This document shows, piece by piece, positions 1 through 37,653 of a stretch of DNA of 37,653 nt (positions within the stretch are counted from its first letter, which is position 1; each line of letters begins with the position of its first letter). The notes below the pieces were generated by a model that searched no databases, was not told the origin of the DNA, and was given only the letters and a program-made list of their open reading frames with translations. The stretch comes from Gemmatimonadales bacterium (GTDB lineage: Bacteria > Gemmatimonadota > Gemmatimonadetes > Gemmatimonadales > GWC2-71-9): contig DASUJH010000058.1 of the NCBI GenBank assembly GCA_036279355.1, forward strand, positions 1 through 37,653, in the 5' to 3' direction. Made by a program: the position numbers and the translations under genes.

Positions 1-16
1 AAACAGAGGAGCACCA

Positions 17-880
17 ATGGCACCCCGGGCGATCTGGAGTGGAGTTGTGAGCTTCGGGATGGTGAACATCCCGGTGAAGCTCTTCAGCGCCACCCACCCG
101 AAGGACATCTCCTTCAACCTGCTGCATGCCACCTGCGGCACCAGGATAGAGCAGAAGCGCTGGTGCCCGACCGACGAGGTCGAGGTGCCATGGACCGAAG
201 TCGTGCGCGGCTACCAGTACGCCAAGGGCCGTTACGTGATGCTGACCGACGAGGACTTCGAGCGGCTGCCGCTCGCGAGCAAGCACACGGTGGCGCTCTC
301 CGCGTTCGTGCCGGCCGACGAGATCGATCCCGTCTTCCACGAGAAGAGCTACTACCTGGCACCCGACGCGCGAAGCGCGAAGGCCTACGCACTGCTCCTC
401 AAGGCGCTGGGCGACGAGCGGCTCGTGGCCATCGGCACCATCACGTTGCGGAAGAAGGAGCAGCTCTGCGCCCTGCGTCCGCACAGCGGCACGCTCACGC
501 TCGCCACCCTCTACTACCCTGACGAGGTCGAGCTCGAGCGCGAGGTGGACGTCGGTGAGAGCAAGCTGAGCGGGCGCGAGGTGGAGATGGCGCACGCGCT
601 GATCGACCTGCTCCGGAAGCCGTTCGAGCCCGAGACCTACCACGACCACTACCGCGAGGCGCTCGCGGCGCTGATCGACGCCAAGCTCGAAGGCAAGGAG
701 GAGCTGGTCACGGCGCCGCCAAGCGAGCCCAAGGTGATCGATCTGGCCGATGCGCTGGCACGGAGCGTCGCCGCAGCGCGCGCCGGGCGGCGGAGCGGCC
801 CGTCCTCGACACGAAGGAAGCGCGCACCTGCCGCGCCTCGCCGCCGGCGCGTCCGCACGAGCGCAGAGAAGGCCGGGTGA
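17..880 (+). CDS. ku: Ku protein, DNA end-binding factor of bacterial NHEJ
   Basis: Bacterial Ku forms a homodimeric ring that threads onto double-strand DNA ends and recruits the LigD polymerase/ligase. The 287-residue length is normal. The N-terminus (MAPRAIWSGVVSFGMVNIPV) is the signature opening of the bacterial Ku beta-barrel core, and the core continues to about residue 250. The last 30 or so residues are rich in Arg, Lys, Ala and Pro, like the basic C-terminal tails that bind DNA in many bacterial Kus. A GAGGAG ribosome-binding site sits just upstream of the ATG. The gene leads an operon with the LigD-type polymerase (6-base gap) and ligase. Only 16 bases precede it here, so its promoter cannot be judged. 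Confidence 0.97.
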   Translation: MAPRAIWSGVVSFGMVNIPVKLFSATHPKDISFNLLHATCGTRIEQKRWCPTDEVEVPWTEVVRGYQYAKGRYVMLTDEDFERLPLASKHTVALSAFVPADEIDPVFHEKSYYLAPDARSAKAYALLLKALGDERLVAIGTITLRKKEQLCALRPHSGTLTLATLYYPDEVELEREVDVGESKLSGREVEMAHALIDLLRKPFEPETYHDHYREALAALIDAKLEGKEELVTAPPSEPKVIDLADALARSVAAARAGRRSGPSSTRRKRAPAAPRRRRVRTSAEKAG

Positions 881-886
881 GCGGCC

Positions 887-1971
887 GTGGCGCACTCGGC
901 GCAGGCGGACATTCGCGACGTGCTCGCGCAACTCGCGGTCCCGAGCAACGGGATGCTGCTCGCCGTCGGGCGCCACGTGGTGCCGCTCTCGAATCTGGAC
1001 AAGCCGCTCTGGCCGGGCCGGCGGCGCGCCGGCATCACGAAACGCGACCTGCTCCGTTACGTCACGCGGGTTTCACCCTGGCTGCTGCCGCATCTCGAGG
1101 CGCGGCCGGTCTTCGTCACCCGATTTCCCGACGGCATCGCGGGCGGCGCGTTCTATCAGAAGGTGTGGGAGGAGCGGCCCCGGTTCGTGAAGACGGTGGC
1201 CATCTGGTCGCGGGAGCGAGGCGCGCCGCGCGACTATCTGACCGTGGCGAACCTCGCCACGCTGCTCTGGCTCGCGCAGCAGGCCGCGCTCGAGCTGCAC
1301 GTCTGGTTCTCTCGCACCTCCCCCAGGCCGGACGGGCGCCGGCTCGGCACCGATTACGCCGACTCCGAGGCGGCGCTTGATGCGTCGCGTCTCAACTACC
1401 CCGACTTCATCGTCGTGGACCTCGATTCCTATCACTACGCGGGTACCGAGCGGGGGGGCGCCGAGCCAGAGCTCAACCCCGTCGGGTTCGCCCGCGTGCG
1501 GGAGATCGCCTTCGAGGTGCGCCGCGTGGCCGAGGCGCTCGGCCTCACACCGTTCGTGAAGACATCGGGCCGCACCGGCCTCCATTGTTATCTCCCGATC
1601 GTGCGCCGCTATACGTTTGCCGAGGTCCGCGGAATGGCCGAGGTGATCGGTCAGTTCCTCATGGCACTTCGGCCCGACGACATCACCCTCGAGTGGTCGG
1701 TGCGGGCACGCACCGGCCGCGTGTTCTTCGACTTCAACCAGAACGTGCGCGGCAAGTCACTCGCGGCGGCGTATTCTCCCCGGCGCCATCCGTACGCCAC
1801 CGTCTCGATGCCGCTCACCTGGTCCGAGCTGGCGCACGCGTATCCCACCGACTACACGCTCGACACCGCGCCGGAGCTCCTGGCTGAGCGGGGCGATCCG
1901 TGGGCGGGCATTCTCCACGCCAAGGAGGACCCGGCCGCGGCGTACGACGCGCTCGCCGCGGTCGAGGCCGA

Positions 1972-1975
<4 letters not shown>
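887..1975 (+). CDS. LigD-type primase-polymerase (stand-alone POL domain)
   Basis: An archaeo-eukaryotic-primase-type polymerase that fills gaps and adds nucleotides, preferably ribonucleotides, at broken ends in Ku-dependent NHEJ. Visible family landmarks are VVDLDSY near residue 180 (metal-binding Asp pair), FVKTSGRTGLHCYLPI around 225-240 and WSVRARTGRVFFDFNQN around 270-285. At 362 residues it holds only the POL module plus an N-terminal extension of about 50 residues; the phosphoesterase and ligase modules of fused LigD are absent. The GTG start at 887 lies 6 bases after the Ku stop. Its stop overlaps the GTG start of the ligase, so the three are probably translated together. Confidence 0.93.
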
Positions 1976-4842
<2,867 letters not shown>

Positions 4843-5034
4843 GCTGTTGCAACGTACGGCGCTCGGCCGAACCGGTCAATCGGATTCGCGGCGCTCTCCG
4901 GTGCCACGCCACGACATAGCGTACCGAAGTGACCGGGCACGCGATATGCCCGCGCGACGGGTCACCATCTCCCTCATCCGCCGCCGGACCCCCGCCGCGT
5001 GGCGAGCCGCCGCGACACACGGCAAGGCAGGAGC

Positions 5035-5604
5035 ATGAGGACTCCGAGATCGGGGCACGTACGTGCCGCCATCATCCCAGCCATCGCGCTCGCTGCGGCA
5101 CTCACGACGGCGGCCCCCACCCGCGCCGCGGCCACGCAGCGGCTGATGGATGCCGTGCAGGTCCCAACCGATACGTTGCGCGACGTCGCCGTGGCTGGCT
5201 TCGAGCACGGTCGCCCCGTCATCTACTACAATCCGACTCTCATGAGCCGCGTCGGGCCGCAGCTCGCGGATTTCTTCTTCGCGCACGAGTACGGGCATCT
5301 CTTCTACGGGCATACCGGCGCGGCTCTCACCGACGCCGTCGGCGACCTGGGCGATCTGCGCCGGCACCAGGAGCTCGCCGCGGACTGCTACGCCGCGCGC
5401 GCGCTCTCGCTCACCGATGCCGCGGCGGTCGAAGCCGCCGTCAGGTTCTTCAGCCGGATGGGACCGTTCCGATTCGACAACCTGCACCCGAGCGGCGCCC
5501 AGCGAGCCGCCCGGATCCTCGCCTGCCTACCGGTCGACGCGCCGCTGGCCGGCGCGTCGGCGGCGAACATCGTCGTAACGACCGGAGGGTCCCCGGCTCA
5601 GTGA
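5035..5604 (+). CDS. Secreted HEYGH-motif metalloprotease-like protein
   Basis: A 189-residue exported protein with a zinc-metallopeptidase core. After a signal peptide (basic MRTPRSGHVR, then a hydrophobic Ala/Ile/Leu stretch to about residue 30) come FFFAHEYGHLFYGH, the HEXXH zinc site of the gluzincin type, and about 40 residues later HQELAADCYAA, whose Glu and Asp resemble the third-ligand region (ExxxD) of M48-like or ImmA/IrrE-like peptidases. It probably acts in the periplasm or outside the cell; the substrate is unknown. I chose the ATG at 5035 because it starts a clean signal peptide; a GTG at 4999 is an in-frame alternative. It converges on, and overlaps by 7 bases, the cyclopropane synthase gene. 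Confidence 0.75.
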   Translation: MRTPRSGHVRAAIIPAIALAAALTTAAPTRAAATQRLMDAVQVPTDTLRDVAVAGFEHGRPVIYYNPTLMSRVGPQLADFFFAHEYGHLFYGHTGAALTDAVGDLGDLRRHQELAADCYAARALSLTDAAAVEAAVRFFSRMGPFRFDNLHPSGAQRAARILACLPVDAPLAGASAANIVVTTGGSPAQ

Positions 5605-7049
5605 ACCAGCCGGGGTGAATCGCGGTAGAGATCGCTGCGGTTGAGAGGGAGGGGACAGCCGCCCTGGCCGTCCGGCTTGGCAAAGAGTAGCTGCACCAGT
5701 CCGATCCGGGCGGCGGCAAATGCACGCGCCGAACCCGCCATGTAGAGCTTCCACACCCGATAGGTGGGCTCACCCACCAGCTCGCGCGCCTCGGCCGCGT
5801 GCGCTTCGAGCCGGCGCACCCACTGCCGGAGCGTGAGGGCGTAGTGCTCGCGCAGGCTCTCGCCGTCGCGCAGCTCGAACCCGGCCTCCTCGCCGCAGTG
5901 CACCGCCAGCGCGGCGGGCACCAGCTCGCCGCCGGGAAAGACGTAACGCTCGATGAAGCGCCCGGGATGCCAGAGCAGGCGCGCGGCGCCGTGCACCATG
6001 GGCCTCGCACCGCGCGGCGCGAGCTGGACGATGCCGTGATTGAGGAAGAGCCCGCCCGGCCGAGTGAGCCGGAACGCCTCCGCGAAGTAGGTGGGAAGCA
6101 TGCGCCGGCCCACATGCTCGAACATGCCGACGCTGGCCACCTTGTCGAATGCGCCGGCGAGCGGCTCCGTGCTCACCGGTTCGGCACTGAGCGGCTCCGC
6201 GGTGGGACCGCCCGAGGCTAGCTCCCGATAGTCGCATACGGCCACCCGGCAACGACCCGCGAGTCCGGCGGCGGCGATGGCCTTGCCGGCGTAGGCCGCC
6301 TGCTGGCGGCTGAGGGTGATCCCGAGCGCGTTTACCCCATAACGCTCGGCGGCGTGCATGACGAGCGCGCCCCAGCCGCAACCGATGTCGAGGAACCGCT
6401 CGCCGGGTGCGAGGCGCAGCTTGCGGCAGATGTGATCGAGCTTGGCCTCCTGCGCCGCGTCGATGTCCTCGGCGCCGGTGGGGAAATAGCCGCAGGAGTA
6501 CACCATCCGGCGGTCCAGCCATAGCCGGTAGAAGTCGTTGCCCACGTCATAGTGGAAGCGCACCGCCGCGCGATCGGTCTTCGGCGCGTGCAACCGCGCG
6601 CGGCGCGCCGCGAAGTGCCGCGCCCCCGCTCCTTCCCGGGGCTCTGCTGTCCGCGGCAGCGCGAGCAGGCGAGCCAGGAGCCGCGCGCATGCGCCCGGCG
6701 AGCCCAGGCGGCTCGCGAGCCGGTCGGCCAGCGCGGTGGCCCGCTCCAGATCGCCTTCGACGTCGATGTCGCCCCGCAGGTACGCTCGGGCCGCTCTGGT
6801 TTCGCTCGGCGGGAGGAGCATCCGCCTGAGCGCCGCCGGATGGTTGAAGACCAGCGTGAAGCGCGGCTTCCCGGCGGTGCCGGGGCGATCCACCGTTCCA
6901 TCCCAGAGCCGCACCGCGAAGTCCCGCTCGCCGGGAGGCCCGAACAGCGAGGTCAGGATCGCGCGCGCGGCCCGCGCCGCCGGACCGCCGCGCGGAGGCG
7001 ATGCTCGAGGCTTGCGAAATTCGAGTACTGTGGAGTGCGACGTGCCCAC
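5598..7049 (-). CDS. Cyclopropane-fatty-acyl-phospholipid synthase family methyltransferase
   Basis: Transfers a methylene group from S-adenosylmethionine to the double bond of unsaturated acyl chains in membrane phospholipids. The substrate-pocket opening FHYDVGNDFYRLWLD, the VYSCGYF motif, the SAM-binding LDIGCGWGALVMHAAERYGV and FEHVGRRMLPTYF are all typical of the family. The GTG at 7049 is preceded by GAGGA with a 7-base spacer and gives 483 residues; the frame runs on to an ATG at 7136 without a visible ribosome-binding site. The N-terminal part of about 140 residues is the usual extra domain. A small low-complexity insertion (AEPLSAEPVSTEPLAG) sits between the SAM domain and the FDKVASVGMFEHVG strand, encoded by three degenerate 15-base units near 6162-6206. 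It is divergent from the DUF2378-like gene. Confidence 0.9.
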   Translation of the reverse strand: MGTSHSTVLEFRKPRASPPRGGPAARAARAILTSLFGPPGERDFAVRLWDGTVDRPGTAGKPRFTLVFNHPAALRRMLLPPSETRAARAYLRGDIDVEGDLERATALADRLASRLGSPGACARLLARLLALPRTAEPREGAGARHFAARRARLHAPKTDRAAVRFHYDVGNDFYRLWLDRRMVYSCGYFPTGAEDIDAAQEAKLDHICRKLRLAPGERFLDIGCGWGALVMHAAERYGVNALGITLSRQQAAYAGKAIAAAGLAGRCRVAVCDYRELASGGPTAEPLSAEPVSTEPLAGAFDKVASVGMFEHVGRRMLPTYFAEAFRLTRPGGLFLNHGIVQLAPRGARPMVHGAARLLWHPGRFIERYVFPGGELVPAALAVHCGEEAGFELRDGESLREHYALTLRQWVRRLEAHAAEARELVGEPTYRVWKLYMAGSARAFAAARIGLVQLLFAKPDGQGGCPLPLNRSDLYRDSPRLVH

Positions 7050-7205
7050 CGCTCTGTCCTCAGTAGAACATTGAACTTGGGTACGTTTCGCTGCGCGGGG
7101 CGCGAGCGCCGTGATCCAGATCGCATCCGGCATCATCGGTGCTGACCCTGGTCGGTCCGGCGCCCCGGCTATCTTCCGGCAAGCCCTCCCATAAGGTACG
7201 GTCCC

Positions 7206-7760
7206 ATGCAGCAGATCAAGGGCGCGGTCCTCAAATCACGGATCGCGTTCGTCGAGGAGCACTTCGGCAAGTCGGGCGTACAACGGGTGATCGAGAGCCT
7301 CGCGCCCGAAGACCAGCGCCCGCTCCGCATGGTGTTCACTTCGAACTGGTATCCATTCGAGTTGGGCAAGCGGCTCGACGATGCCATCGTCCGCGTGCTC
7401 GGCGAAGGCCGGCCCGAGTTCTTCGAGCGCCTGGGCGCGGCGTCGGCCGAGAAGAATCTGGGCTCGTTGCACAGCGGCTATCTGTCGCCCGGCGATCCTC
7501 AGGCGTTTCTGGCCAAGGCCCCGGCCATCTACGCACTCTACTATGAGACCGGCCGCCGCGAATACCAGCCCACCGGCGAGAAGTCGGGGGTCCTCACCAC
7601 GCGCGATGCCGAAACCTTCAGCGCGCCCGATTGCCTCACCGTCATCGGTTGGTACAAGCGGGCGCTCGAGATGTGCGGCGCGCGCGGCGTGAACGTTACC
7701 GAAGAGGAGTGCCGGGCCAGGGGCGGTGCCGTGTGCCGCTACCGCATCTCCTGGCAGTGA
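7206..7760 (+). CDS. DUF2378 / V4R-like small-molecule-binding-type protein
   Basis: An 184-residue soluble protein without signal peptide or membrane segments. The opening (VLKSRIAFVEEHFGKSGVQRVIESL) and the close (NVTEEECRARGGAVCRYRISW) resemble the DUF2378/TIGR02265 family, best known as a paralogous family in myxobacteria, and more distantly V4R and heme-NO-binding domains, which end with a similar Cys-x-arginine-rich-Gly-x-x-Cys strand. The molecular role of the family is not established; ligand sensing is a guess from fold similarity. It is divergent from the cyclopropane synthase gene across about 155 bases and convergent with pdxH. The start at 7206 is the first ATG; no strong ribosome-binding site is visible. 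Confidence 0.6.
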   Translation: MQQIKGAVLKSRIAFVEEHFGKSGVQRVIESLAPEDQRPLRMVFTSNWYPFELGKRLDDAIVRVLGEGRPEFFERLGAASAEKNLGSLHSGYLSPGDPQAFLAKAPAIYALYYETGRREYQPTGEKSGVLTTRDAETFSAPDCLTVIGWYKRALEMCGARGVNVTEEECRARGGAVCRYRISWQ

Positions 7761-7790
7761 GCCGGTCCGGCATTTTCACAGCGCGTCCCA

Positions 7791-8426
7791 TCAAGGCGAG
7801 AGCCGCTCTGTCAGCCAACCGCCGCCGGTGCGTGTGTAGTTGATCCGGTCGTGCAGCCGGTTTTCCCGCCCCTGCCAGAACTCCACGCGATCGGGTACCA
7901 CGACGAAGCCACCCCAATAAGGTGGCAGCGGAACGTCGTCGCCGGGGTACCGGGCGTCCAGCTCGCGCACCCGCGCTTCCAGCGCCGCGCGGCTCTCCAC
8001 GCACTCGCTCTGATGCGACGCCCAGGCACTCAACCTGCTGGCGCGCGGCCGGCTGCGGAAGTAAGCGTCGCTCGCGGCCGCAGGCGCCCGCCCGACCGAC
8101 CCGGCGATCCGCACCTGCCGCTCGAGCTCCCTCCAGTAGAACACCAGTGCCGCGCGCGGGTTGGCCGCGAGCTCGCGCCCCTTCTGGCTTCGGTAGTCGG
8201 TGAAAAACGTGAACCCACCCTGGTCGAAGCCCTTGAGAAGGACGACCCGCGCGGACGGCGTCCCGTCGGGCGTCGCGGTGGCGAGCACCATGGCGTTCGC
8301 ATCGCCCAGCTCGGCGCGCCGGGCATCCTCGAACCACCTGCCGAACTGGGTATACGGGTCGGCGGCGACATCGCCCTCGTCGAGCCGCGCGCGGGCGTAG
8401 TCGCGCCGGATGTCCCCGATCGACAC
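7791..8426 (-). CDS. pdxH: Pyridoxamine 5'-phosphate oxidase
   Basis: An FMN-dependent oxidase that turns pyridoxine or pyridoxamine 5'-phosphate into pyridoxal 5'-phosphate. The 211-residue length is standard. Visible family blocks are RVVLLKGFDQGGFTFFTDY (FMN and phosphate binding), QVRIAGSV, YFRSRPRASRLSAWAS and the C-terminal PPYWGGFVVVPDRVEFW followed by RLHDRINY, which contains the substrate-binding Arg and His. The start is GTG at 8426, one base after the stop of the M24 peptidase-like gene, so the two are very likely co-transcribed. It ends 30 bases from the convergent DUF2378-like gene. Confidence 0.95.
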   Translation of the reverse strand: MSIGDIRRDYARARLDEGDVAADPYTQFGRWFEDARRAELGDANAMVLATATPDGTPSARVVLLKGFDQGGFTFFTDYRSQKGRELAANPRAALVFYWRELERQVRIAGSVGRAPAAASDAYFRSRPRASRLSAWASHQSECVESRAALEARVRELDARYPGDDVPLPPYWGGFVVVPDRVEFWQGRENRLHDRINYTRTGGGWLTERLSP

Positions 8427-8427
8427 C

Positions 8428-9849
8428 TCAATGCACCAGGCGGAGGCTCGTCTGCCGCTGATACGCCCAACGCGGCGTGCCGTCGGGGGCCATCACCATG
8501 TCCTCCTCCTGCGCCATCCGCACCGGCTGGTCCTGCCACTCGGCCACGGGCGTCGTAGACTGCAGCTCGATCGAGAACCACATGTTGGGGATGACCTTGT
8601 GGTCGCCGCGGCCGGGCACGCCCTCCTGGTAGTCCCAGAGCCCGATGAGCGGGCCCGCCCCGTGGCCGTTGAGGCCGATCGGATGCGAGTAGATCGTGCC
8701 GTCGATGCCGTCCGCGGCCATCCGCGCGCGGGCCGACATCAGGATCTCGTTGCCGGTCCGCCCCGGACGGATCTCTTCCATCATGATGTCCTGCATTCGA
8801 TTGGAGCGGGCGAGCGCCTGCTTGAGGCCCGCGGGCGCGTCGGTCTCACCATCCTTGAGGACGTAGGCCAGATGCTGGACGTCGGTGTTGAGCCGGAGCG
8901 CGGTGATCCCCACGTCGCAGTGGAGGACGTCTCCCCGCTCGATCACCGGGTCCTCGCCCAACGACTCGGCGGTGACGCCCGCGCGCTGCACGTCGACCGT
9001 CGGCTGGAACCAGGTGCCCAAGCCAAGGTCGTTCACCCGCTGGCGGAAATACCATTGGAGGTCGCTCACGCGCGTGACCCCGGGTCGGATCGTCTGCGCG
9101 GAGAACATGCTGTCGATCACGGCCCAGGTGAGCTTGGCAAGGTCGTTGTAGGCGCGCTGCTCGTCAGGCAGCCGCGCGGCGATGAGGTCCACCGGCAGCG
9201 CCTCGGCTCGCTTGAAGCGGCGCGCCCACTTGGCGCCGAGCGCCTTTCGCATGCCCTCGTACTCGCCGGCGGAGAGCCCGTCGGCAAAGGCGAACGTCCT
9301 GGAGATGTCGATGCCGATGGCCCTCGGGTGCCGGGCGTCGACCACCTCCTTCAGCACCTGCCACTGCTGGTCGCCCCAGAGCTCCGCCTGCCGGCCACCC
9401 ACGGCCGCCGTCACCTGCTTGGTCGAGCGCATCGCCTGGTACAGGCCACCCTGCGAGCTGCCGCCCAGGGCAATGCGCTCGACACCCTGCGCGGGGCCGC
9501 GGTCATAGAACACGTAGATAGTGCGGCGGCGCGCCGCGAACGTGGTGGGGGATACGAGAGAGCTGAACACCGGGTCCTCGTTGTACTCCCGCATCGGGAC
9601 CACCCACATGTCGATTCCTTCGCGCCGCATGAGCTTGGGGAGAATGCTGTCGAGCCGTTCGGCGAGCCAGCGCTGCTGCCGCTCCGCCTGCTCGCGGAGC
9701 GTGCCGAAGGGACGGATGGAATCGGGAGCCGGATCGGCCGACTGAGCCGCCACGGACTGGGGCGGCACCGCGGCGACCATGGCCGCGAGAAGTGCGGCTC
9801 GGAGCGCGGCGCGCCCCCGTGGAGCAGAGGAGAATCGTGACGTAGGCAT
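8428..9849 (-). CDS. Secreted M24-family metallopeptidase (Xaa-Pro aminopeptidase-like)
   Basis: A 473-residue exported protein of the pita-bread fold. The ATG at 9849 begins a signal peptide (basic start, hydrophobic AALRAALLAAMVAAV, cleavage near QSVAAQS). An upstream in-frame TTG at 9900 would overlap the preceding stop but would bury the signal peptide. The N-terminal creatinase-like domain covers about residues 50-230. The metal-binding set of the C-terminal domain appears complete: Asp in HCDVGI, Asp in NTDVQH, His in SHPIGLNGHG, Glu in SIELQS and Glu in AQEEDMV. It should therefore be able to act on Pro-containing peptides in the periplasm or outside, although close relatives of this secreted group are not well characterised. 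Confidence 0.85.
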   Translation of the reverse strand: MPTSRFSSAPRGRAALRAALLAAMVAAVPPQSVAAQSADPAPDSIRPFGTLREQAERQQRWLAERLDSILPKLMRREGIDMWVVPMREYNEDPVFSSLVSPTTFAARRRTIYVFYDRGPAQGVERIALGGSSQGGLYQAMRSTKQVTAAVGGRQAELWGDQQWQVLKEVVDARHPRAIGIDISRTFAFADGLSAGEYEGMRKALGAKWARRFKRAEALPVDLIAARLPDEQRAYNDLAKLTWAVIDSMFSAQTIRPGVTRVSDLQWYFRQRVNDLGLGTWFQPTVDVQRAGVTAESLGEDPVIERGDVLHCDVGITALRLNTDVQHLAYVLKDGETDAPAGLKQALARSNRMQDIMMEEIRPGRTGNEILMSARARMAADGIDGTIYSHPIGLNGHGAGPLIGLWDYQEGVPGRGDHKVIPNMWFSIELQSTTPVAEWQDQPVRMAQEEDMVMAPDGTPRWAYQRQTSLRLVH

Positions 9850-9896
9850 GGTGGACCAAGAATAACGCGCCCGGGGCGCGGCCGTCAGACGCGCAC

Positions 9897-10877
9897 TCAA
9901 TCACCCGATGGCTGGAGGGAGAGAAAGCTGCGGGCCTCGAGTAGCCCGCCCGCGGTGGCGGCGATCAGGTCGCGCCCGAACATGAGCAGCCCAAGCGCCA
10001 CCGCCGTGGACGCCGCGATGCCGTAGGGCCCGAGCACCGCAATGAGGCTGCCCTCCCGCACGCCGAGGCCGCCGAGGCTCACCGGCAGCATGGCGACCAC
10101 CACGAGCACGCTCCGCACCCAGCCCGCGCTCGCGAAGCTCAAGCTCAGCCCAAGCGCGCGGGCAAAGAAGTAGAAGGTCAGGATTCCGGTGAGATGCCGC
10201 GCCGCGCAGAGCCCCGCCACGCGCGCGATAAATCGCGCCGGCACGGCGTCGAACCGCGCCGCGGCATCGAGAACCGTCCCGATGCGCCCGTTGAACCGCG
10301 GGGAGAGCATTGCGCCGAGGCGCCCCGTGGCGAGCCGGCGCCGGATCCAGTCGCCGACGGCTCGATGGGCGAGGGCGCGTTGTGCCAGCACGAGGGCCGC
10401 GAGCAGCCCGCCGAAGAGCCACGGCACCGCGCGCGTCCCCGCCGCGCGGTCGTCGAGCAGCCAGAACACGGCGCCGGCGGCCAGCACCAGTGACGAGTCC
10501 ACGAATCGGTTGTACAACACCGCGGCAAGCGCCTCGACCGGACGTCCCTCGGCCCGCGCGAGCTTGTACCACCGTACCGCACCGCCGGCCAGGTAGCCGG
10601 GCAGGAAGAGATTGTAGAAGCTGGTCGCGAGATTCAGCGCAACGAGCTCGCCCACCGTCATCTGCAATCCCTGCCGCTCTATCACCGTCCGTATCTGCAG
10701 GGCCGCAAGGCCCACCGAGACGGGGAGGAGCGCCACGCCGCCTGCGATCCAGGCCCAGTCCACGTGGGCGAGCGCCTGGCTCAGCGACCCGAACGAGATG
10801 TTGCTGAGTATGAACCAGAGGAGCGCGAAGGAAAGCAGGAGCTTGATCGACCAGCGGACCGACGGCGAGATGCGCAT
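9897..10877 (-). CDS. LPG-synthase-type (UPF0104/AglD-like) integral membrane protein
   Basis: A polytopic membrane protein of about 326 residues with some eight hydrophobic segments, the first at WSIKLLLSFALLWFILSNISF. The block FYNLFLPGYLAGGAVRWYKL and the later LPVSLGGLGVREGSLIAVLG are hallmarks of the lysylphosphatidylglycerol synthetase transmembrane region (pfam03706). The soluble aminoacyl-transferase domain of MprF is absent, so lysyl-PG synthesis is not supported. Stand-alone members often sit beside glycosyltransferases and are suspected lipid or glycolipid translocases. The upstream GT4 gene is 25 bases away and fits that pairing. I used the ATG at 10877; a TTG at 10913 would overlap the GT4 stop. 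Confidence 0.85.
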   Translation of the reverse strand: MRISPSVRWSIKLLLSFALLWFILSNISFGSLSQALAHVDWAWIAGGVALLPVSVGLAALQIRTVIERQGLQMTVGELVALNLATSFYNLFLPGYLAGGAVRWYKLARAEGRPVEALAAVLYNRFVDSSLVLAAGAVFWLLDDRAAGTRAVPWLFGGLLAALVLAQRALAHRAVGDWIRRRLATGRLGAMLSPRFNGRIGTVLDAAARFDAVPARFIARVAGLCAARHLTGILTFYFFARALGLSLSFASAGWVRSVLVVVAMLPVSLGGLGVREGSLIAVLGPYGIAASTAVALGLLMFGRDLIAATAGGLLEARSFLSLQPSGD

Positions 10878-10902
10878 GGAGATGGCGGCGCCGGGGGCGC
10901 GC

Positions 10903-12060
10903 TCAGACGGCAACGCCTGCCGCCTCCGGCACGCCCGGAGGGGCGCCGATCACGTCCTGATAGACCTCCGTGTACCGCCGAGCGACGGCTGCCCAACTGA
11001 AGCGCTGCTCCAATCGGCGCCGGGCCGCGGCCCCGAGCGCGCGGCACGCCGAGGGGTCCGCCATGAGAGGCACGAGCGCCGCGCGCAAGGCCGCCGGATC
11101 GCCCGGCGGCACCAGCACGCCCGCGTCGCCGACCACCTCGTCGCAGCCGGTGCCGCGCGTGGTGACGATGGCGGCGCCGGCCGCCATCGCCTCGAGCAAC
11201 ACGATCGGAAAGTTCTCCATTTCGGAGGGCAGCACGAAAATGGAGGCCGTCTCATAGAGCTCAGCCAGCATCGCCGAGCCGGGCTCGAGCCAGCCGTGGA
11301 AGTTGACCGGCACCGCGAGCCGCTCCGAGAGGGCCCTGAGCTCGGGCTGGTACGGCCCCGCCCCTACCACGTGGAGCTCGTGATCGTGGGTGACGCCCGC
11401 GAGCGCGCGAATGAGATTCTGCACCCCCTTCCGCTCGAAGAGGCGGGACACGACGAGGATACGCCGGAGCCGCGGGCGGTCGGCCCGATAGCGCGCGGGT
11501 GCAATGCCGTTCGGGATGAGCACGGTCCGCGCGGCGGGAGCGGCCCGGTCAATGAGGCGCGTCAGGTTGTGGCTCGGCGAAATCAGCAGCTCGGCGCCAC
11601 GCACCACGCGGCGCCAGAGGGGCGCGAGCACCCGGTGCATCGCGCGGAACCGGTCGGGATTGAACCCCGGCACGTCCGAGCCATGCGCGGTGATGACATA
11701 CGGCAGCCCGGTAAGATGCGCGAGCGCCAGGGCGAGCACGCCGTCGGGGAAGATGAAGTGAGCGTGGATCAGGTCATAGCGCCGCGTTTGCGCCAGACCA
11801 CGCGCCCTTCGTAACGCCGGCATCAGATACACGGCCATTTCGCCCGGCGAGCAGATCGACGCCGAGCGCCGGAAGCACCGCACCCGGTGCACCTCGATGC
11901 CGTCCACCGTTTCCCGCCGCGGAAGTTCCTGGAACGCCATGGTCACGAGATCCACCGCGTGCCCGGCGCGCGCCAGCTGCCCGGCGAGACCGGCCACAAC
12001 CCGAGAGCCACCGCCCCCAATGGGCGGGAACTCGTAGCTCAGCGTGAGGATTCGCATCAT
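10903..12060 (-). CDS. GT4-family glycosyltransferase
   Basis: A retaining GT-B glycosyltransferase of 385 residues. The N-terminal acceptor domain opens RILTLSYEFPPIGGGGSRVV. ITAHGSDVPGFNPDRF lies near the interdomain region, and the donor domain carries RLFERKGVQNLIRAL and the nucleotide-sugar EX7E motif (EMENFPIVLLEAM). It probably transfers a sugar to a lipid-linked or surface glycan on the cytoplasmic side of the membrane. The ATG at 12060 starts the Rossmann fold directly; the frame is open upstream but without family similarity. It is paralogous to the GT4 gene at 28868-30172 (shared GSDVPG and YE(F/Y)PP blocks). It is followed by the UPF0104-type membrane protein. Confidence 0.92.
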   Translation of the reverse strand: MMRILTLSYEFPPIGGGGSRVVAGLAGQLARAGHAVDLVTMAFQELPRRETVDGIEVHRVRCFRRSASICSPGEMAVYLMPALRRARGLAQTRRYDLIHAHFIFPDGVLALALAHLTGLPYVITAHGSDVPGFNPDRFRAMHRVLAPLWRRVVRGAELLISPSHNLTRLIDRAAPAARTVLIPNGIAPARYRADRPRLRRILVVSRLFERKGVQNLIRALAGVTHDHELHVVGAGPYQPELRALSERLAVPVNFHGWLEPGSAMLAELYETASIFVLPSEMENFPIVLLEAMAAGAAIVTTRGTGCDEVVGDAGVLVPPGDPAALRAALVPLMADPSACRALGAAARRRLEQRFSWAAVARRYTEVYQDVIGAPPGVPEAAGVAV

Positions 12061-12175
12061 GCGCCGGTTCGGCCCATGCCGCGGCAGGGGGCACAACCAA
12101 ACTGACAGCTTCTTGTACGCCGGGACTTCTCGAGGACCAACCGTCAGCAATATCCGGGCACGGGCAGGCTCGTGT

Positions 12176-12706
12176 CTATGCGTTGGCCCCGCCAACCCCC
12201 TTCTGGTCTTCCGCATCGGCGCCGAAGACGAGCCCCTGATCGGCGCGAGCGTTGACCAGCGCGGCCTGCAGCTCCCGGATTTCCTCGTCGCTTCGGCCCG
12301 CCGCGCGAAGCCGGCGATAGCTCTGGATGCTCCGGGCCGCCATCTTGAGCGTGCCGAGCGCGAGCGTGGCGCAGCGTTCGCGAAAGCCGACCACCTCGCG
12401 GCCGAGCTGGTCGATCATCCGGTCGTAGGAGTAGTCGAGCACCTCGTCGAGCGTCGGATGCGTGCGGTTCACCCGCTCCGCGAGGATCGACGCCGCCGCC
12501 TGGCTGATGGTGCACCCCTCGCCCTCGAAGCGCACCGCCTCGATCCGGTCCGACCCCGGTTCGGTGCGTACGTGCATCGTCACCAGATCGCCGCAGCCGG
12601 GGTTGCCGCCGGGCATCGTGACGTCCGCCCCCTCCAGCGCGCCCTTGTGGCGCGGCCGCTTGTAGTGGTCGACCAGGACCTGGATCTGGGTCTCGCGATC
12701 GATCAC
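12176..12706 (-). CDS. SufU-type iron-sulfur cluster assembly protein
   Basis: A 176-residue member of the SufU/IscU family, which takes sulfur from a donor and helps assemble or relay Fe-S clusters. The three conserved ligand regions are present: GGNPGCGD with the first Cys and Asp, [16 protein letters not shown] with the second Cys, and [12 protein letters not shown] with the third. The GTG at 12706 overlaps the stop of the upstream sulfurtransferase (GTGA), so I chose it over a longer frame reaching 12751. A tail of about 35 residues after the family core is Ala/Gly-rich. No sufBCD or sufS lies in the window, so the nearby sulfurtransferase may be a sulfur source; this is inference. Confidence 0.9.
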
Positions 12707-13596
12707 GGCTTCTCGATCGGCGCCCGCACGGCATTGCCCCACTCCGTCCACGAGCCGTCGTAGTTTCGCACGCGATCAAAGCCGAGGAGGTACGTGAGCG
12801 CGAACCAGGTATGCGATGACCGCTCTCCGATCCGGCAGTACACGACCGTGTCGGCGTCGCGCTTGAGACCGTTCTCCTGCTCGTAGATCGTGCGCAGCTC
12901 GCTCGCCGGGCGAAACGTGTGGGTCTCGGGGCTCACCGCGCGCCCCCACGGGATGCTCCGCGCCCCCGGAATGTGGCCGCCGCGGAGCGTGCCCTCGTTC
13001 GGATAGTCGGGCATGTGGAGCCGCTCGCCGCGGTACTCCTCGGGGCTCCGCACGTCCACCATCGGCCGCCCCGCGCGCATGTGCGCCAACACCTCCTCGC
13101 GGAAGGCGCGGAGCCCGGCGTCGTTCCGCTCGCCCACGGTGATGTCGCCCGGCGGGTATGTCGGCGCGTCCGTGGTGAGCGGGCGCCCCTCCTGGATCCA
13201 CCGGAGCCGCCCGCCGTCCATGAGCCGCAGGTTTTCGAGTCCAAAGAGGCGCAGCACCCAGAAGGTGTATGTCGCCCACCAGTTGTTCTTGTCACCGTAG
13301 AGCACGATCGTCGTGTCGCGGCTCACACCCTTGGACCGGAGCAGCGCCTGGAGGCGCTCACGGCCGACGTAATCCCGCTGGAGCGGGTCGTTGAGGTCCG
13401 CCACCCAATCGACCTTCACCGCGCCCGGGATGTGGCCGGTCTCGTACAGCAGTACGTCTTCATCGGACTCGATCAGGCGTACCTTCGGATCGGACAGATG
13501 CTCGGCCACCCACGCCGTCGAAACCAGCACCTCGGGGTGTGCATAGCCGCGCCGGTCGATGGGCATCACGTCGGGGACCGCTTGTTCCTGCGCCAT
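12703..13596 (-). CDS. Rhodanese-type sulfurtransferase (SseA-like)
   Basis: A 297-residue protein with two rhodanese domains. The first is inactive-looking (residues about 20-140, with [14 protein letters not shown] and [16 protein letters not shown]). The second carries [24 protein letters not shown] and the active-site loop [17 protein letters not shown], whose Cys would carry the persulfide. This loop type is the thiosulfate sulfurtransferase form rather than the CGSGVTA form of mercaptopyruvate enzymes. The ATG at 13596 has an excellent AAAGGAGG ribosome-binding site 5-7 bases upstream, the strongest in the window. The stop overlaps the start of the SufU-like gene, a pairing that recalls the neighbouring sseA and SufE-like genes of mycobacteria. 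Confidence 0.93.
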
Positions 13597-13691
13597 GGTC
13601 GCCTCCTTTCGTCGACCCAAATTGCGAGCAACATTATCGGATTGCAAGCGAGGCGGAGACGATTCGGACAGCCCGGCGCGCGCATGTGCCA

Positions 13692-13717
13692 AGGGGCGGC
13701 CCGATCGGACCGCCCCT
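13692..13717. terminator. Hairpin downstream of the small membrane protein gene (candidate terminator)
   Basis: AGGGGCGG (13692-13699) pairs perfectly with CCGCCCCT (13710-13717), and the space between holds the palindrome CCGATCGG. The hairpin is 27 bases beyond the stop of the 48-residue membrane protein gene on the minus strand and about 95 bases upstream of the sulfurtransferase start. Neither side has a proper T-run, so termination is likely but not certain. Confidence 0.45.
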
Positions 13718-13743
13718 CGCGTCGCCAGTTCGCTTCCGGGTAC

Positions 13744-13890
13744 CTATACCGCTCGACGCCCGGTGACGAGATAATACACGAACGCGATGATGGCGAGGAT
13801 CAGCAGGATGTGGATCAAGCCGCCGGCAATATGAAAGATGCCGAAGCCAAGAATCCACAGGATCAGCAGAATCACCGCAAGCCAAAGCAT
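13744..13890 (-). CDS. Small membrane protein, Lmo0937/DUF5670-like
   Basis: A 48-residue protein, starting MLWLAVILLILWILGFGIFH, made of two hydrophobic segments separated by a short GG-containing turn (HIAGGLIHILL), with a basic TGRRAV end. This is the pattern of the Lmo0937 (DUF5670) family of tiny two-helix membrane proteins, whose role is unknown and which are often linked to envelope or general stress. AAGGAG lies 7 bases upstream of the ATG at 13890, so translation is well supported. It is divergent from the M28 peptidase gene, and a strong hairpin follows its stop. Confidence 0.8.
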   Translation of the reverse strand: MLWLAVILLILWILGFGIFHIAGGLIHILLILAIIAFVYYLVTGRRAV

Positions 13891-14015
13891 AGGTCACTCC
13901 TTCGAGCGAATCTTGGGAGCCGCTTCCGAGCCACCAGGATACCGCCGCTCGCCGTGGCCGTCTGTGACCCCAATTACGCGGGGCGAGATGGCGCCGGCCC
14001 ACCAGGGAGCTTCGC

Positions 14016-16304
14016 ATGCCCACCAGCGCTCGGCCGGCCCTCCGTTGTGTGCTCGTGACAGCCCTCCTCGCAGCCCCCTCGAGGGGACCGCAACCGCTGC
14101 CGGGTTTCAGTCCGAAGCGAGCGGCGGCGGAGCGGCAGTGGGAGACCCGGCTCCGCGCCATTCCAAGTCCCGACAGCATGCGCGCCTATACCCGCCACCT
14201 CGCCGCTCGGCCGCACCACCTGGGCTCGCCATACGACAAGGCCAACGCCGAGTGGATCCGCGACCGCCTGGCCTCGTGGGGATGGGATACCTCGATCGAG
14301 CAGTTCGATGTGCTCTTCCCGACGCCCAAGGAGCGGGTGGTCGAGCTCCTCGCTCCAACCCGCTTCCGCGCCCGGCTGGAGGAGCCCACGGTGCCGGGCG
14401 ACCCCACCTCGGGGCAGAAGTCCGAGCAGCTCCCGACCTATAACGCCTACTCGATCGACGGGGACGTCACGGCACCGCTGGTGTACGTCAACTACGGCAT
14501 TCCGTCCGATTACGATCGGCTCGAGCGCCTCGGCGTATCCGTGAAGGGCGCCATCGTGATCGCGCGCTACGGCGGGTCGTGGCGCGGCATCAAGCCCAAG
14601 GTGGCCGCCGAGCACGGCGCTGTGGGCTGCCTCATTTACTCCGATCCGCGCAACGACGGCTACTTCATGGGCGACGCCTTCCCCGGCGGCCCGATGCGCC
14701 CCAGAGGGGGCGTGCAGCGGGGCAGCGTCGCCGACATGCCGCTCTACTCGGGAGACCCGCTCACACCCGGCGTCGGCGCTACGCCGGACGCCAAGCGGCT
14801 ACCGCTCTCGGAGGCACGGACGCTCACCAAGATCCCCGTGCTGCCGATCTCCTACGGCGACGCCGAGCCGCTGCTCGCCGCCATCGGCGGCCCGCTGGCG
14901 CCAGCGGAGTGGCGCGGAGCGCTGCCGCTGACCTATCACGTGGGCCCGGGGCCCGCGCGGGTGCACCTCCGGGTGAAGAGCGACTGGCGGGTTCGGCCCA
15001 TCTACGACGTGATCGCGCGGATCGCCGGCGCCGAGGCGCCCGACGAGTGGATCGTGCGCGGCAACCATCACGACGCGTGGGTGAACGGCGCGGTGGATCC
15101 GATCTCCGGCCAGGTGGCGCTCCTGGAAGAGGCGCGCGCCCTGGGCGAGATGGTGCGGCAGGGGTGGCGGCCCCGCCGGACGGTCATTTATGCGGCATGG
15201 GATGGCGAAGAGCCGGGCCTGCTCGGCTCGACCGAATGGGTGGAGACCCATGCGGACGAGCTGACCCGGCACGCCGCGGTGTATCTCAACACTGACGAAA
15301 GCGGGCGTGGCTTCCTCCAGATGAACGGCTCGCATTCGCTGGAGGCGTTCATCAACGGCGTGGCGCGCGACGTCATGGACCCGGAGACCGGGTTCACCGT
15401 GTGGCGGCGCGCGCAGCTCCACCAAATCGCGACCACCTCGGGTGCCGAGCGCCGCGAGGCGCGGGACCGGCAGGACCTCCGTATCAACGCCCTCGGCTCG
15501 GGCTCCGACTACACACCTTTCCTCCAGCACCTGGGCATCGCGTCGCTCGACCTCGAGTTCGGCGGCGAGGGTGCCGGCTCCGGCGGCGTGTACCACTCGA
15601 TCTACGACGATCCGTATTGGGTGGACCACTTCGGCGACTCGTCCAAGGTGTACGGCCGGGCGCTGGCGCAGACCGTCGGCACGGCGGTGATGCGGCTCGC
15701 GAGCGCCGAGGTGCTGCCGTTCCGCTTCGGCGGGTTGGCCGACGCAATCTCGAAGTACCGGACCGAGGTAGAGCAGTTGCTGAGCGCGCGGCAGGACTCG
15801 GCGCGCGAATTGAACCGCGAGCTGGCGGAGAGCGTCTTCGTCGCCGAATCCGATCCGCGCGCCCCGGAGGCGCCCCCGCCGGCCGAGCCGGTGCCGCCTT
15901 TCCTCAATTTCGCGCCGCTGGAGAACGGGCTCGACCAACTGGAGGCGAGCGCACAGGACTACGACTCGCTGCTGGCGCGGCTCGATTCAAGTCAACTGGC
16001 CGCACCGGACTCGGCCACCCGGACCGCCGCGTTGGCGGCCGTCAACGCGAGGCTCATGGCCACCGAACGCGCGCTCACGAGCGACGAGGGGCTGCCGGGC
16101 CGCCCGTGGTTCCGGCACCAGATCTACGCGCCGGGGTTCTACACCGGCTACGGCGTCAAGACACTGCCAGGCATTCGCGAGGCCATCGAACAGCGCCGTT
16201 GGCAGGAGGCCGACGAGCAGGTGGCGCGCATGAAGGACGTGCTCGCCGCCGAGGCGGCAGCCATCGATTCTGCGGCGGCGGCGCTCGGGCGATTGGCGCA
16301 GTAG
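14016..16304 (+). CDS. Secreted M28 peptidase, glutamate carboxypeptidase II-like
   Basis: A 762-residue protein of the GCPII/transferrin-receptor-like M28B group. A short signal peptide (MPTSARPALRCVLVTALLAA) is followed by a peptidase domain interrupted by a PA domain (about residues 130-300, with GAIVIARYGGSWRGIKPKVA). The metal site is visible in order: GNHHDAW (His, Asp), VDPISG (Asp), AAWDGEEPGLLGS (catalytic Glu pair), LNTDES (Asp) and GVYHSIYDD (His). The helical dimerisation domain covers the last 170 residues. It probably trims peptides or amino acids outside the cytoplasm. The start at 14016 is the first ATG and yields the signal peptide directly; a hairpin lies just after the stop. 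Confidence 0.92.
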   Translation: MPTSARPALRCVLVTALLAAPSRGPQPLPGFSPKRAAAERQWETRLRAIPSPDSMRAYTRHLAARPHHLGSPYDKANAEWIRDRLASWGWDTSIEQFDVLFPTPKERVVELLAPTRFRARLEEPTVPGDPTSGQKSEQLPTYNAYSIDGDVTAPLVYVNYGIPSDYDRLERLGVSVKGAIVIARYGGSWRGIKPKVAAEHGAVGCLIYSDPRNDGYFMGDAFPGGPMRPRGGVQRGSVADMPLYSGDPLTPGVGATPDAKRLPLSEARTLTKIPVLPISYGDAEPLLAAIGGPLAPAEWRGALPLTYHVGPGPARVHLRVKSDWRVRPIYDVIARIAGAEAPDEWIVRGNHHDAWVNGAVDPISGQVALLEEARALGEMVRQGWRPRRTVIYAAWDGEEPGLLGSTEWVETHADELTRHAAVYLNTDESGRGFLQMNGSHSLEAFINGVARDVMDPETGFTVWRRAQLHQIATTSGAERREARDRQDLRINALGSGSDYTPFLQHLGIASLDLEFGGEGAGSGGVYHSIYDDPYWVDHFGDSSKVYGRALAQTVGTAVMRLASAEVLPFRFGGLADAISKYRTEVEQLLSARQDSARELNRELAESVFVAESDPRAPEAPPPAEPVPPFLNFAPLENGLDQLEASAQDYDSLLARLDSSQLAAPDSATRTAALAAVNARLMATERALTSDEGLPGRPWFRHQIYAPGFYTGYGVKTLPGIREAIEQRRWQEADEQVARMKDVLAAEAAAIDSAAAALGRLAQ

Positions 16305-16325
16305 CGCCACGCACGGCCGTAGCGC

Positions 16326-16357
16326 GGCGCCGGGCGCCTCTCTAACTTCCCGGCGCC
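16326..16357. terminator. Perfect 9-bp hairpin between M28 peptidase and deacetylase genes
   Basis: GGCGCCGGG (16326-16334) and CCCGGCGCC (16349-16357) can form a perfect 9-bp stem with a 14-base loop, starting 22 bases after the peptidase stop and ending 22 bases before the deacetylase ATG. There is no T-run after it. It may be a terminator or an mRNA-stabilising or attenuating structure. Confidence 0.4.
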
Positions 16358-16378
16358 CCTCACACTCACACGATCTCA

Positions 16379-17350
16379 ATGCCCGGTGCGGCGTTCGCCG
16401 TGCGCGTTGCCGGCGTGGTCTTCGCCGCGCTCTCGACATCCGGCGCGGCGCGCGCGGTTGCCCAGCAGCCGGCCGCGGCCGCCGCCGTCGGCCGGGTGCC
16501 GATCTTCGAGTACCATCTGATCGGCGAGAGCGACGGCCGCTGGAGCCGCTCGCGCGAGCACTTCCGCCGCGACCTCCAACTGCTCTACGATCGCGGCTAC
16601 CGGCCTATCACCGTCTCGCAGCTCGTCGATGGCGACATCGCGGTGCCAGCCGGCATGTCGCCCGTGGTCGTTTCCTTCGACGACGCTTCGCCGGGCCAGT
16701 TCCGCTACGTCGAGCGCGGCGGCCGGCTCGAACCCGACCCGCTGAGCGCGCTCGGCATCTGGCTCGCCTTCGCCGCCACGCACCCCGGCTGGTCCAATCG
16801 CGCCACCTTCTGTCTGCTCCCGGCCGCAAGCGCCGGCCATGCGTTCTTCGGCGACCGGGGGATCGAGGGTCAGCACACCGAGTGGCGCTTCCGCAAGCTG
16901 CGTTTTCTGGCGGGGCTGGGCTTCGAGCTCTGCGCGCACACGCTGTGGCACGCCAATCTGGCGACGCTCACCGACGCCGGCGTCGAGGAGCAGATCGCGC
17001 GCGGGCTCATGGCCATCGACTCCGCCGTGCCCGGCTACCATGTCCGCACGTTCGCGCTCCCGCTTGGCGTCTGGCCGAAGAACCGCGCACTGGCGCAAGC
17101 CGGCAGTTGGCGGGACGCGAAGAGCGGCCGGACGGTTCGCTACCGCTTCGATGCGATCCTCGAGGTCGCGGGCCCGGCCGCGCTGAACCCGCACGCGGCG
17201 GGGTTCGATCCGTTCCGCCTCCCGCGCATCCAGGTCGTCGGCGACGCGCTCGAGCGCACGCTCGATCGCCTCGATCGGGAGCACGCACGGTACGTCGTCA
17301 GCACGGCAACCCAGCGCGATGCCGCGCTTCCACGTGACCGCCCGCGCTGA
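16379..17350 (+). CDS. Secreted polysaccharide deacetylase (NodB homology)
   Basis: A 323-residue exported carbohydrate esterase of the CE4 type. A signal-peptide-like start (hydrophobic VAGVVFAALSTSGAARAVA) is followed by PIFEYHLIG. Motif 1, VVVSFDDAS, carries the two Asp residues, and motif 2 appears as ELCAHTLWHANL, the HxxxH zinc pair. It probably removes N- or O-acetyl groups from a glycan in the periplasm or at the surface. The ATG at 16379 is used; there is no clear Shine-Dalgarno site. The 3' end overlaps the start of the HGSNAT-like acyltransferase gene by 32 bases, which suggests co-expression of a deacetylase with an acetyl-transfer protein. Confidence 0.85.
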   Translation: MPGAAFAVRVAGVVFAALSTSGAARAVAQQPAAAAAVGRVPIFEYHLIGESDGRWSRSREHFRRDLQLLYDRGYRPITVSQLVDGDIAVPAGMSPVVVSFDDASPGQFRYVERGGRLEPDPLSALGIWLAFAATHPGWSNRATFCLLPAASAGHAFFGDRGIEGQHTEWRFRKLRFLAGLGFELCAHTLWHANLATLTDAGVEEQIARGLMAIDSAVPGYHVRTFALPLGVWPKNRALAQAGSWRDAKSGRTVRYRFDAILEVAGPAALNPHAAGFDPFRLPRIQVVGDALERTLDRLDREHARYVVSTATQRDAALPRDRPR

Positions 17351-18524
17351 GGCGTCTGCGACCGTGGCGCCCGCGACGCCGGCTGCCCGCGGAAGCGCCA
17401 CAGCAGCCGGCCGCCTCATCTCGCTCGACGTCTTCCGCGGCGCGACGGTCGCCGCCATGCTCCTGGTAAACGCGCCGGGCAGTTGGAGCGCCATCTACCC
17501 GCCGCTCCGCCACGCCGAGTGGAACGGATGGACGCCCACCGATCTCATCTTTCCGTTCTTCCTCTTCATCGTCGGGGTCACGACCCACCTCTCGCTCATG
17601 GCCCGACGCAAGCGCGGCGACGACGAGCGGGCTCTGGTGCGCCAGGTGCTGCGGCGCGGCGTGGTCATCATCGTGCTCGGGCTCCTCGTCTCGGCTTTTC
17701 CGTTCTTCCCGCGCGACTGGATCGCGCATCTCAGAATTCCGGGCGTCCTGCAGCGGATCGGCGTGGTGTATCTCTGCGCCGGGTTGATCGTCCTCCGCTC
17801 CCCGCCCCGCACCCAGCTTCTGATTGCCGGCGCAATCCTCGTGGGCTACTGGCTGTTGCTCGCGCTCGCCCCGGTCCCGGGCGTCGGACCTGCCGCGCTC
17901 GCGCCCCCCGACGCAACGCTCGCGGCATGGCTCGACCGCCTGCTGCTCGGCGGTCATCTCTGGCCCGAGACGCGGACCTGGGATCCGGAAGGAATCCTCG
18001 CGACCGTGCCCGCCGTGGCCACGGCACTCCTGGGCGCGGCTGCGGGGCGTCGGCTCACCCGGCCCGAGCCGCTCTCGGTGCGGCTCAATCAACTGTTCGG
18101 GGCGGGCGCAATTGCGACTGTGGGGGGGCTCGTCTGGAGTTGGGGCTTCCCGATCAACAAGAATCTCTGGACCAGCTCCTACGTCGTGTTCACCGCGGGC
18201 CTGGCGGCGATGTCGCTCGCGACATGCACGTGGCTCATCGAAGAGCGGAAGGCGGCGTGGTGGGTGCACCCGTTCGTCGTGTTCGGCGTGAACCCGATCA
18301 CGGCGTTCGTGGGCTCGGAGCTCGCGGCGCGGCTCATCTATACCGTGGTTCGCGTGCCTTACGGCGGCGCCAGCGTGCCGGTCGAGACCGCGGTGTTCCG
18401 GGCCGCGTTCGCGTCGTGGCTGCCCGCGCGCGCGGCGTCGCTCGCTTTCGCGATCGTGTTCGTGGCGTGCTGGTACGTGGTGCTTGCCGCGCTCTGGCGG
18501 CGGCGGATCATCCTGAAGGTGTGA
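17319..18524 (+). CDS. HGSNAT-like (DUF5009/NagX-type) membrane acyltransferase
   Basis: A 401-residue polytopic membrane protein related to heparan-alpha-glucosaminide N-acetyltransferase. It has the family opening RLISLDVFRGATVAAM, then LLVNAPGSW, the block LRHAEWNGWTPTDLIFPFFL with the conserved His region, and about ten hydrophobic segments. Family members move an acetyl group from cytoplasmic acetyl-CoA across the membrane to an amino sugar. The ATG at 17319 lies inside the deacetylase gene; a GTG at 17364, just after the deacetylase stop, is a good alternative because the first 30 residues are low-complexity Ala/Thr/Pro. Acting after a deacetylase, it could re-acylate the same glycan. 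The 3' end overlaps the convergent formyltransferase gene by 17 bases. Confidence 0.88.
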   Translation: MPRFHVTARAEASATVAPATPAARGSATAAGRLISLDVFRGATVAAMLLVNAPGSWSAIYPPLRHAEWNGWTPTDLIFPFFLFIVGVTTHLSLMARRKRGDDERALVRQVLRRGVVIIVLGLLVSAFPFFPRDWIAHLRIPGVLQRIGVVYLCAGLIVLRSPPRTQLLIAGAILVGYWLLLALAPVPGVGPAALAPPDATLAAWLDRLLLGGHLWPETRTWDPEGILATVPAVATALLGAAAGRRLTRPEPLSVRLNQLFGAGAIATVGGLVWSWGFPINKNLWTSSYVVFTAGLAAMSLATCTWLIEERKAAWWVHPFVVFGVNPITAFVGSELAARLIYTVVRVPYGGASVPVETAVFRAAFASWLPARAASLAFAIVFVACWYVVLAALWRRRIILKV

Positions 18525-19353
18525 GCGTGGAGCGCCCCGCACGGCGAGCCCCGACGCGGCGAGCCCGGACCCGCCGCCTGAGCTCGCGCTTGTCGCGCCC
18601 GGTCGGCCGCAGGAAAAAGCGGCCGCGCGCGGGGTCTTGAGCCCGAGCAGGCACGGGACCTTGGGTCAACCGCTCGACTGCCGTCACCAGCAGTCGAATG
18701 CCGGCCGGCGCAAGTTGCTCCCTCCAGTAGCGCGTGAGATATCGCATCGGATCCCCCGGCGGCATGAGGTCGAGCGGTAGCCGCTCCTGCAGGATGATGT
18801 CGCCTTGGTCGAGCCGCTCGTTCACCCAGTGCACGGTGAGCCCCACCTCGGGCGTGCCCTCGTACAGCTCCCAGAATGCGGGCGCCGAACCGCGGTATTC
18901 GGGCGCGTGGCCGAAGTGCAGGTTGATGGAACCGAGCCGGGGGAGCCTGAACAACGACGGGAGCAGCCGGGGCGTGGCTACGACGACGCCCAGATCCGGT
19001 GCAAGGGCGCGCACCCGCTCGAGCGTGCTCGCGGAATGGAAATCCGCGACGTGCTCGTACTCCACTCCCGGGCAACGCTGCGCGGCATATTCCGCCAGAC
19101 GCGCGGCGGGAGGCTCCCCGCGCAATGCCCGAAGGCCCCGCGCCGCCGCGCCGCGCAGCACGGCGCTCGCGCCGCCATAGCGCCACATACGGAGCGCCTT
19201 GCGGAGAGGTGGGCGCTTGCGAAGCGCCATCGGACCCGTGAGCGCCGCGACGCGACTCACGCCGGGCAGCCGGGCGATCTCGGCGGCCGCATCGAGCCCG
19301 ATGCGGTTCACGGTAAGCACCAGCACGCAGAACGGGGCGGTCGCCCCGGTCAT
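18508..19353 (-). CDS. Formyltransferase (formyl_trans_N family), likely sugar or amine N-formyltransferase
   Basis: A 281-residue protein with the N10-formyl-tetrahydrofolate-dependent transferase fold. GSINLHFGHAPEYRGSAP carries the catalytic Asn and His, and NERLDQGDIILQE the catalytic Asp, matching the Met-tRNA formyltransferase family. The C-terminal tRNA-binding domain of Fmt is not recognisable, and the last 40 residues are merely basic. As the last gene of an operon with a flippase and glycosyltransferase, a role in formylating an amino sugar or other amine of a surface glycan is more likely than initiator-tRNA formylation. The ATG at 19353 overlaps the flippase stop (ATGA). The frame stays open far upstream, but that part is a shadow of the flippase gene. 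Confidence 0.82.
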   Translation of the reverse strand: MTGATAPFCVLVLTVNRIGLDAAAEIARLPGVSRVAALTGPMALRKRPPLRKALRMWRYGGASAVLRGAAARGLRALRGEPPAARLAEYAAQRCPGVEYEHVADFHSASTLERVRALAPDLGVVVATPRLLPSLFRLPRLGSINLHFGHAPEYRGSAPAFWELYEGTPEVGLTVHWVNERLDQGDIILQERLPLDLMPPGDPMRYLTRYWREQLAPAGIRLLVTAVERLTQGPVPARAQDPARGRFFLRPTGRDKRELRRRVRARRVGARRAGRSTLTPSG

Positions 19354-20915
19354 ACGACGTCCCCTGCACCGGCGCGCGGCGCCGCGCGCGGCGCGGGCGC
19401 ATCGCGCAGCATCGCACCGCGTGCCATCCCACCCCGAATCATCGCCCGCCGCGCCGCCGCCGCGAGCCGCGGCACGAGCGGAACCAGCAGCACCAGATAC
19501 GCGGCGGCTGCGAGCGCGGTCGAGCTCACATCGGCGCCGGGCCAGACCCGCCGAACGGCGAGCACGCTCACCGCGCACCAGGCGAGCGGCAGCACCGCCC
19601 GGCAGGCCGTGGCACGCGCCGCCGCTGCGCCGGGCGATCCTTCGGCGGACTTGAGATTCACCACGAGCACAGCGCCGCCATACGCCGTCTGGCTGAGGAG
19701 CGCACCGGCCGCCACTGCCTCGAGACCCAGCCCGAGCCGGAGCGCGGTGAGCGACAGCACCAGGTTGAGCGCGGTGCCTGCTCCGGCGAACACCGGCAGA
19801 ACCCGCTGCCGCTCCGCCGCGACGAGGCCGACCGCGCCGAGGCTCGCGAGGCCTGCCGCGACGCCGCTGAAGATGAACAGCTCGCCCGCGGGGGCGGCGG
19901 GCGCGTAGCGCGGTGCCAGCAGCGCAAGTGCGGGGCGGAGCGCGAGCGCGCCGAGGCCCAGGATCGGCGGGAAGAGCTGAACGAAGGGAAGAATCGATCG
20001 CTCGACGTGCTCGCGCACCGCGCGCGCCGCGCCGGCCGTTTCCATCCGATGATAGACCTCGGGAAAGACCACCGTGCGAATCACCCAGCCCACGGCGGCC
20101 GCGAGCCCCGCCACCGCAACCGCGAATGCGTAGTATCCCAGCATGACCCGGCCGCCGAGTGTCACCACGGTCAGCCGATCCACGCTGGAGAGCAAGCGTG
20201 CCAGTCCGAGCGCAATGGCGAACGGAACCCCGACGCTGAGCAGCCTCCGCACGCTCGCTACGTCGAACGCGGGTCTGAGCGGTACCATGCCGGGCAGGAG
20301 GCCGAGGGAGAGGACATTGCCGATAACCAACCCGACCAGCGCGCCGTCGAGCCCCCACCGCACCGCCAACCCCAACGTGCAGACGAGTTGCAGCACAGCA
20401 TGCGCGAACTCGAGGCCCGCGTAGCGGCGCAGATTGGCCTGCACTCTGAGCGCGATGAGCCCGTACACGTAGAGCTGCTCGGCGAGCACGGCGGCCGCGA
20501 ACGCGCGGAGCTCGAACGCGCGCTCGGGCTCTGTGACGGCAAACGACGCCGCGAGCGCCACCGCCGCGATCGCGCCGAACACCACCAGCACGTAGCCCAG
20601 CGCCGCGCGCGCGGGACCGTCTCGAGCGGCCCCCGTCTCGAAGCGGCCGCGCGCCCGCGTCAACTCGAGCTCGAGGCCGCGGTGGATGCCGAGCGCCGCG
20701 AAGCCGGCGTAGCCGAGGCCAAGGCGAATGAGGGCCCAACCGCCGAATGCGGCCGGCCCGAGCAGGGTGGCGAGCACGAGGCCGCGGATCGCAAGTACGC
20801 CGGCGATCGCCGCCCGGGCCGCGCCGTAAAGTGCGATGCGGCGGAACGTGCTCCGCGGCGGTGCGATGCCACGCGGGGGACCGGCCTGCTGCGTCGGGGC
20901 GGCCGCCGCGCTCAT
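19350..20915 (-). CDS. Wzx-like oligosaccharide flippase (MOP superfamily)
   Basis: A 521-residue polytopic membrane protein with about 12-14 hydrophobic segments in the pattern of polysaccharide biosynthesis flippases. The N-terminal FRRIALYGAARAAIAGVLAIRGLVLATLLGP helix pair and the central LARLLSSVDRLTVVTLGG and AAVGWVIRTVVFPEVYHRM segments fit the family. It would turn over a lipid-linked oligosaccharide to the periplasmic side. No Wzy polymerase or initiating phosphoglycosyl transferase is in the window. The ATG at 20915 is the last of three ATGs in a tandem 14-base repeat (see the repeat entry). The stop overlaps the start of the formyltransferase gene. Confidence 0.85.
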   Translation of the reverse strand: MSAAAAPTQQAGPPRGIAPPRSTFRRIALYGAARAAIAGVLAIRGLVLATLLGPAAFGGWALIRLGLGYAGFAALGIHRGLELELTRARGRFETGAARDGPARAALGYVLVVFGAIAAVALAASFAVTEPERAFELRAFAAAVLAEQLYVYGLIALRVQANLRRYAGLEFAHAVLQLVCTLGLAVRWGLDGALVGLVIGNVLSLGLLPGMVPLRPAFDVASVRRLLSVGVPFAIALGLARLLSSVDRLTVVTLGGRVMLGYYAFAVAVAGLAAAVGWVIRTVVFPEVYHRMETAGAARAVREHVERSILPFVQLFPPILGLGALALRPALALLAPRYAPAAPAGELFIFSGVAAGLASLGAVGLVAAERQRVLPVFAGAGTALNLVLSLTALRLGLGLEAVAAGALLSQTAYGGAVLVVNLKSAEGSPGAAAARATACRAVLPLAWCAVSVLAVRRVWPGADVSSTALAAAAYLVLLVPLVPRLAAAARRAMIRGGMARGAMLRDAPAPRAAPRAGAGDVV

Positions 20916-20951
20916 GCGTCGCCGCTCATGCGTCGCCGCTCATGCGTCGCC
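20910..20951 (-). repeat. Three 14-bp tandem repeats forming a stop-start relay
   Basis: The unit GCTCATGCGTCGCC (plus strand) occurs three times in perfect tandem at 20910-20923, 20924-20937 and 20938-20951. On the coding minus strand each copy contains ATGA. The GNAT gene stops at 20940-20942, overlapping an ATG at 20943 that reads MSGDA then stops at 20926. This overlaps an ATG at 20929 that reads MSGDA then stops at 20912, overlapping the flippase ATG at 20915. Two five-codon mini-ORFs thus bridge the two genes. No Shine-Dalgarno sequence is in the unit, so re-initiation is the probable mode. Confidence 0.9.
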
Positions 20952-21683
20952 GCTCGCGCATCTCGCCTCATCGGGAAGGGCCGTTGCCTGCACGACCGGT
21001 CCAGCAAGCGTGAGCTCGAGTGGCCGCTCCCACGCACGGTACCGCATGCTCCGGAGCCAGAGCAGCTTGAGGGACCGCAACTCGCCCAGGATGCGCGGCG
21101 CGCGCCCGCTGGATTTCTCCGCGGTGCGAAAGGAAGCCGCGTTGTGCACCGCGATCACGCGCCAGGCAAGCCGGTATCCCTGGTCGCGCGCCCACTGAAG
21201 TCGCGCCCGCGCGAGTGCCGTGCCGATCCCTCGGCACCGCTCGGCAGGCGGCGTGTAGAGCCCCCAGAGATAGGCGGCATCGCTCGGGAGGGGGAGCGGA
21301 AACGTTTCGATGTCGCGCTCCATCCGCTCCGAGCACCAGGCGTAACCCACCGGCGCGGCGCCGCGCCAGGCGACGAGCAAGGTGCGGCCGCGCGCGCTCG
21401 CCATCGCCATGATCGTCCGCGTCCGCAGGCTCGCGAGCGGCGCCATCCGGGCCCAGTCGGGCCCGGAGAACTGCCTGATCTCGATGCCGGCCGGGGGCGG
21501 TGCATCGGTGGACCAGGCAAGCTCCTGCTCCAGCACGAGCGAGCGACTCCAGCGCACGAGGCGATAGGCAGTCCGCTGCGCCAGCTCCTCGCAAACGCCT
21601 CCAAATCGCTCCCGCCGCCACGCATTTGCCGCGTCGCCGGGAAAGGTGCGCGCGTCGTGCAGATACTTGCGGATGCGGTTCAT
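20940..21683 (-). CDS. GNAT-family acetyltransferase
   Basis: A 247-residue protein whose middle part has the GNAT fold: VAWRGAAPVGYAWCSERMERD, the beta-4 strand AYLWGLYTPPAERCRGIGTALARA with the acetyl-CoA pyrophosphate loop (RCRGIGTAL, a Q/RxxGxG/A variant), and WRVIAVHNAASFRTAEK near the end. The first 80 residues form an extension starting MNRIRKYLHDA and the last 50 a basic region. The acceptor is unknown. In this operon it may acylate an amino sugar or amino acid unit of a surface glycan. The ATG at 21683 overlaps the upstream stop (ATGA), and its own stop leads into the 14-bp relay before the flippase gene. Confidence 0.8.
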   Translation of the reverse strand: MNRIRKYLHDARTFPGDAANAWRRERFGGVCEELAQRTAYRLVRWSRSLVLEQELAWSTDAPPPAGIEIRQFSGPDWARMAPLASLRTRTIMAMASARGRTLLVAWRGAAPVGYAWCSERMERDIETFPLPLPSDAAYLWGLYTPPAERCRGIGTALARARLQWARDQGYRLAWRVIAVHNAASFRTAEKSSGRAPRILGELRSLKLLWLRSMRYRAWERPLELTLAGPVVQATALPDEARCASGDA

Positions 21684-22768
21684 TCGCGCCGGCCTTCCTC
21701 GCCGCCAAGCGGCGCAAGCCCCTGATCGGTTTCGTGCAGCAGCCGCGAATGCGCGAACAGCTGCTCGAGTTTTGCCCTCCCGGCGCGCATGCGGATCGCG
21801 ACCAGCGGCACCAACGGATCAAGGGCCGGTGCGAATCCCCACGTCCGCTTCGACCGCGCTACTCCGTCGTTGAGGAACGGCACCGTACGCCCGAGGTCGA
21901 TCCGTGTGTGGCCCTGCGCCCGCGCCCATGCGAACGAGAGCGCCTGCAGGGCCGATTCGGCGCCCTCCCGAAGCAGCCGAACATCCCCGCCCGCCAGCCC
22001 CCCGACCGGGCACCAGATTCCGTCCGCGCATGGCACCACGCACATCCCCGCTATGCGCCGCCCGTCGCGCCGAGCGAAATGGATCGCTCCGCGGGCCGCG
22101 AGCGCGCGCCGGAGATGCGCGGAGGGGACCCATGCATCGGCGCCGAATCGGCTGCGGGCCGAAGGGACGACCATGCCGGCAAAGAACTCCTCCCAATCGG
22201 ACGGCGCCGTGGCGATCTCGAGCCGGTAATCGTACCGTGCGACCTTGCGCAGGTTGGCTCGAAGACTGTCCGATGGGTCCGGTGGCGGTACGGTGGCGGT
22301 CGTGCCGACCCAGCGCACCGCCTCAGGCACCGTGATCCAGCCGGCCCGCCGGAAGGCGGGCGCAGCCCAGCGATGCACGTGTGCCATGGTCATGTCGGCG
22401 TCGAGCCGCGCCAAGGCGGCGGGGCTCCAGAGCGGCGCGCGCGCCGAAACGCCGGAGTTCGCACGCGCGGACGGTTCCGCTCCGAGCGCACCGAGCAGCG
22501 CCTCGAATCGCCCGGCGCGCCCGGCGCACGCGACCGACAGTTCGGCACCGTCGAGCATCGCGACATGGCGGCTGACCGTCCCGACGAGCGAAAACGGCAA
22601 GGCCAGCGTTCGATGCGCCGCGGCCCAGCGCCCCGGGCGCCGCGAGGTGTATGTCGGCACCACGAATCGCCGCTCCACGTCGGCCGCCAGGCGCGCGGGC
22701 GCGTGGCGCACGCCGCCACCGACGCCGGCCCGCTGGCCGCGCATTCCCACGCGCTCGCTAACGGCCAT
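21680..22768 (-). CDS. FemAB/BioF2-like acyltransferase
   Basis: A 362-residue protein with a double-GNAT, FemAB-like fold. The C-terminal block IDLGRTVPFLNDGVARSKRT followed by WGF closely matches the end of the BioF2-like/FemAB group associated with exopolysaccharide loci, and SLRANLRKVARYDYRLEIA in the middle resembles the start of the second GNAT domain (S.R.N.RKA motif). FemAB relatives transfer aminoacyl or acyl groups onto amino groups of cell-wall precursors or glycans. I chose the ATG at 22768, which overlaps the ATP-grasp gene by 11 bases; the frame is open to 23023 but the extra part has no family features. The stop overlaps the GNAT start. Confidence 0.78.
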   Translation of the reverse strand: MAVSERVGMRGQRAGVGGGVRHAPARLAADVERRFVVPTYTSRRPGRWAAAHRTLALPFSLVGTVSRHVAMLDGAELSVACAGRAGRFEALLGALGAEPSARANSGVSARAPLWSPAALARLDADMTMAHVHRWAAPAFRRAGWITVPEAVRWVGTTATVPPPDPSDSLRANLRKVARYDYRLEIATAPSDWEEFFAGMVVPSARSRFGADAWVPSAHLRRALAARGAIHFARRDGRRIAGMCVVPCADGIWCPVGGLAGGDVRLLREGAESALQALSFAWARAQGHTRIDLGRTVPFLNDGVARSKRTWGFAPALDPLVPLVAIRMRAGRAKLEQLFAHSRLLHETDQGLAPLGGEEGRRE

Positions 22769-24170
22769 CCGAATCCCGGCCTTGGCAGGCCCCGGCCGCC
22801 AGCGCGGCGAAGTCGCGCGCCGCCTGCTCGCGCGTCCGCGCGAAGACGGCCACACCCACGACGCCGTTGCCAACCGCCGCGGCGTGGAACGGCACCACGC
22901 CGGTGCCGGTGCGCGGATCAAACAACCGGCCGCCCAGCAGCGTCCGAAGCTCTGTAAACGACCGCGCTGGCGTCGCGATCCGGCCGGCGGCGAATGCCGC
23001 CGGCTCGGGCCGGCCGAACGCACGCTGCCGCATAGTGAGCCGCTCCATCAGCGCCAGCGGATAGCTGGCGGAGTTGTAGCGTGGGTTGATCTCGGCCAGC
23101 ACGGCGCGGCGGCGCCCGCCGAAATCCGCATACTCGACGAAGTCGAAGCCGATCACGCCCGTGAGTCCCTGGTCCGCCAGCCGCTGCGAGAGGCACAGCG
23201 CGTGCTCGACCAGCCGCGGCGCCGTCTCGGCGCACGATGGGTAAACGTTGCCGAAGTGGGCACCAGCCTGGTCCAGCAGTTGATCGGTGATGCCGATGCA
23301 GGTGACGCACCGGTCCACCGGATCGATGAACGTCTGTACGTTGGGAGAGACGGCAACGTCGAGCAGCTCATCGACCAGGTACACCTGGTTGTCTTCGCGC
23401 CGGAGGATATCGGCAACGGTTTTCTCGACCTCAGCCTCGGCGGCGCCGCTCACCCAGAGACTCGTCCCGCTCGATCCCACCGACCCGCGCACAATCGCCC
23501 GACCGGTGCGCCGCGCGAACCGGCGGATCGCCGCGGCGAGCGCCGTCGCGTCCGCGCGCCGGTCGCCGGCACCCTGTGCGAGCTCGATCACGGTGCCCGG
23601 CGCCACCGGCACGCCGAGCTCGATCGCGCTGGCCCGAATCAGCTGCTTCCGGTCGGCGCGGTAGGTCGCGCTCGGATCGCCCGCGACCGTGCGCGCCGCG
23701 TGGCCCAATCCCTCGGCGAGCGCCTGGTCGGCAGCCTCCGCGTGCAACGCGTCCACCCAGACGCCTACGCGCGGGCCGAGCAGCTCGCCCAGGCGGCGGA
23801 GTGCCGGTGCGTCGGCCCGCGCGCGGACCGCCAGGGCGCTTTCAGCAAAGGAGCGCCCGGCAGGCGGCGCCGGCACGACGATGCGCTCGCGCGGCGGCCC
23901 CAGACCCCATTGCGCCAGCAGGTCGAGGAACGCGGCATCGGGCGGCTGCGCCAGCAAGACCACATCGTCGGCTCCCGCGACCGCGAGCGCCCGCTCCGCC
24001 GCGTAGGCCTGCAGGCCCGGCACCGCCGCGCAGACCGCCTCGATCTGCGGCATCGCGGTGACGCAGTGCGCGAACACGATGGGTCCTCCCAGCCGCGCGT
24101 GGCAGGCGCCGAGCGCCGGCGCGCCGAGCGCCGGCGCGGATTGCACATCGGGCCGCAGCTCGGCACCCAT
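22758..24170 (-). CDS. ATP-grasp superfamily ligase
   Basis: A 470-residue ATP-grasp protein. The N-terminal pre-ATP-grasp part (about residues 1-150) includes PIVFAHCVTAMPQ and Rossmann-like GADDVVLLAQPPD. The ATP-grasp core follows with DRKQLIRASAIELGVPVAPG, the Gly-rich loop RGSVGSSGTSLWV, and the metal-binding end GVIGFDFVEY and LAEINPRYNSASYPLAL (Glu and Asn ligands). These enzymes make acyl phosphates and join them to amines or thiols. The arrangement recalls PGM1/pheganomycin-type peptide ligases, but I cannot name a substrate. A perfect 15-bp duplication near the start encodes an APALG repeat. It follows the PaaK-like gene by 6 bases and overlaps the FemAB-like gene. Confidence 0.82.
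   Translation of the reverse strand: MGAELRPDVQSAPALGAPALGACHARLGGPIVFAHCVTAMPQIEAVCAAVPGLQAYAAERALAVAGADDVVLLAQPPDAAFLDLLAQWGLGPPRERIVVPAPPAGRSFAESALAVRARADAPALRRLGELLGPRVGVWVDALHAEAADQALAEGLGHAARTVAGDPSATYRADRKQLIRASAIELGVPVAPGTVIELAQGAGDRRADATALAAAIRRFARRTGRAIVRGSVGSSGTSLWVSGAAEAEVEKTVADILRREDNQVYLVDELLDVAVSPNVQTFIDPVDRCVTCIGITDQLLDQAGAHFGNVYPSCAETAPRLVEHALCLSQRLADQGLTGVIGFDFVEYADFGGRRRAVLAEINPRYNSASYPLALMERLTMRQRAFGRPEPAAFAAGRIATPARSFTELRTLLGGRLFDPRTGTGVVPFHAAAVGNGVVGVAVFARTREQAARDFAALAAGACQGRDSDGR
24106..24135. repeat. 15-bp perfect tandem duplication in the ATP-grasp gene
   Basis: GCGCCGAGCGCCGGC occurs twice in a row (24106-24120 and 24121-24135), adding five residues (APALG twice) to the low-complexity N-terminus of the ATP-grasp protein. 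The frame is kept. Recent slippage is the simplest explanation. Confidence 0.85.
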
Positions 24171-24176
24171 CGCGGC

Positions 24177-25523
24177 TCAGGCTCGCTCGGGCGCGGACAT
24201 CGCCACGCCGGGCGCCGCGCCGTCGGCCGCCTCGCGCCGGATCGCGCGAAACTTTCCGTTCGGCCCCGGGGCGATTTGGTCGACCACCTCGACGCCGAGC
24301 TCCACATCGGGGCCGAGCACGGCTCTCGTCCGGTCCTCCGCCGCGCGCAGCGCACAGCCGTCCCAACCGGGCGCCAGCACCAGCCGGATGACCACGCGGT
24401 CGCCGCGCTCCTGCACGAATTCATATTGCCGCACCGGCAACCCGTCGTGGTACAGCATCGCGACGAACAGCTCGTACGGGTGCAGCACCCGTCCCCCGGG
24501 CAGCGTGAAAAAGTCCATGGTGCGCCCCTGGATTTCGCCGATGGTCGACCACGGCGCCCCACAGGTGCAAACCGCTGGGCCGCGGGTCGCGAGATCACCG
24601 AGCCGGTAGCGGATGAGCGGCATCGCGTAACGGTGCAGTGCCGTGACGACCACCTCGCCGGTCTCGCCCTCCTCGGCCGGACGTCCGTCCTTCAGCACCT
24701 CGAGCACGATGCTGTCGTCGGGGATGTGCTTTGCGCCCGTGGCTGCGCATTGCCAGCCGAGCAGGCCAAATTCGTGGCTCCCGTACATGTCGAAGGCGGG
24801 CGCCGCGAACGCCGACTCGATTGAATGCCGCATCGCCGGCGTGAGCACCTCGGCGCCCACCAGCACGAGCCGGGGCCGGACGGCGCGGCCGCCGTTGTCG
24901 AGCAGGTGTGCCGCGGCCCGCGCGATCGTGCCGGGGTAGCCGCTCACGACGTCGGGCGCGCACGCGCGAAGCTGCTCGGCCAGGACCTCCGGCGGGGTGA
25001 ACACGTCGAGCCGCACCCTGCGATACCGGCCGAGGGCGCGCAGGGTGCGGCCGATCGTCTTGTGGTCGCGCCCGTGCACCTCGTGCGTGAGGCCGATGCT
25101 CGCCGTCACATCGCGCGCGCGCACGCCAACGCTCCGGAGGGCCCGGAGCCGGAACAGGTGCTGGAGACGGATCTCGAGCCAGGTGCGATACAACGTGATC
25201 CGCTGGCCCGATGTCCCGCTCGTGATTTGGGGGATGAGCCGGTCGGGCGAGTAGCCGCGCGCGACGACTTCAGCGGGTGCAGCGCGCGCCAGGTCGGGTT
25301 TGTTCGTAATCGGGATTCGGGCGAGATCGGCGACGCCGCGAATCTGCTCGGGGCGCACCCCGTACCGATCGAACAGGGCCCGGTAATGCGGCACCCGCGC
25401 ATAGGCATGAGCGATCACGCGGCGGAGCCGGTCGGCCTGCCAGGCCTCCACCGCGCTCCGCTTGGCGCGCCCGTGCCGGGAGAGCGCGGCGGCGACTTGG
25501 GCCGTGCGCCCGATATCCATCAT
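24177..25523 (-). CDS. PaaK/CapK-like adenylate-forming ligase
   Basis: A 448-residue ANL-superfamily enzyme related to phenylacetate-CoA ligase and capsule-locus CapK proteins. It has the ATP-binding loop TSGTSG (residues 101-106), YGSHEFG (247-253), RYRLGD (305-310), a CTCG metal-site fragment (319-322) and, near residue 425, GPNGKFR with the A10 Lys needed for adenylation. It should activate a carboxylic acid as an acyl-adenylate and pass it to CoA or another acceptor. The ATG at 25523 overlaps the upstream stop (ATGA); the longer open frame upstream is a shadow of the FemAB-like gene. It shares the operon with a second, divergent PaaK-like gene whose A10 Lys seems lost. Confidence 0.9.
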   Translation of the reverse strand: MMDIGRTAQVAAALSRHGRAKRSAVEAWQADRLRRVIAHAYARVPHYRALFDRYGVRPEQIRGVADLARIPITNKPDLARAAPAEVVARGYSPDRLIPQITSGTSGQRITLYRTWLEIRLQHLFRLRALRSVGVRARDVTASIGLTHEVHGRDHKTIGRTLRALGRYRRVRLDVFTPPEVLAEQLRACAPDVVSGYPGTIARAAAHLLDNGGRAVRPRLVLVGAEVLTPAMRHSIESAFAAPAFDMYGSHEFGLLGWQCAATGAKHIPDDSIVLEVLKDGRPAEEGETGEVVVTALHRYAMPLIRYRLGDLATRGPAVCTCGAPWSTIGEIQGRTMDFFTLPGGRVLHPYELFVAMLYHDGLPVRQYEFVQERGDRVVIRLVLAPGWDGCALRAAEDRTRAVLGPDVELGVEVVDQIAPGPNGKFRAIRREAADGAAPGVAMSAPERA

Positions 25524-26707
25524 CGCCCGCTCCCCCGCCCGCGCCGCCCGAAGCCGGCCAGGCGCTTCCGCTCCTTGGACGCGGTGCGCGCCGCCACCAC
25601 GCGCCCGAGCGCCGCGAGCAGAGCATGGCTCGTCGCCGTCGATCCCCGCACCAGCGTGACTCGGGGGCGGAGCTGCGCGCCGCGGAGCAGCTTGGGCACC
25701 AGCGCCGTCGGACCCAGATCGATCTGCCCGATGCCGCGGCCGCAGGCGATGCGCACCGGCTCGTAGATCAGATCGTTGTAGTACGCGGGACCACCTCGGT
25801 ACTTCGGCAGGAGCGCCGTGAACGTGCCGTCCAGCACGCCCCCGGCCGCCAGGTTCACGCTCATGCCGACGAGCTGGTCGCCGCGCCAGGTGAGCTGAGC
25901 CCAGATGCCCGGATCGGGATCCGCGGCGAGCCGGTCGAAGAACGCCCGGCCCGCGCGCGGCTCGATGCCGTTCCGCTCTCGATATGCCGAGCGAAGCAGC
26001 GCGTCCATGGCGCCGGTGTGCCCGCGAAAATCCTCCACCACGTCGAGGCGAAGGCCAGCGGTGGCCATCGCCTCGCGCTCGGCGCGCACGGTGCGCCGCA
26101 CCGCCTTGCTGCGACTCGCGACATAGCCGTCGAACGACGTCCACGTGACGGCGAGCCGCGCCGCCGCCCCGCCGTAGAGCGCTGCGTAGCCCCGGCGCCG
26201 CGCGACTTCGATCAGGCGCGTGTCGCCCGCGTCGACGAACGGCCAGACCACCGCCCTGGCACCATCGCGCCGGGCCCGTTCCTCGAGCGCCGCGAACGCA
26301 TCGTCAATGGTCGCGACCGGCAGCGCCGCGACTTCACCGAGCGGCGCCGAAGCGCGTGCGAACGGCGCCATTACGCAGAGCGCCGGATTGAGGCGGAGAC
26401 CGAGCCGGGCCGCCGCGGCGGCGAAGGGGCCGAGCCAGAGGTCGTGCAGGTTGCCGTCGCCGCCGTCGGCGACCAGATACGCCGGCACGATGGCCGCGAG
26501 TCCCGCCGCGCCCACGAGCGTCACGTGCCGCGCGCGCCACCCACTCAGCTCAGCGGCCACGAACCAGCGATGCTGATGAAAGCCGCGGCGCGCGAGGCGA
26601 TTCCATTCGGCCGCCGCGACGTCGGAGGCACCGTCGAGCAGCTTGACGCGCGACACGCCGGGCGGCGCGTGAGCGCTTTCGGCCGCGAGCAGCGCGCTTT
26701 CGATCAT
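25520..26707 (-). CDS. FemAB-like peptidoglycan/glycan acyltransferase-type protein
   Basis: A 395-residue protein of the FemAB/double-GNAT type. Landmarks are the N-terminal AAAEWNRLARRGFHQHRWFV (acceptor entry), the central DGYVASRSKAVRRTVRAERE with its Arg-rich strand-helix, and the second GNAT part with GTFTALLPKYRGGPAYYNDL and ACGRGIGQIDLGP, similar to the pfam04339/BioF2-like proteins. The tail is strongly basic (KERKRLAGFGRRGRGSGR), which suggests membrane or nucleic-acid contact. It likely transfers an acyl or aminoacyl group within the pathway of this operon. The ATG at 26707 overlaps the BKACE stop, and its own stop overlaps the next PaaK-like gene. Confidence 0.75.
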   Translation of the reverse strand: MIESALLAAESAHAPPGVSRVKLLDGASDVAAAEWNRLARRGFHQHRWFVAAELSGWRARHVTLVGAAGLAAIVPAYLVADGGDGNLHDLWLGPFAAAAARLGLRLNPALCVMAPFARASAPLGEVAALPVATIDDAFAALEERARRDGARAVVWPFVDAGDTRLIEVARRRGYAALYGGAAARLAVTWTSFDGYVASRSKAVRRTVRAEREAMATAGLRLDVVEDFRGHTGAMDALLRSAYRERNGIEPRAGRAFFDRLAADPDPGIWAQLTWRGDQLVGMSVNLAAGGVLDGTFTALLPKYRGGPAYYNDLIYEPVRIACGRGIGQIDLGPTALVPKLLRGAQLRPRVTLVRGSTATSHALLAALGRVVAARTASKERKRLAGFGRRGRGSGR

Positions 26708-27675
26708 GCGCCCGCCCCGGCGCCGGTGGCCGCGCCGACGGACCGCGTGCCCGCGGACGGTCCGAGCCCCAACATCGCGCGCGCACGCGCCGGGTTCGCG
26801 AGCGGACGTCCGAAGATTTCGCTCAACTGCTTCACCCGCGCCACCAGCGCAGTGTTGGTCGCGAGCTCCGACCGGTCGAACCCGTAGTAGATATTGTCCT
26901 CGAGCCCCACGCGGCAGTGCCCGCCCATGGCAATCGCGAGCGTGTTCATCGGGAGCTGGAAGAGGCCGATGCCTGCGCCCGACCAGAGCGAGTCGGGCGG
27001 CAGGTCCACCAGCATCGCGGAGAGATGGCGCGCCGTCGCCGGCGCCGAGTAGCGCGAGCCGAGCAGCAGGTTGAAGTAGAACGGCGGTGCGGCAAGGCCC
27101 TTGGTGATGAGCAGGTTCGCCGCGTTGATCATGCCGAAATCGAAGCACTCGAGCTCGGGCTTTACGCCGCGCTCCGCCATCCGCTCGGCCAGGCGGACGA
27201 CCATTTCGGGGCTGTTCTGGCTGGTCCCGGTCGGGAAGTCAAGCGAGGTGAGCGTGAGACTCGCGAGGTCGGCCCGCGCGCGGCCGGAAAGGTCCAGCAC
27301 CTCGCTCCGCCGCTCGAACTCGGGAAAATTCCGCCCGCTGCAGCTCACGCAGATGATCGCCTCGGGCACGTGCGCGCGGATGCCCAGGATCATCGTCTCG
27401 TACAACTCGGCCCGATAGCTCGGCGTGCCGTCGCGCTCGCGGGCGTGCAGGTGGACGATGCTTGCGCCGAGCTCGAGCGCGCGGCACGCATCGTCGATCA
27501 CCGCGGCGGGACTGATCGGCACGTGCGGCGTCATCGCCCTGGTGGGCACCATGCCGGTCGGACAGAAATTGATTATCAGCTCGGGGTACGGCGTGTACGG
27601 ATGCGGCAGCCGTGGGGCGGCGCCCTTGCCCCGGGCGCGGGGCCCCGGCGTGCTCGGGGGAATGCGGGCGATCAT
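26704..27675 (-). CDS. Beta-keto acid cleavage enzyme (BKACE/DUF849 family)
   Basis: A 323-residue TIM-barrel protein of the BKACE family, founded on the lysine-fermentation enzyme Kce. The family condenses a beta-keto acid with acetyl-CoA to give acetoacetate and a new acyl-CoA. Visible features are the metal-binding HLH in SIVHLHARERDG (residues 75-77), the partner Glu in GGHCRVGLEDNIYYG (Glu259), VPISPAAVIDDACRALELGA near residue 52 and ELECFDFGM near 174. The substrate cannot be read from the sequence. Its place between two PaaK-like ligases and FemAB-like proteins in a glycan-type operon is unusual, since most BKACEs sit in catabolic loci. The ATG at 27675 overlaps the upstream stop (ATGA). 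Confidence 0.92.
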   Translation of the reverse strand: MIARIPPSTPGPRARGKGAAPRLPHPYTPYPELIINFCPTGMVPTRAMTPHVPISPAAVIDDACRALELGASIVHLHARERDGTPSYRAELYETMILGIRAHVPEAIICVSCSGRNFPEFERRSEVLDLSGRARADLASLTLTSLDFPTGTSQNSPEMVVRLAERMAERGVKPELECFDFGMINAANLLITKGLAAPPFYFNLLLGSRYSAPATARHLSAMLVDLPPDSLWSGAGIGLFQLPMNTLAIAMGGHCRVGLEDNIYYGFDRSELATNTALVARVKQLSEIFGRPLANPARARAMLGLGPSAGTRSVGAATGAGAGA

Positions 27676-28871
27676 GCGTCGCTCCGATCGGATGACGAAG
27701 TCGGTGCGGATCCGGACAGTGGGGCGGGCCCGTCGGCGAGCCGGTCCACCGCGCGGACGCCGTGGTCCGCCCGCGCGGGGTCGGGTTGGCGCGCAGGGGT
27801 CGCACGCATCCGGGGATGCCGGCCGACCCGCCGGCTCGCCCGATACCGGACGAGGCCCTCGACGCGCTCCATCGCGGCCGTGAGTCCGTTCGCCGCGACT
27901 CGGCGACCGTCCAGCTCGCGGGCGTCCGCCTCCCGCCCGCTCACCAGCTCGAGCAGCGGCAGCGGGGACCCGCATGCGCACTGCCCGGGCTGGAGCACGC
28001 CGCGGTCGCCGGTGGCATAGCGGAGGAGCGGCATCGCACGATTCACCAGCACCGACACCAGGATCTCGCCCTCCTCGCCGGTGCTCGCCACGCGGCCGTC
28101 GGGCCGCACGATCTCCACGTGAAGTACGTCGGCGTTCACGTGCCGGCCGCCCGCAAGGCACTCCCAGGCGATTTCCTTCGTCTCCGCGCTACCGTAGACG
28201 TCGAGCACCGGCGCGCCGTACGCCGCGGCGACCTCGGCGCGGGTTGATGCGTGTAGCGGCTCGCCGCTCGCGAACACCGCACGGACCGAAAGCATTCGCC
28301 CCGTCCCGGAGAGCGCGCGCCCGGCCGCGAGCAATGCGGACGGAGGTCCGTAGACCGCCGCCGGCCGATGCGCGGCCAGCTTCTCCGCCATCCGCTCCAC
28401 CGGCTGCATGACACTGATCCGGCGGAAGACGCCCAATCGCTCCATCGCGGAGCGGCCTTCCGCGGCCGGCGGAATCGCGTCGAGCACCGCGATGCGATCA
28501 TGTGGCGATACCCCGCACGCCCCGCGCGCGCGCAGCTTGACGCGGTACCTGAGGAGCGACCACGCGCGGGGATCGAAGTACATTCGAAACGGTTCGGCGG
28601 TCGAGCCCGATGAAAGCGAGGATGCCCACCAGGGGCGGATCCAGCCGTCGCGCACCGCGCCGGTGCCGGCGAGCCGGAGCTCGCGCGCGGACACCGGTGG
28701 AAGCTCGGCGAGCGCCGCGAAGACGTCGCGCTCGCGAAGCGGGCGCCCGATGCCGGCGCCGCCGAGCCGCGCGGCCCAGAAGTGGGTGCGACCGGCCCAG
28801 CCGAGGAGCGTGAGGAGGCGCCGCCGCGCAAGCGCGGCGCACTGATCGGCAGAAGCCGGCAATGGCATCAT
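27672..28871 (-). CDS. PaaK/CapK-like adenylate-forming protein with altered C-terminus
   Basis: A 399-residue ANL-superfamily protein, a divergent paralogue of the one at 24177-25523. The N-terminal domain keeps SSLSSGSTAEP (ATP loop, residues 84-94), LDVYGSAETKEIAWEC, PLLRYATGD and a CACG fragment. The C-terminal domain begins normally (VAANGLTAAMERVEGLVRYR), but its end reads DGPAPLSGSAPTSSS where relatives have SGK followed by Arg and Phe/Val residues, so the A10 Lys is missing. The neighbouring frame right there reads IRTDFVIRSERR, which suits the family end, so a small deletion may have shifted the frame. The ATG at 28871 overlaps the GT4 stop. Half-reaction chemistry only, loss of activity, or a sequencing error are all possible. 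Confidence 0.82.
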   Translation of the reverse strand: MMPLPASADQCAALARRRLLTLLGWAGRTHFWAARLGGAGIGRPLRERDVFAALAELPPVSARELRLAGTGAVRDGWIRPWWASSLSSGSTAEPFRMYFDPRAWSLLRYRVKLRARGACGVSPHDRIAVLDAIPPAAEGRSAMERLGVFRRISVMQPVERMAEKLAAHRPAAVYGPPSALLAAGRALSGTGRMLSVRAVFASGEPLHASTRAEVAAAYGAPVLDVYGSAETKEIAWECLAGGRHVNADVLHVEIVRPDGRVASTGEEGEILVSVLVNRAMPLLRYATGDRGVLQPGQCACGSPLPLLELVSGREADARELDGRRVAANGLTAAMERVEGLVRYRASRRVGRHPRMRATPARQPDPARADHGVRAVDRLADGPAPLSGSAPTSSSDRSDA

Positions 28872-30172
28872 CGCTGGGTGACGAGCGGGCCGGCCGCGGG
28901 CGGGCCGTCCACCGCAGCGAGATTGTGAACGGCGGGCTCGCTCCCAGACGAGCGCTCTGCCTTCGTGACCCGCCTCGCGGCGGCGTACACGGCGAGGTAC
29001 TTCTCCGCCACCGCGGCCCACGAGAAGTGCGACACCGCGCGGGCACGATTGCGCGTCGAGATCGCAGCGCGAAGCGCCGGCTGCTCGCCGAGGCGGCGGA
29101 TGGCGGCGGCCAGCGCACCGGGATCGCGAGGCGGCACGAGAAAGCCGTGCTCGCCCTCGTGCACGACCTCGGGGATCCCGCCCACCGCCGTGCCGACGAC
29201 CGGCAGCCCCGCCGCCATGGCCTCAGCGAAGACGTTGCCGAACGCTTCCTCGCGCGACGGAAGCGTGAACAGATCGGCATCGCGCAGCCGCTCGCCTACC
29301 GCGGCCCGCCCCACCGCGCCGGTGAACCGCACCATATCACCCAGGCCGAGCCGGCCCGCAAGGTCGCGGAGCGCCGGCTCCGCCGGCCCGCTTCCTACGA
29401 TTTCCAGCCGGTAGCGGCCGTGCTCCAGCCGGGCCACGGCGAGCAGCAGATCGTCCAGACCCTTGCGCTCGACCAGCCGCGCGACCGCGATGCACCGGAT
29501 CGGGCTGCCCGCGCAAGCGCCGGCAGCGGCGGCGGCGGCGGCGGCGGGCCGGAAGCAATCGATGTCAACGCCGTTCGGGATCACCGTGTAGCGGAGCCAC
29601 GGATCGGTGCGGAGCGCGAGCCGACCCAGGCTCTCGCACACCGCCACGACGCGGTCGGCGCGGCGCCAGATCGCACGCGTTACCGGGCGGAGGAGACGAT
29701 GGGCGCGCTGCAGGCCGCGGTTGGACGGGTCGTACCCCGGCACGTCCGAGCCCCGCAGTGACACGATCGTGGCCTCCCCGCCGCGAAAGAGCGGCAGGAG
29801 CATTCCCGTCGGCAGCGAGAAGAAGAAGTGCGCGACATCGTAGGTCACGCCGCGCCGCAGCCGCCGCACGCACGGCAGCGCCGCCGCGAGGTAGCTCGCG
29901 GCATCCAACATGGTGGCCTCGTGCACGGCGGTGCGCCGGCTGCGCACCCGATGCACGGTGAGGCCGCGGCCCTCTGCCACGACGGGCGGGATCGAGCGAT
30001 CGCCGGGGTGCGCGGTGACCACGTCGACCCGGATGCCGCGGCCAGCGAGCGCCGCCGCGAGGGCTGCGGTGGCGACCCCAGCACCGCCGCCCACCGGGGG
30101 ATACTCGTAGTTGAGCACCAGCACGCTGCGGACGTTCGCCTGCGTCGGCCTGGTGGACACGCGTGCATCCAT
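28868..30172 (-). CDS. GT4-family glycosyltransferase, first gene of the ten-gene operon
   Basis: A 434-residue GT-B glycosyltransferase. It opens SVLVLNYEYPPVGGGAGVAT, has LRGSDVPGYDPSNRG in the middle, IPNGVDIDCFRP at the domain join, RLVERKGLDDLLLAVARL in the donor domain, the EX7E motif EEAFGNVFAEAM and GTAVGGIPEVV. It probably adds a sugar to a lipid-linked acceptor. A run of eight or more Ala (GCC-type microsatellite, plus strand about 29520-29550) lies between the domains. I used the ATG at 30172; a GTG at 30208 extends it by 12 residues. The stop overlaps the PaaK-like gene start. About 180 bases separate it from the regulator gene, and the operon promoter should lie there, though I see no convincing -35/-10 pair. 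Confidence 0.92.
   Translation of the reverse strand: MDARVSTRPTQANVRSVLVLNYEYPPVGGGAGVATAALAAALAGRGIRVDVVTAHPGDRSIPPVVAEGRGLTVHRVRSRRTAVHEATMLDAASYLAAALPCVRRLRRGVTYDVAHFFFSLPTGMLLPLFRGGEATIVSLRGSDVPGYDPSNRGLQRAHRLLRPVTRAIWRRADRVVAVCESLGRLALRTDPWLRYTVIPNGVDIDCFRPAAAAAAAAGACAGSPIRCIAVARLVERKGLDDLLLAVARLEHGRYRLEIVGSGPAEPALRDLAGRLGLGDMVRFTGAVGRAAVGERLRDADLFTLPSREEAFGNVFAEAMAAGLPVVGTAVGGIPEVVHEGEHGFLVPPRDPGALAAAIRRLGEQPALRAAISTRNRARAVSHFSWAAVAEKYLAVYAAARRVTKAERSSGSEPAVHNLAAVDGPPAAGPLVTQR
29520..29550. repeat. GGC trinucleotide run in the GT4 gene
   Basis: A nearly pure GGC repeat, about nine units on the plus strand, encodes a poly-alanine linker between the two domains of the glycosyltransferase. 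It is a likely site of length variation by slippage in threes, which would not break the frame. Confidence 0.85.
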
Positions 30173-30351
30173 TTCCGACCGGACGTCCGGAGCTCCGAGC
30201 GATAGCACAGCGGCTCGACAACTGCCGCCCGGTCTATGAGTTGGCTTGCGGAGGGCGGGGTGGCAAGAGCCACGCCAATCAGAACTGCGGCGGGCAGCCG
30301 TGCAACGTCAGCGCGGGTGTGACAGTCCGGCGCGGAACTGTGGCGCTGCCT

Positions 30352-30864
30352 CTACGACGGAGACGCGCGCCGGGCGATGCGTCGCCGGACCGGGCGCCGG
30401 CGCCACTCCGCCAGCGCACCGGCCAGAGCGGCAATCATGAGGGTGTATGCGGCATCGATGTCGCGGAACCGCGCATCGACCACCGTGCTCGCCCGACGGG
30501 GGCGCGCGGGCACGGCGCGAATGAGGCCGCTGAAACGTCGCATGCGGTCGAGCCGTAGCTCCATGGTGCGCGCCGGCAGGTCCGCCGGAACCTGGTAATA
30601 GATGCGCCTATCGGCCGGCCGCCGCACCCGCTCCACGATGCCCCGCCGCTCCAGCAGCCGGCTCTCCGTGCTGACGCTCGCCTTGCTGGCCTGCAGCGCG
30701 CGCGCGAGCTGGTCGAGCGAGCGCGGCGCCGGACTCAGCAGAAGGCAGCCGAAGAGCCGGCCGGCGGTGCGCGAGAATCCCTCGTCTTCGAAGAAGAGGG
30801 CCACACGCTCGACGTAGTCGGCGGCGCCGGGAGCGAGAACCGATTCCGAGGGGGGCTTGGGCAG
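30352..30864 (-). CDS. GbsR/MarR-like winged-helix transcriptional regulator
   Basis: A small DNA-binding protein of about 150-170 residues. YVERVALFFEDEGFSRTAGRLFGCLLL followed by LDQLARALQASKASVSTESRLLERRGIVERV is the winged-helix core seen in GbsR-type and MarR-type regulators; the rest is helical and basic. It is divergent from the TolC-adaptor-RND operon and most likely represses it. The start is uncertain because no in-frame ATG exists. A CTG at 30864 has GGAG six bases upstream and gives 170 residues (used here). A GTG at 30804 gives 150 residues but cuts into the first helix. A GTG at 30951 would run across the AT-richer promoter region. The stop at 30352 is secure. Confidence 0.78.
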   Translation of the reverse strand: MPKPPSESVLAPGAADYVERVALFFEDEGFSRTAGRLFGCLLLSPAPRSLDQLARALQASKASVSTESRLLERRGIVERVRRPADRRIYYQVPADLPARTMELRLDRMRRFSGLIRAVPARPRRASTVVDARFRDIDAAYTLMIAALAGALAEWRRRPVRRRIARRASPS

Positions 30865-30887
30865 CGAGGGCTCCGGGAAAAACGCGG

Positions 30888-30929
30888 TTGCAAGATTAAC
30901 TTCGTTCAGTATGTTCAGGCAAGACTGAA
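30888..30929 (+). promoter_or_regulatory. Efflux operon promoter with TTCAG operator-like repeats
   Basis: TTGCAA (30888-30893) and TATGTT (30910-30915), 16 bases apart, form a plausible sigma-70-type promoter directed at the TolC gene (start 30953). Overlapping and following the -10 are direct repeats TTCAG (30905-30909, 30914-30918) and an inverted CTGAA (30925-30929), giving TTCAG-N6-CTGAA. The area is AT-rich compared with its surroundings. The divergent winged-helix regulator is the obvious candidate to bind here; that is inference from position. Confidence 0.5.
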
Positions 30930-30952
30930 TCTTCGTGGAGACGCGCCGCACG

Positions 30953-32461
30953 ATGGCCCTTCCGCCCGGAGTCCGGTGCCCGAGAGCCGCCGGCCTCGTC
31001 GCCGTCCTTGCGCTCGCCGGCTGCGCTCCCGGGCTCCCCGGGCCGGGCGGCGCCCACGCCACGGCACCGGCACCCGAGGTGCCGTGGACCCCGCCAGCCA
31101 CGGCGCCCGCCAAGGCGCCGGCCCCGCCGGGCGCTCCGCGCGCGGGCGCGCCGGCGGCCGCCCTGCCGCCCGACCTGGCCGGCCGGCTCCAGCACCTCAC
31201 CTCCACCGATATCGCCGACCTCGCCCTCCGCAACAACCCGGCGACGCGCGAGGCATGGGCGAACGCGCGCGCCGCGGCGGCTGCCTACGGGACGGCCCGC
31301 GGCGCATATTACCCGGCCGTCGATGCCGCCGCCTCGATCGAGCGGATCAAGACCATCGCCACCGGCGGCCGCGTCGCCGCGTCGCAGACGATCTACGGAC
31401 CCAGCGCCTCGCTCTCCTGGCTCCTGTTCGATTTCGGCGCCCGGAGCGGTGCCGTCGAAGGCGCGCGCCAGGCGCTCCTCGCGGCCGACTGGACCCACAA
31501 CGCCACCATCGCCGACGTGGTGCTCGGCGCCGAGGTCGCTTTCTATCAGTATCTCGCCGATCAGGCGCTCATCTCCGCACAGGAGGCGTCGCTGCGCGAT
31601 GCCGAGGCGAACCTCGCCGCGGCCGAGGCACGGCAGAAGGTCGGCGTCGCCACCATCGCCGACGTGCTGCAGGCCCGCACCGCGCTGTCGCAGGCCCGGC
31701 TCGCGCTCGAGACCACGCAAGGCGCCCGGGAAACCGCCCGCGGCGCACTCGCCCTGGCGCTCGGCCTGCCCGCCAGCCTGCCGTACGATGTCGACAGCCT
31801 CGCCGCCCCCGAGCCCATCGCGCCGGTGGCCGATAGCGTGGAGGCCATCATCGCCCGCGCGGTGCGCGAGCGGCCCGATCTCGCCGCCACACGCGCGCAG
31901 GCGGCGCAGGCGGAGGCGCGCGTCCGCGAGTTGCGCGGGGCGCGGCTGCCCTCGCTCCAAGCCACCGGGACCGGCGGTTTCACCTACCTGGCCAACCGGC
32001 CCGGCGGCGGCAACAACTACACGATCGGTCTGGGCCTCAGCATTCCGCTGTTCAATGGCTTCGCGCGGGAGTACCAGCAGCGGGAGGCCCAGGCGCTCGC
32101 GGAGGCCGCGCGGGCTCGCGCCCAGACGACGGAACAACAGGTCAGCTTTGAGGTGTTCAGCGCGTATTATTCGCTGCAGACCGCCGCGCGCCGGGTCCGC
32201 ACCGCCGCCGATCTCCTGGCGAGCGCCGAGCAGTCGGTGGAGGTGGCACTCGGCCGATACAAGGCGGGTGTCGGCACGGTGCTCGACCTCCTCGCAGCCC
32301 AGAGCGCGCTTGCCGATGCACGAGCCCAGCAGGTGGACGCACGCCTCACCTGGCAAACCTCACTCGCTCAGCTCGCCCACGACGCCGGCGCGCTCGATGC
32401 CCACGGCCGCGCCGACCTCCGCCTGAGCCCGGACACCGTCCAGACCACGCCCAATCGATGA
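30953..32461 (+). CDS. TolC-family outer-membrane efflux lipoprotein
   Basis: The outer-membrane channel of a tripartite efflux pump, 502 residues. The start MALPPGVRCPRAAGLVAVLA leads to the lipobox LAGC, so it is a lipoprotein like the OprM/NodT group. A Pro/Ala-rich linker of about 60 residues follows. Then come two OEP repeats with the long helical segments (LRNNPATREAWANARAAAAA near residue 90; ERPDLAATRAQAAQAEARV near 305) and YYSLQTAARRVRTA near 400. GGAG lies 12 bases before the ATG at 30953; a GTG at 30935 is possible. The stop overlaps the adaptor start (ATGA). Confidence 0.93.
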   Translation: MALPPGVRCPRAAGLVAVLALAGCAPGLPGPGGAHATAPAPEVPWTPPATAPAKAPAPPGAPRAGAPAAALPPDLAGRLQHLTSTDIADLALRNNPATREAWANARAAAAAYGTARGAYYPAVDAAASIERIKTIATGGRVAASQTIYGPSASLSWLLFDFGARSGAVEGARQALLAADWTHNATIADVVLGAEVAFYQYLADQALISAQEASLRDAEANLAAAEARQKVGVATIADVLQARTALSQARLALETTQGARETARGALALALGLPASLPYDVDSLAAPEPIAPVADSVEAIIARAVRERPDLAATRAQAAQAEARVRELRGARLPSLQATGTGGFTYLANRPGGGNNYTIGLGLSIPLFNGFAREYQQREAQALAEAARARAQTTEQQVSFEVFSAYYSLQTAARRVRTAADLLASAEQSVEVALGRYKAGVGTVLDLLAAQSALADARAQQVDARLTWQTSLAQLAHDAGALDAHGRADLRLSPDTVQTTPNR

Positions 32462-33609
32462 AGCACGCGACCGCCCTGACCGCCCTGACTGCCCTGACCG
32501 CCTTCGCGTGCAGCAAGCCCGCGCCGCGCGAACAGCCGCCCGTGCCCATCAGCGCTGCACGCGTCGTGCGCCGTGCGGTGCCGGTCACCCTCGAGGCCCC
32601 CGGCGTCGCCGAGCCGCTGCAGACGGTCGCGGTGCAGTCGCAGGTCGAGGGCGTGCTGCAGCGGGTCAACTTCCACGAGGGCGACGAGGTCAGGGCTGGA
32701 CAGGTGCTCTTCGTGATCGACCCGCGCCCTTACCGCGCCGCGCTCGACCAGGCGCAGGCCGTGCTCGCCCGCGATCAGGCCCAGCTCGACAACGCGCGGG
32801 CGGACGCGAAGCGGTTCGCGGCGCTGGTGGCAAAGGAGTACGTGACGCCGCAGCAGTACGAGCAGACGAAGACGACCGCCGCCGCGCTCGAGGCCACGGT
32901 CGCCGCCGACAAGGCGGCGGTCGAAACGGCGCGCCTCAACCTGCAGTACGCCACCATCCGCGCCCCGATCACCGGCCGCGCGGGCGGCCTGCTGGTGCGC
33001 CCGGGCAACCTCGTGCGGGCCAACGGCGACACGCCGCTCGTCATCATCAACCAGATCCACCCGATCCTGGTGCGCTTCTCGGTGCCGGCCACCGCGCTGC
33101 CCGAGATCCGCCGCTTCCAGAACAAGTCGCTCGCGGTGCACGCGCGCCCCACGGGCGACGGGCCCGAGTCGGCCGGCACGCTCACCTTCGTCGATAACGC
33201 AGTCGATACGGCAACGGGCACGATCCTGCTCAAGGCCAACTTCGCCAATGCCAACGGGGCGCTTTGGCCGGGCGAGTACGTCAACGTGACCCTCGAGCTG
33301 TACGTCGAGCCCGATGCCCTCGTCGTGCCGACCTCGGCCGTGCTCTCCGGCCAGCAGGGCGCGTATGTTTTCGTGGTGAAGCCCGACCGCACCACCGAGT
33401 CGCGCGACGTCGCCGTGGCCCGCGCCGCCGGCGAGCTCACGGTTCTCAAGAGCGGCGTTGCGCCGGGTGACCAGGTCGTCACCGAGGGCCAGCTCCGGCT
33501 CACGCCGGGTGCGAAGGTCCAGATCAAACCGGCGTCCGGCACGGCCGAGGGTGCGCCGGACACGGCGCAGGGCTCCGCACCGGCCGCCGCGGCTGCGAGG
33601 GGCACATGA
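32458..33609 (+). CDS. RND efflux periplasmic adaptor (membrane fusion protein)
   Basis: A 383-residue adaptor that bridges the RND pump and the TolC channel. The signal peptide MKHATALTALTALTAFACSK is a lipoprotein type with Cys at residue 18 and is built on a 9-base tandem repeat. Next come the barrel-sandwich strands (VQSQVEGVLQRVNFHEGDEV), an alpha-hairpin rich in Ala and Gln (about residues 95-155), the second lipoyl half (IRAPITGRAGGLLVRPGNLV) and the beta-barrel (FVDNAVDTATGTILLKANF, LWPGEYVNVTLEL). This is the MdtA/HAE1-associated type. The start and stop overlap the flanking genes by ATGA. Confidence 0.95.
   Translation: MKHATALTALTALTAFACSKPAPREQPPVPISAARVVRRAVPVTLEAPGVAEPLQTVAVQSQVEGVLQRVNFHEGDEVRAGQVLFVIDPRPYRAALDQAQAVLARDQAQLDNARADAKRFAALVAKEYVTPQQYEQTKTTAAALEATVAADKAAVETARLNLQYATIRAPITGRAGGLLVRPGNLVRANGDTPLVIINQIHPILVRFSVPATALPEIRRFQNKSLAVHARPTGDGPESAGTLTFVDNAVDTATGTILLKANFANANGALWPGEYVNVTLELYVEPDALVVPTSAVLSGQQGAYVFVVKPDRTTESRDVAVARAAGELTVLKSGVAPGDQVVTEGQLRLTPGAKVQIKPASGTAEGAPDTAQGSAPAAAAARGT
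32467..32502. repeat. 9-bp tandem repeat in the adaptor signal peptide
   Basis: Four consecutive 9-base units of the form CTGACCGCC (the first begins GCG, the third has one T for C) encode the ALT-ALT-ALT core of the lipoprotein signal peptide. Changes in copy number would alter the length of the hydrophobic core without shifting the frame. Confidence 0.85.
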
Positions 33610-36600
33610 GCATTCCCGGGTTGTTCATCCGGCGGCCGGTCATGACCACGCTGGTCATGGCCGGCATTCTGATTTTCGGCATCCTGGGCTATCGGGAGCT
33701 CCCGGTGAGCGACCTGCCGAACGTCGACTATCCGACGATCAACGTGAGCGCCAATCTCTCGGGTGCGAGCCCCGAGACGATGGCGTCGGCGGTGGCCACG
33801 CCGCTCGAGAAGCAGTTCTCGACCATCGCCGGCATCACCGAGATGACGTCGACCAGCAATCTCGGCTCGACCCAGATCACATTACAGTTCTCGCTCGACC
33901 GCGACGTCGACGCCGCGGCGCAGGACGTGCAGGCGGCCATCGCCCAAGCGCTCCGGCAGCTCCCCCAGGACATGCTGCCGCCGTCCTACCGCAAGGTGAA
34001 TCCGGCCGACAATCCGATCCTCTATTTCGCGCTCACGTCGAAGACGCTCGCCCTCTCCAAGGTCGACGAGTACGCGGAGACCTATCTCGCGCAGCAGATG
34101 TCGACGGTGGACGGCGTGGCGCAGGTGCAGGTGTACGGCGCGCAGACCTACGCGGTGCGCATCCAGCTCGATCCGCGCGCGCTCGCGGCCCGCAAGATCG
34201 GCATCAATGAGGTGGCGGACGCCGTCTCGGCCGGCAACGTGAACATGCCGACGGGCGTGCTCTGGGGCACGCAGAAGGCCTACACGGTCGAGGCCACAGG
34301 GCAGCTCGAGGACGCCGCGGCCTTCCGGCCGCTGGTCGTGGCCTACCGCAACGGTGCGCCGGTACGGCTCGACGAGCTGGGCAACGTGATCGACGGGATC
34401 CAGGACAGCCACGTGGCCGCCTGGTTCAACGGCACCCGGGGCGTCGTGCTCGCGGTGCGGCGGCAGCCGGGCACCAACACGGTCGCCGTGGCCGACGCCG
34501 TGCGACAACTCGTCAACCGCCTCAAGGCCCAGTTGCCCGCTTCGGTCCAGGTCGAGCTGCTCTTCGACCGTTCGACCTTCATCCGCGAGTCGGTGTCGGA
34601 CGTGAAGTTCACGCTGGCGCTCACCATCGGCCTCGTGGTGATGGTGATCTTCCTGTTCCTGCGCAATCTCCCCGCGACGGTGATCCCGAGCCTGGCCCTC
34701 CCGATGTCGCTAGTGGGCACCTTTGCGGTGATGTACCTGCTCGGATTTACGCTCGACAACCTCTCGCTGATGGCGCTGACACTCGCCGTCGGTTTCGTGG
34801 TGGACGACGCCATCGTCATGCTGGAGAACATCGTCCGCCACATGGAGATGGGAAAGACGCCCTGGCGCGCGGCGCTGGACGGCTCGCGCGAGATCGGGTT
34901 CACCATCATCTCGATGACGGCATCGCTCGTCGCGGTGTTCATCCCGATCATGTTTCTGGGCGGGCTCATCGGCCGGCTCTTCCGCGAGTTCTCGGTCACG
35001 ATCGCGATCGCCATTCTGGTGTCGGGGTTCGTCTCCCTCACGCTCACCCCGATGCTCTGCAGCCGGTACCTCAAGCCGGGTCACCGCCGGCACGGGCGGC
35101 TCTACGACGCATCGGAGCGGGTGTACGAGGAGGTGCTGGGCTGGTACGAGCGCTCGCTGCGCTGGGTCATGCGCCACCGGCGCGCCACGCTCGGGGTGCT
35201 CGGGCTCCTCATCGTCGGCACGGTGTGGCTCGGCCTCGCGATTCCGAAGGGGTTCCTCCCGAACGAAGACCAGGGCCAGCTCTTCGCGACCAGCGAGGCG
35301 GTGGAGGGAGCCAGTTTCGACGCGATGGTCGCCCTCCAGCAGCAGGCCGCGGATTTGATTCAGCGGGATGCGAACGTGGCCGGCTTCATGTCGGCGGTCG
35401 GCGGCGGCGGCCGCAGCTCCAGCATCAACCAGGGGCGCTTCTTCATCCGGCTCAAGCCGGCCGACGAACGCACGCTCGGGGCGGACGAGGTCGCGCGCGA
35501 GCTGTCGGCCAAGACCAACCAGATCCCCGGGCTCCGGGTGTACGTGCAGAACCTGCCCGTGATCAGCATCGGCGGCCGGGTGAGCAAGGCGCTGTACCAG
35601 TTCACGCTCCAGGGACCCGACCTCGACGCGTTGTACGACAATGCGGCGCGGATGGAGCAGAAGCTCCGGACGATTCCCGAGCTCACCGACGTGACGAGCG
35701 ACCTGCAGATCAAGAGCCCGCAGGTGACGGTGAACATCAACCGCGACCGCGCAGCGTCGCTCGGCATCACGCCCGACCAGATCGAGAGCGCGCTCTACGA
35801 CGCGTATGGCTCCCGGCAGATCTCGACCATCTTCACGCCCACCAACCAGTACTGGGTGGTGCTGGAACTGCTGCCCCAGTTCCAGCGCGACCTCGGGGCG
35901 CTGAACCAGCTCTACCTCCGGTCCGGCACCGGTCAGGTGGTGCCGCTTACGAGCGTCGCCACGTTCACGCCGACGGTGGGGGCGCTCAGCGTGAACCACG
36001 CGGGCCAGCTTCCGTCGGTGACGCTCTCGTTCAACCTGCAGCCCGGTGTGTCCATCGGGCAGGCGGTGTCCGAGGTTCAGGAGGCGGCCCGGCAGACGCT
36101 GCCGGGGTCGATCACCACGAGTTTCAGCGGCACCGCGGAGGCGTTCCGCGACGCGCAGAGCGGGTTGCTGGTGCTGCTCGTCGTCGCGATCCTCGTCATC
36201 TATCTCGTGCTCGGCATTCTCTACGAGAGCTTCGTGCATCCGCTCACGATCCTGTCCGGGCTCCCCTCGGCGGGGTTCGGAGCGCTGCTCACGCTGATGC
36301 TCTTCGGCTACGACCTCAGCGTGTATGGATTCGTCGGCATCATCCTGCTCATCGGCCTCGTGAAGAAGAACGCGATCATGATGATCGACTTCGCGATCGC
36401 GGCCGAGCGGGGCGGCGGAAAGTCGGCGGAGGCGGCAATCGTGCAGGCCTGCTCGGTCCGCTTCCGGCCGATCATGATGACCACGATGGCGGCGCTCATG
36501 GGCACGCTGCCGATCGCGCTCGGCGCGGGCGCGGGGGCGGAGTCGCGCCGGCCGCTCGGCGTCGCGGTGGTGGGCGGGCTCGCGTTCTCGCAGTTCGTGA

Positions 36601-36737
36601 CGCTTTATATCACGCCGGTCGTGTACACCTACTTCGATCACCTGCAGCAGCGGTTCGGGAAGCGGAAGCGGGTGAAGGAGGAGGTGCCGGTGCGGGAGGA
36701 GGCGGATGTTCGTAGCCGCTTGCCTGTAGTAACGTGA
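33606..36737 (+). CDS. RND-family efflux permease (HAE1 type, MdtB/MdtC-like)
   Basis: The proton-driven inner-membrane pump, 1043 residues, full family length. Twelve transmembrane helices are expected: one at the start (RRPVMTTLVMAGILIFGILG), five after residue 330, and the mirrored set in the second half. The proton-relay pair is visible in LAVGFVVDDAIVMLENIV (two Asp in TM4), followed by GREF-like LFREFSVTIAIAILVSGFVS. The second half carries GFVGIILLIGLVKKNAIMMI with the TM10 Lys. The YRELPVSDLPNVDYPTINV start is typical of the MdtB/C branch, which exports amphiphilic drugs or bile-salt-like compounds. The ATG at 33606 overlaps the adaptor stop. No clear terminator follows. Confidence 0.97.
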   Translation: MSIPGLFIRRPVMTTLVMAGILIFGILGYRELPVSDLPNVDYPTINVSANLSGASPETMASAVATPLEKQFSTIAGITEMTSTSNLGSTQITLQFSLDRDVDAAAQDVQAAIAQALRQLPQDMLPPSYRKVNPADNPILYFALTSKTLALSKVDEYAETYLAQQMSTVDGVAQVQVYGAQTYAVRIQLDPRALAARKIGINEVADAVSAGNVNMPTGVLWGTQKAYTVEATGQLEDAAAFRPLVVAYRNGAPVRLDELGNVIDGIQDSHVAAWFNGTRGVVLAVRRQPGTNTVAVADAVRQLVNRLKAQLPASVQVELLFDRSTFIRESVSDVKFTLALTIGLVVMVIFLFLRNLPATVIPSLALPMSLVGTFAVMYLLGFTLDNLSLMALTLAVGFVVDDAIVMLENIVRHMEMGKTPWRAALDGSREIGFTIISMTASLVAVFIPIMFLGGLIGRLFREFSVTIAIAILVSGFVSLTLTPMLCSRYLKPGHRRHGRLYDASERVYEEVLGWYERSLRWVMRHRRATLGVLGLLIVGTVWLGLAIPKGFLPNEDQGQLFATSEAVEGASFDAMVALQQQAADLIQRDANVAGFMSAVGGGGRSSSINQGRFFIRLKPADERTLGADEVARELSAKTNQIPGLRVYVQNLPVISIGGRVSKALYQFTLQGPDLDALYDNAARMEQKLRTIPELTDVTSDLQIKSPQVTVNINRDRAASLGITPDQIESALYDAYGSRQISTIFTPTNQYWVVLELLPQFQRDLGALNQLYLRSGTGQVVPLTSVATFTPTVGALSVNHAGQLPSVTLSFNLQPGVSIGQAVSEVQEAARQTLPGSITTSFSGTAEAFRDAQSGLLVLLVVAILVIYLVLGILYESFVHPLTILSGLPSAGFGALLTLMLFGYDLSVYGFVGIILLIGLVKKNAIMMIDFAIAAERGGGKSAEAAIVQACSVRFRPIMMTTMAALMGTLPIALGAGAGAESRRPLGVAVVGGLAFSQFVTLYITPVVYTYFDHLQQRFGKRKRVKEEVPVREEADVRSRLPVVT

Positions 36738-36754
36738 CGCGTTAACATACGAGC

Positions 36755-37036
36755 GTGATCCGAAGTTTCCGCGACCGCGACACCGAGCGCCTCTTTCGAC
36801 GCGAGCCGGTCCGGAAATGGTCGGAGGCATTGCAGCGCACCGGCTTGCGCAAGCTCCTCATGCTCGACGCCGCTACCCGCTTGGATGATCTCCGGGTCCC
36901 TCCAGCCAATCGGCTCGAGAAACTGGCGGGGCGCCGAGCCGGGCAATACAGTATTCGGGTGAATGACCAGTGGCGGGTCTGTTTCCGCTGGTCGGGAGGC
37001 GATGCATACGATGTCGAAATCGTCGACTACCACTAA
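36755..37036 (+). CDS. higB: HigB-like toxin (RelE/ParE superfamily)
   Basis: A 93-residue protein of the plasmid-maintenance-killer type: MIRSFRDRDTERLFRRE, then LRKLLMLDAATRLDDLRVPP, RLEKLAGRRAGQYSIRVNDQ, WRVCFRW and the terminal YDVEIVDYH. This is the standard HigB sequence layout; such toxins cut mRNA on the ribosome. The start is a GTG at 36755, 17 bases after the RND gene. The higB-before-higA order is characteristic. The antitoxin gene overlaps its 3' end by 26 bases. Confidence 0.93.
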   Translation: MIRSFRDRDTERLFRREPVRKWSEALQRTGLRKLLMLDAATRLDDLRVPPANRLEKLAGRRAGQYSIRVNDQWRVCFRWSGGDAYDVEIVDYH

Positions 37037-37334
37037 GCGGCGGCTGGCGCCCGTACATCCCGGTGAGGTTCTTCGGGAGGAGTTTCTCCTGCCTCTCGGC
37101 TTGACCCAGTATCGCCTCGCCAAGGGACTGAGTGTTCCTCCTCGCCGCATCAACGAGATCGTGCACGGCACCCGAGCCGTCAGCGCGGACACGGCCCTTC
37201 GGCTGGCGCGGTTCTTCGGCACCTCGGAGCGCTTCTGGCTCAACCTCCAGACGGCGTATGACCTGGAGCTCGAGCGCGATCGGCTCGAGGGCCGGCTGGA
37301 GCGCGAGGTGGAGGTGCTCGCCCGGGCGGGCTAG
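37011..37334 (+). CDS. higA: HigA-like antitoxin (XRE-family helix-turn-helix)
   Basis: A 107-residue DNA-binding antitoxin. LAPVHPGEVLREEFLLPLGL is the typical HigA opening, followed by the helix-turn-helix TQYRLAKGLSVPPRRINEIV and the closing RAVSADTALRLARFFGTSER with FWLNLQTAYDLE. It would neutralise the HigB-like toxin and repress the pair's promoter. The ATG at 37011 lies inside the toxin gene; an ATG at 37002 is a close alternative. GGGAGG lies upstream of both (36994-36999). Confidence 0.93.
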   Translation: MSKSSTTTKRRLAPVHPGEVLREEFLLPLGLTQYRLAKGLSVPPRRINEIVHGTRAVSADTALRLARFFGTSERFWLNLQTAYDLELERDRLEGRLEREVEVLARAG

Positions 37335-37653
37335 TTCAGACCGGGCAGGGGGTGGGTCGTGGACCGTCCGCCCGGCCAGGTGCATCTCTCTTCAAGGACA
37401 ATGCGCGCGCGGGCGTGGTCGAAGTTGGTGCCTTCGCAGCGAGTGATCGGCTCATCATCGTCGTGCACACTTGTCATCCTGGCGATCACGGCCGTCGTCG
37501 GCCGTCGTTGTCGCGATGCGCACCGCTTTGCCTTGAGTGCGCGCCTTCAACTTCGCCGCGCCTGGCTCTGTCTTCGTGCTGGGCGCCTCCCTGTTTTCGA
37601 ATCGCCCTTTCTTCAACTACGGCCCGCCATCGAGCGTCGAGCGATACCACGCC
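37335..37653. other. Region without a confident gene at the window edge
   Basis: No recognisable protein or RNA. A plus-strand frame from an ATG at 37401 stays open to the window end (84 codons) but reads as Arg/Ser/Leu-rich sequence without family features. On the minus strand a 53-codon frame with a TTG start (37616 to 37455) reads KKGRFENREAPSTK and later GAAKLKARTQGKAVRIATTT, ending in two stops. Base composition looks slightly lower in GC than in the neighbouring genes. It may be a decayed or mobile segment beside the toxin-antitoxin pair; I cannot say more. Confidence 0.5.

Follow-up and report, generated by a model that had tools for sequence, protein, structure and literature searches.

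A ten-gene coupled operon at a variable chromosomal site in Gemmatimonadales, a candidate cassette for a glycan or lipid conjugate

Ten genes lie head to tail on the minus strand between positions 18508 and 30172 of the window, by which we mean the whole 37,653-nucleotide stretch of DNA, from a soil bacterium, that was analyzed; all features given below are on this strand. With start codons resolved for all ten open reading frames (ORFs), the junction offsets in gene order are -4, -4, -4, -4, +6, -11, -4, +24, and -4. Seven of the nine junctions overlap, six as the four-base ATGA and one by 11 bases, and at the other two the genes stand 6 and 24 bases apart. The coupled one-strand arrangement described in the sequence-only reading, including a stop-start relay at the 24-base gap, was borne out, and its ten family assignments hold on profile search. 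Elsewhere in the window, eight of eleven junctions between co-directional genes also overlap when ORF starts are taken mechanically. Overlaps are thus frequent in so compact a genome, and those of the operon indicate cotranscription but do not mark it as special.

The first gene (28868..30172) encodes a GT4 glycosyltransferase that matches Glycos_transf_1 and Glyco_transf_4, carries an E-x7-E motif, and shares 55 to 62% identity with the leading gene in most homologous loci. The ninth (19350..20915) encodes a Polysacc_synt_3 flippase, assigned to the Wzx type by a PF13440 match over the cut-off and about 12 membrane-like segments; flippases of this type are also present in the related loci L016 and L103. 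The operon shares its flippase family, its PaaK-like and Fem/BioF2-like genes, and its variable content with Wzx/Wzy capsule or exopolysaccharide loci (for example, L089, G043), and a Wzy-containing locus in a genome of the same family holds a PaaK and two BioF2 proteins. In contrast to such loci, the operon has a single glycosyltransferase, lacks genes for an initiating transferase, a polymerase, and sugar-nucleotide synthesis, and has additional ATP-grasp, BKACE, and formyltransferase genes. Neither an initiating phosphoglycosyltransferase nor a Wzy_C match was found among the window proteins scanned. The earlier statement that there is no initiating transferase is correct locally but not for the genome, where single-family searches counted three PF02397 initiating transferases and three more flippases elsewhere. 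Polymer pathways thus exist in this organism, and an operon without its own initiating enzyme might build no glycan of its own and instead modify in trans a polymer made by other loci. However, both a GT4 and a flippase are encoded within the operon, and of all genes at the variable site where the operon lies, GT4 is the most constant; we regard decoration in trans as improbable.

Two genes encode PaaK-like adenylate-forming proteins of the AMP-binding/PaaK-like class. PaaK2 (24177..25523) has a complete set of motifs, namely the P-loop TSGTSGQ, YGSHE (YGS.E), the D motif YRLGD, and the C-terminal GKFR lysine. PaaK1 (27672..28871) lacks the C-terminal subdomain that bears the lysine motif (AKFR in most relatives), a motif kept in all four of the relatives compared (L085, L086, L017, and L016). 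Judged by its sequence, the window PaaK1 is degenerate at its C terminus and has lost the catalytic-lysine region, so the claim of two acid-activating enzymes is unsupported or too strong. A frameshift behind the PaaK1 end was ruled out, since the lost end is absent from every other frame.

The third gene (26704..27675) encodes a BKACE-family enzyme (PF05853, E 1e-81) whose sequence match spans the whole fold and which retains the zinc ligands H75, H77, and E259 and the catalytic R255 that Kce and other BKACEs have in common. The BKACEs of L017, L085, and L056 are 74 to 78% identical to it. Against the curated NCBIfam Kce model it scored 235.8 bits, below the cut-off of 382, and it has V43 where Kce has Glu14 and F178 where Kce has Tyr145. 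We take an acidic residue at Kce position 14 to have the functional role that a Kce assignment requires; the window enzyme, with its score under the cut-off and a nonacidic Val at that position, falls outside the assignment. The Val at this site (Ile in most relatives) makes aminohexanoate unlikely as the BKACE substrate. The BKACE and PaaK families are known best from degradation pathways, and the operon could on that ground be a catabolic one that breaks down beta-keto or aromatic acids. Such a role would leave GT4, FemAB, ATP-grasp, formyltransferase, and flippase with nothing to do, and the operon has no dehydrogenase, thiolase, or importer; we give this reading hardly any credence. A family so far mostly catabolic is here placed in a biosynthetic setting. 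In other loci the BKACE gene adjoins a flippase and a glycosyltransferase (L062) or a GNAT gene (L059 to L061). To call it an acyl-CoA-making enzyme, as was done from the sequence alone, is nevertheless too strong, since BsfD, the BKACE-family enzyme of the flavophos phosphonate cluster, is an acetyltransferase (PMC12871164). By analogy with BsfD, in which the same fold has another chemistry, the window BKACE need not yield an acyl-CoA. BsfD also has Phe at the Kce Tyr145 position, but it belongs to a phosphonate cluster, whereas the window has no phosphonate genes. The Tyr145-to-Phe change was considered as a marker of BsfD-like chemistry and dropped, as Phe also occurs in the uncharacterized BKACE-fold structures 3no5, 3chv, and 3fa5.

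The sixth gene (22758..24170) encodes a PreATP-grasp/ATP-grasp ligase of the peptide-ligase kind, with a PF18604 match above the cut-off and conserved catalytic K175, FDFVEY, and E-x-NPR-x-N. Its profile matches include the ATP-grasp peptide ligase of PDB entry 8ynd, the L-propargylglycine-L-glutamate ligase 8yi6, and PGM1 (3wvq). It has the PreATP-grasp domain and a profile match in common with pheganomycin-type (PGM1) and BesA-type peptide ligases, but the relationship is distant and at profile level only, and neither a bes-type nor a precursor-peptide setting was seen nearby. A scan of viral contigs for the ATP-grasp protein gave no match. A scan of the collection, which used the profile from the closer sequence set and not the more divergent profile A1, yielded ten loci.

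Three predicted transferases and a formyltransferase make up the remainder of the operon. The BioF2-like protein (21680..22768; PF13480, Acetyltransf_6) has a putative Fem-like tandem GNAT fold; the top Foldseek matches of its structure model are FemX, Sba18/Sbb17, and A-PGS/MprF, with E values down to 1.3e-7 but at a TM score of about 0.35 and a mean model pLDDT of 59.5. The model resembles aminoacyl-tRNA-dependent transferases of the Fem and streptothricin types, and use of such a donor is putative; to this extent the label of acyl-transfer proteins given earlier needs to be amended for BioF2. A tandem GNAT protein of the same kind, Caulobacter HfsK, is required for a cohesive holdfast, affects this surface polysaccharide, and has been proposed as a modifier of it (PMC5362036). 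For the FemAB_like transferase (25520..26707; PF04339), a sequence search of the PDB found no solved relative, and its structure model (mean pLDDT, 41.9) was too low in confidence to search with. The GNAT N-acyltransferase (20940..21683; PF00583, Acetyltransf_1) has weak AAC(6') similarity. The last gene (18508..19353) encodes an N10-formyl-THF-type formyltransferase (Formyl_trans_N) with N144, H146, and D182 all in place.

Several of these relationships are also consistent with a soluble specialized metabolite, a glycosylated and N-acylated pseudopeptide of the streptothricin sort that would be exported by the flippase-like protein. Amide-forming and acyl-transferring enzymes outnumber glycosyltransferases by at least six to one; the ATP-grasp ligase has PGM1 and dipeptide ligases of the BesA type as its relatives; BioF2 is, FemX apart, most like Sba18/Sbb17, peptide synthases that depend on aminoacyl-tRNA and act on streptothrisamine; and both the AAC(6') similarity of GNAT and the presence of a BKACE relative in an antibiotic phosphonate cluster point the same way. 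A cyanobacterial ATP-grasp relative, moreover, adjoins an LCM-type methyltransferase with no visible glycan cluster around it. Set against this are the Wzx-type flippases of the window, L016, and L103 and the fact that neither a resistance gene specific to the pathway nor a carrier protein or nonribosomal peptide synthetase was seen. A Nitrospirota genome has a similar kit (three PaaK-like proteins, BioF2, a MurF-like ligase, AsnB, ATP-grasp, and GNAT), and there it is embedded in a large glycan cluster with a flippase, glycosyltransferases, aminoethylphosphonate genes, and a CDP-alcohol phosphotransferase, a setting that likewise argues against the metabolite. It is a serious rival, although we lean against it. 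A search of the Nitrospirota phylum found one further ATP-grasp protein, without the kit.

L085 comes from a different genus within the same Gemmatimonadales family. It has nine of the ten genes in almost the same order and next to the same flanking genes, and only the flippase is missing from this near-complete sister operon. One conserved flank, a rhodanese-family sulfurtransferase (12703..13692), lies outside the pathway. Other relatives, nearly all of them draft metagenome-assembled contigs, have gene subsets or variants at the same site, and in one the site is empty. The loci of relatives, L085 included, support the gene set as one conserved functional unit, but its gene order is a mosaic and is not fixed. 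Among relatives other amide ligases are swapped in at this single site, and relatives of the operon, not the window itself, add a MurF-like ligase paired with the ATP-grasp peptide ligase. Changing cargo at one site, swapped ligases, and an empty site are the pattern of surface-glycan loci. Of the 102 family genomes, only 4 have FemAB_like, always on a contig bearing the operon cluster, and across the whole set FemAB carriers and PaaK1 carriers are nested within ATP-grasp carriers. The ATP-grasp gene is also found in other genomes alone or with PaaK2 only.

Part of this variation might reflect decay, the gene sets at the site being remnants and the window copy partly inactive. The window PaaK1 lacks its catalytic-lysine region, and L056, L057, L018, L096, and L101 are reduced to one to three genes. 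In addition, the 24-base gap between GNAT and flippase is occupied by a perfect 14-base tandem repeat (20909..20955; 3.4 copies, with ATGA in each) that has lengthened this junction and yields two five-codon relay ORFs between the GNAT stop and the flippase start; the homologous junction in L016 is a plain ATGA overlap. However, the remaining window genes are open, the motifs checked are intact, coupling is preserved, and the BKACEs are 74 to 78% identical between genera, and we consider a decaying locus very unlikely.

We favor, with a probability of roughly 0.5, a modular accessory cassette in which a small glycan or glycolipid would be built, would receive acyl, aminoacyl, and formyl groups with no carrier protein involved, and would then be flipped. 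The sugar that GT4 would set in place is probably an amino or carboxyl sugar, and its acceptor, lipid-linked or of another membrane kind, would come from outside the operon. PaaK2, joined in relatives by PaaK1, may activate carboxylic acids, and BKACE may convert a beta-keto acid to an acyl-CoA or an acetylated diketide. The ATP-grasp ligase would add an amino acid or dipeptide through an amide bond, and the MurF-like ligase of relatives could attach its product. FemAB, BioF2, and GNAT would move aminoacyl or acyl groups onto amines, the formyltransferase would cap a leftover amine, and the flippase would export the product across the inner membrane. Support for the cassette comes from the L085 synteny, the changing cargo at one site, the Nitrospirota glycan cluster, PaaK and BioF2 in the Wzy locus, BKACE beside flippase and glycosyltransferase, and HfsK. 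Counting against it are the sole glycosyltransferase, unaccompanied by an initiating transferase, a polymerase, or sugar-nucleotide genes, the lack of a flippase in L085, the occurrence of ATP-grasp alone or with PaaK2 only, the degenerate PaaK1, and the draft state of most contigs. The earlier interpretation as a whole is partly supported; its glycan- or lipid-conjugate direction is strengthened by the Nitrospirota and Wzy loci, and for the gene combination that it did not recognize, the literature searched gave neither a relevant match nor a pathway already described. That literature likewise gave no hit for the combination in connection with an XrtA/PEP-CTERM exopolysaccharide system.

A more specific and rather doubtful version is a stem-peptide-like line outside murein, in which an ATP-grasp peptide, the MurF-like ligase of relatives, and Fem-like transferases would act on a lipid-linked sugar, with PaaK/BKACE acyl caps and a formyl cap, giving a diversifying surface conjugate in Gemmatimonadota and Nitrospirota. 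The pairing of MurF-like with ATP-grasp in operon relatives is reminiscent of MurF with Ddl in murein and archaeal pseudomurein assembly, which use Mur ligases and ATP-grasp enzymes (PMC11915815). The window, however, has no MurF-like gene, and a wall polymer is not indicated.

Gemmatimonadota are abundant in soil, with few cultures, and their surface chemistry and secondary metabolism are little known. The union of acid activation, glycosyl transfer, and carrier-free peptide ligation in one conserved yet mosaic operon points to a conjugate that has yet to be described. In other genomes it can be sought with the pairs BKACE-PaaK1 and ATP-grasp-PaaK2 and with the MurF-like ligase as anchors. 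Promoter and terminator scans gave no excess over shuffled sequence, and an Rfam search gave no match. A gene for a MarR-fold regulator (30352..30842, start approximate) adjoins the divergent RND pump and lies some 180 bases upstream of the operon, of which it is at most a possible member.

The families that make up the operon and the kind of locus that holds them are known; their combination is undescribed. Our literature search found no description of the ten-gene set, which is weak evidence, since subscription papers lay mostly outside the search. In this genome, a 3.25-Mb draft in which the window is contig 58, all ten minus-strand genes proposed by the sequence-only reading are present at 18508-30172, and Pfam and NCBIfam bore out its family calls. 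With the start sites chosen, the junctions measure -4, -4, -4, -4, +6, -11, -4, +24, and -4, in agreement with its account of them. The overlaps by themselves are unremarkable, since 8 of the 11 other co-directional junctions in the window overlap too (mechanical ORF starts for neighbors). The +24 junction, between GNAT and flippase, is a perfect 14-base tandem repeat (20909-20955; 3.4 copies, ATGA in each), within which two five-codon ORFs form a relay. In the related locus L016, the two genes simply overlap by ATGA at the homologous junction, which makes expansion of the repeat the probable origin of the relay. A change in copy number would alter the start-codon relay ahead of the flippase.

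The expectation that the families would co-occur in order was largely borne out in L085, a locus from another genus that carries nine of the ten genes (GT4, PaaK1, BKACE, PaaK2, ATP-grasp, BioF2, FemAB, GNAT, and formyltransferase; BKACE was located by translation and tblastn), but the flippase is absent there and FemAB has moved behind BioF2. One flank of this operon holds a GNAT gene plus two further genes, named DUF983-like (a short ORF) and DUF5916-like from their resemblance to neighbors rather than by family search; the other holds rhodanese, PNPOx, and DUF2378 genes, all of which also lie beside the window operon. The DUF2378 gene adjoins PNPOx at 7206-7760 of the window, an arrangement repeated near the site in L014 and L085. 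Between the two genera, BKACE is 76% identical, matching the flanking rhodanese (73%), whereas GT4 is 61% and the ligases and transferases are 40 to 53% identical, so that, judged from these identities, diversification seems to have spared the BKACE reaction and affected the other functions. Among 102 genomes of the same family, ATP-grasp is carried by 8, PaaK1 by 5 (>300 bits), and FemAB by 4, the latter two sets fully nested in the first. With the window genome left out and genomes counted as independent, finding 4/4 PaaK1 carriers within 7 ATP-grasp carriers of 101 has a hypergeometric chance of ~1e-5, although the true surprise is smaller because most carriers belong to one genus.

In relatives, the site carries a mosaic. 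Rhodanese bounds GT4-ATP-grasp-MurF-like in L014, GT4-ATP-grasp in L018, GT4-BKACE-formyltransferase in L056, BKACE alone in L057, GT4 as the sole operon-type gene in L096 and L101, and GNAT-flippase-formyltransferase in L103; in L108, the site is empty, with 71 bases separating the DUF5916-like gene from rhodanese. Three further loci, whose contigs stop short of the rhodanese side and which were assigned to the site, where at all, by the opposite flank, hold GT4-PaaK1-BKACE-ATP-grasp-MurF-like-BioF2-FemAB (L017), GT4-PaaK1-CarB-like ATP-grasp-PaaK2-ATP-grasp-GNAT-flippase (L016), and GT4-PaaK1-PaaK2-ATP-grasp (L086). The window lacks the DUF5916-like gene, and M28, deacetylase, and HGSNAT genes stand between its operon and rhodanese. 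The MurF-like ligases (L015:985-2238, L014:8274-9521, L017:7427-8710, and L026:4515-5822) match only the middle and C-terminal Mur domains; those of L014 and L015 bear a cysteine-rich tail, CWRTECRRVKFCDACLLL in L015.

The window ATP-grasp protein has its conserved residues intact and matches the profiles of the ATP-grasp peptide ligases 8ynd, 8yi6, and PGM1. PaaK2 is likewise intact, its closest solved relatives being phenylacetate-CoA ligases. PaaK1 is intact in its N-terminal part and has lost the C-terminal catalytic-lysine region (27672-27830) that is present in four relatives; no other reading frame at this end carries the lysine motif, and this loss makes adenylation by PaaK1 doubtful. 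BKACE retains the zinc ligands and the arginine. A valine replaces Glu14 of the related enzyme Kce, a position we take to be tied to the amino substrate, and an amino substrate is therefore unlikely on sequence grounds. The formyltransferase has its N-H-D residues. A further enzyme of the BKACE fold, BsfD of flavophos, is able to acetylate rather than cleave (PMC12871164). The best structural matches of the BioF2 model are FemX, streptothricin peptide synthases, and MprF/A-PGS; the model is modest and of low confidence, so it only weakly suggests aminoacyl-tRNA as the donor.

Outside Gemmatimonadota, a Nitrospirota genome (G416:C115; L120, L026, and L119) has a cluster in which three PaaK-like genes accompany BioF2, a MurF-like ligase, AsnB, ATP-grasp, and a GNAT-like gene. 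The same cluster contains a Polysacc_synt flippase, several glycosyltransferases, a CDP-alcohol phosphotransferase, an HpnL/LPG_TM protein, and PhnW-like and phosphonopyruvate-decarboxylase-like genes. No other piece of genomic context points as strongly to a glycan or glycolipid as the product. The variable site, the flippase, and the Nitrospirota setting favor a membrane or surface conjugate; we give the form of this reading in which the operon builds its own glycan a probability of about 0.5. A soluble peptidyl sugar also fits and is favored by the excess of amide-forming enzymes over glycosyltransferases; we hold it to be a less probable but serious alternative. Decoration of a polymer in trans is less probable still. 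The sequence-only reading had reported no initiating transferase, but three are encoded elsewhere in the genome, which also has three further flippases outside the operon. In other genomes, ATP-grasp occurs with PaaK2 only (L019, L020, and L027) or without the rest of the kit (L029, L030, and G671). With its aminoethylphosphonate-type genes, CDP-alcohol phosphotransferase, and three PaaK-like genes, the Nitrospirota cluster (L119:2560-8149 taken with L026 and L120) is a candidate for a phosphonate-bearing glycan.

Elsewhere in the window, an LPG_synthase_TM gene overlaps a second GT4 gene (9897-12216), possibly a separate glycolipid pair. Consecutive genes for Ku, a LigD-type primase-polymerase, and an ATP-dependent ligase (17-3006) are bacterial non-homologous end joining split over separate genes. 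Just upstream of the operon lies a TolC-HlyD-AcrB type efflux set with a divergent MarR-fold regulator (30352-36737). BKACE also occurs in other contexts. At L058:4490-8295, its gene is flanked on either side by a gene for one of a pair of related proteins, which have a PP-loop-like FSGG[VI][DN]S motif and match nothing in Pfam, and a GNAT gene comes next; a relative of these proteins is found at L089:14407-15606, in a Wzy-containing locus. A GNAT gene directly follows BKACE in L059, L060, and L061. L059 and L060 are nearly identical even though the genomes that hold them are assigned to different families; misbinning of one of the two, or its recent transfer, may explain this.

Follow-up and report, generated by a model that had tools for sequence, protein, structure and literature searches.

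The junction between a GNAT acetyltransferase gene and a flippase-like gene carries a perfect tandem array of a 14-bp unit, in which the GNAT stop, two identical five-codon ORFs and the flippase start are joined in series by three ATGA overlaps. The array is a real sequence feature of the DNA, correctly observed in an earlier sequence-only reading, whose interpretation we find partly supported. Our verdict is that it represents a real, uncommon and small variant of the relays formed by mycobacterial interspersed repetitive units (MIRUs). We further consider it probable (about 0.62) that an ordinary 4-base junction, enlarged by two units added through slippage, acts as a chain of termination-reinitiation steps leading from GNAT to flippase.

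The 14-bp array and its chain of overlaps

The stretch analysed (37,653 nt, hereafter the window) is contig C58 of a draft genome of 3.25 Mb in 60 contigs. Its minus strand holds a run of tightly packed genes that Pfam assigns to glycosyltransferase, AMP-binding, BKACE, FemAB-like, pre-ATP-grasp, GNAT (two members), flippase-like and formyltransferase-like families, with ATGA or ATGATG overlaps (-4 or -1 spacing) at several of the other junctions. The upstream gene considered here is the second of the two GNATs, and its own start shares an ATGA overlap with the preceding gene (21680-21683, minus strand). The named loci related to the window flippase are Gemmatimonadota records, which places the genome in that phylum; in the genus g51 (L031-L033), the flippase is preceded by two paralogous GNAT genes about 1.8 kb apart. 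The features of the junction are as follows.

20940..21683, minus strand: upstream gene, GNAT acetyltransferase of 247 aa ending ...CASGDA* (Pfam PF00583, E 5.7e-12), with its TGA stop at 20942-20940
20909..20955, minus strand: tandem array of the 14-bp unit AGCGGCGACGCATG, 3.36 perfect copies (TRF and whole-genome pattern search)
20940..20943, minus strand: first ATGA, GNAT stop and start of mini-ORF 1
20926..20943, minus strand: mini-ORF 1, MSGDA*, ATG at 20943
20926..20929, minus strand: second ATGA, stop of mini-ORF 1 and start of mini-ORF 2
20912..20929, minus strand: mini-ORF 2, MSGDA*, ATG at 20929
20912..20915, minus strand: third ATGA, stop of mini-ORF 2 and flippase start (ATG at 20915)
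19350..20915, minus strand: downstream gene, flippase-like polysaccharide biosynthesis membrane protein of 521 aa (Pfam PF13440, Polysacc_synt_3, E 5.5e-07)

Read on the minus strand, the locus bears out the earlier description of three perfect 14-bp copies, each with its ATGA, as well as the proposed order of GNAT stop, MSGDA*, MSGDA* and flippase start; TRF reports a period of 14, 3.4 copies and 100% match, with a score (94) that is the highest of the 55 TRF rows in the window. The GNAT stop and the flippase start are 24 nt apart (+24 spacing). The 18-mer AGCGGCGACGCATGAGCG occurs three times genome-wide, each time at this junction. First-order Markov simulations of the window (300 runs) produced no perfect array with at least 3 copies and a period of 10-60, and the array is the sole perfect one with at least 3 copies and a period of at least 10 in 741,529 bp of its own genome (41 stretches including the window). 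Enlarging the sample to 1.11 Mb added three further perfect arrays, all with periods (12 or 15) that are multiples of three.

Whether a unit can form such a chain is set by its length, because a mini-ORF that starts in one copy finds its stop in the following copy only if the unit length plus 1 is divisible by 3. Chain-closing units are therefore 2 mod 3 (14, 17 or 11 bp), and units of 1 mod 3 would leave the chain open. The earlier argument that 14, not being a multiple of three, forces a stop and restart at each copy is right for 14 bp but fails as a rule, since 2 mod 3 is needed. A unit of this class that carries NTGA alters neither flanking protein, whatever the copy number; it follows from the sequence that a change in copy number, which in phase-variable repeats switches a protein on or off through its frame, has no such effect here. 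Over 1.47 Mb of the same genome, six of the eight distinct repeat-linked NTGA sites have units of 2 mod 3 (binomial p 0.02), a small count that takes in weak repeats with an identity of 0.82-0.93.

Ancestral overlaps and a second relay

A search of 288 genomes of the order gave flippase matches (E<=1e-8) in 7, including the genome of the window, and GNAT matches (E<=1e-12) in 8. All five readable orthologous junctions in relatives within the order have a direct 4-base NTGA overlap and no repeat (ATGA in G057 and G098, GTGA in G139 and G142, TTGA in G090), and the window flippase is 42-44% identical to the proteins of five relatives in the order, the N-termini aligning at M1. A flippase-alignment scan of contigs returned seven loci, five of them on contigs already covered and two (L039 and L040) left out of the junction count because no co-directed GNAT precedes the flippase; a genome with a 29% flippase match (G161) also stands outside it. 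The GNAT query found no match on plasmids and none in the scan of genome contigs. Since every readable orthologous junction is a direct overlap, the ancestral -4 overlap gained two 14-bp units in the lineage of this genome, in agreement with the earlier suggestion that a direct stop-start overlap had been turned into a chain.

When 741,529 bp of the same genome were scanned for repeats that link NTGA sites in series between ORFs of 100 codons or more, two sites emerged, the window array and the following one.

C7:19527-19564 of the same genome (L106 2028-2065): relay between an mcsA-like and an mcsB-like gene, 17-bp unit, two mini-ORFs

The mini-ORFs of this second relay are two identical six-codon VRRVAE* frames (GTG AGG CGG GTG GCC GAG TGA), unrelated in sequence to the 14-bp unit. 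The upstream product carries the Pfam UVR motif and the downstream product belongs to Pfam ATP-gua_Ptrans (ATP:guanido phosphotransferase); the names mcsA and mcsB are our reading of these families and of the gene order. Among 30 loci, 28 were readable (its own and 27 relatives, with L158 and L175 unreadable). The relatives have a plain -4 junction in 24 of 27 cases, with one each at -8, -11 and +2, and the +30 spacing occurs only in this genome. Two unrelated -4 junctions have thus become two-mini-ORF relays in one genome, which looks like a recurring way for junctions to take insertions while coupling is kept. A search of 799,962 bp from five relatives and 900,000 bp from two alphaproteobacterial replicons found no repeat-linked multi-hop relay.

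From overlap to chain, and the alternatives

Overlaps of -4 couple translation by termination-reinitiation (PMC6728339; for this and the other papers cited, our statements refer to the accessible part of the text). In three native E. coli gene pairs, a spacing of +14 nt lowers reinitiation by 40-80% and one of +38 nt nearly abolishes it, and the final 15 nt of the upstream gene are enough for reinitiation (PMC10666635). The coupling data used here were obtained in E. coli and Haloferax, and the host is a member of the Gemmatimonadota. On the reading we favour, an ancestral NTGA coupling junction gained two 14-bp units, most likely via replication slippage, each added copy supplying a five-codon ORF that shares its stop with the start after it and leaving both proteins unaltered. 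A ribosome finishing GNAT would then arrive at the flippase after three 4-base termination-reinitiation steps in a row rather than one, and these -4 hops would probably preserve coupling better than an open gap of 24 nt, with some loss at each hop. The duplication was most likely tolerated because each copy re-creates the termination-reinitiation signal. Beyond coupling at this junction, we infer that ribosomes would use the chain, that each hop would cost some output and that copy number could change; the earlier proposal that the chain could reduce and tune flippase output is possible, as is tuning by copy number.

The initiation signals at the flippase point in the same direction. The sequence-only reading would have given way to an independent flippase start downstream of the repeat, and we looked for one; no in-frame ATG, GTG or TTG lies between the ATG at 20915 and codon 47, which already belongs to the conserved core, nor was an in-frame start found upstream of that ATG, so an independent start was rejected. 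Shine-Dalgarno (SD) pairing at the three ATGs (-2.3 to -2.6 kcal/mol) is weaker than at 74-81% of -4 starts, the flippase ATG standing at -2.3 against a median of -5.1 kcal/mol for 331 such starts. An RNA hairpin in the array was likewise rejected, as the array is weakly structured, with 199 of 200 shuffles folding equally well or better. With weak structure and weak SD pairing at the ATGs, strong independent initiation of the flippase is not apparent, and together with the lack of an alternative start before codon 47 these features point to dependence on coupling.

A neutral product of slippage, inconsequential for function, would be identical in sequence; the mini-ORFs would go unused and the flippase would be reached by 30S or 70S scanning over the 24 nt or by weak independent initiation. 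We regard this explanation as unlikely, while granting it a real share of the probability. Arrays of the slippage type are frequent in this genome, which has nine perfect ones (at least 3 copies, period of at least 7) in 741 kb, and the effects of spacing vary by species and study, some reporting coupling over longer distances (PMC12548453). Chance alone, however, would have had to place two independent arrays, both of the chain-closing length class, on ancestral -4 overlaps, and weak SD pairing at the flippase ATG speaks against independent initiation; the distances reported in PMC10666635 likewise favour a relay over scanning of the 24 nt.

The remaining explanations appear far less probable. 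With three copies the flippase lies in the GNAT reading frame, a point not raised in the earlier reading, separated from it by one UGA and eight sense codons (GCG GCG ACG CAT GAG CGG CGA CGC), and readthrough of the UGA could in principle yield a fusion across these open codons; this is very improbable, as adding two units of 2 mod 3 always brings the two frames back together and the relatives make separate proteins from genes with a -4 overlap. An assembly or sequencing artefact with a true copy number of one might be suspected in a draft of 60 contigs, but ordinary reads are longer than the 47-bp array, and the same genome contains the independent mcsA-mcsB relay, which makes an error just as improbable. 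Least probable of all is a binding array for a protein on DNA or RNA that falls on the junction by chance. Direct TAACTGA repeats near starts have been proposed as binding sites elsewhere (PMC4679880), whereas the 18-mer here is unique to its locus and the mcsA-mcsB relay is unrelated in sequence.

Known systems and one-hop relays

MIRUs, whose units are about 50-100 bp long, are the nearest precedent (for example at senX3-regX3). They are junction repeats with a small ORF coupled at -4 to the neighbouring gene, inserted at start codons in a way that probably limits the impact of insertion (PMC12548453). The likeness is one of overlap anatomy only, since MIRUs are much longer, dispersed and thought to be mobile, while the unit described here measures 14 bp, is confined to one locus in its genome and derives from the junction's own sequence; it is not a MIRU. 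Each link corresponds to a standard -4 overlap of the ATGA/TGATG type (PMC6728339, PMC10666635), with stop and start sharing 4 nt throughout, but an ordinary pair has one link and this junction has three in succession with five-codon ORFs between them. The mg1 and mg2 minigenes of axe-txe are also tiny cis-acting ORFs that affect translation of the next cistron, with stop-to-start distance playing a part (PMC8708949); as described in the accessible text, they differ in being two-codon leader ORFs with their own SD, with neither a tandem repeat nor an NTGA link upstream. The intergenic TAACTGA repeats of Beggiatoaceae are likewise short and direct and lie at starts, in some cases overlapping the upstream stop, but they consist of one dispersed 7-bp sequence with stops in all frames, and the accessible part of that report describes no start-stop chain (PMC4679880). 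In the literature searched, largely outside subscription journals, we found no description of short tandem repeats as serial stop-start relays.

It is tempting to view relays as a general class of junction, in which NTGA-bearing units of 2 mod 3 can be inserted at coupled junctions as a frame-neutral rheostat of output and later decay to one-mini-ORF relays. We consider this wider proposal doubtful. If true, each copy would add one hop with both proteins untouched and copy number variable, and the decayed one-mini-ORF relays (+7, +10, +13) would be kept only by their NTGA ends. Insertions at junctions should be costly, as a gap of about 20 nt is reported to nearly abolish reinitiation, and a 2 mod 3 unit that brings an NTGA with it would be spared this cost. 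The length rule would then predict which insertions survive at operon junctions, and it fits the senX3-regX3 MIRU units of 77 and 53 bp (PMC4213456), both of which are 2 mod 3. A simple, testable rule and the independent mcsA-mcsB case raise the interest of the array.

One-hop relays were surveyed with gene models trained on positional GC, which recover the operon and reach 92.4% coverage. Among 912 close same-strand pairs (1,471,220 bp, 81 stretches, 1,374 modelled genes), 29 junctions are relays and 323 lie at -4. In frame-permissive pairs we asked whether the first candidate start, 1-22 nt past the stop, is followed by A, a test devised after the feature had been seen. This was so in 22 of 41 pairs with an NTGA upstream stop against 9 of 72 otherwise (Fisher p 5e-6), the latter being a composition control made up of CTGA (4/38), TAA (1/8) and TAG (4/26), and all 22 chains are intact. 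The difference persists without the four sites known before the test was designed (18/37 against 9/72, p 1e-4); in the non-closing frame, a small control, the counts are 2/7 and 11/58 (p 0.62). NTGA stops are also rarer in the non-closing frame than at gene ends with no close co-directed follower (21/113 against 169/547, p 0.009; the same genome, 81 stretches), which is what harmful reinitiation at a dead-end NTGA would predict.

Outside this genome, the association of NTGA with NTGA is not significant (pooled 13/34 against 18/63, p 0.37; other Gemmatimonadota 5/11 and 7/29, Azospirillum 6/18 and 5/18, Methylorubrum 2/5 and 6/16). The idea that one-hop relays are commoner here is unsupported, with 22 in 734 close pairs against 13 in 538 from the other bacteria sampled (p 0.60), so that the two long arrays may be all that sets this genome apart. 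An origin of the one-hop relays as recent tandem duplications is unsupported overall as well, since repeat identity at p = d+4 is not clearly above permutation (4 observed, 2.35 expected, 51 of 500 permutations as high).

Orthologue comparisons at two junctions indicate that relay and direct overlap interchange at the same site. The purC-psd junction stands at +7 here, an ambiguous call because of an in-frame GTG at -8; 22 of 29 relatives are at -4, three at -1, one at 0 and one at +43, and two have no near start. At ubiA-ubiX (30 loci including its own), the +7 spacing is shared with two loci of another genus, in G090 (L229) and G096 (L230), whose mini-ORF sequences are different. Five others, including sister genomes, were called at -4 by script, one each lies at -1, +3, +11 and +42, and 18 were not comparable (11 gave no ubiX, 4 had no near start, and in 3 the ubiA motif was missing).

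Several further junctions and repeats were seen along the way. A two-hop candidate at L215 3135 (plus strand) has visibly diverged 14/14-bp units and, like the array in the window, a spacing of +24. After an Asp23-family gene (L112 8623-8640, minus strand), a one-hop relay reads VSRNA* before a gene starting VSRTA; it is a 14-bp duplication with one mismatch, and no relative of the family matched. In the genus g25 (L195, L202, L207), tandem repeats resembling CGCGGAAC part purC from psd, where other genera have a -4 overlap. Finally, 8-bp arrays with GACCGCC-like units recur in the genome of the window, some of them at gene ends (L053 971-1034 and 3454-3486, L056 1729-1759, L071 13256-13288, L077 2866-2896 and L124 14094-14122).
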